A program made the translations under genes and the position numbers. Shown in pieces: positions 1 through 52,214 of a stretch of DNA of 52,214 nucleotides. How positions within the stretch are numbered: position 1 is the first letter of the stretch; each line of letters starts with the position of its first letter. The notes below the pieces were generated by a model. The model was not told the origin of the DNA and ran no database searches. It saw only the letters and a list, made by a program, of their open reading frames with translations. Origin of the DNA: a virus; IMG/VR virus record IMGVR_UViG_3300025645_000104, positions 1-52,214 of that record; one strand, written 5' to 3'.

Positions 1-128
1 GAGTTTACTGTACTAAATGTACCACTAACTGAAATGTTAGTTGCAGAAAGAGTTCCTGTACTTGGATTATATTTTAAATCACCATCTGATTCTAAACCCA
101 AGTTACCACCGTCTAAGTCTCCACCTGA
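1..128. repeat. Left end near-repeat of the right window end
   Basis: Bases 1-128 align without gaps to 52087-52214, with nine mismatches by eye (about 93% identity). The offset, 52086, is a multiple of three, so the fibre frame is kept across the match. Several differences fall at third codon positions. It is either a contig-end overlap blurred by strain variation or two copies of a fibre repeat. Confidence 0.85.
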
Positions 129-1910
129 TGTAAAGACAATAGCATTATTTTCGTTTGTGCTTTCGTTATCTGTAATAGTAACAGTTGTAGCTACCGCTGC
201 TGTACCAGTTGTGTCTTGGTTAAGTGTACCGATTACAAAGTCTAACGTATTATCACTATCATCGTAAGTAACTGTAACACCTGTTTCGGTATTAGAAGTT
301 ACCATAGCACCTACAGTATCACTAATTGTTTCTGCTAAAGTTACACCACCAATAGTAATTGCATCAGCTTCTAAAGTACCGTCTATATCTGCGTCACCAC
401 TAATGTCTAATGTAGCTGCATCAAGTTCTCCTGTAAGAGTAATGTTACGGAAACTTCCAATGTCTTTATTAGAATCGACAACTACAGCTTTTGAAGCTGC
501 TACAGTTCCTGCAGTAACTCCATCAATAGTTTCTAGTTCTGCTTCATTTATATCAGCACTTCCAATTACAAAACTTGTACCAGTAATAGCAGTACCTGTA
601 ATAGCTGCAGCACTTGCACCACCAATAATAGCACCGTCAACAGTACCTCCATTAATGTCTGCAGTATCTGCAACTAAAGCGTCTGTAGTAACTGTGCCGT
701 CAAAGTAAGCATCTTTAAACTCTGTTGAGCTTGTTCCTAAGTCTATGTCGTTATCTGTTGAAGGTACAATAGCTCCGTTAGTAAATGTAACTTGATTGTC
801 TCCTCCTGCTGCAATAGTTATTACATCTGATCCACTAAATGTAATTGAAGTATTAGTATCTCCGTCACCTGTAATAGAATCAAGTTGAATATCTCCTACA
901 TTAGTAATATCTGCATCATTAAAACTTGTAGCTCCTAATGAGTTTGCCGATGCTGTAGAAGTAAGACCAGCAACCATTGTAACTCCACCACCGTCTGCAA
1001 TTTGAATAGCATCATCACCATCTGTAAATGCAATAAGTGGAGTTTGTAGTTCTGTAGTAACTTCAAAGTTTGCTATAGTATCTATAGAGCTTTCAAAGTA
1101 AGTTTCAAAGTCAGTAAGAGCAACTTGCTTCATTGTACCACCGTCATTAACTACAACTCTATCAGCATCGGCTAATGTTGTAGAAGTAGCACTAGTGTCT
1201 CCATCTATTATATTTAGTTCTGCTGCAGTACTCGTTACACCATCAAGAATATTAAGTTCTGCTGCTGTGCTTGTTACATTTGTACCACCTATATCAAGTG
1301 TAGTCATTGAAACTTCACCTGCTACTGTTAATACTCCATCAGCAAGAGTCATTAAATCTGTATCTGATGTATGACCTATTGTAGTTCCGTTAACTATAAC
1401 ATTATCAACAGTAAGAGTTGTTAAAGTTCCTAAACTTGTAATATTAGACTGTGCAGCCGTTGTTACAGTTGCTGCAGTACCCGATACATTACCTGTAACA
1501 TCTCCTGTTAATGGACCTGCAAAAGCATCTGAAGTTACTGTACCATCAAAGTATGCATCTTTAAATTCTAATGAGCTTGTACCTAAATCTATATCATTAT
1601 CTGTAACAGGTACAATAGCTCCGTCTTGTATTCTTATTTGTTCTACGGCTGCACTAGATACTTCTACATAAATTCCCCAACGATTGTTAGTACTATCAGC
1701 TTCTATTTTATTAAGAAAATCTAAGTCACCTATTTTATAAATATTACCGCCTTGTGCTGTAGATCCATCATGTCGGTGTCCTGTAGATGATGCACTACTT
1801 GAAGAGTAAGCAAAAGCATTTAAAAGTTGATTATATTCGTTATTAAAAAGTGCAGCAGTAATGGTATCTCCATCAGCTATTGAACTTTGTCTAGTGTATG
1901 TTTGAGCCAT
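1..1910 (-). CDS. Tail fibre protein, N-terminal part (runs off the left edge)
   Basis: An open leftward frame starts at the ATG at 1908-1910 (MAQTYTRQSS, then a DGDTITAALFNNEYNQ-like segment) and stays open to base 1. The first ~110 residues resemble the virion-attachment end of marine podovirus fibres. The rest is low-complexity Thr/Ser/Ala/Gly/Asp sequence with degenerate repeats: TSTAAELN twice near 1200-1265, and an IVP-TDNDIDLGTSS-EFKDAYF block twice, near 1545-1625 and 700-780. It is the last gene of the head-tail group, downstream of the nozzle protein. The last 43 codons before the edge match the start of the partial gene at the right edge in the same frame, so the two are probably halves of one ~1400-residue fibre. 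N-terminal attachment is inferred from gene order and similarity by eye. Confidence 0.85.
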   Translation of the reverse strand, partial: MAQTYTRQSSIADGDTITAALFNNEYNQLLNAFAYSSSSASSTGHRHDGSTAQGGNIYKIGDLDFLNKIEADSTNNRWGIYVEVSSAAVEQIRIQDGAIVPVTDNDIDLGTSSLEFKDAYFDGTVTSDAFAGPLTGDVTGNVSGTAATVTTAAQSNITSLGTLTTLTVDNVIVNGTTIGHTSDTDLMTLADGVLTVAGEVSMTTLDIGGTNVTSTAAELNILDGVTSTAAELNIIDGDTSATSTTLADADRVVVNDGGTMKQVALTDFETYFESSIDTIANFEVTTELQTPLIAFTDGDDAIQIADGGGVTMVAGLTSTASANSLGATSFNDADITNVGDIQLDSITGDGDTNTSITFSGSDVITIAAGGDNQVTFTNGAIVPSTDNDIDLGTSSTEFKDAYFDGTVTTDALVADTADINGGTVDGAIIGGASAAAITGTAITGTSFVIGSADINEAELETIDGVTAGTVAASKAVVVDSNKDIGSFRNITLTGELDAATLDISGDADIDGTLEADAITIGGVTLAETISDTVGAMVTSNTETGVTVTYDDSDNTLDFVIGTLNQDTTGTAAVATTVTITDNESTNENNAIVFTSGGDLDGGNLGLESDGDLKYNPSTGTLSATNISVSGTFSTVN

Positions 1911-1931
1911 AATTTAATTCTCTCTTTGTTA

Positions 1932-3548
1932 TTATTGTCTTCCCGATGGTCTGTAATTTATGTATAAGCCGTTTATTGTGTAAGGAGCATTTGTATCATT
2001 GCTAAATATTTTAAAGAAATTACTATGCCCACTTCCTGTTAATGTAGCTCTTACTAAAGGTTGTTCTGGCGCACCAAAAGTACTTGTACCAAATACTGCT
2101 GATGAATCTCCAAATATAGAAGGAGTTGCTGATATTATTCCTACATCTGTTGGTTGAAGTCTGTCTGTACTATCATAATCAAACCTAACTCTAAGTGTTG
2201 GCTCTACAGATCCTTCTGGAAATACAGAAACTTTAATGTGATCTAAAGTCTTTAAAGTTCCAAAGTCTCCGTAATCAAAATCTGGAGATTGATATTCTGC
2301 TTCTACGTTTGTTTCAGTTCCTGCAGGATTAAAACTATTTCCTGTATCGTGATTGTAAATATATCCGTCTCTGTCTCCGTGATATATTTTTTCTTTTCCT
2401 GAATAATTAAATCCAGAAGCTACTGCAGGAGCTTGTATTCCTTGTATTTCTGCCCATTCAAAACCTCTAGCTGTAAGAGTTCCTATAATTCCTTTTGAAT
2501 TAGTTGTTGAAGCATTTGAAGCACTGTAATAAAGTCTATATTGTGATTTATCTCTAAGTACTACACTGCTGTATTCAGAAGTAATTGTACTACTAAAAAT
2601 ATCATTTATAATAGGTTGAATAGATTTACTAATAGTTCCAAGTTCAACGTCACCAATTCTTGCTGTACCTGCAATGGTTCTAAAACCATCAGGAGCTAAG
2701 AAGATTAAGTCACCTGCAAATTCCTGTATAGTTTTACCATCTACACAACCTACGTTTTTAGTAACTGGTACAATAGCTATAGTACTTGAGTTATTTATGT
2801 TCTGTAACTTATATATAGAGTTTTTACAGAATATAAAAAGTTCATCACGGAAAGATTTAAGACCAACTACTTGATCATCGAGTACGATACTGCCTGATCC
2901 TGTAGATGTAAAATCATCTATATCGCTTGTACCACTATAAAATATAGTATTTAAAGCTGTAGCTGCTCCTGCAACTACTAAATGTTTATCGTGTATTACA
3001 CAATATTTTGGATAATGTGTTCCGCTTACTGTTATTTCTTTAGCAAAAAAAGTTCTGTTTGTTATATCAGAATCTGTACCTGTCATTTTAAAATAAAAAG
3101 GTTTTACTCCAGAGCCTTCATCAGTAATGATAACTTCTCCGTATATTGTATTTCCTTCAAAAGTAGCAAAGTGTGTTTTACTTTGTGAAGTTCTTGCAGA
3201 AGCACTACGACCTGTAAAAGTACTGTAGTTATCTCCTCCACCTGCAACACTTGCTTTATTTATTTGTAACCAACTATTACCATCTTGACTAAAATATATA
3301 TTAGTACCTGACGAAGCTAATACACCATCAGCATAAACGTGCATACCTAATATTTCATTAGAGCTATTAGGTCTTGTACCGTCACCTAATTGCGTATAGC
3401 CATTAATTCTTCTGTAGCCACCTTTTGTAGAGACTTCAAAATTTTTTAATCTTGTTGCTTTTCCCGGAGTTTGTAAAAGCTCTAATGAATTACTAGACTT
3501 ATCTAAACCACCTTGCAACGCAACTGAAAAAGGTTGTGATGCTGCCAT
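1932..3548 (-). CDS. Tail nozzle / tubular-B-like protein
   Basis: This is a 538-residue protein, beginning MAASQPFSVALQGGLDKSSN, with many beta-strand-like repeats and motifs such as VVGLKSFRDELFIF and DLIFLAPDGFRTI. They fit the beta-propeller/tubular proteins that close the short tail (T7 gp12 or P22 gp10 type). It sits between the adaptor (its ATG overlaps the adaptor stop at 3548) and the fibre gene, the standard podovirus order. It should form the distal tail tube through which DNA leaves. The family is assigned from order, length and sequence style, not a computed match. An alternative is a tail stabilisation (needle-hub) protein. Confidence 0.7.
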   Translation of the reverse strand: MAASQPFSVALQGGLDKSSNSLELLQTPGKATRLKNFEVSTKGGYRRINGYTQLGDGTRPNSSNEILGMHVYADGVLASSGTNIYFSQDGNSWLQINKASVAGGGDNYSTFTGRSASARTSQSKTHFATFEGNTIYGEVIITDEGSGVKPFYFKMTGTDSDITNRTFFAKEITVSGTHYPKYCVIHDKHLVVAGAATALNTIFYSGTSDIDDFTSTGSGSIVLDDQVVGLKSFRDELFIFCKNSIYKLQNINNSSTIAIVPVTKNVGCVDGKTIQEFAGDLIFLAPDGFRTIAGTARIGDVELGTISKSIQPIINDIFSSTITSEYSSVVLRDKSQYRLYYSASNASTTNSKGIIGTLTARGFEWAEIQGIQAPAVASGFNYSGKEKIYHGDRDGYIYNHDTGNSFNPAGTETNVEAEYQSPDFDYGDFGTLKTLDHIKVSVFPEGSVEPTLRVRFDYDSTDRLQPTDVGIISATPSIFGDSSAVFGTSTFGAPEQPLVRATLTGSGHSNFFKIFSNDTNAPYTINGLYINYRPSGRQ

Positions 3549-4315
3549 TAGAAATAAATCCTATCATCTGTCATGTTTTTAGGTTGAGGATTAATAAGAT
3601 TAGATTTCATTGTTCTCATACCTTTTTTATAATCATCTAACGCAAAAGCTGCCTGCTGTAAACTTTCTTTAAACTGATGTACGTAATAACGTGTTCTTGC
3701 TGTAATAACAGAAGCATATTGATCTGGTAATACAATCGCATCTCCATGTGCAGAAAGAGCAGTAGGTGCATCATATGCATAAAAATGTACGTTATATACT
3801 TTATCAGGTATAGGACTTAATCCAAATTTGCGATTATCAGGACTACGAATAACATACTTGGGTTCTCCATAAGTTTGTGCGTCAGCATCGTCTGCATTTT
3901 CTGAATCTCTTAAATATCTTGTCCAGTCTGCAAGTGTTATAAACTTTAAACCTTTAGATACAAAAGGTGCAGATTCGCCTGACACACTAATTGTAGTTAT
4001 ATAAAAATCATCCCAATCTATAGAAGCATAGTCTGTAGTAATACTAGAGCTTCCTGCTTTGAGAGTGTACCAACGCTGTCCTGCTACTGACGCTACTGTA
4101 ACATTGCCGTAAAATGGATCTGTGCTTCCACTAGCTGCTGCTGCAAAAAAAGGAAGTTGAGGTTCTTGGTTAGCTATATCATTTAATGATCTATTAATTG
4201 ATTCTTTAACAAACGCTTGTATTCCTACAGCACTTGAAAAGTTTGCAGAAGTTAGTTGAACTTCATTGAGTTCTCTAAGAACTTCATTAGTCATTGTTAG
4301 ATATGTTGTAGCCAT
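3548..4315 (-). CDS. Head-to-tail adaptor (tubular-A-like)
   Basis: This 255-residue protein has an N-terminal helix-rich start (MATTYLTMTNEVLRELNEV) followed by a segment that recalls phage adaptor proteins (EPQLPFF, RWYTL, then YAYDAPT and a DQYASVITARTRYYVHQFKES helix). Proteins of this size between coat and nozzle genes usually form the ring joining portal and tail. Its ATG overlaps the preceding small gene by one base (TAATG) and its stop overlaps the nozzle start, so the three are probably translated in a coupled way. The role is inferred from position and motifs. Confidence 0.7.
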   Translation of the reverse strand: MATTYLTMTNEVLRELNEVQLTSANFSSAVGIQAFVKESINRSLNDIANQEPQLPFFAAAASGSTDPFYGNVTVASVAGQRWYTLKAGSSSITTDYASIDWDDFYITTISVSGESAPFVSKGLKFITLADWTRYLRDSENADDADAQTYGEPKYVIRSPDNRKFGLSPIPDKVYNVHFYAYDAPTALSAHGDAIVLPDQYASVITARTRYYVHQFKESLQQAAFALDDYKKGMRTMKSNLINPQPKNMTDDRIYF

Positions 4316-4482
4316 TACTTGCCCTTTTTCTTTTTACTAAATATACGATCATAGTTATCAGCGTATTTCTGCTTTGCTTCACCAGAATATGCGCTACCTA
4401 ACAATCCTAAGACTCTAGTGCTTTTGGGCTTACTAGAGCCATTTAGGATCATAGGATTTTTATCGTTACCTAACTGTGGCAT
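4315..4482 (-). CDS. Small conserved-looking head/tail-region protein (55 aa)
   Basis: A 56-codon frame starts at ATG 4480-4482 (MPQLGNDKNPMILNG) and ends in a Lys-rich tail (KKKKGK). Its TAA shares a base with the adaptor ATG (TAATG), and it follows the 195-residue gene by two bases, so it fills the gap exactly. It has no cysteine pairs or membrane segment. Length, basic tail and place between coat-associated and adaptor genes suggest a minor virion or assembly factor, but I do not recognise it. Confidence 0.75.
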   Translation of the reverse strand: MPQLGNDKNPMILNGSSKPKSTRVLGLLGSAYSGEAKQKYADNYDRIFSKKKKGK

Positions 4483-4484
4483 TT

Positions 4485-5072
4485 TTAATCAGGGGTTGAG
4501 CCAAGATGTAAAAACTCTACTAAGTAAGTAACTGTTGTAGCTGCCGTAGCAAGATCGTTTGCTAGTGGCTTAAGACGAGCGTAAAGTGTACGAGCAGCAG
4601 CACTATATAACGTAGAGGCTATAACAATAGCTTCTGAAGTTGCTGGTCCGCCTACTACACCTGCTGTTACTCCTGTACCTACAAAAGCGTTAGCTGCGTG
4701 TCCGTGTGAGTTTTGAATAATATACAAAGGTGCGTTTGCTGTCCAAGTTACTGCTGATCCACCATCGTCTAAGATAGCTTTTTCATCAATAATTTGACCA
4801 CCACCTGCTGCAGTACCTAAATCAAAATCAACATCATCACCTGAAGCTCCTGCTGTAACAATGTTACCTGCAGGTATGGCAATAAGATTTCTGATAATAG
4901 TATCAGCGGGTTGTGTAAATGAAACATCGTAAGTAGCGTCAGCAGTAACTGCAATAGTTCCTGTTGTAGCTGAAGTCCACGAGTTGCAAATATTGTCAGC
5001 AATTTGCCCAACATCGACTGTTCGAGCTGAGTTGCGCCCTGTATCACGTACTTTAAATACTGGGTTTGACAT
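4485..5072 (-). CDS. Putative head decoration / minor structural protein (195 aa)
   Basis: It follows the coat protein and its terminator and precedes the adaptor. The sequence is rich in Ala, Thr, Gly and Val and looks all-beta (TGTIAVTADATYDVSFTQ, YLVEFLHLGSTPD at the end), like capsid-stabilising or head-fibre proteins. No catalytic motif is visible. The start is the ATG at 5070-5072 (MSNPVFKVRDTGRNSA) preceded by a purine-rich AAGGAGAC. A decoration role is inferred from position and composition only. Confidence 0.6.
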   Translation of the reverse strand: MSNPVFKVRDTGRNSARTVDVGQIADNICNSWTSATTGTIAVTADATYDVSFTQPADTIIRNLIAIPAGNIVTAGASGDDVDFDLGTAAGGGQIIDEKAILDDGGSAVTWTANAPLYIIQNSHGHAANAFVGTGVTAGVVGGPATSEAIVIASTLYSAAARTLYARLKPLANDLATAATTVTYLVEFLHLGSTPD

Positions 5073-5113
5073 ATTATGTCTCCTTGTTTGGGTTTAAATA
5101 AAATTTGTACTCT

Positions 5114-5144
5114 AAAAAAAGAAAGGGAGGTTTTTACACCTCCC
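5114..5144 (-). terminator. Rho-independent terminator after the coat gene
   Basis: Read leftward, GGGAGGT (5144-5138) pairs with ACCTCCC (5131-5125) around a six-base loop, and a T-rich run (complement of the A-rich 5114-5124) follows. It lies just after the coat stop codon at 5153 and before the 195-residue gene. It may trim the coat message so that coat mRNA is more abundant than that of downstream tail genes. Confidence 0.85.
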
Positions 5145-5152
5145 AAATCTAT

Positions 5153-6142
5153 TTAGTCAATACCATAGAAAGCAGAAACTAATGCTTCGCCACGTAGTAC
5201 TTTTCCACCATAAACATGGAGTCCTCGTACTATGTCGCCAAAGCTATCAGGATCACGCAATACTTCAGTACTTGTAATCGTCTGAGCAGTAGCTGTAGAT
5301 GACATATGACCAGCAATACATTTACCTGCAGCATTAGTTGTTGCAGCAATGTTGTTTGACTTGTACATATCGAATCCACGTAGTTTTCCACTTGAGACTA
5401 GACCATTTCTAATAGAACCTTGACCTGCGTTATAATCAACAGACAAAAGTTTTGACGATGAACTCGCAAGAACTTCGTAGAAATCAGGTGATGCTAAGAA
5501 CCATCGACCTTCTTCTGGAATGTTCTGTTCGTCAAGCAAACGAGCCATATGTGACAATACGTCAATAGGATCGTGTTCACTTGAAGCAAAACCGATGTCA
5601 AGATTACCAGTTCCATCAAATGTGCCTGCAGCTAAATCAGTAGCGTTGTCAGAACCAAGTATATGGTTAGGACTTGCTGCAGATACACCTGCGAACATAG
5701 TAGCGATGATACCTTCATCATAAGCATCACGAAGAGCATATGCTGCAGATGAACTAGCAACTTCTTTAAAGTTCACGTGAGACATTGAAGTTTCAATATC
5801 ATCAACGATGAATTTAAATGCGTTAGCTGTATCAACTACAAGAGTCAACTCTTGATCAGTTAATTTAGTAGCTGTAACATCTGCACCACGTTCGTATTGG
5901 TACACAGTGATTTCAGGTTCTTTTATAATCTTTACGGAATCTCCGAAAGCGGCAATCTCACCAGCATAATCTGTGTTGGTGATCGCTTCTACAACCGAAG
6001 CCTTTCTAAAGAAGTTGAGAACCTTTTTAGAGTAGACTGCGGGAAGGAAAAACGAATTAGTTTGACCGCTGACGGAGTTCGCAAAGTTAGCGTTAGTATC
6101 AGTACTTGGTTCAAAGAACTGATCTGATTGGTTATAAGCCAT
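5153..6142 (-). CDS. Major capsid protein
   Basis: This 329-residue protein has features of HK97-fold podovirus coats: an N-terminal arm (MAYNQSDQFFEPSTDTNANF), a KVLNFFRKASVVEAITNTD segment, an acidic E-loop-like stretch (FGDSVKIIKEPEITVYQYERG), and ASPDFYEVLASSSSKLL in the P-domain. It lies directly downstream of the scaffold gene and is followed by a strong terminator. A GGAGAAG Shine-Dalgarno sequence precedes the ATG at 6140-6142. The identity rests on gene order, length and these motifs. Confidence 0.85.
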   Translation of the reverse strand: MAYNQSDQFFEPSTDTNANFANSVSGQTNSFFLPAVYSKKVLNFFRKASVVEAITNTDYAGEIAAFGDSVKIIKEPEITVYQYERGADVTATKLTDQELTLVVDTANAFKFIVDDIETSMSHVNFKEVASSSAAYALRDAYDEGIIATMFAGVSAASPNHILGSDNATDLAAGTFDGTGNLDIGFASSEHDPIDVLSHMARLLDEQNIPEEGRWFLASPDFYEVLASSSSKLLSVDYNAGQGSIRNGLVSSGKLRGFDMYKSNNIAATTNAAGKCIAGHMSSTATAQTITSTEVLRDPDSFGDIVRGLHVYGGKVLRGEALVSAFYGID

Positions 6143-6183
6143 TTTACTTCTCCATTATTTTATCAAATTAAAAGTTATTGTTT

Positions 6184-7059
6184 TTATTTAACTACTCTGC
6201 CTTCGTGAATTGCTCGACCAATTTCTTCTTCAAAACGATCAAACTCATCAATAGACATATTAGCTATTTCCCTTTCAGTCCAAATTTTTTCCTGCTTTGG
6301 ATCAACTGAAGTTGTTTTAGTTGAAACCATATCAGCAGCAGATTTTTTGGACTTAGCTGAAGATGGTTTTTTAGCTTTAGAAGAAGTGTCAATGTTTAAA
6401 TCTTTTTTAAATAAATCTAAAGCTCGGCTTGCTAGATCAGCATCATCTGCATTATTATATATCCAATCTTGAATTGACTCAGGTTGTTCTTTAGCCCAAC
6501 TATGAAAATCTTCACTGTTGCGAATATCATCAAAGTCAGGATGTTTAGATAAGAGTCTACTCTCAGCTTCACGTTGTAGTATTTCTATTTCACGTTTTTC
6601 AAGTGATGAAATTTTATCTTCTAAAGATTTTATACTTTCACCGCTTTTCATTTGTGATACAGTTTCTACAACATCGTACACATCTGGATATTGTTTTTTA
6701 AACTCTTCAAGTTCTTCAGCAGTTTTTGGAGCTTTATAGTTTTGTTTGCTAGTATTAGCAGCTTCTTCTATAAGTGTCTTTTCTCTACTTTTAAACTCGT
6801 TAAGTTTTTTATCATAATGAGATTTTAAATCATCGTATCTTTTCTTATAGTCAGGTTTTTTATAAGGTTGATTTTTAGATGCTGCTTCTTTAACAGGAGT
6901 TTCTTCGCTGTTAGTTTCTGTAGCTTCTACTTTATCTTCCTTTGGTTTATTAAAAAACGCACTATCAGCAGATACAAATTCTTTTTCATCACTAGTATGC
7001 CAGTCTTTATTTTTATTATAAGGATTAGCTTTTGGTTCTTCTTTCGCTTGTGTTGCCAT
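6184..7059 (-). CDS. Capsid assembly scaffold
   Basis: This 291-residue protein is very charged and helix-rich, with Lys/Glu-rich coiled-coil segments (YDDLKSHYDKKLNEFKSREK; IKSLEDKISSLEKREIEIL) and no cysteines seen. That composition and its position immediately before the coat gene are typical of podovirus scaffolding proteins, which guide procapsid assembly and then leave. The C-terminal part (WTEREIANMSIDEFDRFEEE) could be the coat-binding helix. The starting region (KANPYNKNKDWHTSDEKEF) is disordered. Confidence 0.8.
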   Translation of the reverse strand: MATQAKEEPKANPYNKNKDWHTSDEKEFVSADSAFFNKPKEDKVEATETNSEETPVKEAASKNQPYKKPDYKKRYDDLKSHYDKKLNEFKSREKTLIEEAANTSKQNYKAPKTAEELEEFKKQYPDVYDVVETVSQMKSGESIKSLEDKISSLEKREIEILQREAESRLLSKHPDFDDIRNSEDFHSWAKEQPESIQDWIYNNADDADLASRALDLFKKDLNIDTSSKAKKPSSAKSKKSAADMVSTKTTSVDPKQEKIWTEREIANMSIDEFDRFEEEIGRAIHEGRVVK

Positions 7060-7072
7060 CTTCTTACTCCTA

Positions 7073-7183
7073 CTAAGGGCTTTGTTTACAAGGTAGCTCT
7101 ATGTCGACTAGAGGGCTTGTTTGTAAAGGTCGCCTTTCGGTTATTATTGTGATAGAGGGCTTAAACTTCTAAGGTAGCTCTAT
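7073..7183. repeat. Three-copy ~30-bp intergenic repeat with hairpins
   Basis: The gap between the 330-residue gene and the scaffold holds three degenerate copies of a unit beginning (C/T)-A-(A/G)-(A)GGGCTT and ending near AAGGT(A/C)GC: 7073-7102, 7109-7138 and 7153-7183. Copies 1 and 3 end with the same AAGGTAGCTCTAT. The TAGAG/CTCTA arms can pair, and copy 2 contains AAAGGtcgCCTTT. It lies within a leftward transcript, so it may act as an RNA hairpin (processing or stability element) just upstream of scaffold and coat. Confidence 0.6.
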
Positions 7184-7185
7184 CG

Positions 7186-8178
7186 TTATTGCAAACGTGG
7201 ATTAACAGACAACATACTTCTACGTATTTCTTCGTCTACCAAGTCTTCATCTATAGATTTACCAAATTGGTCTACTTTAGATTCGTCTTGAATTGATCCA
7301 CCCATTGCTACTTGCTTTCTGTTATCACTAACTTCTTCTGCAGAGTCCATCATGTTCTGTAAATTATCAGAACCTATTTCATCTGTAGCTTTTGCTGTAA
7401 TAACAAACTCACCATCCGATAACCTTGCGGGTATCGAATCGGAGACTTCAGAGCCTAAACCTTCAACAGGTCCATCCCCTGAAAATTCTGAAGCTGTGTC
7501 CATAACCTTGTCAAAGATCATGCTTAATCTATCATCAGCTTGTAATGCTTGCATTAGATAAGATTCTTCTTCTTGATCTAATGATTCGTTAATTATAAAA
7601 TCTAAATGGTCTTGTTCCATTTGTTCATCTGGAATCATATCCATTTCTTCTGTAGGCATTGGCATACTTTCTGCAGGCATCATATTTGGCATTTGAGAAT
7701 CCATGCTTCCTCCTTCTTCATAGCCCATTCTAGCTACAACTTCTGGAGCTTCTTTTCTTAATGCTTCAATACCTTTACCACCTTCTTTATAAGACATACG
7801 ATCTTCATCATCGCTTAACATACCACCACTATATTTGTTATCTCTAAGTTTTTCAGTTTCTTTAGTTTTTTTAATAGGATTATATTCTTTATATCCTTGT
7901 TTATTTAACTGCTCAAGCATAGTTTTTAAAACTTTATCTGCTGTAGTATTTGAATCTTTTGCAATACTCTGAGCATCTAGAGTTAATGAGGCATGGTTAT
8001 AGCCTTTACCAAAAACTTTTTCTAAAGTAGTAGGCTCTGCGTTAGCTACGTCTATATATGTTTTAACTACTGAAGCTATTTTTTTATCTACAGTTGTATC
8101 TTCTACTTCTACTTCATTACCTTCTTGATAACCTATTCTGGTTTTATCATCAGTTAACATTCCTTTTTTCTTTTTCAT
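7186..8178 (-). CDS. Virion-region protein with SDGEFVITAKA motif (330 aa)
   Basis: This acidic protein of 330 residues lies between portal and scaffold. It has a Met-rich, Gly-rich middle (PNMMPAESMPMPTEEMDMI) and a conserved-looking stretch DSIPARLSDGEFVITAKATD followed by IGSDNLQNMMDSAEE. That SDGEFV motif recurs in minor virion proteins of marine phages. The N-terminal half repeats a pattern (GMLTDDKTRIGYQEG, GGMLSDDEDRMSYKEG, VVARMGYEEGG). The ATG at 8176-8178 shares a base with the stop of the overlapping 74-residue frame (TAATG). Function is unknown; it could be a head-completion or assembly factor. Confidence 0.75.
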   Translation of the reverse strand: MKKKKGMLTDDKTRIGYQEGNEVEVEDTTVDKKIASVVKTYIDVANAEPTTLEKVFGKGYNHASLTLDAQSIAKDSNTTADKVLKTMLEQLNKQGYKEYNPIKKTKETEKLRDNKYSGGMLSDDEDRMSYKEGGKGIEALRKEAPEVVARMGYEEGGSMDSQMPNMMPAESMPMPTEEMDMIPDEQMEQDHLDFIINESLDQEEESYLMQALQADDRLSMIFDKVMDTASEFSGDGPVEGLGSEVSDSIPARLSDGEFVITAKATDEIGSDNLQNMMDSAEEVSDNRKQVAMGGSIQDESKVDQFGKSIDEDLVDEEIRRSMLSVNPRLQ

Positions 8179-8402
8179 TATCTGCTCTCTTTAATTACTT
8201 GTTTAACCGATTGGGGGAGCTGAAGCAACCGTTCCAGAGAATTGATCTTCCCCTGACTGCGGAACATTTCCAGTTCCGATGTTGCCACCGCCAGTACCTG
8301 TAACTCCAAGTTCTTGTGGTGATTGAGGTAATCCTCCAGCGGCAGCCATTGTGGGCTGTTGACCAGTGGGTTCAGTCTCTGTGCTTGTTTCTTGTCCAGC
8401 AT
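8178..8402 (-). CDS. Small protein overlapping the portal C-terminus out of frame (74 aa)
   Basis: A second leftward frame runs through the last 200 bases of the portal gene. It encodes MLDKKQAQRLNPLVNSPQW, then a clear amphipathic helix with SELEMFRSQGKINSLERLL and LPQSVKQVIKE. Its TAA overlaps the ATG of the next gene by one base (TAATG), and it closes the gap between portal stop (8203) and that ATG. The portal tail in the overlap is low-complexity (Gly, Thr, Pro, Gln), whereas this frame looks like an ordinary folded protein. I think similar small proteins occur beside portals in marine phages, but cannot check. The start codon has only a weak ribosome site. Confidence 0.6.
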   Translation of the reverse strand: MLDKKQAQRLNPLVNSPQWLPLEDYLNHHKNLELQVLAVATSELEMFRSQGKINSLERLLQLPQSVKQVIKESR

Positions 8403-10425
8403 TTTGCATACCTATTATTTGTGCCATGATAGCTGCTTCTTCAGGATCGTTCAGTATTTCATCTGGATCTAAATCTAAGCTATAGGCTAGTTCACTTACA
8501 AGTTTAGAAATCTTAACAAACGGTGCAATAGCAGGACTTTGTGCAGTTTGTAAGAACATAGTCAGTCTTTGACTTCTTACTTCTTTTTGCATCAAGCTAT
8601 TTGTACCTGTAGCTTTAACTTCTAAATCACCTTTAACATCTAAATCACCTTCAAAAAACTGCATGTTCCATTGGAAATATGCTTCACCTAATGGTTTCAA
8701 TAAGAAATCATCTAGATTTTTAACAACTGTTTTAATATTTAAACTAGCTGCGCCTAACAACATTGACATACCTGATGCTGTTCTTGTCATACTTTGAACA
8801 CCTGTTTGTCCGTGACTGTAACTAGGTAGTCCAGTTTGTTCGTCTGCAAGTTGTCTAAACTTGTCAAACATCATCATGTTTTCGTTAGCTGTATTAGGAA
8901 ATTTTAAACCATAGATTGATTGTCCTGCCATTCCTGCTTGTCTACGGAAAACTTTTCCGGGATATATTTCCATTGATTGTCCACCTACTAAAGCAGACTC
9001 GTCTATGTCAAATACAATCGAACCAGAAAGAGCTAAGTTATCTATAGCCATTCTAGCATGTCCGTTCATTATCTGTTGACTATCATCCATGTTTTCAGCA
9101 ATGCCTATACCAAAGAAGTTGTATGGATTTCTTTCGTATGGAAAAGCATGATAAGGAATACGATATGGTGTAAACGGATTAATAACAGCGCGTAATAGTT
9201 TACCACCTGTTACCCATGCATTAACTTGTACTTCGTCTAAATCATCTATTGTGTCGGGTAAGTCTATACCTACTTCTCTTGCGTATTCAGCATCCATGAT
9301 ACCCCAATACTCAAGTACTTCATAGCTAGAATTATATTCTTCTTCTGTTCTAGCGTTATCTTTTAACTGACTTTCAAAACCTTTTTCTTCGTAGTTCGGA
9401 CCCATTTGTAAACATTCACGAATGGCATCTTTGTCAAAGTAAGGCATGTTACGCAGTTGTCTAAGTTGACTACGATTCATCTTGTGACGATGAATAACAT
9501 ATTCACATTCATCCATGTCAGTTGCAGATGGATCAGGATAAAAATCCCAACAACTTACAAACTCTATACGTGGTACTCTAACTTCTAAAGGATTATATTC
9601 TCGTTCACCTTCTTCGTTAGTACTCCACCTACTTAGTTTTTTATTAAAATTAAAAGGTCCTTTAACAATACCTGTACCTAACAACGCAGATTCAAGTAAA
9701 GCATTTCGTATTTCTGACGAACCGTTTGATTCTTCTATTTGATCATGGACAAGTTTTTCTAATCTACGTGCAGCTTCTTGTGCAGGGTTTACTTCTAAAA
9801 CTTTTGGATCTGCGCTGTAGCCTTCTTTTAAAAAACCTTTATCTTCAGCTTGATCTTCTAAACTATCTTCAAAGACACCTTTACCAAAAGTAGCTCCTGC
9901 TTTTAAAGCACGACCATCGCCTTCAAAACCTATATCGTATGGATTTTCTTGAGGCTCGTCTTCCATTCGATTGCCTATGTTATCAGGCATTTCTTCGTCT
10001 GGAAGAGACATTTCAATTCCTTGCATTGGGTTTTGTGTATCTAAATGTGCAGAAGCGTATTCGCCTTCTGGAACTTTAGTTTCACTAATACCAATCGGAA
10101 ACTTACCAGTACCAAACATAACATCCACTAACTGCCCAAAGGCTGCGAGTACTTTTGTTTTAGTAACTTTTACAAAGACTCTAGATTTTTCAGACTCTCT
10201 AAACTTAACAGACTTCTGATATAAACCTCTGTAGTTTTCATATGCACGTAACCATCGTCTTTCATCTGATTGACGAGCATCTTCAGCTTGTTGAAATCTA
10301 TCTTTAATAACACCGACAAGATTTGACTGTTGTGCAAGTTCTAAATCTAGAATTTTTCCAGACTCACCTTCCACATCTTCATAAATGTTGTCAGCGTTTA
10401 AAAATGTATTTTCGTTTTCTGCCAT
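8203..10425 (-). CDS. Portal (head-tail connector) protein
   Basis: This 740-residue protein follows the large terminase and precedes scaffold and coat. Portal-like segments include RFQQAEDARQSDERRWLRAY near the start, FVSCWDFYPDPSATDMDECE, a YHAFPYERNPYNFFGIGIAE region, and a long C-terminal helix region with EQTGLPSYSHGQTGVQS and MTRTASGMSMLLGAASLNIK. The length fits large podovirus portals. It forms the dodecameric ring for DNA packaging and tail attachment. The last ~60 residues are low-complexity and overlap another frame. Its start lies two bases after the terminase stop. Confidence 0.88.
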   Translation of the reverse strand: MAENENTFLNADNIYEDVEGESGKILDLELAQQSNLVGVIKDRFQQAEDARQSDERRWLRAYENYRGLYQKSVKFRESEKSRVFVKVTKTKVLAAFGQLVDVMFGTGKFPIGISETKVPEGEYASAHLDTQNPMQGIEMSLPDEEMPDNIGNRMEDEPQENPYDIGFEGDGRALKAGATFGKGVFEDSLEDQAEDKGFLKEGYSADPKVLEVNPAQEAARRLEKLVHDQIEESNGSSEIRNALLESALLGTGIVKGPFNFNKKLSRWSTNEEGEREYNPLEVRVPRIEFVSCWDFYPDPSATDMDECEYVIHRHKMNRSQLRQLRNMPYFDKDAIRECLQMGPNYEEKGFESQLKDNARTEEEYNSSYEVLEYWGIMDAEYAREVGIDLPDTIDDLDEVQVNAWVTGGKLLRAVINPFTPYRIPYHAFPYERNPYNFFGIGIAENMDDSQQIMNGHARMAIDNLALSGSIVFDIDESALVGGQSMEIYPGKVFRRQAGMAGQSIYGLKFPNTANENMMMFDKFRQLADEQTGLPSYSHGQTGVQSMTRTASGMSMLLGAASLNIKTVVKNLDDFLLKPLGEAYFQWNMQFFEGDLDVKGDLEVKATGTNSLMQKEVRSQRLTMFLQTAQSPAIAPFVKISKLVSELAYSLDLDPDEILNDPEEAAIMAQIIGMQNAGQETSTETEPTGQQPTMAAAGGLPQSPQELGVTGTGGGNIGTGNVPQSGEDQFSGTVASAPPIG

Positions 10426-10427
10426 GT

Positions 10428-12110
10428 TTAATACCCAAAGGTTGTATCAGAAGGTGCGTATATTTCTTGTTTTAACTCTCGTATCCGATCATATGGGCTT
10501 GCTATTCTAGGTCTGCTCATAATCATATAACGTAATGCGTCATATGCGTGATCCGAAGCGTGAGTATCTACATCCTCTGGATTTGTTTTAGACAACGGTA
10601 TACTTTGTAATTCTCTTATCAAGTTAGGACACGTATTGAATATTTGTAACTTAGGTCTACCGTTCTCTTTAATTTTTAAAAATTCATGTATTTGAATTTT
10701 ACCTTGTACTCTGTTCTTATCTGCTCTTCTTAACTTGTGTCCTTCTTTCAAAAGAGCTTCACCGACAGTCGGTCCTGTAGATCCTGTCTTAGCCCATGCA
10801 GCACCGTCTAAGACACCTGAAACTGCAAAAGGATCTTCAAGTTCCATATTAGTTATTATACTGCCTAATTCCTCACCTGTCAAGCCTTTTCTGTATAATT
10901 CTCGATAAATTATTAAAGTTCCGTCATTAATATCTACAATTCCCCATAAACAACAGCTTTCAGCGGCATATCCGTAGTCAATTCCTTTAACTCTTTCCCA
11001 CCCAATAGGTAGCTCAAACGGAGGAATTACATGGACTTGCGTATCAAATTCTACAAAAGCAGCTCCTTCTGCAACATCCCAATTACCTTCTAACAACTGT
11101 CTACGTTGAATAGGTGGTAAAGACTTAAGCATTTGCTCATAGATACCATCTTCCGCAAGATAAGGATTATCAGCTAGTTTTGCGGGAATAAACTTTCTAG
11201 ATAATCCATCGTTACCTGTAAAACCTGTGTTATGTTCTGAAGGTTCTATGTATCTTTTCTTTACCCAATGCGAACCTACACCGCCCGGATTTGCTGTGCA
11301 GCGTAGGTATGTTTGTATTTCAGGATCAGTTGTACGAAGTCGGGAAGCTAAATAGTTCCAACTAAACTCTGTAGGTAGGTGGGTTATTTCGTCAAAGCCT
11401 ATCCAAGAATAAGCTTGCCCTTGATAACGATATACATCTGCGTCACGTTCAAGGAAGCCAAACTCTACTTTTGCACCGCTTGGAAAGTTCCATAGCTTTT
11501 CTACTTCTCGGAACTTAGCTCCTTGAAAAGCTAACGGATAAAGTTCACGAGATTTATCTATCATCTCGCGTAACTCTGGCATAGAGCGTCTAAGTATTAG
11601 TGCGCGGTGCGCTTTCTTATGCGCATAGCGTAACGGATCAATCAACATTGCGTATGATTTACCACCACCCGCAGCACCGCCATACAGAACATCTTTCTCA
11701 CCTGCAGCAAGAAAGTCTGTTTGTGGTCCTTCGTTAGGATGAAATAAGACATTTTGTTCTGGCAGTATGTCTTGTACTGCTTTAGGAAGCTCGTCTAGCT
11801 CTGAAGGCGAAACAACGCGATCCGTCTTATCGGAAAGCTTATTTATTGTATTGGTTGTGGCTTTGTAAGACTTTCTAGCATTGTTTAGCTTTTCTTCAAG
11901 CTTCTTTATGTTTTTCTTTTTACGTGCTATTTTACGATGAACAGCATACTTGGCTTTTTGTGAAGAGGATACGTTGTAACTGCTACCTGATCCTAATGGT
12001 CTGCCTGCTTTTAAACGTGGTGTACCGTCTTTCTTACGGACAAAGTTACCTTCGCTATCTTGCAAGTAACGATCTGGGTTCAGTTCCCAGTCTTTCGCTT
12101 CTTTTTCCAT
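10428..12110 (-). CDS. terL: Terminase large subunit
   Basis: This is the packaging motor. A Walker A motif GGAAGGGKS lies near residues 144-151, the Walker B-like SWIGFDEITHLP follows about 90 residues later, and the C-terminal nuclease domain starts with VKGIDYGYAAE and continues to DHAYDALRYMIM, a usual nuclease-end signature. The first ~110 residues are an extra, very basic, coiled segment (KARKKK-type helix plus SGSSYNVSSSQKAKYAV) before the ATPase. The start at 12110 lies inside the preceding 97-residue gene (about 56 bases overlap). Length (560 residues) is within the usual range. Confidence 0.95.
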   Translation of the reverse strand: MEKEAKDWELNPDRYLQDSEGNFVRKKDGTPRLKAGRPLGSGSSYNVSSSQKAKYAVHRKIARKKKNIKKLEEKLNNARKSYKATTNTINKLSDKTDRVVSPSELDELPKAVQDILPEQNVLFHPNEGPQTDFLAAGEKDVLYGGAAGGGKSYAMLIDPLRYAHKKAHRALILRRSMPELREMIDKSRELYPLAFQGAKFREVEKLWNFPSGAKVEFGFLERDADVYRYQGQAYSWIGFDEITHLPTEFSWNYLASRLRTTDPEIQTYLRCTANPGGVGSHWVKKRYIEPSEHNTGFTGNDGLSRKFIPAKLADNPYLAEDGIYEQMLKSLPPIQRRQLLEGNWDVAEGAAFVEFDTQVHVIPPFELPIGWERVKGIDYGYAAESCCLWGIVDINDGTLIIYRELYRKGLTGEELGSIITNMELEDPFAVSGVLDGAAWAKTGSTGPTVGEALLKEGHKLRRADKNRVQGKIQIHEFLKIKENGRPKLQIFNTCPNLIRELQSIPLSKTNPEDVDTHASDHAYDALRYMIMSRPRIASPYDRIRELKQEIYAPSDTTFGY

Positions 12111-12348
12111 ACTTCTTATCTACATGTTTTTTAAGACCTGCGCGAGTAATTGATCTTTCTGTCTTATACTCTAACCAATCTACTGCTTCTTGCAAAGATA
12201 TTTCTTCTTTAACAATCATCTCTTCTACTAAACCAAGTGCTTCTATCTGTTCAGGTATGGGTTTTAGGTATCTAGTTTCTAGATCTAACTCATAACCAAA
12301 AGGAATAGTTGAACTGGCTCGTTTAATATAACCGTTTTCTGTGTTCAT
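12055..12348 (-). CDS. Small putative DNA-binding protein upstream of terL (97 aa)
   Basis: The protein starts MNTENGYIKRASSTIPFGYE and continues with LKPIPEQIEALGLVEEMI, a helical stretch, then EAVDWLEYKTERSITRAGLK and a basic end. The IPFGYE...PIPEQ pattern with following helices recalls the C-terminal helical region of serine recombinases, but no recombinase catalytic domain is present. It lies between the terminase subunits and overlaps the terL start. It may help DNA recognition by the terminase. That role is inferred; the gene itself looks real from its spacing and composition. Confidence 0.65.
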   Translation of the reverse strand: MNTENGYIKRASSTIPFGYELDLETRYLKPIPEQIEALGLVEEMIVKEEISLQEAVDWLEYKTERSITRAGLKKHVDKKYGKRSERLGTEPRSLLAR

Positions 12349-12357
12349 AGTACTGTG

Positions 12358-12468
12358 TTACTTTAGTTTTAGTTTTGCTTTAAGTGTTGCGTATAGTTCT
12401 GGTTTGGCTCTTTTAATAATAATAGCTGCCATAACAACGACTACACCTAGACCGATGATAAAATCCAT
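12358..12468 (-). CDS. 36-residue single-span membrane protein
   Basis: A 37-codon frame begins at ATG 12466-12468 (MDFIIGLGVVVVMAAIIIKR) and ends with a Lys-rich tail (KAKLKLK). Residues 3-18 form one hydrophobic span. A strong GGAGGAG ribosome site overlaps the end of the small terminase gene (stop 12471-12473), so translation is probably coupled. It lies between terminase genes. It might be a small holin-like or membrane-anchored factor; I do not recognise it. Confidence 0.7.
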   Translation of the reverse strand: MDFIIGLGVVVVMAAIIIKRAKPELYATLKAKLKLK

Positions 12469-12470
12469 AG

Positions 12471-12902
12471 TTACTCCTCCTCTATAGTTACGTCTGTGTA
12501 TTCTGTATCTTCAATTACTACTGAATGTTTTTCAGGCAATATAAAAATACCCCCTTGCACATTGTGATCTACCTGTACACGGTCAGTCTTAGCAACACCT
12601 ACACGATCAAGTATAGTCTGTGCAGCGTGTAGCTTTTGACTAGCTTGTGGAATAGGTTTGTTACTGTCGATCATCTCTACTAACTTAAAGGCAGCTTTAG
12701 GTGCGGAACGCGCAAGCACATCTGAGGCTAAGTCGACTACTTCTTCTTTTAATGATTTAAGTACTTGATAGTGATTGCCTGAATAGCCTGCAAGTTCTGC
12801 TGCTTTTTTAAAGTCACCTTCGGTAGTGACAAGATTATCTAGGAAAGACTGCTGTTTTTCTGTGAGATTACGATTAGTTTTCTTTTCTGGCATTAAATTC
12901 AT
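12471..12902 (-). CDS. Terminase small subunit (putative)
   Basis: The protein has an N-terminal helix-turn-helix-like region (NLTEKQQSFLDNLVTTEG, then FKKAAELAGYSG) as in small terminases that bind the packaging site, followed by a helical region ending in a beta-rich tail. It is first in the leftward block. The frame is open up to 12941, but the consensus promoter at 12913-12941 lies inside that extension, so the start is probably ATG 12902 (MNLMPEKKTNRN) or ATG 12893 (MPEKKTNRN). With a start site expected near 12906 the leader would be only a few bases, possibly leaderless. Confidence 0.8.
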   Translation of the reverse strand: MNLMPEKKTNRNLTEKQQSFLDNLVTTEGDFKKAAELAGYSGNHYQVLKSLKEEVVDLASDVLARSAPKAAFKLVEMIDSNKPIPQASQKLHAAQTILDRVGVAKTDRVQVDHNVQGGIFILPEKHSVVIEDTEYTDVTIEEE

Positions 12903-12912
12903 AATACCTACC

Positions 12913-12941
12913 ATTATAAGGGTACTTTTAAAGTTTGTCAA
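12913..12941 (-). promoter_or_regulatory. Consensus sigma70 promoter for the late block
   Basis: Read leftward: TTGACA (12941-12936), 17 bases, TATAAT (12918-12913). Both hexamers match the consensus exactly. It fires into the small terminase gene and the leftward head-tail genes. Its -35 box is 25 bp from that of the divergent promoter at 12967-12995, so one bound protein could affect both. Confidence 0.9.
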
Positions 12942-12966
12942 GTCTTATTTATTTTTTCTTTAGGGC

Positions 12967-12995
12967 TTGACAAATGCTAAAATAAACTGTATAAT
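12967..12995 (+). promoter_or_regulatory. Consensus sigma70 promoter, rightward
   Basis: TTGACA (12967-12972), 17-bp spacer, TATAAT (12990-12995), an exact consensus promoter. It reads into the ~0.9-kb control region with no gene for about 930 bases. It may therefore give a long leader for the early genes or a short non-coding RNA. GGTTC (13015-13019) and GAACC can form a hairpin close to the expected start. Confidence 0.88.
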
Positions 12996-13263
12996 GAATG
13001 TAATGGTCGGGGGGGTTCAACACCTATAGAACCTAGCTAATTTATTTCCCCTTATAGCGCAGATAACGCTTATAAAATATATCTATATATTGATCATTTA
13101 TTATATATGATTGTTAATATGTTCGCGGCACTGGTTAACACTTGAAAAGTTTGTGAAATGTATAACTTTTATATATATATACTACCTACCCCCTATGCCA
13201 CATACGTACCCCTACTACAGTAACACTCGCTTCGCTCGTATTCCTTATACAAAAACTCCGCAG

Positions 13264-13357
13264 ATGAGAATGATTCTCATTTACAAACGTAAACGCTTCT
13301 CATTCAGGAACTTAACTGATTCTCATTCAATAATGTAAATGATTCTTATTTACAAAC
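13264..13357. promoter_or_regulatory. Fur-box-like palindrome with related repeats
   Basis: ATGAGAATGATTCTCAT (13264-13280) is a perfect 8-1-8 inverted repeat and has the 7-1-7 layout of bacterial Fur sites (TGA-AAT-n-ATT-TCA). Related half-sites TTCTCATT follow at 13297-13304 and 13320-13327. A 17-base sequence from 13272-13288 recurs at 13341-13357 with one change (C to T). Resemblance to Fur is by pattern only; a phage repressor operator is equally possible. Confidence 0.55.
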
Positions 13358-13393
13358 TGGTTCATATTTTGCCCACTTGTCAAGCGATATAAG

Positions 13394-13450
13394 TTATACA
13401 CAGGTTGTTAACACTTTGTAAAGTTATCCACACTTTTAAAGTTATCCACA
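13394..13450 (+). promoter_or_regulatory. DnaA-box cluster
   Basis: TTATCCACA, the exact E. coli consensus DnaA box, occurs at 13424-13432 and 13442-13450, each preceded by AAAG and 18 bp apart, and a one-mismatch copy TTATACACA lies at 13394-13402. All three face the same way. With the AT-rich DNA 200-300 bp to the left, this looks like a host-initiator-dependent origin. It could also be a DnaA titration or regulation site. Confidence 0.7.
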
Positions 13451-13601
13451 TTTTACCAACAGGTAAACAATAACTCTCGATTCAATGATAAAGTACTGGT
13501 TATATATACAGCACCACTTTAAAAGCTCTCTAAGCTGATTCTAGCCATTATTTGCCAAAGCTATACCTTACTATTAAAACTTTGTGATCTCTTGATTTCA
13601 C

Positions 13602-13674
13602 CTGAAACCCTTATAAACAAAGGGCTGTAACTTTCCTTCAGGGGAAAGATGCTCTGAAACCCTTATAAATAAAG
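13602..13674 (+). repeat. 22-bp direct repeat pair
   Basis: CTGAAACCCTTATAAA followed by (C/T)AAAGG occurs at 13602-13623 and 13653-13674, 51 bp apart and differing at one base. The first CTTTCC...GGAAAG element (13631-13648) sits between the two copies. Function unknown; the spacing of about five helical turns suits a pair of protein sites. Confidence 0.75.
13631..13648. repeat. 18-bp CTTTCC...GGAAAG element, copy 1
   Basis: CTTTCCTTCAGGGGAAAG: six-base inverted arms with a six-base centre. It is one of five copies within 1.5 kb, followed by AT. It lies upstream of the early promoter at 13710. Confidence 0.75.
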
Positions 13675-13709
13675 GCATTAAATTATTTTTATTTATTTTA
13701 CGAAATCGC

Positions 13710-13739
13710 TTGCAATCATTTTTTTTTTCGTAGTATAAT
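13710..13739 (+). promoter_or_regulatory. Promoter for the first early gene
   Basis: TTGCAA (13710-13715), 18-bp T-rich spacer, TATAAT (13734-13739). It lies about 190 bp before the gene at 13931 and is the closest good promoter to it. The leader between them contains element copy 2. Confidence 0.7.
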
Positions 13740-13890
13740 ATGACCATGTTCGTTAGATGGCGAACTCAAAACCGCAAGGACTGCAACCAAAGCATCAATA
13801 TTATCAACTCTAGGATAATACCAAATATTTAAATTAGTCGTTTCAATATTGTTATTTGATAAGGTGTTGATTGATTGCTTAATATAATAA

Positions 13891-13908
13891 CTTTCCCTCA
13901 GAGGAAAG
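13891..13908. repeat. 18-bp CTTTCC...GGAAAG element, copy 2
   Basis: CTTTCCCTCAGAGGAAAG, followed by ATTAAAA, 22 bp before the start of the 219-residue gene and inside its expected mRNA leader. The same 18 bases recur at 14635 and 14862. Confidence 0.8.
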
Positions 13909-13930
13909 ATTAAAACATGAGGCAGTAAAA

Positions 13931-14590
13931 ATGGAAGCACAAAAACAAGCAACACCTAAAAAGATCGCTAAAAAAATAACTACAATGAGAAAGCAAGAAA
14001 ATACAATGAGTCAAATTGTTAATGGTATTCAAGAAGCTTTATTATTTGAATCCAATTCAATGCATCAATCAGGCACTGAAAATGGTTTATTTGATTTAAT
14101 CAAACAAGCATTTAATAAATTGACTACTGAGACTGACATTGAAAATGCACGTATTTCAATCTATGATAGGCATTATGAATTTCCAAGCGAGGGCAAGTTT
14201 ATGCTAGGTAGAAAGGGCAACGGCACAACGTCAAAAGAAGTAAATCGAAAGCCAGCTCCCAAGACTCTATCGAATGTATTTTCTCTATGTAATCAAGCGG
14301 TAAGAGATTGTGTTACTGGTAAAGATGGACAAGAAACACAATTCGGCTATAAGCAATGGCTACCTGCTAAAGGATTACATGCTTTTGAGTCTATCAATGA
14401 CGAAGAAAATTCAGAACTTGGATTGAAAGTAATTCTTCGAGATAAAAAGAACGACCCCGATAGACTGTTAAGAAATCAACTAATTGCACAACGTAAAAAG
14501 GCATTAGCTGACGAAGTAGCAGAAAATAAAGAAGCAATGAAACTTGATGACAAAGGCTATGCAAAATATATAGCTAAAAACTTTAGTTAA
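13931..14590 (+). CDS. First early gene, unknown (219 aa)
   Basis: The protein begins with a Lys/Gln-rich helix (MEAQKQATPKKIAKKITTMR) and has an Asp/Glu/Lys-rich C-terminal helix (KKALADEVAENKEAMKLDDK). Its middle contains ARISIYDRHYEFPSEGKFML and LCNQAVRDCVTGKDGQE. No known domain is apparent. A GAGG ribosome site lies eight bases before the ATG. As the first gene of the early block, with its own promoter and a strong terminator after it, it is probably a lone early transcript, perhaps a host-takeover or regulatory protein. That role is only inferred. Confidence 0.8.
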   Translation: MEAQKQATPKKIAKKITTMRKQENTMSQIVNGIQEALLFESNSMHQSGTENGLFDLIKQAFNKLTTETDIENARISIYDRHYEFPSEGKFMLGRKGNGTTSKEVNRKPAPKTLSNVFSLCNQAVRDCVTGKDGQETQFGYKQWLPAKGLHAFESINDEENSELGLKVILRDKKNDPDRLLRNQLIAQRKKALADEVAENKEAMKLDDKGYAKYIAKNFS

Positions 14591-14634
14591 AACCAATCGC
14601 AATCTTTCAGCGCCTTATCAAATAATAATATGAA

Positions 14635-14652
14635 CTTTCCCTCAGAGGAAAG
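14635..14652. repeat. 18-bp CTTTCC...GGAAAG element, copy 3
   Basis: Identical to copy 2 and also followed by ATTAAAA. It lies between the 219-residue gene and its terminator, four bases before the terminator stem. Confidence 0.8.
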
Positions 14653-14655
14653 ATT

Positions 14656-14732
14656 AAAAAACTTTCTAAGACTTGGCAAGATTTCCCCCAATTTTGCTGA
14701 GTCTTGGAAAACTTTTTAATTTTTTTTTAATT
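14656..14732 (+). terminator. Strong Rho-independent terminator
   Basis: A long imperfect stem joins AAAAACTTTCTAAGACT (from ~14657) to AGTCTTGGAAAACTTTTT (14699-14716), with an inner GCAA/TTGC pairing and a C-rich loop. It is followed by a T8 run after TTTAA. It ends the transcript of the 219-residue gene and separates it from the small-gene cluster. Confidence 0.85.
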
Positions 14733-14798
14733 TATTATTTAAGTTGAGAGTTGAGAAGAGAGAAGATGAGAGAAAACAACTACCTCAAATCACTTGAC

Positions 14799-14825
14799 TT
14801 GAGAGACTATATATGAGACTATAAT
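14799..14825 (+). promoter_or_regulatory. Weak candidate promoter for the small-gene cluster
   Basis: TATAAT (14820-14825) has TTGAGA 15 bases upstream (14799-14804) or TTGACT 20 bases upstream (14794-14799). Neither spacing is ideal. A promoter is expected here because a strong terminator lies just upstream. Confidence 0.4.
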
Positions 14826-14861
14826 AGTACAAGCACCACTAATAACAGTAACACTAACCAA

Positions 14862-14879
14862 CTTTCCCTCAGAGGAAAG
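14862..14879. repeat. 18-bp CTTTCC...GGAAAG element, copy 4
   Basis: Identical to copies 2 and 3, followed by ATAATAAAAG, 26 bp before the 36-residue gene. It lies about 35 bases downstream of the candidate promoter at 14799-14825. Confidence 0.8.
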
Positions 14880-14905
14880 ATAATAAAAGAGAGAGAGAAG
14901 ATACC

Positions 14906-15016
14906 ATGACTAGAACTAGACAACGAAAAATGCAGAGAGAATTACTATCATATAAATATTTATGTTTGTTTGTGTTAGGTTTCTTAATAGGAATCTTTCT
15001 AGGTACTGCGCTATGA
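14906..15016 (+). CDS. 36-residue membrane protein
   Basis: MTRTRQRKMQRELLSYKYL is followed by a hydrophobic span (LCLFVLGFLIGIFLGTAL) to the end: a basic cytoplasmic N-terminus and one C-terminal membrane span. A GAGAGAGAAG purine tract precedes the ATG. The stop shares bases with the next ATG (ATGA at 15013). It is first in a run of coupled small genes; function unknown. Confidence 0.7.
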   Translation: MTRTRQRKMQRELLSYKYLCLFVLGFLIGIFLGTAL

Positions 15017-15231
15017 AATTTGCAGAATACATGGAGACATTCGGTGCAGTTCCTAATACTTTTCAAGGGTTGAGTAACACACGAATACATATTAAGAAAA
15101 GTAAGAACGGAGTGAAGCGAGAATCTCAACCACAACTTTCCTTCAAGGGAAAGTACAGAGTAAGTAAAGCAGTATCAACTGCACCTGTATACGGCAAGAA
15201 CTTAGAGGTACTAAAGAGTTTATTAAAATAG
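15013..15231 (+). CDS. Small basic early protein (72 aa)
   Basis: The start is the ATG overlapping the previous stop (ATGA), giving MKFAEYMETFGAVPNTFQGL, then a basic middle and LEVLKSLLK. The frame is open further upstream, but that part lies over the membrane protein gene. The fifth CTTTCC...GGAAAG element falls inside this gene at 15136-15153, encoding part of QLSFKGKY. Function unknown. Confidence 0.7.
   Translation: MKFAEYMETFGAVPNTFQGLSNTRIHIKKSKNGVKRESQPQLSFKGKYRVSKAVSTAPVYGKNLEVLKSLLK
15136..15153. repeat. 18-bp CTTTCC...GGAAAG element, copy 5 (inside a gene)
   Basis: CTTTCCTTCAAGGGAAAG keeps both six-base arms. The centre differs from the other copies, and it is the only copy inside a coding sequence. 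Confidence 0.65.
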
Positions 15232-15252
15232 AGAGAGAGAGGAGTGTGATGT

Positions 15253-15486
15253 ATGTATGACGATTACGGCAAGACGTTTGAAGATGGAGTTGCCACGTTA
15301 CAATTTCAACAGTGGTTCAACGAAACTTTTTATCCAGATAAACAAATGTTTAACAGGAAAGATTTTAAGCACATGATAAATGTGTTCCAACAAGTAATTA
15401 TAAACTTGTCATTAGCTAAAGGTCGTGCAGTAACTAGGCAAGAAGCGAGTGATTATATAACAAAGAGGTATGTGTATGAGTTGTAA
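15253..15486 (+). CDS. Small early protein (77 aa)
   Basis: MYDDYGKTFEDGVATLQFQQ leads into a helical region (FKHMINVFQQVIINLSLAKG) and a RQEASDYITKRYVYEL end. A GAGGAGTGTGATGTATG start cassette precedes it, a variant of the 15-base start sequence used by the neighbours. No known domain is visible. Confidence 0.7.
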   Translation: MYDDYGKTFEDGVATLQFQQWFNETFYPDKQMFNRKDFKHMINVFQQVIINLSLAKGRAVTRQEASDYITKRYVYEL

Positions 15487-15691
15487 TAATAAAGAAGAGT
15501 ATTCGATACCAACTACCTATTATTATAGGCATGTATCTACCAAGTGTGGTAACACTAAGGCTGATGGTAGACGTGCAATCTGTGATGAGTGCAGAGATAA
15601 TCCAGTTAAGATGAGAGAGATAGAAGATATACAGGTATGCGTAGATAAAGACAACGCATGGTTGCGGAGTGCAGGTTGGGGTGAAATATAA
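15476..15691 (+). CDS. Small zinc-ribbon-like protein (71 aa)
   Basis: Taken from ATG 15476 (MSCNNKEEYSIPTTYYYRHV), because the AAGAGG site is too close to the earlier ATG at 15470. It has cysteines in a CGNTK...CDEC arrangement (STKCGNTKADGRRAICDEC) and one near the end (VCVDKDNAW), suggesting one metal site. It overlaps the previous gene by 11 bases. Possibly a small nucleic-acid or protein-binding zinc protein. Confidence 0.65.
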   Translation: MSCNNKEEYSIPTTYYYRHVSTKCGNTKADGRRAICDECRDNPVKMREIEDIQVCVDKDNAWLRSAGWGEI

Positions 15692-15711
15692 ACACAAGAG
15701 AGGAGTGATGT

Positions 15712-15867
15712 ATGTATAAGATAATAAGATTTACTTTTGACGACAATCATCCAGACAATCACAAAGTAATTAAGACAGGGTTGACTGAGGAAGAAGCACA
15801 AGAACATTGCCAAAGAGATGACACCAGAAAAGAGGGTGTTTGGTTTGATGGCTATACTGAGGAGTGA
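15712..15867 (+). CDS. Small conserved phage protein (51 aa)
   Basis: MYKIIRFTFDDNHPDNHKVI is followed by KTGLTEEEAQEHCQRDDTRK and EGVWFDGYTEE. The layout ...TGLT-EEAQ-HC...WFDGY is one I recognise from short proteins in many unrelated phages; its function is unknown. It starts at the last ATG of a GAGGAGTGATGTATG cassette and its own end (GAG GAG TGA) forms the first part of the next cassette. Confidence 0.75.
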   Translation: MYKIIRFTFDDNHPDNHKVIKTGLTEEEAQEHCQRDDTRKEGVWFDGYTEE

Positions 15868-15870
15868 TGT

Positions 15871-16173
15871 ATGGAAGAAATTCTTAATATGTTTAACATA
15901 ACTGAGAAAGAATTTTATGGTAGAGACAAAGCATTTTTAACTAGAAAAAATCCTTCTTATGCTTGTTCAAACTTTGTAATTGCTTATGGAGATGAAGAGA
16001 ACTATACAAAAGTTTTATACTTTGACGGAGATGGCGGAAGAGCAATCATTCAAAACGAAAGCGAGGTATTTCCGTATGGCTCTAAGGTAGAACTATACGA
16101 ATGTACTTACTGTGATTTTGAATGGTCAGTAATTAAAGAAATTTTTGATATTCTAAAAGAGATAGAGGAGTGA
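15871..16173 (+). CDS. Early protein of unknown function (100 aa)
   Basis: An acidic protein: MEEILNMFNITEKEFYGRDK, then strand-rich sequence (CSNFVIAYGDEENYTKVLYF, KVELYECTYCDFEWSVIKE) and an acidic end. YECTYC could be half a metal site, but no partner pair is seen. Like its upstream neighbour it ends in Glu-Glu at the shared GAGGAGTGATGTATG junction. I do not recognise it. Confidence 0.7.
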   Translation: MEEILNMFNITEKEFYGRDKAFLTRKNPSYACSNFVIAYGDEENYTKVLYFDGDGGRAIIQNESEVFPYGSKVELYECTYCDFEWSVIKEIFDILKEIEE

Positions 16174-16176
16174 TGT

Positions 16177-16809
16177 ATGTATAAGAACCATGCAGTAAAG
16201 TGCCAAGCGTATGCACAACGAAACGCTGACAACTTTGCAGACGTAGTAATGATGGTGTCACTTAGCATACAGCAGAACTGGCTAGGAGTAGGCGATCAGT
16301 TGCAAGATGTAAGACTGAACAAAGAGAACAGCAAGTTTCTGTGGGGTATGAAAGCGACAGCGTACAAATATATTATGACGCACAAGCATAAGATATACGC
16401 AATGATGAAAGCTGTGATGTGCAGTAATCATAATGACGAAGACAAAGCTAAGAGTCTGATGAAAGTATTCTTGCGTATCGAAGGGCTTGGATTAGTAAAG
16501 GCAGGGTTTGTGTGTCAACTTACCTGTGGTCTTGTAGGTTGTATGGATGTACATAACATCAAGGCATATAAGATTGATGAGAAGATGCTGACCTATAACA
16601 AGAAGTTAAGGACAGAGAAAGGTATCAAAGCAAATGAGAAGAAGATAGAGAACTATATTAAACTGTGCCACGACTACGGAACAGAAGAACTTTGGAACGC
16701 ATGGTGTGAATCGTTAGCTCTTAAATCAGATAAGTGGGTTGACGGATTCCATGTGTCTGAGGTACACTATACTTATCTGACAAACAATAACAGGAGGGCA
16801 GTATGTTAG
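16177..16809 (+). CDS. Putative helix-hairpin-helix protein (210 aa)
   Basis: An all-helical protein (MYKNHAVKCQAYAQRNADNF...). Residues ~105-132 read LRIEGLGLVKAGFVCQLTCG then VGCMDVHNIKAYK, which resembles the helix-hairpin-helix and following helix of endonuclease III-type DNA glycosylases (GLG-KAGF...G..D-HN). I see no iron-sulfur cluster cysteine set. It starts at the third GAGGAGTGATGTATG cassette. It may bind DNA as a glycosylase-like or recombination helper. Confidence 0.65.
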   Translation: MYKNHAVKCQAYAQRNADNFADVVMMVSLSIQQNWLGVGDQLQDVRLNKENSKFLWGMKATAYKYIMTHKHKIYAMMKAVMCSNHNDEDKAKSLMKVFLRIEGLGLVKAGFVCQLTCGLVGCMDVHNIKAYKIDEKMLTYNKKLRTEKGIKANEKKIENYIKLCHDYGTEELWNAWCESLALKSDKWVDGFHVSEVHYTYLTNNNRRAVC

Positions 16810-17138
16810 AACCGTTAGCAAAAACGATAGTACAAGAGGTAGTAGATGAAGGTGGATTTTATTCTCTTGAAGTAGATGGTGAAGAGTATCAAGAGATAAC
16901 CAACGATACATCTTTAATATGTAACCAGAAAGACGGAGATAAATATATAGGTGTTGATAACCTAGATATATGTTACATAAATATATACGATAGCAAGAAA
17001 GAGTTTGATGGTTGGATACTTTGGATAGGAGTAAACGATCATGTAGAAAGAATAGGTGATCATACTTTAATGAGTAGTGACTACATTAATATAGATAAAC
17101 TAATGGATAAATGGGAAAAGGAGTATATAAGATTATGA
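16803..17138 (+). CDS. Early protein of unknown function (111 aa)
   Basis: An acidic, strand-rich protein (MLEPLAKTIVQEVVDEGGFY ... GWILWIGVNDHVERIGDHTL) ending in a short Lys/Glu helix. It overlaps the preceding gene by seven bases and has a clear AGGAGGG ribosome site at 16791-16797. Its stop overlaps the next ATG (ATGA). No family recognised. Confidence 0.7.
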   Translation: MLEPLAKTIVQEVVDEGGFYSLEVDGEEYQEITNDTSLICNQKDGDKYIGVDNLDICYINIYDSKKEFDGWILWIGVNDHVERIGDHTLMSSDYINIDKLMDKWEKEYIRL

Positions 17139-17305
17139 AATTTAGAGATGCGATAGCGATAGTAGCACCAAGTAAACTGGCATGGTATGATGCTCAAGAT
17201 AAAGATACTAAGTTTCAAGATGAGTGTAGTGCCTTGTTAGATAACAAAGAACAACTAGTCATTGATGACTACTTTAAAGAGGAGAACAAAAATAATGATG
17301 AATGA
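17135..17305 (+). CDS. Small early protein (56 aa)
   Basis: The start is the ATG that overlaps the previous stop (ATGA), giving MKFRDAIAIVAPSKLAWYDA. Then comes an acidic half with a CSALLDNKEQLVIDDYFKEE end. The longer frame upstream is unlikely. It is part of a coupled string of small genes; function unknown. Confidence 0.65.
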   Translation: MKFRDAIAIVAPSKLAWYDAQDKDTKFQDECSALLDNKEQLVIDDYFKEENKNNDE

Positions 17306-17549
17306 TTTATTAGAAGAAATGCCTAGAGCAGGATCACCTGAAGACAGAGGTAGTGCTGATCGTTACTATTATAGAAGGTACAGTCCTCATTACTATGAGT
17401 ATCCTTTTGGTAAAGGTGAGTCACCACGTATTGAAGAAGATCGTATGACACCTGAACAGATTGCCTTGTATAAGAAAGGTTGGGATAACGAAGACGAACG
17501 TAAAGAATTTGACTATGAAGAATTTATAATAGAGGATGAGGAAGAATGA
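17298..17549 (+). CDS. Small conserved phage protein with SADRYYYRRY motif (83 aa)
   Basis: The start is one of two consecutive ATGs (17295 or 17298), overlapping the previous stop. The sequence has PRAGSPEDRGSADRYYYRRY, then PHYYEYPFGKG and MTPEQIALYKKGWDNEDERK, and ends in Glu/Asp. The Gly-Ser-Ala-Asp-Arg-Tyr-Tyr motif with the Tyr-rich stretch is one I recognise from short proteins of many phages; its function is unknown. Confidence 0.72.
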   Translation: MNDLLEEMPRAGSPEDRGSADRYYYRRYSPHYYEYPFGKGESPRIEEDRMTPEQIALYKKGWDNEDERKEFDYEEFIIEDEEE

Positions 17550-17767
17550 CAATGAGAAAACTACCTTTTAATTGTAGAGTAGGTTATAAACCTCAAGAAG
17601 TAGCCAATAGATTTACTGGTGAAAAGGTAACGATACCTTCTGATGCTGTCGCAGTTTACGATACCATCATGGGTGCTGAACTTTTTAGAGATTACGACAC
17701 AGTTCGTAAAGGTTTAGATTGGTTCATTAAACATGAGCCAGATGCATATATGATATTATTAGACTAA
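17546..17767 (+). CDS. Small early protein (73 aa)
   Basis: MTMRKLPFNCRVGYKPQEVA continues with a strand-rich VTIPSDAVAVYDTIMGAELF and a helical end (GLDWFIKHEPDAYMILLD). The ATG overlaps the previous stop (ATGA). A second ATG six bases later is an alternative start. No function known. Confidence 0.7.
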   Translation: MTMRKLPFNCRVGYKPQEVANRFTGEKVTIPSDAVAVYDTIMGAELFRDYDTVRKGLDWFIKHEPDAYMILLD

Positions 17768-17777
17768 GGAGAAAGGT

Positions 17778-17909
17778 ATGAATGAAGAAGAGATATACTT
17801 AAACACCTTGATAGCAGAGGCTGAGTTACAAATGACAATAGGGTATACTGCATTTGGAATGTGTGTTATGCTTGTTGTTTCTTTATGGATATATTGGAGA
17901 GTGAGATGA
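17778..17909 (+). CDS. 43-residue membrane protein
   Basis: MNEEEIYLNTLIAEAELQMT is an acidic N-terminal helix. A single membrane span follows (GYTAFGMCVMLVVSLWIYW) with a short basic tail (RVR). An AGGAGAAAGG ribosome site precedes the ATG, and the stop overlaps the next gene (ATGA at 17906). It may be one of several small inner-membrane proteins of the early block, as in host takeover, but its role is unknown. Confidence 0.7.
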   Translation: MNEEEIYLNTLIAEAELQMTIGYTAFGMCVMLVVSLWIYWRVR

Positions 17910-18208
17910 ACAAGAGTGATTTAATGAAAGTGTTCTTTACTTTCACAGATGATAACGCTGAGTTAATGTTTAACTATGAAGATGTGAACGGAAAAGAAAC
18001 AACAGATAGAAAAGTTAAACCTTTCAAGATAGAGTATCAAGAAGATGATGATGAAGTATTAATTACAGGACTATGTGCTGTTGCTACTATGCCTTCTGGA
18101 ATTATTGATTGGCAACAAAGAAAGTTTTATTTAAATAATATGTCTTGCATTAGAGTGTATAAAGAGATACGCTATGCAGAGATGTTAAATTCAAAAGCTT
18201 GGAGTTAA
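17906..18208 (+). CDS. Early protein of unknown function (100 aa)
   Basis: Taken from the ATG overlapping the membrane-protein stop, giving MNKSDLMKVFFTFTDDNAEL. The rest is strand-rich (VKPFKIEYQEDDDEVLITGL, CAVATMPSGIIDWQQRKFYL) with a basic C-terminus. A longer frame from 17861 would run through the membrane-protein gene. No family recognised. Confidence 0.68.
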   Translation: MNKSDLMKVFFTFTDDNAELMFNYEDVNGKETTDRKVKPFKIEYQEDDDEVLITGLCAVATMPSGIIDWQQRKFYLNNMSCIRVYKEIRYAEMLNSKAWS

Positions 18209-18210
18209 GT

Positions 18211-18759
18211 ATGAACATATTTTATTTTTATGATAGCCCTGTTAAATCAGCAGAGGCACAACCTGATAAGATGTTAGTGAAGATGCCATTGGAGACAGCG
18301 CAGATGTTATGTACTGCACACAGAGAACTAGATGGTGACGAGTATGCAGACAAGGTAGGTTTGTACAAACGAGCATACTGGAATCATCCGTGTACAATAT
18401 GGGCTAGGGAATGTAATGAAAATTACTCGTGGTTATATGCTCATTTTCTAGCACTAGGAATGGAATACACTTACCGATATGGTAAGGAACATGCAAGTAT
18501 TATTAAGTTAGCTAAACCTTTAATGCAGTTCCCTAAAAATATAAAGAGTGGTCAGATGACAACAGTTGCACAAGCTATGCCAGATCAATACAAGAATGAC
18601 GATCCTATCAAAGCATATCGTGACTACTGTATCAATGAGAAGCACTATGCTAAGTGGGAGAAAGGTAGAGACAAACCTAAGTGGTGGGTGAAGGTGAAGG
18701 AAGAGCTTGATGAAGCGCAAGCAATAGATGATTACTACATGTCAATAGCGGAGGTGTGA
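18211..18759 (+). CDS. Conserved phage protein with NHPCTIWARE motif (182 aa)
   Basis: The start is ATG 18211 with GGAG eight bases upstream; the open frame begins earlier at a TTG. MNIFYFYDSPVKSAEAQPDK is followed by LVKMPLETAQMLCTAHRELD, WNHPCTIWARECNENYSWLY, HFLALGMEYTYRYGKEHASI and an acidic end. The order K-P-ETAQML-TAH...NHPC-IWARE-NY-WL is one I recognise from a protein family in many phages; its biochemical role is not known to me. It may be soluble and all-helical. Confidence 0.75.
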   Translation: MNIFYFYDSPVKSAEAQPDKMLVKMPLETAQMLCTAHRELDGDEYADKVGLYKRAYWNHPCTIWARECNENYSWLYAHFLALGMEYTYRYGKEHASIIKLAKPLMQFPKNIKSGQMTTVAQAMPDQYKNDDPIKAYRDYCINEKHYAKWEKGRDKPKWWVKVKEELDEAQAIDDYYMSIAEV

Positions 18760-18935
18760 TGAAGAAACCTAAAGGCAAGACAGTCATGGTTAGGTATCCA
18801 GAAGATGATACAACTTGGCACAAAGCTACAGTTGGTACGCTACTGAGCATACAGTTTACTGCTGACTATGAGGTAGATGGTAAAGAAACACATGGGTTTT
18901 TCTTTTATAAAGATTATAAATTAACTTGGAGATAG
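18759..18935 (+). CDS. Small early protein (58 aa)
   Basis: MKKPKGKTVMVRYPEDDTTW is followed by GTLLSIQFTADYEVDGKETH and a FFFYKDYKLTWR end, a small strand-rich protein. The GAGGTG ribosome site lies inside the previous gene, whose stop (TGATG) overlaps this start. Function unknown. Confidence 0.68.
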   Translation: MKKPKGKTVMVRYPEDDTTWHKATVGTLLSIQFTADYEVDGKETHGFFFYKDYKLTWR

Positions 18936-18937
18936 AT

Positions 18938-19114
18938 ATGAACTTAAAGATAGGACAAGAGGTAGATGGTAGAACCATAGATCGCATAACTATGGATAGA
19001 GATACAAGAGACATGACTGTTTGGTTTGATAAAGACTATCCTGATGATGGAGTTATAGTAGTCAGACACAACGAGTCTATTGATAAAGTTTTAAATCATA
19101 AATGGGAGAAGTAG
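18938..19114 (+). CDS. Small early protein (58 aa)
   Basis: The start is ATG 18938 (MNLKIGQEVDGRTIDRITMD), with GGAGA upstream. The earlier TTG would overlap the previous gene. It continues MTVWFDKDYPDDGVIVVRHN, a small strand-rich sequence. It follows its neighbour by two bases. No function known. Confidence 0.66.
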   Translation: MNLKIGQEVDGRTIDRITMDRDTRDMTVWFDKDYPDDGVIVVRHNESIDKVLNHKWEK

Positions 19115-19116
19115 AG

Positions 19117-19326
19117 ATGCAAGACAGATACGAAATACTATTGCAAATTGAACAGGTATTGAGTAAGCTAGAACGAACTGTACCTGCAGGGTTACGTAAA
19201 GAGATAGGTATTTCAAAAGCGTTAGACAATGTAGGTAAGTTAATAGATGGTGAAACTGAAAAGAAACATGAAGAGTTAGAGAAAGAATACGCAATGATGC
19301 AACAAGCAATAGAAGAGATGGAGTGA
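19117..19326 (+). CDS. Small coiled-coil early protein (69 aa)
   Basis: Start ATG 19117 (MQDRYEILLQIEQVLSKLER), two bases after the previous stop and preceded by GGGAGAAG. It is almost wholly helical, with EKKHEELEKEYAMMQQAIEE at the end, which predicts a coiled coil and oligomerisation. Function unknown. Confidence 0.68.
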   Translation: MQDRYEILLQIEQVLSKLERTVPAGLRKEIGISKALDNVGKLIDGETEKKHEELEKEYAMMQQAIEEME

Positions 19327-19329
19327 GAG

Positions 19330-19476
19330 ATGAATAAAAAATTAAAAGATATAACAACAGAGATTAGTAAGTTAAATATAAAAGAACAAAGACAGATAGC
19401 TATTATTATTCTAGCATCTGTACTGAGTGATGAATCTTTAAAAGAAGTATTAGACATAGTAGATTACGAGGGTTAA
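19330..19476 (+). CDS. Small helical early protein (48 aa)
   Basis: MNKKLKDITTEISKLNIKEQ is followed by a hydrophobic helix (IAIIILASVLSDESLKEVL) and an acidic end. GGAGTGAGAG precedes the ATG, and the gene starts three bases after the previous stop. The hydrophobic stretch is short and flanked by charges, so it is probably soluble. Function unknown. Confidence 0.6.
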   Translation: MNKKLKDITTEISKLNIKEQRQIAIIILASVLSDESLKEVLDIVDYEG

Positions 19477-19526
19477 TTGTAGTTACCTATATAAAACTAC
19501 AAACATAAGAAGAAGGAGATATAAAG

Positions 19527-19706
19527 ATGGTTAAGATATTTGACGGTACAGCAAACAAGAAGTTCTATCACGTTAATGTGTTAGGCTTTAAGTTCAGAGT
19601 TGCGACAAACACTAGAACTTTTAGTAAGTTTGGCTCTTACCTAACAGGTAGAGGTCGAGTGTTTAACTTTGGTAGACAGTACTTGTGCTTTATACCTAAG
19701 TCGTAA
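19527..19706 (+). CDS. Small basic early protein (59 aa)
   Basis: MVKIFDGTANKKFYHVNVLG continues FKFRVATNTRTFSKFGSYLT and GRGRVFNFGRQYLCFIPKS. It has a strong AGAAGGAGAT ribosome site. It is very basic and aromatic-rich, as expected for a small nucleic-acid binding or inhibitor protein. It is followed by a structured leader region. Function unknown. Confidence 0.66.
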   Translation: MVKIFDGTANKKFYHVNVLGFKFRVATNTRTFSKFGSYLTGRGRVFNFGRQYLCFIPKS

Positions 19707-19709
19707 GAC

Positions 19710-19860
19710 AAAAGTCTCCCTAACAATTTAATGCATGGGTTGTTAGATGACTATAAAAGCGCACATGCTAGTGTTGACAGGCACTATAAAAACCGATAGT
19801 TATGTTGCTGTTGGAGGAGTTGGTAGTCATCTTCGGAACTAAAAAACTACCATATTTTTT
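19710..19860 (+). ncRNA. Structured leader with terminator: candidate attenuator
   Basis: Pairing arms visible by eye: CTAACAA (19720-19726) with TTGTTAG (19740-19746); GATGACTA (19746-19753) with TAGTCATC (19824-19831), enclosing TAGTG/CACTA (19769-19773, 19782-19786); and TGGTAGT (19821-19827) with ACTACCA (19846-19852), followed by a T6 run (19855-19860), i.e. a terminator. The last two pairings share 19824-19827 and cannot both form, as in a riboswitch or attenuator. It precedes the 139-residue gene. Ligand or regulator unknown; no known riboswitch class recognised. Confidence 0.5.
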
Positions 19861-19881
19861 AACAACAAAGAGGAAAGTAAA

Positions 19882-20301
19882 ATGGCTACACAGATAAGAA
19901 AGTTTGAACAAGATGCAATCGTTGATACTATTGCTGATAAGATAGAGACAGAGTTAAAGAGTAAGAGACAAGAGATGATTAAAGATGATAGAGACTACGA
20001 GTCTATGTTATCAGATTCAAATCAGATGAAAGCTTTGAGTAAAGATATTGATGATCTAACAGAGAAAAGAAACTTACTGCATGGTAGTATCTATGAACGT
20101 GTCCAAGAGTGGAACGCTAGTAACAATTCTTATGCACTAGATATAAATAGGTATCAAGGAGTCTTAAGTTTAAATCCAAAGCTTAACTATTATCATTTAA
20201 GAGAAAAGATAGGTAACAAGGTTGCGATAGCACTCTTACCTAAAGATGCAAAAGAGAACATGGATACTATTATATCCAACATAACTAAGGAGTTTGTATA
20301 A
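19882..20301 (+). CDS. Early protein of unknown function (139 aa)
   Basis: A charged, mainly helical protein: MATQIRKFEQDAIVDTIADK, with KALSKDIDDLTEKRNLLHGS as a coiled segment and a C-terminal ITKEFV. It lies just after the attenuator-like leader with an AGAGG ribosome site, and its stop overlaps the next ATG (TAATG). I do not recognise it, but a regulated leader suggests its dosage matters. Confidence 0.7.
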   Translation: MATQIRKFEQDAIVDTIADKIETELKSKRQEMIKDDRDYESMLSDSNQMKALSKDIDDLTEKRNLLHGSIYERVQEWNASNNSYALDINRYQGVLSLNPKLNYYHLREKIGNKVAIALLPKDAKENMDTIISNITKEFV

Positions 20302-20582
20302 TGCAAATAAAATTTGATTACTATGACATGCAAGAAGCTATTCAGTTATTAGTTAAGGAAAAGTTTGACATGGATATAGATTTAGAAGATCTATCACCAC
20401 ACGACTATCCTAGTATTGAATATCGAGAACGTGTGTTGGTATATAAAAAACATAAGAACGGAAAAGAAGTTAAAGATAAACACGGCTGTCGTGAAGTAGA
20501 TTGGGATAACACTGAATACGTTACTAAGCATATAGAGTTTGATGATAGTTCCGACATAACTTTTTATGTAGGTAAGGACTAA
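20301..20582 (+). CDS. Early protein of unknown function (93 aa)
   Basis: MQIKFDYYDMQEAIQLLVKE is followed by EYRERVLVYKKHKNGKEVKD and an acidic aromatic end. It has a mixed helix-strand look and many charged residues. Its ATG overlaps the preceding stop (TAATG) and the next gene starts two bases after its stop. Function unknown. Confidence 0.68.
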   Translation: MQIKFDYYDMQEAIQLLVKEKFDMDIDLEDLSPHDYPSIEYRERVLVYKKHKNGKEVKDKHGCREVDWDNTEYVTKHIEFDDSSDITFYVGKD

Positions 20583-20584
20583 CA

Positions 20585-20758
20585 ATGAGTATAGATATTA
20601 AAGAGTTAGACGTAGTACTTAAAGACTTTGATGAACAGTTAGAGAGTGAAAATTTTGGACTGTACATTGATGCTTATGTACCACCTAAAGAAGAAGCTAA
20701 CACTAAAGGAGATGAATATGTTTATAATAATTTAGATGATTTAGATTTTAATAGTTGA
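20585..20758 (+). CDS. Small acidic early protein (57 aa)
   Basis: MSIDIKELDVVLKDFDEQLE, FGLYIDAYVPPKEEANTKGD and an Asp-rich end (NNLDDLDFNS). It is strongly acidic, like small phage proteins that mimic DNA or bind host enzymes, but this is only composition. Its TGA lies inside the -35 box of the promoter at 20755-20783. Confidence 0.66.
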   Translation: MSIDIKELDVVLKDFDEQLESENFGLYIDAYVPPKEEANTKGDEYVYNNLDDLDFNS

Positions 20759-20783
20759 ATTTAAAATTTAGATATGGTATAAT
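20755..20783 (+). promoter_or_regulatory. Promoter ahead of the 76-residue gene
   Basis: TTGAAT (20755-20760), 17-bp AT-rich spacer, TATAAT (20778-20783). The -35 box contains the stop codon of the preceding gene. It gives a short leader before the gene at 20815. Confidence 0.75.
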
Positions 20784-20814
20784 CTTATAAGTATTATAAG
20801 GAAAGAGAAAACAA

Positions 20815-21045
20815 ATGATTAATAATAATGTTATAGACTTTAAAAACTTTAAAGCAGAGAAAGATGATAAAGAATATATTGTTAGTCTTTATGAAACTAA
20901 ACAATATAATTTTGTAGTTAGAGCTAACAGCGGAGAAGAAGCTGAGAATATTATAAGTAAAAGATACGAGTCAGGTGAGGTGATGCTTGAAGATAACTTA
21001 TCTGTCTTTACATTTGAAACAGTAGCAACAGAAAATAACAGTTGA
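20815..21045 (+). CDS. Small early protein (76 aa)
   Basis: MINNNVIDFKNFKAEKDDKE then YIVSLYETKQYNFVVRANSG and EEAENIISKRYESGEVM. AAGGAAAGAG lies before the ATG. The pattern of strands followed by a helix with EEAE resembles small phage proteins of unknown function. It has its own promoter, and the promoter of the SSB-like gene starts at its stop codon. Confidence 0.7.
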   Translation: MINNNVIDFKNFKAEKDDKEYIVSLYETKQYNFVVRANSGEEAENIISKRYESGEVMLEDNLSVFTFETVATENNS

Positions 21046-21070
21046 CATAGGAAGAGGACTAGTGTATAAT
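21042..21070 (+). promoter_or_regulatory. Consensus sigma70 promoter of the SSB/replication genes
   Basis: TTGACA (21042-21047), 17-bp spacer, TATAAT (21065-21070), an exact consensus match. The -35 box again contains the preceding gene's stop codon (TGA 21043-21045). It drives the leader and the SSB-like, primase-helicase and polymerase genes. Confidence 0.9.
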
Positions 21071-21076
21071 ATACAA

Positions 21077-21222
21077 TTCAAATCACGAACAAGATATGTA
21101 GCCCTCATGTATCACCTTCCTTTTTATCTTGTTTGTTCGCTGATTGAGCGAGTAAGTTTCTGGTCTTACGATAATATAAAACCAGATCTAATTTTTATAG
21201 CAACGAAAGAGGTAAAATAAAA
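21077..21222 (+). promoter_or_regulatory. mRNA leader of the SSB-like gene with an H-type pseudoknot
   Basis: The ~146-base leader has two structures. CGAACAAGATA (21086-21096) pairs with TATCTTG...GTTCG (21125-21139). Further on, GTAAG (21152-21156) pairs with CTTAC (21165-21169), and TCTGGT in that loop (21159-21164) pairs with ACCAGA (21181-21186), forming an H-type pseudoknot whose third loop is A/T-rich (21170-21180). It ends 36 bases before the ATG, with an AAAGAGG ribosome site between. T4 gene 32, an SSB gene, is controlled by a leader pseudoknot that nucleates SSB binding; similar control here is an inference. Confidence 0.6.
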
Positions 21223-21639
21223 ATGATGTACGCAACAGGAAAAGCAATGTGGGCTAACGTGTCTGTACCTAACACACGTTTTGAGCCACATAAATACATG
21301 GTTACTATCTTGACTGACGAAGACACAGCATCTGACTTAGAAGCAGCAGGTCTTAAACAGTCTACCGATAGAGCAGGCAATGCTAAGTATGATGAGCCTG
21401 CGTTCATGTTCAGTAAGACTGCGATACGCAAGAAAGATGGTGTCGCCAACAAAGCTCCAAAGCTAATTGATGCTGATGGTAATCCTTTAGATTGTTTGAT
21501 TGGTAATGGTTCTAACATTACTGTAAAGGTTAGACCATACAGCACAGCTTATGGTACGTTTGGAGAGTTAGTCGCTGTTAAGGTTAACGAGCTTGTTGAC
21601 TATGAAGATGGCGGTGACTTGGATAACGAGGAGTTTTAA
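21223..21639 (+). CDS. Single-stranded DNA-binding protein (T7 gp2.5-like)
   Basis: This 138-residue protein begins with GKAMWANVSVPNTRFEPHKY and YMVTILTD strands, a second strand region (IGNGSNITVKVRPYSTAYG, FGELVAVKVNELVDY) like an OB fold, and an acidic tail ending in an aromatic residue (DLDNEEF), the usual SSB feature for contacting polymerase and helicase. It lies immediately before replication genes in the same transcript. It should coat unwound DNA at the fork. The first of two ATGs is used as start. The SSB identity is from pattern and position. Confidence 0.78.
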   Translation: MMYATGKAMWANVSVPNTRFEPHKYMVTILTDEDTASDLEAAGLKQSTDRAGNAKYDEPAFMFSKTAIRKKDGVANKAPKLIDADGNPLDCLIGNGSNITVKVRPYSTAYGTFGELVAVKVNELVDYEDGGDLDNEEF

Positions 21640-21640
21640 G

Positions 21641-21910
21641 ATGGTTGATGAACAGAAACCTTTTATTACTATTGATGATGTGCAGATTTCAGTAGAGGAT
21701 TTACCTGAAGAAGCACAAGGTATCTTTGGTAGGATACAAAGATTGAATCAGAAGAAAGCAACTCTTGCGTTAGACATGGAGGAGATAGACGCAAGCCTTA
21801 ACTTTTTTTCAGGTAGGATAATTAGTATTGTTAATGAAGATGCTAAACCAACAGGAGAAGCTGATGAAGAATTGGTAGAAGGAGAAGACGCAGTAAAATC
21901 TAACAATTAA
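21641..21910 (+). CDS. Acidic coiled-coil protein beside SSB (89 aa)
   Basis: Start ATG 21641 (MVDEQKPFITIDDVQISVED), one base after the SSB-like stop, with GAGG upstream. A helical heptad region (QGIFGRIQRLNQKKATLALD) follows and the end is acidic (EADEELVEGEDAVKSNN). Similar small acidic proteins are common beside phage replication genes. Function unknown. Confidence 0.68.
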   Translation: MVDEQKPFITIDDVQISVEDLPEEAQGIFGRIQRLNQKKATLALDMEEIDASLNFFSGRIISIVNEDAKPTGEADEELVEGEDAVKSNN

Positions 21911-21920
21911 ACTTAACAAG

Positions 21921-21977
21921 AGAGGCAGTACCATTCAAGAGAACATAAGAGATAAGATGGTAACTTATCCGCCTCTT
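21921..21977 (+). other. Nested stem-loop between the SSB group and primase-helicase
   Basis: AGAGGC (21921-21926) pairs with GCCTCT (21971-21976), and inside it GATAAG (21951-21956) pairs with CTTATC (21964-21969). No long T-run follows (TAATTTT only), so it may be an RNA-processing or stability element, or a weak terminator lowering downstream expression. An AAAAGGAG ribosome site for the primase follows. Confidence 0.45.
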
Positions 21978-21997
21978 AATTTTAAAAGGAGCAAAGC

Positions 21998-23683
21998 ATG
22001 AGGGCAGAGTTTGACGAAAAAGAATGGGAGTTGGTACACCAACCTTGTCCTTTGTGTGACAGCAGTGATGCTGTTGGTATCAATAAAGACAGATCAGCAA
22101 AATGTTTTAGCTGTGATGAGTTTATGCCTAACTATGATGATGCAAGCAAAGGAAAAGATATGGAAGTAAATAAAATTAAACCACTTGTTCAGCAACAACA
22201 ACAAGTAAATGATATAGCAGGTACTTATTCTGCGTTGACAGATAGAAAGATAAAGTTAGAGACTGCAAAAAAATATGGTGTGAAAGCACAACACGATTTA
22301 CAAGGCAGAGTAACTAAGCATTTCTATCCTTACTACAACGGACATGAGCTATCAGCAACCAAGTGTCGTAACGTAAATGATAAAGGTTTCTTTCTACAAG
22401 GAACGTATAGTGACACAGGTTTATTCGGACAGCAGTTATTTAAAAGCGGTAAGTATATAACGATTACCGAAGGCGAATGTGACGCAATGGCAGCTTACGA
22501 ATTACTAGGCAGTAAGTGGGCTGTAGTTTCTATTAAGCGCGGTGCGGCAGGTGCAGTACGAGATATAAAAGAAAGCCTTGAGTTCTTTGATGACTTTGAA
22601 AACATTATCATTGCATTTGATAATGACAAAGCAGGTAAAGAAGCAAGCACTAAAGTAGCTAGATTGTTTAAGCCTAGCAAGGCTCGTATTATGACGTTGC
22701 CTACAGGGTGTAAAGATCCTAACGATATGCTACGGCAGAACAAACACAAGCAGTTTACTGAAGCTTGGTGGTCTGCTAAAACGTACACTCCATCTGGAGT
22801 TATCAATGTCTCTGAACAACGTGAGAAGTTTCACAACAGAGAGAAGAAAGAGAGCGTACCTTACCCATACGAAGGTCTTAACAAGAAGCTGTATGGTATG
22901 AGACAAGGTGAGCTTGTTACTCTTACAGGTGGTACAGGTCTTGGTAAGTCTAGTGTTACGAGAGAGATAGAACATTGGCTAATTAACCAGACTAAAGATA
23001 ACGTAGGTGTCATTGCACTTGAAGAAGATTGGCGCAGAACTATTGATGGTATCTTATCTATCGAAGCTAACGCTAGGTTATATATAGATCAGGTACGAGA
23101 AAGATATTCTAAAGAAGAATTAGATAAGCTCTTTGATATTCTATATGATGGACAGAATAAGAATAGAGTATGGGTACATGCTCATTTTGGAGCTAACGAG
23201 CTAGACGAAATCTTTTCTAAGATAAGGTTTATGATCATAGGTTGTGGCTGTAAATGGGTAGTAGTAGATCACTTGCACATGCTTGTCAGCGCATCTACTG
23301 AAGGAGATGAAAGACGTACCATTGATTCTATTATGACTAAGCTTAGATCTATAGTAGAAGAAACAGGTGCAGGTCTTATTCTTGTATCACACTTGCGCAG
23401 AATTGATGGTAACAAAGGACATGAGAACGGTATCGAAGTAAACCTATCTCACCTTAGAGGTAGTCAAAGTATTGCACAGCTTAGTGATTGTGTATTGGCT
23501 CTTGAACGTAACCAACAGTCAGACGATCATCAAGAGTCACAGACAACTAAGGTTCGTGTATTAAAGTCTAGGTACACAGGTGATGTTGGTATGGCTTGTC
23601 ATTTATTATATGATAACGAAACAGGTAGACTTAAAGAAATATCTAACGAAGATTTAGAAGTAGAAAATAACGAAGGATTTTAA
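21998..23683 (+). CDS. Primase-helicase (T7 gp4-like)
   Basis: Domains in order: a zinc-binding primase site (C17-P-L-C20 with C36-F-S-C39); a TOPRIM region (ITEGECDAMAAYELLG, and IIAFDNDKAGKEAS ~70 residues later); then a RecA-type helicase with Walker A GGTGLGKS (residues 311-318), Walker B-like CKWVVVDHLHMLV and an ILVSHLRRIDG segment. It unwinds the fork and makes primers, so no separate primase is needed. Length (561 residues) matches T7 gp4. It lies between the SSB group and DNA polymerase, two bases before the latter. Confidence 0.95.
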   Translation: MRAEFDEKEWELVHQPCPLCDSSDAVGINKDRSAKCFSCDEFMPNYDDASKGKDMEVNKIKPLVQQQQQVNDIAGTYSALTDRKIKLETAKKYGVKAQHDLQGRVTKHFYPYYNGHELSATKCRNVNDKGFFLQGTYSDTGLFGQQLFKSGKYITITEGECDAMAAYELLGSKWAVVSIKRGAAGAVRDIKESLEFFDDFENIIIAFDNDKAGKEASTKVARLFKPSKARIMTLPTGCKDPNDMLRQNKHKQFTEAWWSAKTYTPSGVINVSEQREKFHNREKKESVPYPYEGLNKKLYGMRQGELVTLTGGTGLGKSSVTREIEHWLINQTKDNVGVIALEEDWRRTIDGILSIEANARLYIDQVRERYSKEELDKLFDILYDGQNKNRVWVHAHFGANELDEIFSKIRFMIIGCGCKWVVVDHLHMLVSASTEGDERRTIDSIMTKLRSIVEETGAGLILVSHLRRIDGNKGHENGIEVNLSHLRGSQSIAQLSDCVLALERNQQSDDHQESQTTKVRVLKSRYTGDVGMACHLLYDNETGRLKEISNEDLEVENNEGF

Positions 23684-23684
23684 T

Positions 23685-25415
23685 ATGGATTTAGTATTTG
23701 ATATAGAAACAGACGATCTTAAAGCAACAAAGATACATTGTATAGTGTGTCAAGATCCTAACTCAGGAGAGATCTTTAAGTTTAAACCTAATCAGATTGA
23801 TGAGGGTGTTAAATTTTTAAGTACCGCTGATAGATTAATAGGACACAATATTGTTGGCTTTGATATTCCTGTTGTTAAAAAACTAACAGGTACTGATCTG
23901 TCTCATATCGAAGCATTAGATACGTTAGTGTTGTCACGACTGCTTAATCCTATCCGAGCAGGTGGTCATAGTCTTGAAGCTTGGGGATACAAATTAGAAT
24001 ATCCTAAGATTTCTTTTGAAGAGTACAAAGATTATTCTGCAGAAATGTTGAAGTATTGTGTCAGAGATGTGCAGTTAAATACTTTAGTATTCAAGAGCTT
24101 ACGTTTAGAATCTAAACAGTTTTCTAAGGAAAGTGTATTGCTAGAACATGGTGTTGCAAAGATAATGAAGGAGCAAGAAGAGAATGGATTTAAGTTTGAT
24201 AGTTACTCTGCTGAGATATTGCTCGCTAATCTGAGAGAAAGAAAACAAAAGATAGAAGATGAAGTACACAATACATTTAAACCTAAATGGGTAGATGATA
24301 AAATAGTTACACCTTATATTAAGAAAGATGGTCAGTTATCCAAACGTGGATTGTCTGATGAAGAGTACGATAACTGTCTGTGGTTTGGTAACACAGATCC
24401 TTTCATGCGTAGAAAGTTAGTTGACTTTAATCTTGGCAGTCGTAAACAGATTGGAGAATACTTGATTGACTTTGGTTGGAAGCCAGAAAGATTTACACCT
24501 ACTGGTCAGCCTATTGTAGATGAAAAAACTTTATCAGAAGTTACACACATACACGAAGCTAGTCTCATTGCAGAGTTTCTTTTGTTACAGAAACGTATAG
24601 CACAGGTTGATTCGTGGGTTAAAGCAGTTGAAGAAGATGGTAGAATACATGGCTTTGTTATACCTAACGGTGCTATCACAGGTCGCATGACACATCGTAG
24701 TCCAAACACAGCGCAGATTCCTAGCTTACGTCAGCCTTATGGCAAGGAGTGTCGTGCATGTTGGACAGTAGACGAAGGTAATGTCTTACTAGGTATTGAT
24801 GCGTCAGGTTTAGAACTAAGAATGTTATCTCACTATATGAAAGACGAGGAGTTTACAAATGAAATACTTAACGGAGACATACATACCGCTAATCAAAAGC
24901 TTGCAGGACTTAAATCAAGAGATCAGGCAAAGACATTCATCTATGCGCTTATGTACGGAGCAGGAGATGAGAAGCTTGGAAGCGTGGTTGGTGGAAATAA
25001 ATCAACTGGTAGAAAGTCTAGACAACTGTTCTTTGATAATAAACCATCATTTAAAACTCTTAGAGATAGAGTTACGAGAGCAGCAGCAAGAGGCTTCGTC
25101 AAAGGATTAGATGGTAGAAAATTATTTATACGCAACGCACACTCAGCTTTAAATACTTTATTACAAGGAGCAGGTGCGATAGTTATGAAGCAAGCACTTG
25201 TTATATTTGACAAGCATTTACGTGAAGCAAACCTAAAGTATAAGTTTGTTGCTAACATCCATGATGAGTGGCAAATGGAAGTACCTAAACAAACAGCAGA
25301 ACTAATAGGTGCAATGGGTGTTCGATCTATTATAGAAGCAGGACAAGTTTTTAATATGAACTGTCCTTTAGATGGTGAATATCAATATGGAGGGAACTGG
25401 AGTGAAACACACTGA
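23685..25415 (+). CDS. Family A DNA polymerase with 3'-5' exonuclease
   Basis: The exonuclease has DIETD (residues 6-10), a GHNIVGFDIP second motif and YCVRDVQLN third motif. The polymerase has motif A DASGLELRML (catalytic Asp 372), motif B RDQAKTFIYALMYG and motif C HDEW (Asp 527). Length is 576 residues, a little short of T7 gp5 (704). No thioredoxin-binding insertion is obvious, and no DnaJ-like insertion as in the HMO-2011 polymerase. It ends SETH just like the next gene, through a shared 13-base repeat. Confidence 0.95.
   Translation: MDLVFDIETDDLKATKIHCIVCQDPNSGEIFKFKPNQIDEGVKFLSTADRLIGHNIVGFDIPVVKKLTGTDLSHIEALDTLVLSRLLNPIRAGGHSLEAWGYKLEYPKISFEEYKDYSAEMLKYCVRDVQLNTLVFKSLRLESKQFSKESVLLEHGVAKIMKEQEENGFKFDSYSAEILLANLRERKQKIEDEVHNTFKPKWVDDKIVTPYIKKDGQLSKRGLSDEEYDNCLWFGNTDPFMRRKLVDFNLGSRKQIGEYLIDFGWKPERFTPTGQPIVDEKTLSEVTHIHEASLIAEFLLLQKRIAQVDSWVKAVEEDGRIHGFVIPNGAITGRMTHRSPNTAQIPSLRQPYGKECRACWTVDEGNVLLGIDASGLELRMLSHYMKDEEFTNEILNGDIHTANQKLAGLKSRDQAKTFIYALMYGAGDEKLGSVVGGNKSTGRKSRQLFFDNKPSFKTLRDRVTRAAARGFVKGLDGRKLFIRNAHSALNTLLQGAGAIVMKQALVIFDKHLREANLKYKFVANIHDEWQMEVPKQTAELIGAMGVRSIIEAGQVFNMNCPLDGEYQYGGNWSETH
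25401..25413 (+). repeat. 13-bp direct repeat, left copy
   Basis: AGTGAAACACACT spans the end of the polymerase gene and the GTG start of the next gene. An identical copy is at 25882-25894. Each copy carries the last codons and stop of one gene and the GTG start of the next. Confidence 0.9.
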
Positions 25416-25896
25416 TATAACTAAACATGATATACAACAGGCAGAGATACTTGCTAAAGAAATGGGAGAATTAAAAAATTCTATAACAAAAGGACAGGGA
25501 AATATACATGGATTTTTAGGAGAAATAATTGTAGCTAAATTTTTAGATATAAAAATATCTAACACTTATGATTACGATATGATATTTAAGGATATAAAAA
25601 TAGATGTTAAAACTAAACGAGTAACTACTCCTCCTAGAGATTATTATGAGTGTTCAGTTGCTGCTCTTAATACTAAGCAACGCTGTAATATATATGTATT
25701 TACACGCATTTTAAAAGACAGGACTCAGGGATGGATATTAGGATATATAAATAAAGAAGACTATTTTAAAAAAGCTACCTTCCTTAAAAAAGGAGAAGTA
25801 GATCCTTCTAATAATTGGAAAGTTTCAACAGACTGTTATAACCTTCCAATAAAAGAATTAAATAACATAGAGGAGCTGTTAAGTGAAACACACTAA
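25402..25896 (+). CDS. Putative PD-(D/E)xK-type nuclease (164 aa)
   Basis: The start is GTG 25402, with GGAGGG six bases upstream, overlapping the polymerase stop; the longer frame from ATG 25372 is less likely. Residues NIHGFLGEIIVAKF supply a Glu helix, and YDYDMIFKDIKIDVKTKR matches the Asp...D-V-K-T-K core of this nuclease fold. The following strands (WILGYINKEDYF) fit too. It could be an endonuclease, perhaps a mobile one. Codon use looks richer in A (AAA, ATA) than in the polymerase. Confidence 0.7.
   Translation: MKHTDITKHDIQQAEILAKEMGELKNSITKGQGNIHGFLGEIIVAKFLDIKISNTYDYDMIFKDIKIDVKTKRVTTPPRDYYECSVAALNTKQRCNIYVFTRILKDRTQGWILGYINKEDYFKKATFLKKGEVDPSNNWKVSTDCYNLPIKELNNIEELLSETH
25882..25894 (+). 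repeat. 13-bp direct repeat, right copy
   Basis: AGTGAAACACACT, identical to 25401-25413. It makes this gene also end in Ser-Glu-Thr-His and the next begin with GTG AAA CAC ACT. The span between the copies is one gene. Confidence 0.9.
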
Positions 25897-26416
25897 TAAA
25901 GATTGTATTAAATGCGGAGTAAAATTAACAGACGATAATTGGTATATCGCTGCAAAAAAAATAAAAATGTATCAATGTTCTTCGTGTTATCAAAAAATCG
26001 CACTTAAGTTTTCAAAAAAAACAAATCCAGAAAGAATGTATGTTAACGGTAAGTATGTACCAAAAGACCATCCTTTATATAAAGCAGGCAGATATAAAAC
26101 TTTTGAAGGTGCAGCCTTCTCATCTTTATCTGGCTATGAAAAATCTAACGAAGGTTATGTATATGTTATAACTAATCCTTGTTGGAAAGGTTGGGTTAAA
26201 GTTGGTATGGCTATTGATGCAGAGGACAGATGTAAACAGTATCAAACCTCTAGTCCTTTTAGAGACTACGCATTAAGGTTTAAGAAATACTTTGACGATA
26301 GACGAAGTGCTGAACAACAAGCACATAAGAAAATAAAAAATATTTGTAAAGATAACAATGGAGAATGGTTTAAAGTTTCTATATCAGAAGCTAAAGAAAT
26401 CATACAGTCAATATGA
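25883..26416 (+). CDS. T5orf172/GIY-YIG-like endonuclease with zinc ribbon (177 aa)
   Basis: It starts at GTG 25883. An N-terminal zinc-ribbon-like part has C-IKC and CSSC cysteine pairs (CIKCGVKLTDDNWYI, YQCSSCYQK). The C-terminal half has GYVYVITNPCWKGWVKVGMA, DRCKQYQTSSPFRDYALRF and HKKIKNICKDNNGEWFKVS, which match the T5orf172/GIY-YIG family. Such proteins are often homing endonucleases or DNA modification-associated nucleases. It overlaps the exonuclease gene by four bases. Confidence 0.8.
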   Translation: MKHTNKDCIKCGVKLTDDNWYIAAKKIKMYQCSSCYQKIALKFSKKTNPERMYVNGKYVPKDHPLYKAGRYKTFEGAAFSSLSGYEKSNEGYVYVITNPCWKGWVKVGMAIDAEDRCKQYQTSSPFRDYALRFKKYFDDRRSAEQQAHKKIKNICKDNNGEWFKVSISEAKEIIQSI

Positions 26417-27273
26417 AAAAACTAGATACGTTAGTAGAAGATATATACGACAAGCTATCTGTACTATCAGATGGTGAGTCACTAAACATAGACGATAAAA
26501 CTATTGATGCTTTTGGTGAGTCAATGAAAGAAGTTCTTTCTCATTGGGCTAACCCTAGACCAAGAGATAGTGGTACGTTACGCATGTCTAACATTGGTAA
26601 ACCTATGCGTCAGCTATGGTATGATATGCGTTCAGAAAGTAAGACAACTGAAAGAATTAAACCCTCTGTCTTTATTAAATTTCTATACGGACATCTACTT
26701 GAAGAGGTACTTCTGTTGTTAGTTAAGATAGCAGGACACAAAGTTACCGATGAACAAAAAGAAGTTTCTGTATCTGGTATTAAAGGACACATGGACTGCG
26801 TTATTGATGGTGAAGTAGTGGATATTAAGACAGCCTCTAGTTTCGCGTTTAAGAAGTTTTATAATAAAACCCTAGCCGAAGATGATATATTCGGTTATCT
26901 CCCTCAGTTGGCAGGCTACGAGGCTGCTATGGGTACAAACAAGGGTGGTTTCTTAGCCATGAACAAAGAGTCAGGTGAAATAGCATTATATAGACCTGAT
27001 TCTTTCGATAAACCTGACATAAAAAACAAAATAAAAACAGTTAAAAAACTTATAAAGGTAGACACACCACCTGATTTATGTTATAATCCTGTACCAGATG
27101 GAGCAGCAGGTAACATGAAGATAGGTAAAGGATGTACTTGGTGTAGACATAAGTTTGAATGTCATGCAGATGCTAACGAAGGCAAAGGATTACGAGTGTT
27201 CAAATATGCAGATAGATATTCTTATTTAACTAGAGTAGTAAAAGAACCTAGAGTATTGGAAGTTACTAAATGA
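26413..27273 (+). CDS. RecB/Cas4-like exonuclease (PD-(D/E)xK)
   Basis: The core is GHMDCVIDGEVVDIKTASSF with the catalytic Asp, D-I-K motif and following helix FGYLPQLAGYEAAM, as in Cas4/RecB exonucleases of phages. A C-terminal cluster CTWCRHKFECHADAN (Cys-x2-Cys, x5, Cys-x-His) could hold a metal or iron-sulfur cluster; an early Cys partner is not obvious. It likely replaces the T7 gp6 exonuclease for end resection or removal of host DNA. It overlaps its neighbours by four bases on each side. Confidence 0.85.
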   Translation: MKKLDTLVEDIYDKLSVLSDGESLNIDDKTIDAFGESMKEVLSHWANPRPRDSGTLRMSNIGKPMRQLWYDMRSESKTTERIKPSVFIKFLYGHLLEEVLLLLVKIAGHKVTDEQKEVSVSGIKGHMDCVIDGEVVDIKTASSFAFKKFYNKTLAEDDIFGYLPQLAGYEAAMGTNKGGFLAMNKESGEIALYRPDSFDKPDIKNKIKTVKKLIKVDTPPDLCYNPVPDGAAGNMKIGKGCTWCRHKFECHADANEGKGLRVFKYADRYSYLTRVVKEPRVLEVTK

Positions 27274-27557
27274 ACGGAAGAAAAGCAAAAGCACTAAGAA
27301 AACGTAGTAAAGAACTATTAGTAGAATGGTTACGTTCTGTTGTTCCTGAAGGAGAAGATCTTACTAAGATACATACAGGAAACATACACGAGTTTATGCC
27401 TGCTGAAACACACATCTATGCTAATCGTAAGTTTTTATTAAGTGCTTATTCTTTACGTTGGTTTTATAAAAAATTAAAACGTAACCCTGATGCAACTTTA
27501 TACGAGTTACTAAACGAACAGAATGTAAAATCTAGTACTGGTCATTGGGTTATCTAA
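27270..27557 (+). CDS. Small basic protein by endonuclease I (95 aa)
   Basis: A basic N-terminus (MNGRKAKALRKRSKELLVEW) and a C-terminal SLRWFYKKLKRNPDATLYEL. A small protein in this position is common in marine podoviruses, but its function is unknown. The ATG overlaps the exonuclease stop (ATGA) and its stop shares a base with the next ATG (TAATG). Confidence 0.7.
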   Translation: MNGRKAKALRKRSKELLVEWLRSVVPEGEDLTKIHTGNIHEFMPAETHIYANRKFLLSAYSLRWFYKKLKRNPDATLYELLNEQNVKSSTGHWVI

Positions 27558-27970
27558 TGGCTAAAAGAAAACCTAGAAAAGTTAGACCAAGAGAAAAGAA
27601 CGTACCAAAAGGATACGATAGTAAGTGGGAGTACGAGTTGCATAAAGGTATATTAAATAACTGGAGTCATCACACTAACAAAGTACCTTATGTAGTAGAG
27701 CATACTTACGAACCTGACTTTGAAAAAGATAAAATTATTATAGAAGCAAAGGGTAGGTTCTGGGATCACGCTGAGTACAGTAAGTATTTGTGGATTAGAA
27801 AGTCATTACCACATACAATGGAACTTGTGTTTATATTTCAAAAGCCATACGCTCCAATGCCTGCTGCTAAGAAAAGAAAAGACGGAACAAAACGAACACA
27901 TGCTGAATGGGCTGAAGCAAATAATTTTAAATGGTATACTGAAGATACCTTACCGAAGGAGTGGAAGTAA
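27557..27970 (+). CDS. Holliday-junction endonuclease I (T7 gp3-like)
   Basis: Start ATG 27557, overlapping the preceding stop (TAATG). Residues KGYDSKWEYELHKGILNNW, then YVVEHTYEPDFEKDKIIIEA and KGRFWDHAEYSKYLWIR match T7 endonuclease I: Glu in the first helix, Asp in EPDF, and E-x-K (IEAKG). It resolves branched DNA during replication, recombination and packaging. Length 137 residues, close to T7 gp3 (149). Confidence 0.88.
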   Translation: MAKRKPRKVRPREKNVPKGYDSKWEYELHKGILNNWSHHTNKVPYVVEHTYEPDFEKDKIIIEAKGRFWDHAEYSKYLWIRKSLPHTMELVFIFQKPYAPMPAAKKRKDGTKRTHAEWAEANNFKWYTEDTLPKEWK

Positions 27971-28263
27971 TGATTGATTATAAATTCAACGAACACAATA
28001 CAATAGAACAAATAAAAAGATACATAGATAAAACATACGAACAACACTATGCTTCTGGCAAACAGCAAGCAACAGAGATGGTTATAGATGCAGGACACGG
28101 AGATGGTTTCTGCATGGGTAACATTATAAAATATGCTATAAGGTATGGTAAGAAACCTGACTCTGTTACTGGAGAATATAAAAATCAAGGTGACTTGTTA
28201 AAGATTATACACTACGCTATTATAGCTCTACATTTATGGGTAGAGGATAAAACACATGATTAG
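27970..28263 (+). CDS. DUF3310-type protein (97 aa)
   Basis: Start ATG 27970, overlapping the previous stop (TAATG). It has IDAGHGDGFCMGNIIKYAIR, then YGKKPDSVTGEYKNQGDLLK and IHYAIIALHLWVEDK, the pattern G-FC-GN-IKYA-R...DL-K...HY of this small phage family, sometimes called nucleotide kinase-like. Its function is unproven. It lies with nuclease and ribonucleotide reductase genes, which suits a role in nucleotide metabolism. Confidence 0.85.
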   Translation: MIDYKFNEHNTIEQIKRYIDKTYEQHYASGKQQATEMVIDAGHGDGFCMGNIIKYAIRYGKKPDSVTGEYKNQGDLLKIIHYAIIALHLWVEDKTHD

Positions 28264-28540
28264 CAGATTACTTTACATGATACCTTTTATAGGTATGTCT
28301 GTTGGCTGTTATTTTTTATTTAGTAATGACATCGCAGTAGCAAGTGTGTTAGCTTTGTTAGGAATATTACAAGCTAGTATTTGTTTAGGTTTTTTATTTT
28401 TACAAATGCTATTAGCAGGAATTGATGGAACACTAGAAGTAGAGGTACAACTATGGGATGCACTTATGCCTGTTGTTTTTCTTATGATAAGCTTTACTTC
28501 TTTTTTATATTTAACACTAAACATTTTACAAGAGACATAA
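28256..28540 (+). CDS. Small membrane protein (94 aa)
   Basis: It has three likely membrane segments: MISRLLYMIPFIGMSVGCYF, IAVASVLALLGILQASICLG (continuing into FLFLQML), and ALMPVVFLMISFTSFLYLTL. A short acidic stretch (GTLEVEVQLWD) lies between. It overlaps the previous gene by eight bases and precedes the reductase by one. Function unknown. Confidence 0.75.
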   Translation: MISRLLYMIPFIGMSVGCYFLFSNDIAVASVLALLGILQASICLGFLFLQMLLAGIDGTLEVEVQLWDALMPVVFLMISFTSFLYLTLNILQET

Positions 28541-28541
28541 C

Positions 28542-30473
28542 ATGACACAAACAAACAACGCAGAGTTACCCACAAACTATCAACAATTTATACACCTTAG
28601 TAGATATGCAAGGTGGAACGAAGAACATCAACGTAGAGAAACATGGAGCGAAACTGTTTCTAGATATTTTGATTTCTTTGAAAATCATTTAATGAAGAAG
28701 CATAACTTAGACATCATTACATGGAACGGAACTAGAAAATATTTAGAAGAAGCTGTACTTAACTTAGATGTTATGCCAAGTATGCGAGCATTGATGTCAG
28801 CAGGTAAAGCATTAGAGCAAGATAACGTTGCAGGTTTTAACTGTAGCTATGTAGCTGTCGATAACGTCAGAGCCTTTGATGAAACGCTATACATACTTAT
28901 GTGTGGCACAGGTGTTGGCTTTAGTGTAGAGCGTCAGTATGTTAATCAACTTCCTGATCTACCTGAAGAACTATTCAATACAGATACAGTTATTAAGGTA
29001 GCTGATTCTAAGATTGGGTGGGCAAAATCCTACAAAGAACTACTCTCGTTACTATACGCAGGGCAGATTCCCACATGGGATGTGTCTAACATCAGACCTT
29101 ATGGTGCTAGACTTAAAACATTTGGTGGTCGTGCTAGTGGTCCTGCTCCACTTGAAGAGTTATTTAATTTTACTATCAACATATTCCGTGATGCTATTGC
29201 AAAAGGACAGCGTAAGCTTGTGTCCATAGACTGCCATGATTTGATGTGTAAGGTCGCAGAAGTCGTAGTCGTAGGGGGAGTAAGGCGAAGTGCTTTAATC
29301 TCTCTCAGCAACCTCTCAGACAATCGTATGCGCAATGCCAAGTCAGGTGCTTGGTGGGAAGACAATCAGCAGAGAGCGTTATCTAATAACTCAGTAGCAT
29401 ACACAGATGCTGCAGAAACTGGTGCGTTTATGCGTGAGTGGTTGTCTTTGTATGAGTCTAAAAGTGGTGAACGTGGTATGTTTAATCGTCAAGCTGCAGA
29501 AAAACAGGCAGCTAAGAACGGTAGACGAGAAGATTATGAACACTTTGGTTGTAATCCTTGTAGTGAGATTATTCTACGTAACAAACAGTTCTGTAATCTT
29601 ACTGAGGTTGTGGTTAGACCTGAAGATACAACAGCTACTCTTAAAGATAAAGTAGAACTTGCTACCATACTTGGTACGTTTCAAGCTACCTTAACAAACT
29701 TTAGATACTTGACAAGTAAATGGAAACAAAACACAGAAGAAGAATCGTTACTTGGAGTATCACTTACAGGTATCATGGACAATAACGATATGGTAACTGG
29801 AAATAATATAGATTTAGAATATCTTAAAAACTATTCAGTATCTGTTAATAAGTTATGGGCTAAGAAGCTAGGTATTCCCCACTCCGCAGCAATAACCTGT
29901 GTGAAACCTAGTGGAACAGTTAGTCAACTGGTCGATAGTGCTTCAGGTATTCACACTAGACATAGCCCATACTACCTACGTACTGTCAGAGCAGATAAGA
30001 AAGATCCGTTAGCTAAACTAATGGTAGACGCAGGTGTATATCACGAAGATGATCTTACTAAGCCAGAGCATACCTATGTGTTTTACTTCCCCATGAAGAG
30101 TCCTAAAGGCTCTCTCACAAGGAAGGACTTCACAGCTATACAACACTTAGACCTTTGGAAAGAGTATCAGGATAACTGGTGTGAGCATAAACCATCTGTT
30201 ACTATCTCAGTTAAAGAGAACGAGTGGTTAGACGTAGGTGCTTGGGTATATAAAAACTTTGATGATGTATCAGGTATCTCGTTCTTACCATACTCAGATC
30301 ACTCATACAAGCAAGCTCCTTATCAAGAGATTACTTATAACGAGTATCGTAAGTGGTTAAAGAAAACTACAGACGTAGTAGATTGGTCTAAGATAACAGA
30401 GTACGAAACAGAAGATAACACTGAGAACACTAAAGAGCTTGCGTGTAGCGCAGGTACTTGTGAGATTATTTAA
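28542..30473 (+). CDS. nrdJ: Class II (B12-dependent) ribonucleotide reductase
   Basis: Matches monomeric adenosylcobalamin-dependent reductases. It has the first redox Cys in GFNCSYVAV (C101), the radical Cys in NPCSEI (C340) with its partner 11 residues on (QFCNLTE, C351), and the C-terminal pair CSAGTC (C635, C640) that re-reduces the active site. Other landmarks are GTGVGFSVE and KPSGTVSQLVD. At 643 residues it is about 100 shorter than the Lactobacillus enzyme (739). It makes deoxynucleotides without oxygen or a small subunit, so the host must supply B12 and thioredoxin. It is near the end of the early block. Confidence 0.95.
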   Translation: MTQTNNAELPTNYQQFIHLSRYARWNEEHQRRETWSETVSRYFDFFENHLMKKHNLDIITWNGTRKYLEEAVLNLDVMPSMRALMSAGKALEQDNVAGFNCSYVAVDNVRAFDETLYILMCGTGVGFSVERQYVNQLPDLPEELFNTDTVIKVADSKIGWAKSYKELLSLLYAGQIPTWDVSNIRPYGARLKTFGGRASGPAPLEELFNFTINIFRDAIAKGQRKLVSIDCHDLMCKVAEVVVVGGVRRSALISLSNLSDNRMRNAKSGAWWEDNQQRALSNNSVAYTDAAETGAFMREWLSLYESKSGERGMFNRQAAEKQAAKNGRREDYEHFGCNPCSEIILRNKQFCNLTEVVVRPEDTTATLKDKVELATILGTFQATLTNFRYLTSKWKQNTEEESLLGVSLTGIMDNNDMVTGNNIDLEYLKNYSVSVNKLWAKKLGIPHSAAITCVKPSGTVSQLVDSASGIHTRHSPYYLRTVRADKKDPLAKLMVDAGVYHEDDLTKPEHTYVFYFPMKSPKGSLTRKDFTAIQHLDLWKEYQDNWCEHKPSVTISVKENEWLDVGAWVYKNFDDVSGISFLPYSDHSYKQAPYQEITYNEYRKWLKKTTDVVDWSKITEYETEDNTENTKELACSAGTCEII

Positions 30474-30474
30474 T

Positions 30475-30699
30475 ATGGAAAAGAAAACAGAAGCAAACTT
30501 AATAAGTTTTAAAGTACTTCTTAATCGTGACAATCAGCTAATAACAGAGATGTCTGTATTACCTGAAAAACATATTGATAAGTTATTTCATGTTGACGAA
30601 GCTTGGATCGTGCGTAATGTTATAAACAAAAGTAAAGACAAACTACATAACATGCACGATTATCTTCAATCAGAATTACAAGCTTTGCAAGAAATGTAA
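30475..30699 (+). CDS. Small early protein at the block end (74 aa)
   Basis: Start ATG 30475, one base after the reductase stop (MEKKTEANLISFKVLLNRDN). It is mostly helical (HIDKLFHVDEAWIVRNVINK) and ends three bases before the stop of the convergent FecR gene. The frame is open further upstream but overlaps the reductase. No function known. Confidence 0.66.
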   Translation: MEKKTEANLISFKVLLNRDNQLITEMSVLPEKHIDKLFHVDEAWIVRNVINKSKDKLHNMHDYLQSELQALQEM

Positions 30700-30702
30700 A
30701 GG

Positions 30703-31809
30703 TTAACTTCCTTGTTTAATATTAATTACAGAGGAGCTGCCTCCGTTAGTAGTAACTCTGTTTACTTTACCTTCTTGTTCAATAGTTATACTGTATGAAC
30801 CATCTTTAGATACGTTCATCTCTAGTGTATCTTCTATAGATCTTAAGAACTTTAAGTTTGTGTCAGTAACAAAGGTACTAATCTGGGTGTCACCATCATA
30901 GCCTACTGCAGTACCTTTTACTCCATCTGCAGACAGAGCTTTGTTTGCTTTACCTAGCTCGTCAACTTCTTGTATGACATCAAGTAGATCTTCAAGGAAG
31001 TTACCTGCTAGGTAGTCTATGTCTAGCTCTGTATATTCTAAATCATCTTCAGCTAAATCATCCTGTTCTAGCTCGTCAAACTCTAAGAAGTCTACGTCTA
31101 ATAGATTATCTACAGCAGCAACTGATTCGTCTGTTTGAATCTCTTTAGTCTCTGGAGGATTTACAATGAGCATATTGTCAATCATATCTAGTGTTAGGTC
31201 TAGTATAACTGAAGGAGTTGGTGCAGTTTCAAAGTTGTATACTGTAGTAGCTTCATAGGCTTTGGTAAGGACTACCTGTCCTAGTGCTGTGTCTACAGTT
31301 ATCTCACCACTAGAGTTACCAAACTCATCAGGGAGTAGAATCACTAAAGTTTCTCCAGTTTCTTTAACAGTCAGTGTGAAATCTGTGCCTCTAATTCCAA
31401 TGGTAGCCGCATTGGTACGGATAGTAATATTATCTTTAGGTATACGTCTTTTAGTTTTAGAACTTATGAACCTGCCAGTACCTTTCACAAACGACAAAGC
31501 CATTGTAGATTTAGCTGGATCAGGATCAAACACAAACTTATCTATAGTTACATTGCTGTGTTCTGTTAGACGTATCGTTGTATCATCTCTAAACGTAACA
31601 CCCATTCTGCCTTGCGCAGTTTCTAGTTTGTCCATAGAGTTAAGCGAGAAATCAATCTCGCTCTCATAAGGTTTATCTCTTACTACTCTGGTGTTTCCGT
31701 TTAACTGTGTAATGCTTCCAATATCAACATCCAACGCTTGTGCCTTGATCGTCTTGGTTAATGCAAACTGTACCGTTAGAACCAGTAGAAGTAACTTTAA
31801 GCCAGTCAT
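30703..31809 (-). CDS. FecR-domain protein with curlin-like C-terminus
   Basis: From ATG 31809: MTGLKLLLLVLTVQFALTKT-IKAQA is a signal peptide with an A-Q-A site. A FecR-like domain follows (QGRMGVTFRDDTTIRLTEHS, TIRTNAATIGIRGTDFTLTV). A very acidic stretch comes next (LDVDFLEFDELEQDDLAEDD), then a C-terminus with two curlin-type units: SITIEQEGKVN and SVINIKQGS (Gln-x4-Asn, Ser-x5-Gln). Starts further upstream (31836, 31902) would put residues before the signal. It is the last gene of the cassette and overlaps the curlin-repeat gene by ~86 bases. It may be secreted or envelope-bound; FecR domains are usually anti-sigma regulators. Confidence 0.78.
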   Translation of the reverse strand: MTGLKLLLLVLTVQFALTKTIKAQALDVDIGSITQLNGNTRVVRDKPYESEIDFSLNSMDKLETAQGRMGVTFRDDTTIRLTEHSNVTIDKFVFDPDPAKSTMALSFVKGTGRFISSKTKRRIPKDNITIRTNAATIGIRGTDFTLTVKETGETLVILLPDEFGNSSGEITVDTALGQVVLTKAYEATTVYNFETAPTPSVILDLTLDMIDNMLIVNPPETKEIQTDESVAAVDNLLDVDFLEFDELEQDDLAEDDLEYTELDIDYLAGNFLEDLLDVIQEVDELGKANKALSADGVKGTAVGYDGDTQISTFVTDTNLKFLRSIEDTLEMNVSKDGSYSITIEQEGKVNRVTTNGGSSSVINIKQGS

Positions 31810-32431
31810 TATCTTGTGTGCTTTGCTGATCCACATCGAAGGCTCTTGAGCTTCCTGTGTGTGTAAGGTGAAAATACCCCTGCGCATAACCGTCTCCATC
31901 ATAGTTTACTGTGTTACTGTCACCATCTATATTCATATAGTTAGTTGCTGAGTCTACATCAATGTCAGCGTTAATAGTATTACTAGAACCCTGTACAGTC
32001 CAATCTATATCTGCACCACTTGCTAAAGCTGCAGTAGCTAAATCAAGTGTGAAGGTGTTGGTACTGCCTGTCACTTGGACATTAACGTTAGAACCATCTG
32101 CGCCAAACGCATTGGTTGGATCCATCTTAGATGTAAACGTGTTAGTGTCACCATCAAAGTTAAAGTAACCAGTGTATGTATCTGCGTACATATCCCCTAA
32201 GAACTTGTTAGTATCTCCTATTTGATTTATATCTAATGTCATTGAGGTTCCATCAAGATCTAATGCAGTCATTGAACCTGCTACTGCAGTAAGACCACCT
32301 ATAATGTTACCACTACCTAATTGCTCAAGATCTATGTTAGCTGTAGCTCCTACTTGATCCACAAAGATCTCGTTGTCTGAAGCTAAAGTGCTAAACGATA
32401 CTAACACCAACAAGCTAATTAATTTATTCAT
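31724..32431 (-). CDS. Secreted curlin-like repeat protein (candidate amyloid subunit)
   Basis: MNKLISLLVLVSFSTLA-SDN is a signal peptide. The 235-residue protein is rich in Asn, Asp, Ser, Thr and Gly and has at least five degenerate units with a G-(x)2-N core: QVGATANIDLEQLGSGN, INQIGDTNKF, VTGSTNTFTLD, WTVQGSSNTINADI, IDGDSNTVNYD. This resembles the CsgA/CsgB Gln/Asn-bearing beta-strand repeats, but with Asp in many Gln positions. The end has two Cys (TVCINQDDQGTSVGC), which might form a disulfide. It is encoded right after csgG, overlapping by eight bases, so it is the likely substrate. Confidence 0.75.
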   Translation of the reverse strand: MNKLISLLVLVSFSTLASDNEIFVDQVGATANIDLEQLGSGNIIGGLTAVAGSMTALDLDGTSMTLDINQIGDTNKFLGDMYADTYTGYFNFDGDTNTFTSKMDPTNAFGADGSNVNVQVTGSTNTFTLDLATAALASGADIDWTVQGSSNTINADIDVDSATNYMNIDGDSNTVNYDGDGYAQGYFHLTHTGSSRAFDVDQQSTQDNDWLKVTSTGSNGTVCINQDDQGTSVGC

Positions 32432-33275
32432 ATTTCCAATACCCCCTAGTAATTCCTACTTTTATTATTTCTAATACACCTGCCTCTATTGCTTTCTGCA
32501 GAGCTATAGCACTACTTTCGTTTGCTGCAATACCTCCTTCTGCTTCAATCAATTTTGTTCCTTCAGATATAAATCTAAATATATCCTGTGAAAGACTTGC
32601 CGATAACACACTCTTAGTTACCAATGTTTCAATCAATACTTCGCCTGTCGATACAGACACAAGACGTAATGAAATCGTAATCAAGTCTTCTCTATATTGT
32701 TTTGCAGATCCTAAACCTAACGCTCTTGCTCCTGTTCCTCCAGAATAAACATTAGCATCATAGCTTAGTACACCTCCTTGTATTATCAATCCTGCCAGTA
32801 ATAACGGTTTTACCGTGCTATCTTCGTCAAATGAATCTCTTGTAGATCTTATGAGCTGACGTTCTTTTGTCAAGCTGTCAAGTCCTACACGTTCTGCAAC
32901 TTGGAAAAACTTCCCATCTGCTGCGTGTTTTAAAGCCCTGATAAGAAATGCTTCAGGAGCTTGAGTAATTGCTGTACTAAATAAAGCAAACTGTCCGTTG
33001 CTTTTGCGCTGTCCTGTTTGATCTCTAAAGCTATTAGGATAGATAGCTATAACAGGCTTACGTTTTGCAGCAGGTATATTCTTTAGTTCTTCTGATTGTA
33101 AATCCATTATAGAAGAACTTTTAATTACTACATTAGGTATACCACTACCTTCTAATATATTACGTGAGGCACAACTAGAAAGTAAAGTCACCGATAGGCA
33201 CAGTAATATTAGTTGTACCACCTGTTTCGTCTGTAACTGTAAGCGTGATCGTATCTGCTTCAACAACGTATTCAA
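32424..33275 (-). CDS. csgG: CsgG-like outer-membrane curli secretion channel
   Basis: A lipoprotein signal ends in LSSC (Cys 35 from the first Met). It aligns by eye with E. coli CsgG: RKPVIAIYPNSFRDQTGQ against KIFVSVYNIQDETGQ; SYDANVYSGGTGARALGLG against the GYESNVKSGGVGAR region; LRLVSVSTGEVL; FRFI; and AIEAGVLEIIKVGITRGYW at the end. The Phe of FSTA (the constriction Phe) is kept, but the Tyr and Asn partners of E. coli are not obvious and the loop is one residue longer. CsgG forms a nonameric channel across the outer membrane. It overlaps csgF by 101 bases if the first ATG is used; a downstream GTG is possible. Confidence 0.92.
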   Translation of the reverse strand: MNTLLKQIRSRLQLQTKQVVQLILLCLSVTLLSSCASRNILEGSGIPNVVIKSSSIMDLQSEELKNIPAAKRKPVIAIYPNSFRDQTGQRKSNGQFALFSTAITQAPEAFLIRALKHAADGKFFQVAERVGLDSLTKERQLIRSTRDSFDEDSTVKPLLLAGLIIQGGVLSYDANVYSGGTGARALGLGSAKQYREDLITISLRLVSVSTGEVLIETLVTKSVLSASLSQDIFRFISEGTKLIEAEGGIAANESSAIALQKAIEAGVLEIIKVGITRGYWKYE

Positions 33276-33642
33276 TCGTATTTCCCTCTAAAGTTAATTT
33301 GCCTTCTTTCTGTGGTGTCTCTCCGAACAAAGACTCCACCATCTGTCGTGATAGCTGTGCATAGATACGACTTTCTAAGTTTCTTATAAATCTAGCAAGC
33401 GTTGTGTTGTCTGCTTCTCTAGCTAACTGATCTGTATAAGCTTTAATCTCTTCTTTAATTGTAGCTTTTCGAGTAGCTTCTTGGTTCTCAATAGTAAGGT
33501 AGTGGCTCGATGTATTTATTCCTGAGAAGCTAGGACTTTTAAAACTGTAGATTAATTGATCGGCTTTAATATGAGACACAAAAAAAATTATTAGTAACGT
33601 CCAACTAATAACTAAAAGTTCTTTATCTTTTTTTAGTTTCAT
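33175..33642 (-). CDS. csgF: CsgF-like secretion accessory protein
   Basis: A signal peptide (WTLLIIFFVSHIKA) precedes DQLIYSFKSPSFSGINTSSH, which matches the start of mature CsgF (TFQFRNPNFGGNP...) at F-(K/R)-(S/N)-P-(S/N)-F-x-G. In E. coli this N-terminal segment inserts into the CsgG channel and narrows it. A helical middle (RFIRNLESRIYAQLSRQMVE) and a strand-rich end (TITLTVTDETGGTTNITVPI) fit CsgF. It lies directly before csgG, and its 5' end overlaps an upstream coiled-coil membrane gene by 20 bases. No CsgE-like gene is visible. Confidence 0.85.
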   Translation of the reverse strand: MKLKKDKELLVISWTLLIIFFVSHIKADQLIYSFKSPSFSGINTSSHYLTIENQEATRKATIKEEIKAYTDQLAREADNTTLARFIRNLESRIYAQLSRQMVESLFGETPQKEGKLTLEGNTIEYVVEADTITLTVTDETGGTTNITVPIGDFTF

Positions 33643-33880
33643 TTATTGTATTCTCTTTTTTAAGTTCTAGTACAGTATTTACTTTCTGCTGAAGTCTAAT
33701 CATATCTTGATCTAATAAACGTAACTGATCTGTAAGTCTTATAATAGTTACTTTCATCTCTTGTACAGCAGGATCTATTTTGTTGGTAATTGTTTGCCAC
33801 ACAAAGTATACAAAGTATCCTAGTCCTACGACCATTACTACAGGAAATCCGAAGTCTGATACTACTTGTACAATATCCAT
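33623..33880 (-). CDS. Small membrane/coiled-coil protein upstream of csgF (85 aa)
   Basis: MDIVQVVSDFGFPVVMVVGL is followed by a membrane span (GYFVYFVWQTI) and a coiled coil (RLTDQLRLLDQDMIRLQQKV) with a Lys-rich end. The 98-residue gene at 34046 has the same layout, including DMIR after the coiled part, so they are probably paralogues. They could be holin-like. It overlaps csgF by 20 bases. Confidence 0.72.
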   Translation of the reverse strand: MDIVQVVSDFGFPVVMVVGLGYFVYFVWQTITNKIDPAVQEMKVTIIRLTDQLRLLDQDMIRLQQKVNTVLELKKENTINETKKR

Positions 33881-34062
33881 TACTTAAATTTCTTTTGTAT
33901 GTATTTTATCCCTGCGTATATTGATAAACCATAGATAGCAAATAGACTAAGCGATCCAAAGACTATAAAATAATCAGAAGGATAAAGATAGATAAGACCA
34001 AAAATACCCTCTACTGCTGCTTCTACGTCACCTATTGGTGCATAACTAATCTCTTCTTGCAT
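33880..34062 (-). CDS. Small membrane protein (60 aa)
   Basis: MQEEISYAPIGDVEAAVEGI is an amphipathic start. YFIVFGSLSLFAIYGLSIYA is a membrane span and the tail is Lys-rich (GIKYIQKKFK). It overlaps the 98-residue gene upstream by 17 bases and shares a base with the next start. Possibly a holin or antiholin-like partner; unproven. Confidence 0.7.
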   Translation of the reverse strand: MQEEISYAPIGDVEAAVEGIFGLIYLYPSDYFIVFGSLSLFAIYGLSIYAGIKYIQKKFK

Positions 34063-34342
34063 CTATACGTCCGTCCTCTACAAAATTTTCAGCTCTAGAT
34101 ATTCTATCAAGATCAGGTGATAAACCTAATGCACTACTAACACTAGTATCTATACGAATCATATCGTTATTCATAGTAGAAGCTCTGGTAATTAACATTT
34201 TTGAGATAGCCTGTACTGTTTGTATCTCACCTACTAAACCATCCATTAACTGTTTCATCACAAGGAATATAAAATAAGCCATAATAAGACCACCTGCTAC
34301 AGGTAATCCTAGTTCAGCTATTAGTCCAAAGATACTTTGCAC
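34046..34342 (-). CDS. Membrane/coiled-coil protein (98 aa)
   Basis: MQSIFGLIAELGLPVAGGLI and MAYFIFLVMKQLM make one membrane span. A long helix follows (MLITRASTMNNDMIRIDTSV) with an acidic-basic tail. It looks like the 85-residue protein at 33623. The start lies three bases after the stop of the DUF6321-like gene. Role unknown; possible lysis helper. Confidence 0.7.
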   Translation of the reverse strand: MQSIFGLIAELGLPVAGGLIMAYFIFLVMKQLMDGLVGEIQTVQAISKMLITRASTMNNDMIRIDTSVSSALGLSPDLDRISRAENFVEDGRIDARRD

Positions 34343-34345
34343 TTG

Positions 34346-34636
34346 TTACCACTTAACTTTATTAGCCCAATAAGCTGCAGACATTTTACCTTTCTTAATA
34401 TTCTTACCGTGTCTAGCTTTGAAAGATTTACGTTTCATCTTCATACGTCTTGACTCACCTGCTTTAGGTTTACCTGCGGTCTTAGCTCCTTTCTGTCCAA
34501 AGCGTATTGTTTTAATCTTATCGCCTTCTTTAGCTACAACAATATGAGATTTTTTAGGATGACTAGGTGTGCGTTTAGGCTTGTTAAATCCTGAGACACC
34601 TGCTCTCGCAAGTCTTGAATCTTTTTTCTTAGCCAT
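34346..34636 (-). CDS. Basic protein of DUF6321 type (96 aa)
   Basis: The sequence SRLARAGVSGFNKPKRTPSH, PKKSHIVVAKEGDKIKTIRF and a Lys-rich end with KGKMSAAYWANKVKW are what I recall as the DUF6321 pattern of marine phages (GFNKPKRTP-HP-KSH...AKEGDKIK-IRFGQ...AYWAN). It is strongly basic. It may bind DNA or RNA in the virion or infected cell, but this is unproven. It is one of five basic proteins encoded in a row. Confidence 0.85.
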   Translation of the reverse strand: MAKKKDSRLARAGVSGFNKPKRTPSHPKKSHIVVAKEGDKIKTIRFGQKGAKTAGKPKAGESRRMKMKRKSFKARHGKNIKKGKMSAAYWANKVKW

Positions 34637-34893
34637 TATTTCTTTTTCCTCTTTGTTGTTTTCTTTTTATGAAGACCGTGCCGAGCATGTTGCTTACCTT
34701 TTTTAGTAGCTTCACGTTTCTTTTTATTAGCTGCTGCAAGTTTCTTCCTACCTGCAGGACTAGACTTAAGCTTTTTAATTTTTGCAGATGGAGCATATAC
34801 TTCGCCAGTTTCAGAAGATTTCTTACCACTAGCGGTGCGCCACTTTTGCTTTGTCCACTTCTTTAAAGACTTCTGAGACTTCTTAAGTGCCAT
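34636..34893 (-). CDS. Basic protein of DUF5872 type (85 aa)
   Basis: KSLKKWTKQKWRTASGKKSS followed by GEVYAPSAKIKKLKS, a basic middle and a KGKQHARHGLHKKK end match the layout of the DUF5872 family (K-WT-QKW-T-SGK...). Its ATG overlaps the previous stop. Function unknown. Confidence 0.82.
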   Translation of the reverse strand: MALKKSQKSLKKWTKQKWRTASGKKSSETGEVYAPSAKIKKLKSSPAGRKKLAAANKKKREATKKGKQHARHGLHKKKTTKRKKK

Positions 34894-35126
34894 TACTTAC
34901 CTACCTTTTTCATAGCCATCTTATGTGACTGTGTAAAGGTCTTACCTGCTTTCATTAACTTACGCATCTCAGCCATATGTTTAGATGTATGATGCACAGA
35001 ATGTTTCTTTAGCGTATCTTTTTGACGCTGAGTAAGTTCTTTAGTAACTTTCTTACCTTTTTTATACATAGCTCTTTTCTTAGGTCTACCTACTTTAGAA
35101 CCATATGTTCCTTTTCCCATTGGCAT
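34893..35126 (-). CDS. Small basic protein (77 aa)
   Basis: MPMGKGTYGSKVGRPKKRAM, then KELTQRQKDTLKKHSVHHTS and KHMAEMRKLMKAGKTFTQSH. It is similar to short basic proteins I recall from many marine phages (K-GTYGSK-GRPKK, L---HS-HHT--H). Lys, Arg and His are abundant. Its ATG overlaps the upstream stop. Function unknown. Confidence 0.8.
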   Translation of the reverse strand: MPMGKGTYGSKVGRPKKRAMYKKGKKVTKELTQRQKDTLKKHSVHHTSKHMAEMRKLMKAGKTFTQSHKMAMKKVGK

Positions 35127-35314
35127 TATTTGTATCCTCCGCCTTTTGCTTTATATTGTTTAGCTAACATCTGTGCTTTTCTAGCACTCCATTGACCTGC
35201 TTTTCCACCTTTACTACCTGCTTTAATCCTGTTAAAAAGATTCTTACGCATAGTAGGTTTAGTATAATTACCTGCTTTGTTTACGGTTGATTTCTTTTTC
35301 TTCTTGACTGCCAT
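35126..35314 (-). CDS. Small basic protein (62 aa)
   Basis: MAVKKKKKSTVNKAGNYTKP, then RIKAGSKGGKAGQWSARKAQ and YKAKGGGYK. The GQWSARKAQ-A--YK--GGGYK pattern is one I recognise from phage small basic proteins. The 5' end overlaps the 51-residue gene by 47 bases. Function unknown. Confidence 0.8.
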   Translation of the reverse strand: MAVKKKKKSTVNKAGNYTKPTMRKNLFNRIKAGSKGGKAGQWSARKAQMLAKQYKAKGGGYK

Positions 35315-35423
35315 AATAATCCATTTGCTCTTTTAGTTTTATTTGTTGTTTTCTAAAGTTAAATTTGGTTCTGTTTCTAGTCTCTTGTTTCCTAGCTTGA
35401 TTTCTAAATCCACCTTTCCTCAT
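35268..35423 (-). CDS. Small basic protein (51 aa)
   Basis: ATG 35421-35423 overlaps the stop of the 70-residue gene (ATGA). The protein MRKGGFRNQARKQETRNRTK is followed by NFRKQQIKLKEQMDYYGSQE and KEINRKQSR, almost all Arg, Lys, Gln and Asn. The 3' part overlaps the 62-residue gene by 47 bases. Coupling and composition support it; role unknown. Confidence 0.66.
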   Translation of the reverse strand: MRKGGFRNQARKQETRNRTKFNFRKQQIKLKEQMDYYGSQEEKEINRKQSR

Positions 35424-35632
35424 AAATCTAAATCCTTTAGTGCGTTAAGTTTATCTTTGGCTTGTGCAAGTTTGTCTATCTGCTGATCTATAGCTTCTAT
35501 AATATCAGGATGTTCTCCAACACCTGCACTGTTGTTAAAGTATACGTCAATGTTAGCTTCAGCTTTAGCTATCTCACCTTTGTACATAGCTTCTAAACCT
35601 TTATATAATCTGGTGTGGCATATGTTATTCAT
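35420..35632 (-). CDS. Small helical protein (70 aa)
   Basis: MNNICHTRLYKGLEAMYKGE, IAKAEANIDVYFNNSAGVGE, then a helical end (IDQQIDKLAQAKDKLNALKD). Its ATG overlaps the holin-like gene's stop. Small proteins with the same start are found near lysis genes of marine phages as far as I recall; function unknown. Confidence 0.75.
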   Translation of the reverse strand: MNNICHTRLYKGLEAMYKGEIAKAEANIDVYFNNSAGVGEHPDIIEAIDQQIDKLAQAKDKLNALKDLDL

Positions 35633-36123
35633 TAGTCTTTGTCCTTAGTAGTATTAGAAGCTCCAAAGTAAAAAGATATAATGGCACTTGCAAGTCCTCC
35701 AAGATAACCTAAAACTAAGTTAATTAACGCTTCGCTGTTCTGCTCTGGAGGCTGGACGGTGATTAAGAAGATGTAACCCATAAATCCACCAACTACAGTT
35801 AAACCCATGATACGAGATGTCCAGTCTTTAGAAAACTTTCCTCGCGCATCTTGAATGTCAGCAGTTTCTAGTGCGTATAGATCAACATCTAGTTCCTTCA
35901 TTCTAACTTCAAAATCTTTATCAATCTTTTTAAGTTCTGCAAGTTGTTCAGGTGTAGCAGCTTGTACTGCTGCTTCTATTTTCTTAGGTGTTGGCTCACA
36001 ACCAAGAGCATCAGCAACCATATTAGCTGCCATTGATCCCATTGGACCGCCTAGTGCTGTTCCTATTGTAGGAGCTACTGCACCTATAATGTTCTTTACA
36101 TTTTTAAGTAGATTCAATTTCAT
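35632..36123 (-). CDS. Holin-like membrane protein (163 aa)
   Basis: An N-terminal hydrophobic hairpin-like part (NIIGAVAPTIGTALGGPMG, SMAANMVADALG), a charged helix (AELKKIDKDFEVRMKELDVD), then two membrane spans (IMGLTVVGGFMGYIFLITV; LINLVLGYLGGLASAIISFY). This pattern matches the three-span phage/GTA holins. It lies next to the lysozyme gene, so it probably permits lysozyme release through the inner membrane. The C-terminus is Lys/Asp-rich. Confidence 0.8.
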   Translation of the reverse strand: MKLNLLKNVKNIIGAVAPTIGTALGGPMGSMAANMVADALGCEPTPKKIEAAVQAATPEQLAELKKIDKDFEVRMKELDVDLYALETADIQDARGKFSKDWTSRIMGLTVVGGFMGYIFLITVQPPEQNSEALINLVLGYLGGLASAIISFYFGASNTTKDKD

Positions 36124-36370
36124 TTTTTTCCTCGTTGTTAAAGCGTATACTTTCGTTAGCTAAAATATCTTCTACCGATTGCATCGCTATTTCTAATGGC
36201 ATGTCAGGCATACTTTTCAAGTGTGCGTTTAACATTTCTTCATAAACTTTTCTAAACTTGTCACGTTTAATCCATGCTAAGTCTTGTTTAGTTCTCATCT
36301 TACAGTCTATCCGATAAGCTCTATCAAGATCATCTTCTAGATACATAATAAATATATCATCCGTTAACAA
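36104..36370 (-). CDS. Small protein between lysozyme and holin (88 aa)
   Basis: MLTDDIFIMYLEDDLDRAYR followed by a basic-acidic helical sequence (IKRDKFRKVYEEMLNAHLKS) and EIAMQSVEDILANESIRFNN. It has no membrane segment and so is not an obvious spanin. It overlaps both neighbours. Similar proteins with a start of this kind occur near phage lysozymes as far as I recall. Function unknown. Confidence 0.68.
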   Translation of the reverse strand: MLTDDIFIMYLEDDLDRAYRIDCKMRTKQDLAWIKRDKFRKVYEEMLNAHLKSMPDMPLEIAMQSVEDILANESIRFNNEEKNEIEST

Positions 36371-36767
36371 TCATCTGCTCCAGTCTGTCTGATCTGTTAC
36401 CTACTTGTCTAGCCCAACGACTATCAAGCATCTCTTTGCCTGCGGTTGTATAGTCACCTGCTTCCATAGCAGCTAAAAATTTTTTAAAGTTTAGTAACTT
36501 TGTCAAACCTAGATTAAAGATCATATTAATAATTGCACGTTGTCTAACGTCTGTTAAATCTGCAAACCACTTGAATACTCTAGTTGCTTCTTCTTCACAA
36601 ATTGTTATATCGTTGGCAAGAAGATAGTCAGACTCATCCATAGTGATACCACGCTCTTCAATATTTCTACCTACACCTAGCGTTAAAAATCCTGCCGAGC
36701 ATTTGTAAGGTCGTAGTTCTACACCTTCGTCACGTTTAAGTTCTTCAATTAGTTTGTCTTTGTTCAT
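36357..36767 (-). CDS. T4-type lysozyme (endolysin) with an E-C-T active site
   Basis: LKRDEGVELRPYKCSAGFLT then LGVGRN matches T4 lysozyme, with catalytic Glu 14 and Thr 29 and Cys 23 where T4 has Asp 20 (spacings 9 and 6 as in T4 E11, D20, T26). C-terminal TDVRQRAIINMIFNLGLTKL and SRWARQVGNRSDRLEQMIVN are the rest of the family. It cleaves peptidoglycan. There is no signal peptide, so it needs a holin. At 136 residues it is a little shorter than T4 lysozyme (164). Confidence 0.92.
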   Translation of the reverse strand: MNKDKLIEELKRDEGVELRPYKCSAGFLTLGVGRNIEERGITMDESDYLLANDITICEEEATRVFKWFADLTDVRQRAIINMIFNLGLTKLLNFKKFLAAMEAGDYTTAGKEMLDSRWARQVGNRSDRLEQMIVNG

Positions 36768-39700
36768 TCATAACCTCTTTTCGTTTTTCTAGTATAGCTC
36801 TAAGGCTAGGTCTAGTTGTTTCAAAAAATGATTCGCCTGCGTACATATTATTTCTATCTTCTGGATCTTCTAGAGTACCTTCTGCTAATTTAATTCTTCC
36901 ACCTTCTTTTAATTTTTTTCTATCAGATAATTTTTCTTTAATTTTTCCATCTTTAAAAGAAGTTTTATCTGTATTATTTCTTATATAATATATCCAATCA
37001 GGTACAGTTTCAAAAGGTCTAAGTGCTTCTAACTCTTCTCTTTTACTTAATTTATTTATATTAAAATTAATAAGAGGTTTTTTACCTCTATACTTATCTC
37101 TTATTTGGTCGTTTACATAAGCCTGTACTTCATAATTAAAAACTTCATCTCGACCTACTTGATTTACAAACTGAGGATTATTTCTTACTAATCTTTCAGT
37201 TTCGTTATTTAATAAATAATAAGGATCAAATGAATTACTGTATAAATATTCTTGTCTTTCTCTTTTAGAAATACTTAATTTTTTTAAAGTTGTTTCTATA
37301 TCAACCATGTCCATTCCTAAAATTCTAGCAGCAGTTGTAGTTTCTTTTATTTTAGTTCTTATTTTATATTTATCGTTATTATATTTATCTACACGTTCAG
37401 CAAGTTCGTCAACAGTATATTCTTCTACAGATAAATCATTGTTAAACTTGCTTGTTATATTTTTATCTGCTCTAACCCATGTAGATGTTGCCTGTTTAAA
37501 ATTAGACTCTAAATCAAACTCTTGCATTTTTATACCTGTTAAGTTTGCTACTAGCTCATTAGCAAAATTTCTTTTATATTCTTTACCAGAAGTCTGATCG
37601 TTATAAGAAGAAAGTAAATTAGTCATGTTGGTATAAGTTTTAGGAACAAGTGCTGTTTTAAAAATATATTCAAAAGCTGCCATTTTATTTCCTTCCTGAA
37701 GAAAAAGAGGAAACGGACTGTCTGGATTTACATCTTGTAATATTTGTTTTCCAGAAGAAGTTGATCCTTTTATAAAAGCATCTGACACAGCTTGAGGAGC
37801 AATTCCGGGAATTATAAAAGGTTCAATAAGTTCAAACATATTTTCTACAACAACATCAGTTGCTTTTTTATTAAATTCTTCAACAGTAATTTTATCATCT
37901 ATAGCATCTATTGCAACTTTTACTAATAACCTACTTATATCACTGTAAGGATCTAAATAAGTCATATTTACTAAAGAAAGATTACCTGTGTCTGGATCAA
38001 CTACTGTTGCTGTTCTAGAATATTTTTCATAATCTTTTCTTAAAACTTCCATTGACCATCTTTCAGAATCTGTTATACCATTAATAGCATTAGTTGTTAA
38101 ATCTGTTACTCCTCCTACTCCCACTAACATACTTCCTAAAACACCTGCTGTTCTTTTTTCTCCTGCTTTTCTTAACACAGAGTTAGAGCTGTTCATTTGT
38201 CTAATTCCTAAACCTAAAGCATTTATACTTGTTCTTATTTCTTCATACCTAAAAGCAAAGAAACTTCCAAAAGGAGTATATGCAAAATCTTTAAAGAAAG
38301 GAGCTACTTTATTATAGTTAGGCATTGTGTTTTTTACAATGTCAGCAGCTTCTCTATTTAATTTATTGTCGAAATCTAATCTATCTTTTTTAGTTTTTAA
38401 AATTGTTTTACCGTCTAATTTATAAGCTTCTTTTAATATTCTTTTCTGATCTTGAAAATAAAGAATTTTAAAAAAGTTATCTGAACCAACATATATTTCT
38501 TGTGCTTTTCCTACTACATTAGATGCTTTAGTTGAAGTTTTTCTTACTGTTGTTTTAGTTCCTTCAAGAAGTGCGTTGCCTGTAGGATCATTCTTAAAAA
38601 AGTTTCTAGCTTTTCCTACCCAAGCTCCATCTCCTGCAGCTTTCATAGTTGCTTTTAATTCTGAAACTACGACAGATGAATTAATTACCCCCTCTTTAAT
38701 TAACATCTTTTCAAATACTTCTAGTTCTGCATCACTCTTATTAGCAATAGTTAAAGCTAAAACTCCAAGAGATTTTTTAGCTTCTTGAAGATTATTAGGC
38801 ACTCTTCCGTTAGCTAATAAAAACAAAGGACCTGCCATAAAGTTTCTTATCTGTGTAGTGTTACTCAATACGGTAGAGTTAACATTTGCAGCAGCTTTAA
38901 AAGCTACGAAAGGAGCAACTAATGCTTGACCAAACGCATTATCTTCTACAATAGACTGAAAAATATTTTTTCTTGTTCCTGCTATGTTACGAAAAACTTT
39001 TGCAAGTTTAGGAGTTGTATAATAATCATCAAGCGCACCTAGTTTAGGAAGAACTAAATTTTCTGCTGTACCTGTAGGACTAGACGTATTTTTAAGACCT
39101 ATACGAGTATTATATCTTCCTTTCTGCGCACCTTTAAATAAAGAAACACCTTCGCCTAACTCTACAAAAGTTTTAAACATCTTATCTGTTTCAATGTACT
39201 TAGATAAACCTCTTACAGTAGCTATAATTTGTTGTTGAGGATCTGTTACTTCTCCATAAAAAGCTCTAGCTTCTTTAGACAACTTTTGTTTTTTTGAAAA
39301 TAAATTTTTATGTATGTTTCTATATGCTCCAGATGCACCTTCATCAAAAATATTTAAATTTAACATGTTTCTTTGTGCATTTTTATTTTTTATCATACCA
39401 TCTACATATTGCTGTGCTGTATAACGATACACATCTTTAACACCTGCTACAGCTTTAAAATTTTTTATGTTGTCTTTTACATGTTCTCTAAAATATCTAT
39501 TATTAGTTAAGTAATCAACATAATTATTTTGAACTGTTTTTGTAGGTTTCCAATACGGACTAATAAAAAATTCATATTGAGTTTTTAAATATTTACCTAA
39601 GTTAGCTTCAATTATAGCTTTAACTTCAGGACTAATAAAACCATCTTTAGTATTCATAACAGTTGCAGACATTGAATCTATCTGCATCCTTATATTTCTA

Positions 39701-41538
39701 ACTGAGTTTGCTACTGCTTCAGGTAATTCTTTTAAATCTTTTTCAAAATTTAAACTTTTAAGAAGAGGTAATCCTGAATCTTCAAACTCTCCTGTTTCTC
39801 TATTAAATTTTTTAGCTTGTGCTGAACTTGCTTCTTTACTAGCTTTAACTTTTGGATAATTTTTAGTAATTATATTTCCAATATGCTCCCAAACTTTTTT
39901 AGATGTGTCTAACTTTTTATCTTTAATTTTTAATCCTTTAGAAACCATTATTAAATTATCTATTTCTTCACCTAAATGTTTTACAGCTTTTTCAATACCA
40001 TAACTATCTTGTGCCATTTTTTGATCTGCGGTTTCTTTTACTGCAGTCATTTGACGAGACAACGCTCCTCCAGATTTAAATACAGGAAGAATTATATTTT
40101 CCATCATACTATGTAAAAAATTACCAGTTTTAGCTTCGCTAGGATTGTGTAAAATAGCAAACTGCTCTACTGCTTCAGGTTTAAGTTTACCTTGTGAATC
40201 TCTTATTTCTGCTGCTCTGCCTTTATAACTAGAGTTAATTGTTTTACCCATAAATAAAATAGTTTTTTCTGTTCCTGCTTTAATTCCTTTTAAAAGACTA
40301 AATGCTGAAACTGCAGATGCTTTTAAACCTGCGCCTAAACCTACCCATGTAACAGCTCCTTCTAAAGCCATATCTAATCTAGCTTCAAGTTCAGAAGAAG
40401 AATCATCTGTAGATAAAAAAGTAATTACATCGTCAGCAAAACCATCATCTTGAGCCATCATACTACCTACTATTTTAGATAGCCTATCTTCATAAGGATT
40501 TAATAAAACTTGTGCAGTTAATTCAGCAGAGGGTGCATATCTTCCAAAATTTAAAGTTCCTTTAGCAAGAACTCCTAAAAATCTTTTTGAAAGCTTACCG
40601 CTATTTTTTGCTGTCTCAACAAACTTATCTGCTTGTTTTACCCAATTTGGCGCACGAATAAACAAATCTGCACCTGCTTTTAATTTTGTAGTTCCTACTA
40701 TAAAAGGAGCTATATCTCCTACTGCAAAAGAAGTAAGCCTTCCTAATTTACTTGTAGGTCTAGTTCCTTCTATTCTAAAATTAGATAGTTCAGTTTTATT
40801 TTCTGGAAGTATTCCATTTATTAAATCTTTTTTATACTCGTCAGGCAAAGAATCAATAGCAATTACAGCTTCAGTTAAACCGTATTTAGTTGTTATTCCT
40901 TTTGGATCTTTTGAAAATTCTTCCCAAGTTCCTTTATATCTTCCTTCTTTTACAGCTATTTTATGAAACTCTCTAATTTTAGAAAGATCACCAGTAGGTT
41001 TTATTTTATCTCCTACAAACTTATTAGCTAAGTAAGCTACATCTGTTAAAGCACTTCTTGTTAAATTAAAACCTTTTTCTGGTTTTTTAAATCGTTTTAT
41101 TTCTTTTAATTCTTGACGAGCTTCTCTTTCAATTTTTCTTTCTTTAGTTTCTTCTTCTGTTCTTAAACCAGAAAGAGCAAAGTCTTTTATACTAGAACCC
41201 ATTTTAATAGTTTGATCTTTATAACGATCTAGTTTTTCTGCAACAGAGCCTATTGTCTGAACAATTTCTTCTGCTGTGTCATACCCTAAAAAATCATCGC
41301 TTTTCTCTTCTATAACAGGATAGTTACTCATACTGAGAGGTCTGCTAATTTCAGATATTTCTTTTTTTAAAAATTGTTCTTTAAACGTTTCATAAGTATA
41401 TCTTTCTTCTAAATATAGTTTATCTTTTAATCCTTGTGTATAAACAGCGTTAGCTAAACTTTCATCTGAACTAAACAAATTTTTTACAGATGGATTATTT
41501 TTTAAATATTCATCTTTTGTAATTGCTTGAAAACTCAT
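36745..41538 (-). CDS. Very large internal virion protein (1597 aa)
   Basis: The sequence is helix-rich and charged (MSFQAITKDEYLKNNPSVKN at the start; a Gly-containing hydrophobic segment GSMLVGVGGVTDLTTNAING in the middle; GGRIKLAEGTLEDPEDRNNM at the end). Length and position match the large internal or ejection proteins of podoviruses (T7 gp16-like), which leave the capsid to form the channel across the periplasm. I see no transglycosylase motif at the N-terminus, where T7 gp16 has one. Its stop overlaps the lysozyme start. Confidence 0.75.
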   Translation of the reverse strand: MSFQAITKDEYLKNNPSVKNLFSSDESLANAVYTQGLKDKLYLEERYTYETFKEQFLKKEISEISRPLSMSNYPVIEEKSDDFLGYDTAEEIVQTIGSVAEKLDRYKDQTIKMGSSIKDFALSGLRTEEETKERKIEREARQELKEIKRFKKPEKGFNLTRSALTDVAYLANKFVGDKIKPTGDLSKIREFHKIAVKEGRYKGTWEEFSKDPKGITTKYGLTEAVIAIDSLPDEYKKDLINGILPENKTELSNFRIEGTRPTSKLGRLTSFAVGDIAPFIVGTTKLKAGADLFIRAPNWVKQADKFVETAKNSGKLSKRFLGVLAKGTLNFGRYAPSAELTAQVLLNPYEDRLSKIVGSMMAQDDGFADDVITFLSTDDSSSELEARLDMALEGAVTWVGLGAGLKASAVSAFSLLKGIKAGTEKTILFMGKTINSSYKGRAAEIRDSQGKLKPEAVEQFAILHNPSEAKTGNFLHSMMENIILPVFKSGGALSRQMTAVKETADQKMAQDSYGIEKAVKHLGEEIDNLIMVSKGLKIKDKKLDTSKKVWEHIGNIITKNYPKVKASKEASSAQAKKFNRETGEFEDSGLPLLKSLNFEKDLKELPEAVANSVRNIRMQIDSMSATVMNTKDGFISPEVKAIIEANLGKYLKTQYEFFISPYWKPTKTVQNNYVDYLTNNRYFREHVKDNIKNFKAVAGVKDVYRYTAQQYVDGMIKNKNAQRNMLNLNIFDEGASGAYRNIHKNLFSKKQKLSKEARAFYGEVTDPQQQIIATVRGLSKYIETDKMFKTFVELGEGVSLFKGAQKGRYNTRIGLKNTSSPTGTAENLVLPKLGALDDYYTTPKLAKVFRNIAGTRKNIFQSIVEDNAFGQALVAPFVAFKAAANVNSTVLSNTTQIRNFMAGPLFLLANGRVPNNLQEAKKSLGVLALTIANKSDAELEVFEKMLIKEGVINSSVVVSELKATMKAAGDGAWVGKARNFFKNDPTGNALLEGTKTTVRKTSTKASNVVGKAQEIYVGSDNFFKILYFQDQKRILKEAYKLDGKTILKTKKDRLDFDNKLNREAADIVKNTMPNYNKVAPFFKDFAYTPFGSFFAFRYEEIRTSINALGLGIRQMNSSNSVLRKAGEKRTAGVLGSMLVGVGGVTDLTTNAINGITDSERWSMEVLRKDYEKYSRTATVVDPDTGNLSLVNMTYLDPYSDISRLLVKVAIDAIDDKITVEEFNKKATDVVVENMFELIEPFIIPGIAPQAVSDAFIKGSTSSGKQILQDVNPDSPFPLFLQEGNKMAAFEYIFKTALVPKTYTNMTNLLSSYNDQTSGKEYKRNFANELVANLTGIKMQEFDLESNFKQATSTWVRADKNITSKFNNDLSVEEYTVDELAERVDKYNNDKYKIRTKIKETTTAARILGMDMVDIETTLKKLSISKRERQEYLYSNSFDPYYLLNNETERLVRNNPQFVNQVGRDEVFNYEVQAYVNDQIRDKYRGKKPLINFNINKLSKREELEALRPFETVPDWIYYIRNNTDKTSFKDGKIKEKLSDRKKLKEGGRIKLAEGTLEDPEDRNNMYAGESFFETTRPSLRAILEKRKEVMNEQRQTN

Positions 41539-41548
41539 TTTAATTAGT

Positions 41549-43459
41549 CTACTTTTCTGCTTCAGTTATATTAGGAATGTCATATGTTCTGTCTAATTCA
41601 ACAGCAATATCATAAAGTATATCTTCAATCATTACACCTTCTCTCCTGTACCATTGTGCAGTAACATTTCCACTATTACCATAAGCTGCTGTCATGTCTG
41701 CTAAAGTAAGTATTCTAGCTATTGTATCTACAGATTTTATTGATTCAGAATCTAAAAACTCTTGTGCTACTTTTTGTTTTTCAGAATTACCGCTAATTTC
41801 TGCAACATCTTTTATATTAGTTAATGTTCTTTGAATTAAATCAGCATTATTTTTAAGTAGTGAACTTGATAATCTACCGTCAAAAGTGTCTGCTTTTAAA
41901 TTTAATAGCCTAGCTTTATTAGTATTTAAAAGAGCGTTAAAAGTATCATAAGCGTTTCCTTTATTAACATTTTTATATTGTTCAGCTAAAGTAGCTATAC
42001 TGTATTCTAAACTTAATTTTTGACTTGCTAATGTTGTTCTATTTTCAGGTGTTACTTTTATGTTCTCTAATGCTATTAACTGATCAATTTTTTCTCTTTT
42101 CAAATGACCATACATTTTTGTTTGATAAGCTAATACAACTGACGCATCAAGTGGTTTTTCTTTATAATTTAATGTACCTGAAGCAGTAGCTACTCCTCCT
42201 GTTGTTACATTTTGAATTTTACGCGAAGTAAAATCTACATATTCTGCTTGCGCTAAAACATTTGAATAAGTAGGATTAGCGTCTTCTCGTTCTATAAAAA
42301 GATTAACATCTCTTTCTGTTAATAACTTTACTCTTTCACTTGTACTATAAAAATTTATAATGTTTGAATTTTCTTTTACAGGTAAAGAAGCTAAATATAA
42401 ACTTGCGCTATCGTGATTTCCATCAGCTATTAAACTTTGAGTTTTATAATTATTCATAAAGTCTGTAGAAGCTTTAGCAGGATTATCCATTGCCTCTTTA
42501 CCATAAAGACCATTATTTGCTCCTGCTAAAAAATTAGTTACTAGATTTACATCAGGAGATAAAGGTTGTACTTCTGGAGGATCTTCTAACAACTCTATTT
42601 TAGCAGAAGCTTCCTTCCTAAGTTTTTCAGAAAGATTAGTATTGTCTCTAGCGTTTATTAAAGTATTTAAAATTTCTTCATACTCTGCGTCACTTTCTTC
42701 CTGTGCTTTTTTATCTGCATTAGAAACTAAGTTTGAATATTCAGTATCTCTTAAATTATATAATTTTTCAATACTGTTTCTAGCTTCTTTTAAGTATACA
42801 TCTTGAGGATTTTCAACATAGCTACCTGTAAGCTGAGTAAATTTTTTAGCTATTGTATCTCTATATCTAGCTTTATTTAAAGAAAGCTTTGCTCCACGAT
42901 ATAAAGGTTCTACAGCAGCTTGTGCTTCTTCTTTAGTTTTTAATTTCCAATCATATAATTTTTGTTGATCTACAAGTTTTGTAAATCTTAAATCAGCTTT
43001 TCTTATAGCTTCTTTTCTTGATTCTGCGCTTATTTTTCTGTCATTTGAATACCCTTTTAAAGGAATATTTGTTGTAGCTAATGCTATTTCCTCTATACGC
43101 AAACTATCTCGTACTTTTTCTTTATTATCTATATTAAAAATAGCATCGCCATTGTCGTTTATAGAAACATTAACTTTTCCTCCACGACCTTCAATGTCAG
43201 ATATAAGCTTACCTCTTTCTGTAAATCTTTTATTAATTAAACTACTAGTTATATTTTTTTCATTTTCAATTTTTGCTATATTATTTGCAGTATTTTTAAC
43301 TAAGTTACTATCTAAAATAGTTTTAGTAAGCAAAGCAGTTCCTGCAACAGCAGCAGCCGTTCTTTTTTTATCTGTATCAGCATCTGAAGATAAACTAGAA
43401 GCATAGCTGCTCCAATCAGTTACTGGATTAATTCCTGCAGGAGGTGGTATAAATGCCAT
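41549..43459 (-). CDS. Internal virion protein (636 aa)
   Basis: An Ala/Lys/Glu-rich helical protein, starting MAFIPPPAGINPVTDWSSYA, with a small hydrophobic stretch (TAAAVAGTALLTKTILDSN) and long coiled parts (KLRKEASAKIELLEDP). It is in the second place of the three large internal virion genes and should take part in DNA ejection. Its role is inferred from order and composition. Ten bases separate it from the larger gene. Confidence 0.7.
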   Translation of the reverse strand: MAFIPPPAGINPVTDWSSYASSLSSDADTDKKRTAAAVAGTALLTKTILDSNLVKNTANNIAKIENEKNITSSLINKRFTERGKLISDIEGRGGKVNVSINDNGDAIFNIDNKEKVRDSLRIEEIALATTNIPLKGYSNDRKISAESRKEAIRKADLRFTKLVDQQKLYDWKLKTKEEAQAAVEPLYRGAKLSLNKARYRDTIAKKFTQLTGSYVENPQDVYLKEARNSIEKLYNLRDTEYSNLVSNADKKAQEESDAEYEEILNTLINARDNTNLSEKLRKEASAKIELLEDPPEVQPLSPDVNLVTNFLAGANNGLYGKEAMDNPAKASTDFMNNYKTQSLIADGNHDSASLYLASLPVKENSNIINFYSTSERVKLLTERDVNLFIEREDANPTYSNVLAQAEYVDFTSRKIQNVTTGGVATASGTLNYKEKPLDASVVLAYQTKMYGHLKREKIDQLIALENIKVTPENRTTLASQKLSLEYSIATLAEQYKNVNKGNAYDTFNALLNTNKARLLNLKADTFDGRLSSSLLKNNADLIQRTLTNIKDVAEISGNSEKQKVAQEFLDSESIKSVDTIARILTLADMTAAYGNSGNVTAQWYRREGVMIEDILYDIAVELDRTYDIPNITEAEK

Positions 43460-43462
43460 ATT

Positions 43463-44062
43463 TTATTTCCTTTCTAATAAACTTAAACTAGAAGACGTAG
43501 CTTCTTCTGTAGTAGGTTTGCTTAATAAACTTGTAGGTTCAATATTTTCAATTTCTTTTTGTATTTCAACAGGAACAGAAGATTTACTTATTGTTTGAGG
43601 TTTTAAATTTTGAAAAGTTATTTCTTTTTCTGATGCTTCTTTTAATTCTTCTGAATATAACTCAGCATTATCTTTTTCTTCTCCTGCATAAGTTCTTATA
43701 TCAGTTATACCTGCTTTTTCTCCCATAGCTAATATCATATACATAGTAGGTTCTTGCAATAATAACATTAAATCAGGAGTCCATTTTCCTGTTTCAAAAC
43801 CTTCGTAAAGAATGGAAGAACTAATGTCTAATACAGGTACTCCTGCTTCTAAAGCATTTATAGTACTTGCAAACATTTCAGGCTCAATTAAAGTATTAAA
43901 AATAAAATGAGTACCTTCTTTTACTCTTGTTATTTTAGGAGGACTTTCCCAATCATAAGCTGCGTTTTTTGAATTTGTTAACGATTGTCCTGCTATAGGT
44001 GAGTTTACAACAGCATCCTGCATTATTTTTAAACCTTCGTTAGTTGTAATTTGATCTTGCAT
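43463..44062 (-). CDS. Virion-associated protein (199 aa)
   Basis: MQDQITTNEGLKIMQDAVVN, then HFIFNTLIEPEMFASTINAL, EPTMYMILAMGEKAGITDIR and a Ser/Thr/Glu-rich tail. It has no signal or long membrane segment. It lies among internal virion genes, so it is probably a small capsid-internal component. A stretch like this occurs beside marine podovirus internal virion proteins as far as I recall. Function unknown. Confidence 0.68.
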   Translation of the reverse strand: MQDQITTNEGLKIMQDAVVNSPIAGQSLTNSKNAAYDWESPPKITRVKEGTHFIFNTLIEPEMFASTINALEAGVPVLDISSSILYEGFETGKWTPDLMLLLQEPTMYMILAMGEKAGITDIRTYAGEEKDNAELYSEELKEASEKEITFQNLKPQTISKSSVPVEIQKEIENIEPTSLLSKPTTEEATSSSLSLLERK

Positions 44063-44074
44063 TAGTTACTCCGT

Positions 44075-44893
44075 TTAAGATAGTGTAGGTGCAAATTTTC
44101 CTAATCTGTGCCAAGCTTGCCAAGTAGGATCTCCTGTTCCATATAAATTAGAATTAAAATATTGTTGCCAAGTATTAACAGACGATCCTGCGTTAGCAGC
44201 TAAAGACTGTATAGGGGGAGGTAAAGGTGTTTGAGAAGATCTTGTGCCTTCTTCTACTCTAGTTCCAAACACTGCTCCTTTTGCACCTGTATCGTCTTCG
44301 GCAAATTCTTTATTAATAATAGCACTTGTTGTTGACATTACTGCTTGTTGTCCTGCTGCTGTGCCTAATGTTCCTAATAAAGACTCTCTTGTTTCTGGAT
44401 CTTTTTGGCTTAACAACCTAGTAGATCCTTCAACATCTTCAGGAAGCATGTTTTGATATTTTTCTATAAGTTTTTTCTCAGTACTAGGATTATTTATAAT
44501 AGCCTGTATTCCTTCAGTCCATTTTTTATTTGCATCTAAACCGTAATCTAATCGTTTATCGTTTATAAGATTTGAAAATTTACTACCTATATCAAAAGGT
44601 CCGCTTATAACATCTAAACTATTAGACATAGCACTCGTAATTCCGTTATGTACAGTTCCTATTCCTTTAGTAGCAACATGAGCAGCATCTGATAACTTAC
44701 CTGCAGTTTTCATTAAAATATTAGCATCTGGTGCATTACCTAGTTTAGAAAGATCTGTAAGTCCATTAGTAAATTTATTTGCTATAGTAGGCATCATAAA
44801 ATACAAAGCAAATGTTCCTATCGGTCCAATTTTTTTTGTAAGTTTACGTATTCCTCTACCTATTTTTCTTCCTATTTTTCTTAAAAATCCCAT
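44075..44893 (-). CDS. Internal virion protein with basic N-terminus (272 aa)
   Basis: A very basic start (MGFLRKIGRKIGRGIRKLTK) leads into a hydrophobic segment (GPIGTFALYFMMPTIANKF) and then a polar, helical remainder, ending with NTWQQYFNSNLYGTGDPTWQ and AWHRLGKFAPTLS. The amphipathic basic start plus hydrophobic helix resembles membrane-active ejection proteins. It lies between the 1205- and 199-residue genes. Role inferred. Confidence 0.7.
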   Translation of the reverse strand: MGFLRKIGRKIGRGIRKLTKKIGPIGTFALYFMMPTIANKFTNGLTDLSKLGNAPDANILMKTAGKLSDAAHVATKGIGTVHNGITSAMSNSLDVISGPFDIGSKFSNLINDKRLDYGLDANKKWTEGIQAIINNPSTEKKLIEKYQNMLPEDVEGSTRLLSQKDPETRESLLGTLGTAAGQQAVMSTTSAIINKEFAEDDTGAKGAVFGTRVEEGTRSSQTPLPPPIQSLAANAGSSVNTWQQYFNSNLYGTGDPTWQAWHRLGKFAPTLS

Positions 44894-44918
44894 TGTGTTT
44901 CCTTTTTTTATAAAATGT

Positions 44919-47900
44919 TTATATACTAGATGTTTTAGCTAAACTTCTAATTAAATCAGTTAATAACGCATCGTATGTTTTACCTGCATCTCCTTCATTA
45001 GCCATTGCAGTTGCTAAAAGCTGTACTTCTCTGTTCTGATAATTTTCAGAAGATTTAAATTTTTGATCTGCTTGATCTCTTAACTCTTGCCAAAGAAAAG
45101 CAAGTGATTGACTATTTAAATTAAAAGCGTTCATAGCGTTTTGCATAGCAACTTGATTATCTGCTGCAGTATTAGCAGTATTAACCTGTCTTCTCCAAGC
45201 TACGTTAGATTGTTCTACAGCTTGAGCATTTTGCTTGTTCCATTGATCTCTACTAAAAGATAATTGAGCATTTGTTTTATCTATATCAGCTTTTAAAGCT
45301 GAATTTGCTTTTTCTAAATCTGCTTCTGTTTGAAAACGAATAGCGTTGTTTGCATTATTTTGTTGTACATTAAACTGTTTCATTGCATTTTGTTGTTGAG
45401 CGTTAGTTGTAGAAATTTGAGCAGCTAAACCAGTCATAAACTGCTGTGTTTGATTTTCGCTTGTAGCGTTAAATTGCGATGCTGCGTTTTGAGCAGCTTG
45501 ATTAGACAACATTGTTTGCTGTTTCATTTGAGCTGTTAAAATATTTGATTGCTGTGTATTAGTAAGATTAGTTAAATCTACTTGTAAAAAAGCTTGAGCA
45601 TTTTGTATTTGTGCTTTTTGATAAAAATCTGCTTCGGCTAAATTTGCTTGTGCTAATAAAGTAGCATTTTGTATAGTTGCTTGCTGATCGTTAGTAGCTT
45701 CTGTTAGTCCTATAGTTTGCATAAACTTACTGTTAGATAAAGTTGTTTGCTGATCTGCGCTAAACTGAGCCATGTCCATTTGAAATACAGAAGTTGCGTT
45801 TTGTAAAGCTGTTTGTTGTCTAGCTTGCGCGTTAAATAAATCTATTTTTGATTCTATATCTCTTGATTGAGCTACGCTTTGTTGTATAGCTTGTGCATTA
45901 GCTTGTGCAATAGGAACAGCAGACTGTATTATAGCATTAAATAAATTATCTCTGCCTACAGTTGAAGCAGATAAACCGCGTTGCGCTAACATCTGTTCTA
46001 CTGCTGAAACTGCAGGGTTAGCCCATGTAGGTATGTCTCCATTTTCCATACCTTTTAAAAGACTGTCTAGTTGATTAGATACTAATGCTTCTTCTGGAAG
46101 ATCGCCAATAACTCCACGTTCTGTTTCTGTAAAATTCATTAAACGATCTTCAAGATTTTCTGGATCGTTACCAAGCTCTGCTATAGCTTCTTCTGACATA
46201 CCTGCGTTACGTAGTTGTTTTTTAGCTCTGGTAACTTTTGACAAAGTTGTACCTGCTGCTTGAGCTGCTATAGCTGTAGCATTAGGACTAAGCGTACCTA
46301 TTACTCTTTCAGCTAATGCTCCTTCAGGAACTGTTACGTCTGCTCCACTTATAGGTGCAACACGATCTACTTGTGCAGCTTTAGCGATTGAATCGTCACC
46401 AATTGCTCCTGTAGCTGCTGCAATTTGTTCTTGTGGTGTAACTTGTGCAGCTTGCATCTGAGCTGCAGTGACTGCATCAGGTGCTTGAGCTTGAGCTGCT
46501 TGTTGAGCCTGTGAAGCTTGTAACGTAGGAGCTGTTATTGTCGGAGCAGCTACTGTATCTACTGCATCCATTTGCATAGTTGCTGCATCTGGTCCAGCTT
46601 TCACTTGTTGTGGTGTAGGTATCTGTGGTCCTTGTGCTGTTCCTGCAACAATATCTTGAGCTATCTGTCTAGACTTGTTATCAGGAACTGTAGTATTTTC
46701 TGTATCTTTATTAGTTGTATCATCTGCCACAGTATCTTCCCCTGTTTCTGTTTCTATTTGTGTTTGTGTAGGTATAGGATTAGTAACTGGATCATAAGGT
46801 GTGTATACATAATCTTCTTCTGCTACTCCAGTTCCACCGTTATTTTTTAACCACTCTTCATAAACTTGTCCAACTGTACCACTTGTAAAAACATTTCCGT
46901 CAGCAGATTCATACATATCCGTAGTACGTGGTCCAGACATAACTTTTTTATATTCTGGTGAATTTAAAAAATTTGCATAGTTTTCTTTTGTAGAAGTTGG
47001 TCCTTTTATTACACCTATTTCTTTAAGACTAGCTTTATAAGCTTCAGGATAGTTAGCATACAACCAGTTTTGAGTTTCTTCTGCGTTTGGTTGTCTGCCT
47101 AAATTATTCATTGCTCGTTGAGCTTCTTGAAAATGTTTATTTCCAAGAGGAAGTGGATTACCGTCTACGTCTGTGTCAAGACCTTCTAATTCTCTACGTT
47201 TGTTTTCAAATTTTCTAGCTGCGTCAAGGCTTTGAGGTACTCCGTCTGGATTTGTTCCATAAGTTGTATCTGCATAATTACCACCATCTTCTGATCTCCA
47301 AGCATCTCCTCTTGCTCCCATTCCAGAACCAACTGAATAACCAACGACTGCTGCTGCTGCAGCTTTATCTCCTGCTACTCCGAGACTACCTACAGGAGCA
47401 TCTGGATCTACTGGAGGATCATCTCCTGCGCCTTCTTTATTAAACTGTGTTCCCGGACCAACTCCTGAAAATTTAAGAGGCATAGCTGATAATACAGTTC
47501 CTGACTTTCCTGTAGATACTTTACCGCTTACAATATCTTCCATTGCAATTCCGTCTACTGCTACCTCACCTTTTCTTATAAGTGTAGCTGCTACTGCTTT
47601 AGCTATATCATCTCTAGTAAGAGGATCGTTACCTACTCCTCCTCTTGAAGTACCTCCAGTTTGAAAATTAAAAGTTTTATTTCCAACTTTAATTTGTGTG
47701 TCTATTATATCTACTAGTGCTTTCGTATCTGCAGCCGTTACTGGTAAGCCGTCTGCTTCTGCTTTGTCAAATAAAGGACCAATAACATCTGCTGCCAAAT
47801 CAAAAGCTTTTGTTGTTCCTTTCCATATAAGTGACAAAGGATTAACTAACGCTTCTACACCGACTGTTAATACATCAACAACTGTAACTTTTTTTCCTGC

Positions 47901-48536
47901 TGTAACGGCTTTGCTATATAAACTGCCAACTTTATTAGTAATTGACTCTTTTTGAGCAGCAGTTTGATTTAAGTTTAACAGTGCCATATCTGCAGCATCA
48001 AGGTTTAAACCAGTATCTGTTCTTTTTACTTCGGTTACTGTTCCTGCTGTAGGAGGTCTAATAGGATAAGTATCGTATGTGTCTTCCATTCCTCCTGTTG
48101 ATTTTACTCTTTCTGTTACTGTAGTAGTAGTAGAAGGTCTTCCTTTAGTAGTTCCTGTTACTTTAGGAAACGAACTATACATAGGAGGAGATACAGATGC
48201 GCTTTCTTGCATATCTCTGTCAGCAGGATCAAAAGGTTTAAACGGAGCTTGTCTTTGTGGCGGTTGTTGAACAGGAGCAGGTTGTTGAACAGGAGCAGGT
48301 TGTTGAACAGGAGCAGGTTGTTGAACAGGTTGCTGAACAGGTGTAGAAACTGCAGGTTTTACAGGAGCTTTAGATTTTCCTTGATGTGCAGGATCGTTGC
48401 GCCATTGTTCTAAAGCTACTTGATATTCGTCACCTGAGTTATAGTCTCTACGACTTGGTCTACCACCATGAGCATATTTAACTCGACCACCTTTACGATA
48501 ATCTTTTCTTTTACTTCTGTCTCTTTTACGCGCCAT
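44919..48536 (-). CDS. Giant Gln-rich repeat virion protein (1205 aa)
   Basis: Three parts: a basic disordered start (MARKRDRSKRKDYRKGGRVK) with a PVQQPA repeat; a mixed middle with Ala-rich pieces (AQAQAPDAVTAAQMQAAQVT); and a long Gln/Asn/Ala helical part with units of ~22-33 residues (QQTALQNATSVFQMDMAQF, DQQATIQNATLLAQANLAEA, QKAQIQNAQAFLQVDLTNL), which predicts coiled-coil rods. It is a probable internal virion or tail-associated protein of the ejection group. There is no membrane span and few cysteines. Confidence 0.72.
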   Translation of the reverse strand: MARKRDRSKRKDYRKGGRVKYAHGGRPSRRDYNSGDEYQVALEQWRNDPAHQGKSKAPVKPAVSTPVQQPVQQPAPVQQPAPVQQPAPVQQPPQRQAPFKPFDPADRDMQESASVSPPMYSSFPKVTGTTKGRPSTTTTVTERVKSTGGMEDTYDTYPIRPPTAGTVTEVKRTDTGLNLDAADMALLNLNQTAAQKESITNKVGSLYSKAVTAGKKVTVVDVLTVGVEALVNPLSLIWKGTTKAFDLAADVIGPLFDKAEADGLPVTAADTKALVDIIDTQIKVGNKTFNFQTGGTSRGGVGNDPLTRDDIAKAVAATLIRKGEVAVDGIAMEDIVSGKVSTGKSGTVLSAMPLKFSGVGPGTQFNKEGAGDDPPVDPDAPVGSLGVAGDKAAAAAVVGYSVGSGMGARGDAWRSEDGGNYADTTYGTNPDGVPQSLDAARKFENKRRELEGLDTDVDGNPLPLGNKHFQEAQRAMNNLGRQPNAEETQNWLYANYPEAYKASLKEIGVIKGPTSTKENYANFLNSPEYKKVMSGPRTTDMYESADGNVFTSGTVGQVYEEWLKNNGGTGVAEEDYVYTPYDPVTNPIPTQTQIETETGEDTVADDTTNKDTENTTVPDNKSRQIAQDIVAGTAQGPQIPTPQQVKAGPDAATMQMDAVDTVAAPTITAPTLQASQAQQAAQAQAPDAVTAAQMQAAQVTPQEQIAAATGAIGDDSIAKAAQVDRVAPISGADVTVPEGALAERVIGTLSPNATAIAAQAAGTTLSKVTRAKKQLRNAGMSEEAIAELGNDPENLEDRLMNFTETERGVIGDLPEEALVSNQLDSLLKGMENGDIPTWANPAVSAVEQMLAQRGLSASTVGRDNLFNAIIQSAVPIAQANAQAIQQSVAQSRDIESKIDLFNAQARQQTALQNATSVFQMDMAQFSADQQTTLSNSKFMQTIGLTEATNDQQATIQNATLLAQANLAEADFYQKAQIQNAQAFLQVDLTNLTNTQQSNILTAQMKQQTMLSNQAAQNAASQFNATSENQTQQFMTGLAAQISTTNAQQQNAMKQFNVQQNNANNAIRFQTEADLEKANSALKADIDKTNAQLSFSRDQWNKQNAQAVEQSNVAWRRQVNTANTAADNQVAMQNAMNAFNLNSQSLAFLWQELRDQADQKFKSSENYQNREVQLLATAMANEGDAGKTYDALLTDLIRSLAKTSSI
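48263..48331 (-). repeat. 18-bp tandem repeat coding for PVQQPA
   Basis: GTTGTTGAACAGGAGCAG occurs in tandem at 48263-48280, 48281-48298 and 48299-48316, with a partial copy at 48317. It encodes Pro-Val-Gln-Gln-Pro-Ala on the leftward strand. Copy number may vary between strains. Confidence 0.88.
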
Positions 48537-48544
48537 TTAAGTTC

Positions 48545-48784
48545 CTAATTAGTTTTAACTTCAAAAAGCTTATCAAGTTTTGTTTCCAGTTTACTGAGCA
48601 TACGCATCACACGATCCATACTGCTTTCCATTTCATCTTTAGTTACATAAGTCCTAGCTACTTCTTCTCTGGTCTTATTTAAGAGTACGTCAATTCTTTT
48701 AAGCTCTACAAAGTTCTGTCGAATACTATAGACTACAGGAGCTATGACTAAAGTTATAAGTATGTTCCAAGTTTCTATATCCAT
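48545..48784 (-). CDS. Membrane-anchored coiled-coil protein (79 aa)
   Basis: MDIETWNILITLVIAPVVYS is a membrane anchor. A helix follows (NFVELKRIDVLLNKTREEVA) and then YVTKDEMESSMDRVMRMLSK and LETKLDKLFEVK, a coiled coil. It looks like small anchored proteins of marine podoviruses and could be a spanin-like or virion-linked helper. It lies between 2OG oxygenase and the giant Gln-rich gene. Function unproven. Confidence 0.72.
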   Translation of the reverse strand: MDIETWNILITLVIAPVVYSIRQNFVELKRIDVLLNKTREEVARTYVTKDEMESSMDRVMRMLSKLETKLDKLFEVKTN

Positions 48785-48785
48785 A

Positions 48786-49469
48786 TTATGCTACCTGTAT
48801 ATCCCAACAATTTAAATTAGCTGCTACTGTTCTACGTTCTCCGTCACCTTTAAAAGGATAAACCATATGTTGTAACCAACTTGGAAACAAATAAAGCTTA
48901 CCTACTTGAGGTTGTAGTACAAAGCTCTGTGGAGGCTTTAGAGTCTCTATATCTGTAACGTGCTGTTGACCATAACTAAAGGCTAAATAGCCGTCACAGT
49001 CTCCACTAGCGTTATACAAGTTATAGTTTGGAGTACCTGCTGTAGGTTGATCTAGTATTTGTTGTGGTACTTTAGTCCACGTAGTACACGATATACCCAT
49101 TAATGTTTTAGTTCCGTGACTGTGAATAGGATTATAATCTCTTTCGTAACTGTGTACTGACCACAGCTCATCCATTTCTACACGCTTGTTAGTTTTGTAA
49201 GTTGCACCAGTAGCCTGAGAAAAGCGGTTAATATATTCAGCACCCAAACTACATAGTAAGTTAGTAAATTCAGAAACTTTTTCATCGTTATGATCCATTA
49301 ATAATTGCTGTCCGTGTTGTATCTGACCAACTAATGTGGAAGCAAGCGACTTACGTTTCTTTTCTTTTAAGTAACTATCTAAGTAAGTGTTAAGATTAGT
49401 TACTACATCTTCTGATACATCGTGTTCCATTACGAAAACACTAGGCATCGTATGCACTTGTGTTGTCAT
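48786..49469 (-). CDS. Putative 2-oxoglutarate/Fe(II) oxygenase
   Basis: A 227-residue protein with a double-stranded beta-helix look. His pair H116-S-H118 (NPIHSHG) and distal H201 (FPSWLQHMVYPF), with R212 or R213 for 2-oxoglutarate, fit the His-x-His...His...Arg facial-triad pattern of this family in phages. The N-terminus is a helical segment. It sits behind the fibre genes, so it might hydroxylate residues of the fibre or another structural protein. The substrate is unknown. Confidence 0.8.
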   Translation of the reverse strand: MTTQVHTMPSVFVMEHDVSEDVVTNLNTYLDSYLKEKKRKSLASTLVGQIQHGQQLLMDHNDEKVSEFTNLLCSLGAEYINRFSQATGATYKTNKRVEMDELWSVHSYERDYNPIHSHGTKTLMGISCTTWTKVPQQILDQPTAGTPNYNLYNASGDCDGYLAFSYGQQHVTDIETLKPPQSFVLQPQVGKLYLFPSWLQHMVYPFKGDGERRTVAANLNCWDIQVA

Positions 49470-49473
49470 AGAG

Positions 49474-49791
49474 TTAACTCGGTACGCTAAAAGATTCGTC
49501 TGCTACAGGTGGTACTACAGGATTAGTTATTACTGAATCTACTTGACTAGCAAATACTATATCCCAACTTGATACTGGACAAAGTGCTGTAAGGTCTGCT
49601 AGGCTAAATGTGCCTTTAGCTGCTGCGGTAAAATCACCATCAGCGGCTACTGCTGTGTGGCTAAAAGTAGAAGTGTAGTAAGTAGCATCACCTTCACTAT
49701 CGTTTTCATACTTCATCTCTAGTCTCCATTCCTGTGCCTTACTAGACTTTTCAGATGGTATTGCTTTTGTCATTGTTTTAGTTACTGCCAT
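49474..49791 (-). CDS. Small tail-fibre-region protein (105 aa)
   Basis: MAVTKTMTKAIPSEKSSKAQ, EWRLEMKYENDSEGDATYYT, SFTHTA-like strands and a Pro-rich end (PVVPPVADESF). A similar start is one I recall in fibre-adjacent small proteins of marine podoviruses. It begins two bases after the fibre stop and may be an accessory structural or fibre-assembly protein. Function unknown. Confidence 0.68.
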   Translation of the reverse strand: MAVTKTMTKAIPSEKSSKAQEWRLEMKYENDSEGDATYYTSTFSHTAVAADGDFTAAAKGTFSLADLTALCPVSSWDIVFASQVDSVITNPVVPPVADESFSVPS

Positions 49792-49793
49792 AT

Positions 49794-52214
49794 CTATTCC
49801 TCGTTACATTTACATTTAGGTTGTGTTTTTAATTCTTCGACTTTTGCCGAAAGCTCTTGGACTGCTTTGACCATCATTGGCATTAAAGCACCATAAGCAA
49901 TATTTTGTTGTCCATCATCATCTTCTGACCAAAATTGAAACCCATCTGCTATTTCAGAATATTTATCTATAACTGCTTTTGCTTCTTGAGCTACAAAGCC
50001 GTGATGAGTATTAGAGTTTCTATATGATTCAGTAGAGCCTTCTACATAGTTTTTTGCCCAACTAGGTATATCACCTTCGTCTTTCCATTGGTATGTAATA
50101 GGTCTTAAATCAGTAATAAAATCTAAACCAATATTAGAATCTTTAATATTCTTTTTAAATCTTTCGTCTGAAGTACCTGACCAATCTCCAGTAGCTCCTA
50201 AAGCAATATGAGAGTTGTTTGATCCATCACCTACAGTAAATCTAGTCAGACCACCACTTGTTAAAGTAGCGTTACCTGTACCGATAACTATTTGATTAGA
50301 ACCAGTAGCACTATTAGCTTTTGAACGATAACCAATTAAAGTATTGTAGCTTGCAGTAGTATTATTCTCACCAGCATCTTTACCTAAAAAAGTATTGCCC
50401 TGTCCAGTAGTATTAGAATCACCAGCATTTGAACCTACTGCTGTATTAAGAAGACCTGTAGTGTTTGCGGCTAAAGAAGAAATACCGATTGATGTATTGT
50501 TATGTCCTGTTGTGTTTGCTGTTAATGCACTATGACCAACTGCTGTATTAGCGTTTGCTGTGGTGTTTGCTATTAAAGCAGCAGCACCAACAGCTGTATT
50601 GTTAGCACCAGTAGTAGTAGCACTTAAAGAATAATATCCTAAACCGGTGTTACCAGCACCAGTAGTAATGGCATCACCAGCGTATGCGCCAACTAGAGTA
50701 ACACCTGCCACATTAGCATTTGTGCCAGCGTGATACCCAACATAAGTTGCATCATAGCTGGTTGAAGTTAATCCAGCACCAGCACCAACTGCTGTATTTG
50801 AATTACCTGTTGTATTAGCTCCTAAAGCACCATCACCAAGAGCAACATTATTTGTTCCTGTCGTATTCGCATCAAGTGAAGTAGCACCTACCGCAACATT
50901 GTTTGTGCCTGTAGTGCTTGATTGCATAGCACTTTTACCAACAGCTACGTTTGTATCGCCAGTTGTATTATCTGCTAAAGCTCCATAACCAACTGCGGTA
51001 TTATTAGATGCTGTGGTGTTAGTTTGTAAACAAGCCTGACCAACCGCAACATTTGACGCACCAGTAGTATTTGCTGCAAGTGCGTTTTCACCAAAAGCTG
51101 TATTATAAGAAGCTGTTGTATTTGCAGCCATAGCACCTTCACCAACCGCTGTGTTTTGAGTTCCTGTGGTGTTTGCTGTTAAAGCATCCATACCAACAGC
51201 AGTGTTGTTAGAAGCGGTGGTATTTGCAAGTAAAGCATCTTTACCAATAGCTGTATTACCCGCACCTGTACTATTAGTTTGTAAAGCCGACCTTCCAACT
51301 GCAACATTATTTGCTGCGGTTGTATTTCCAGATAAAGATAAAGCACCTAATCCAGTATTACTAGAACCTGTCGTATTTGCATCAAGGGAATTGTTACCCA
51401 TTGCTGTATTATTAGAACCTGTTGTAAGTTTAGCTAACGCTTGTGCGCCTACACCTGTATTATTATCACCACTTGTAAGATCATCAAATGCTTCATTACC
51501 AAAACCTGTATTGTTAGAAGCTGCATCTAGTGTACCTGTACCTGCATCGTTGCTGATAAGCATACTACCTACAAAGTTTGTTTTAGGACCAGTTATGCCT
51601 ACTGTATTAATTGTAGAAGAAGCTGTAATTGCTCCATCAACTTGTAGTGTAGAAGCCATATCTACCGCACCGTCAATGTCTACGACATCTAGGTTGGCTG
51701 TGCCTGCAACATCTATTGCACCACTAATATCTAACGTAGCTGCATCAAGCTCACCGCTTATAGTAAGGTTTCGTACACCTGTATAATCTTTGTTAGAGTC
51801 CAATATAACAGCTTTAGAAGCTACTGCCGTACCTATTGCTGTACTACCTATGTCTAGAGCATTAAGCTCTCCTACTACGGCTGTGATGCCGTCTAAGGCA
51901 TTAAGCTCTTCAGGTGTTGAAGTAACCTGAGTATTACTTGCTGCAGCTAATACAGGAACTGTACCTGATACGTTAGGTAAAGTAATTGTTCTATCTGCTG
52001 TAGCATCTACAATAGTAAGTGTAGTTTCGTGTGCATCAGCAGTAGCACCTTCAAATACAACAGCGTTGTTTGCGCTCATAGTAACTGAGTCTACAGTACT
52101 AAGAGTACCACTAACTGAAATGTTAGTTGCAGAAAGAGTTCCTGTGCTTGGGTTGTATTTTAAATCACCATCTGATTCTAAACCTAAGTTACCACCGTCT
52201 AAGTCTCCACCTGC
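49794..52214 (-). CDS. Tail fibre, C-terminal part with Yad-type repeats and S74 chaperone
   Basis: The frame is open to the right edge: 45 codons before the internal Met at 52079 are in frame, so it has no true start here. After an N-terminal part like the left fibre (GELDAATLDISG), about 25 units of ~16 residues of the form NTAVG-x-AL-ANTTG follow, typical of trimeric adhesin stalk/head repeats (YadA type). The C-terminus DERFKKNIKDSNIGLDFITD, LRPITYQWKDEGDIPSWAK and HHGFVAQEAKAVIDK is an S74-type intramolecular chaperone, which directs trimerisation and is then cleaved off. It should be the host receptor-binding fibre. Confidence 0.92.
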   Translation of the reverse strand, partial: AGGDLDGGNLGLESDGDLKYNPSTGTLSATNISVSGTLSTVDSVTMSANNAVVFEGATADAHETTLTIVDATADRTITLPNVSGTVPVLAAASNTQVTSTPEELNALDGITAVVGELNALDIGSTAIGTAVASKAVILDSNKDYTGVRNLTISGELDAATLDISGAIDVAGTANLDVVDIDGAVDMASTLQVDGAITASSTINTVGITGPKTNFVGSMLISNDAGTGTLDAASNNTGFGNEAFDDLTSGDNNTGVGAQALAKLTTGSNNTAMGNNSLDANTTGSSNTGLGALSLSGNTTAANNVAVGRSALQTNSTGAGNTAIGKDALLANTTASNNTAVGMDALTANTTGTQNTAVGEGAMAANTTASYNTAFGENALAANTTGASNVAVGQACLQTNTTASNNTAVGYGALADNTTGDTNVAVGKSAMQSSTTGTNNVAVGATSLDANTTGTNNVALGDGALGANTTGNSNTAVGAGAGLTSTSYDATYVGYHAGTNANVAGVTLVGAYAGDAITTGAGNTGLGYYSLSATTTGANNTAVGAAALIANTTANANTAVGHSALTANTTGHNNTSIGISSLAANTTGLLNTAVGSNAGDSNTTGQGNTFLGKDAGENNTTASYNTLIGYRSKANSATGSNQIVIGTGNATLTSGGLTRFTVGDGSNNSHIALGATGDWSGTSDERFKKNIKDSNIGLDFITDLRPITYQWKDEGDIPSWAKNYVEGSTESYRNSNTHHGFVAQEAKAVIDKYSEIADGFQFWSEDDDGQQNIAYGALMPMMVKAVQELSAKVEELKTQPKCKCNEE
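52087..52214. repeat. Right end near-repeat of the left window end
   Basis: This aligns without gaps to 1-128 at about 93% identity, in the same fibre reading frame (offset 52086). See the left copy for how the two could be explained. Confidence 0.85.

Follow-up and report, generated by a model that had tools for sequence, protein, structure and literature searches.

A pseudoknot-bearing RNA upstream of a marine phage ssb gene with predicted antisense pairing to the primase-helicase translation start

In control of the ColIb-P9 repZ type, pairing by an RNA loop controls translation of a plasmid replication protein, and a pseudoknot that forms with sequence beside the repZ start activates repZ. 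Among phage antisense RNAs, P22 sar blocks initiation of ant translation and lambda OOP acts on cII, both being transcribed opposite their targets with long complementarity (PMC12197685). Lambda PreS is a trans-acting phage small RNA that acts on the host gene dnaN in an Hfq-dependent manner (PMC12197685). In the T4 gene 32 operator, an unstructured region containing UUAAA/UAAA elements lies downstream of a pseudoknot (PMC535899).

The window analysed here, a stretch of viral DNA of 52,214 nucleotides, carries a structured RNA element at about 21085-21186, of which an H-type pseudoknot forms only a part. As in the ColIb-P9 repZ type, loop pairing is proposed to govern translation of a replication protein, but the pseudoknot here forms locally, and the start that the loop would cover is about 890 nt distant. 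Like P22 sar and lambda OOP, the element is proposed to control a phage mRNA through base pairing; in contrast to both, it lies on the same strand as its predicted target, upstream in the same operon, and its complementarity is confined to a short loop. It shares with lambda PreS the aim at a replication gene, whereas its predicted target is the phage's own primase-helicase rather than a host gene reached through Hfq. The element resembles T4 gene 32 in placing an H-type pseudoknot of similar size within the 5′ leader of a phage gene for SSB; an A/U-rich stretch comes next in the window's group (PMC535899). Unlike T4 gene 32, the locus encodes a gp2.5-like SSB, the element stands apart from ssb in most relatives, and its antisense hairpin is complementary to a different gene.

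The element begins downstream of a predicted consensus sigma-70-type promoter, TTGACA-17-TATAAT (21042-21070, + strand, 12/12 match), with a predicted transcript start at about 21077, just 5′ of the first hairpin, P1. Relatives of group A, which includes the window, have an 11-12/12 promoter match at the same place relative to the element. The only other perfect matches of this type within 12500-32000 are two divergent 12/12 promoters at 12913-12995 (12941-12913 on the − strand, 12967-12995 on the + strand). The first gene after the element encodes an SSB of 138 aa (21223-21639, + strand), whose probable gp2.5-like identity rests on its match to PHROG 112 (E 7e-8); a structure prediction bearing on its presumed OB fold gave a poor model (pLDDT 39). 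The SSB shares 32-36% identity with those annotated in Pelagibacter phages HTVC103P, HTVC104P and HTVC115P, and the window's polA is 49-50% identical to theirs. A small ORF (21641-21910, + strand; start picked by inspection inside ORF 21593-21910) separates ssb from a DNA primase-helicase gene (21998-23683, + strand) with Toprim and DnaB-like C-terminal domains by Pfam and a match to PHROG 239 (E 4e-178). The order 3′ of the element is always ssb, small ORF, primase-helicase and polA. The primase-helicase start lies about 890 bases downstream of the P1 loop, two genes past ssb.

The initial annotation had drawn attention to the pseudoknot at 21152-21186 (+ strand), and both interlocking stems are present there. 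Stem 1 pairs GTAAG (21152-21156) with CTTAC (21165-21169), and stem 2 pairs TCTGGT (21159-21164) with ACCAGA (21181-21186). Loop 1 is TT, loop 2 is absent, and loop 3 is an A/T-rich stretch of 11 nt, GATAATATAAA (21170-21180). The spacing it had given also holds, with exactly 36 nt between the pseudoknot end at 21186 and the ssb ATG at 21223. An exhaustive scan of the window for H-type pseudoknots of similar dimensions returned 12 overlapping matches at about seven sites, against a mean of about three in dinucleotide shuffles. One such fold in 52 kb is unremarkable by chance, and the fold alone proves little.

Covariation in related phages had been named beforehand as the check on this fold, and the pseudoknot passes it. 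It is kept in all aligned leaders of close relatives, which were drawn from IMG/VR, and about 100 related marine viral contigs contain it as well. A pattern search contributed about 50 further real copies from such contigs together with a few chance matches, and a second pattern added more copies. These patterns fixed part of the pseudoknot sequence while leaving open the varying outer pairs of stem 1 and the second pair of stem 2, so that invariant columns are partly a product of the search. Both stems show compensatory changes across 53 distinct homologues: 90.1% of pair cells are standard pairs, and double-sided changes occur in 62 cells at five pairs. The covariation score is 0.285 versus 0.156 in shuffles, with 0 of 500 shuffles as good, and controls with slid partners reach at most 0.066. 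A chance pseudoknot, which the frequency of such folds would not exclude, is ruled out by this covariation. Across the family, stem 1 has 5-7 pairs (GUAAG/CUUAC, GUGCAAG/CUUGUGC, GCUAG/CUAGU, GCGAG/CUCGU); only five pairs of stem 2 are general (core CNGGU/ACCNG), and the sixth varies.

Upstream of the pseudoknot, P1 is a 12-bp helix between ACGAACAAGATA (21085-21096) and TATCTTGTTTGT (21125-21136), both on the + strand. Its 28-nt loop contains a conserved 20-mer, GCCCTCATGTATCACCTTCC (21101-21120), that is identical in nearly all close relatives and occurs exactly in 35 viral contigs, all of which were also recovered by the ssb search. The arms of P1 differ in sequence among lineages with their complementarity kept, and the same holds for a second predicted hairpin, P2 (21137-21151, + strand), formed by TCGCT (21137-21141) and AGCGA (21147-21151). 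P2 is optional, being absent in group B and L121 and replaced elsewhere by different complementary stems or none. The general layout is a sigma-70 promoter, P1 with its conserved loop, the optional P2, and the pseudoknot.

The P1 loop presents two C/U-rich motifs that match the primase-helicase translation start. Motif 1, GCCCUCAUGU (21101-21110, + strand), is complementary to GCAUGAGGGC across the AUG; its predicted partner GCATGAGGGC (21996-22005, + strand) spans the ATG at 21998-22000 and would form 10 bp with one U.G. Motif 2, UUCCUUUU (21117-21124, + strand), is predicted to pair with the primase-helicase Shine-Dalgarno sequence AAAAGGAG (21984-21991, + strand). The CCCU bases of the loop are 0.96-1.0 unpaired. 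The target thus comprises the Shine-Dalgarno sequence and start codon in the window, and the Shine-Dalgarno sequence in most relatives.

This complementarity to a translation initiation region is specific in the window. If the antisense of the loop is set aside, the window holds a single copy of CATGAGGGC, against 0.13 expected. At the primase start the loop duplex has an energy of −25.4 kcal/mol. No other ORF start goes below −20.7, and, apart from the loop's own site, the primase start outscores every other one of the 6,954 windows taken from both strands of the 52 kb. Only 1 of 500 shuffled loops reached −25.4 at the primase start, and 24 of 500 reached it at the best of all ORF starts. The primase start ranks first in 7 of the 8 group A loci exceeding 7 kb and second in the eighth, with 0-1 of 705-1,365 windows as good. 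Its rank among sites outside group A is no better than roughly the top few percent; a C-rich loop is expected to match many Shine-Dalgarno sites. Judged by predicted pairing, the element's conserved match is strongest at the primase-helicase start rather than at the ssb start. The primase start ATGAGGG is also present in HTVC103P and HTVC104P, which have no copy of the element, and the target sequence is thus not specific to RNA-bearing phages; its conservation taken by itself does not count as evidence of pairing.

A separate resemblance concerns the loop stretch ATCACCTTCCTTTT (21111-21124), which is similar to the 16S rRNA 3′ end (ATCACCTCCTTT). Mimicry of the anti-Shine-Dalgarno 3′ end of 16S rRNA, suggested by the likeness of the loop to AUCACCUCCUUU, was considered and set aside in favour of the primase start, which the loop fits more specifically.

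In other lineages a loop-target pairing of 7-13 bp is kept with matched changes. Group B would pair GCCCUCCUU with GAGGAGGGC, L338 would pair UAGCCCUCC with GGAGGGCUA, and L344 would pair UAGCCCUC(U)CUAAA with UUUAGGAGGGCUA in 13 bp around one bulge; L306 would form 13 bp around one mismatch, and L141 is similar. GGAGGG targets often accompany GCCCUCC loops (group B and L338), and UGAGGG targets accompany GCCCUCA loops. Exceptions exist: the pairing is lost in L301, and L304, L315 and L165 pair poorly. Own loop-target pairs scored better than swapped pairs in the ten lineages first examined (permutation p 0.0025), which had been chosen before the weaker lineages were found. The values from the enlarged set are therefore preferred (p 0.011 for all 19 pairs, 0.011 without L301 and 0.029 with one pair per lineage), and all these p values are indicative only because the lineages share ancestry and are not independent. 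They come from the second of two designs, which used shorter, core-anchored stretches and was adopted after the first, with longer target windows, had given a noisy outcome and no clear difference between own and swapped pairs. The loop core GCCCUC is nearly invariant and was also the handle by which many elements were found, which places much of the complementarity outside the covariation test. Taken together, these comparisons give moderate support, with exceptions, for co-variation of the RNA and its presumed target across lineages.

We consider it somewhat better than an even chance, judging from sequence comparison, that the leader is a structured antisense riboregulator that represses primase-helicase translation in cis or in trans. 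The sigma-70 promoter would yield an RNA beginning with P1, whose two loop motifs would pair with the primase-helicase start, occlude it and block ribosome binding, so that primase-helicase would be held down relative to SSB. The pairing partners could sit in cis on one operon transcript, or the leader RNA could be made or processed separately and act in trans. The single promoter match 5′ of the element in the window, with no strong match before ssb, makes cis pairing over about 890 nt natural, whereas the separate promoters of group C make trans action more natural there. The pseudoknot, directly 3′ of P1/P2, most likely contributes structure or stability, as a domain that would display the loop. 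A P1-type hairpin with a UAGCCCUCAACUA loop in L151 (about 1360-1430) is followed by no detectable pseudoknot, while the primase start GAGGGCTAACATG is retained; this suggests that the pseudoknot is not strictly needed. If the antisense reading is correct, a structured RNA family outside Rfam would be present in many marine phage contigs, and these phages would place their own replication machinery under antisense pairing from inside the same operon. It offers a testable model for the balance of SSB and primase-helicase in these phages.

The initial annotation had instead proposed a case convergent with the autogenous control of T4 gene 32. In such a scheme SSB would bind the pseudoknot, spread over the A/U-rich leader and block its own ribosome-binding site. 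In the window the pseudoknot does lie in the ssb leader, as in T4 gene 32. Throughout group A it ends 33-42 nt before ssb and an A/U-rich stretch follows, an arrangement reminiscent of the T4 operator with its pseudoknot and unstructured UUAAA/UAAA region (PMC535899). Such a mechanism predicts close cis conservation to ssb, whereas across relatives the pseudoknot may stand as little as 33 nt or as much as about 1,050 nt from the gene and is not generally contiguous with the ssb ribosome-binding region. Part of group B keeps 40-43 nt. In most relatives at least 92 nt, and up to about 1,050 nt, separate the two, and a promoter match or an ORF often intervenes: the gap is about 96 nt in the rest of group B and 92 nt in L207, both with an intervening promoter match, 173-226 nt in group D, where a 10/12 match intervenes, 333 nt in L106, and 323-1,047 nt in group C. 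Members of group C usually show a promoter match for the element itself and have an ORF ahead of ssb, for the most part accompanied by another promoter match. The ssb mRNA made from an intervening promoter would lack the pseudoknot, which is kept even in these relatives, and control by SSB has no need of a conserved loop that matches primase. As a conserved function, autoregulation of this kind is thus not borne out, and we regard it as unlikely; an added SSB contact may exist where the spacing is 33-43 nt, in the window's group and part of group B. If the antisense reading holds, a gp32-like appearance would here hide a different mechanism. A combined scheme, in which the RNA family would couple SSB level to primase-helicase synthesis, with the hairpin silencing, SSB binding at the pseudoknot altering that silencing and the modules of group C (below) extending the controller, appears quite improbable.

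The pairing potential of the loop would also fit a small RNA that acts in trans on several Shine-Dalgarno sites, in the phage or the host, primase-helicase being only one of its targets. The C/U-rich loop, the promoter match of the element itself in group C and the GAGGGYTA that recurs in the start region of a 90-aa ORF adjoining the RNA in that group are consistent with this; the group A pairing, which covers the AUG, codons 2-3 and a second motif, goes beyond what general anti-Shine-Dalgarno pairing needs, and we hold the multi-target reading to be rather unlikely. In many lineages the pseudoknot is followed by a U-rich tract, which in group B is present where ssb has its own promoter and absent where it has none. 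This might be expected if pseudoknot and U-tract together acted as a transcription terminator or attenuator that determined how much transcription reads through into the replication operon, with the loop match of secondary importance. Such a role is very doubtful, given that the 5-7 nt between stem and U-tract are unlike an intrinsic terminator and that group A ssb appears to depend on read-through. The small-molecule switch also raised in the initial annotation found no support. An H-type pseudoknot with an A-rich loop 3 would suit a metabolite-sensing riboswitch, whereas the distance to ssb is variable, with promoters or ORFs intervening, and no Rfam riboswitch was matched at the gathering threshold or at E up to 10; such sensing is highly improbable.

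More broadly, Rfam gave no matches above the gathering score in the window or in 16 relatives, and those at E up to 10 were weak chance matches only. No paper describing the element was found in a literature search of partial coverage. DNA searches of a phage isolate collection returned no homologue, and the element is absent from the HTVC103P, HTVC104P and HTVC115P loci. Host or prophage copies were considered and set aside, as the single match in a scan of genome contigs had surroundings without the rest of the element.

The loci of group C show additional features. The start region of their 90-aa ORF (e.g. L140, L151, L155) reads GAGGGCTATATG or GAGGGTTA, which is complementary to the loop UAGCCCUC and may be a second target of the loop. 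Between the pseudoknot and this ORF lie further blocks, M2-M9, of 21-106 nt each (e.g. L114, L140, L145, L154). These occur in shuffled order, with about 29 module orders among 63 distinct downstream segments, and the chain is absent in the window. About 100-220 nt upstream of ssb in L075 (HTVC115P), a stretch somewhat like module M3 (TACTGTAATCCT...AGGAGTTGTATG...GGTTGGAGTAGTACCAACA) was noted by eye only; the modular RNA may thus have a relative in this cultured phage.
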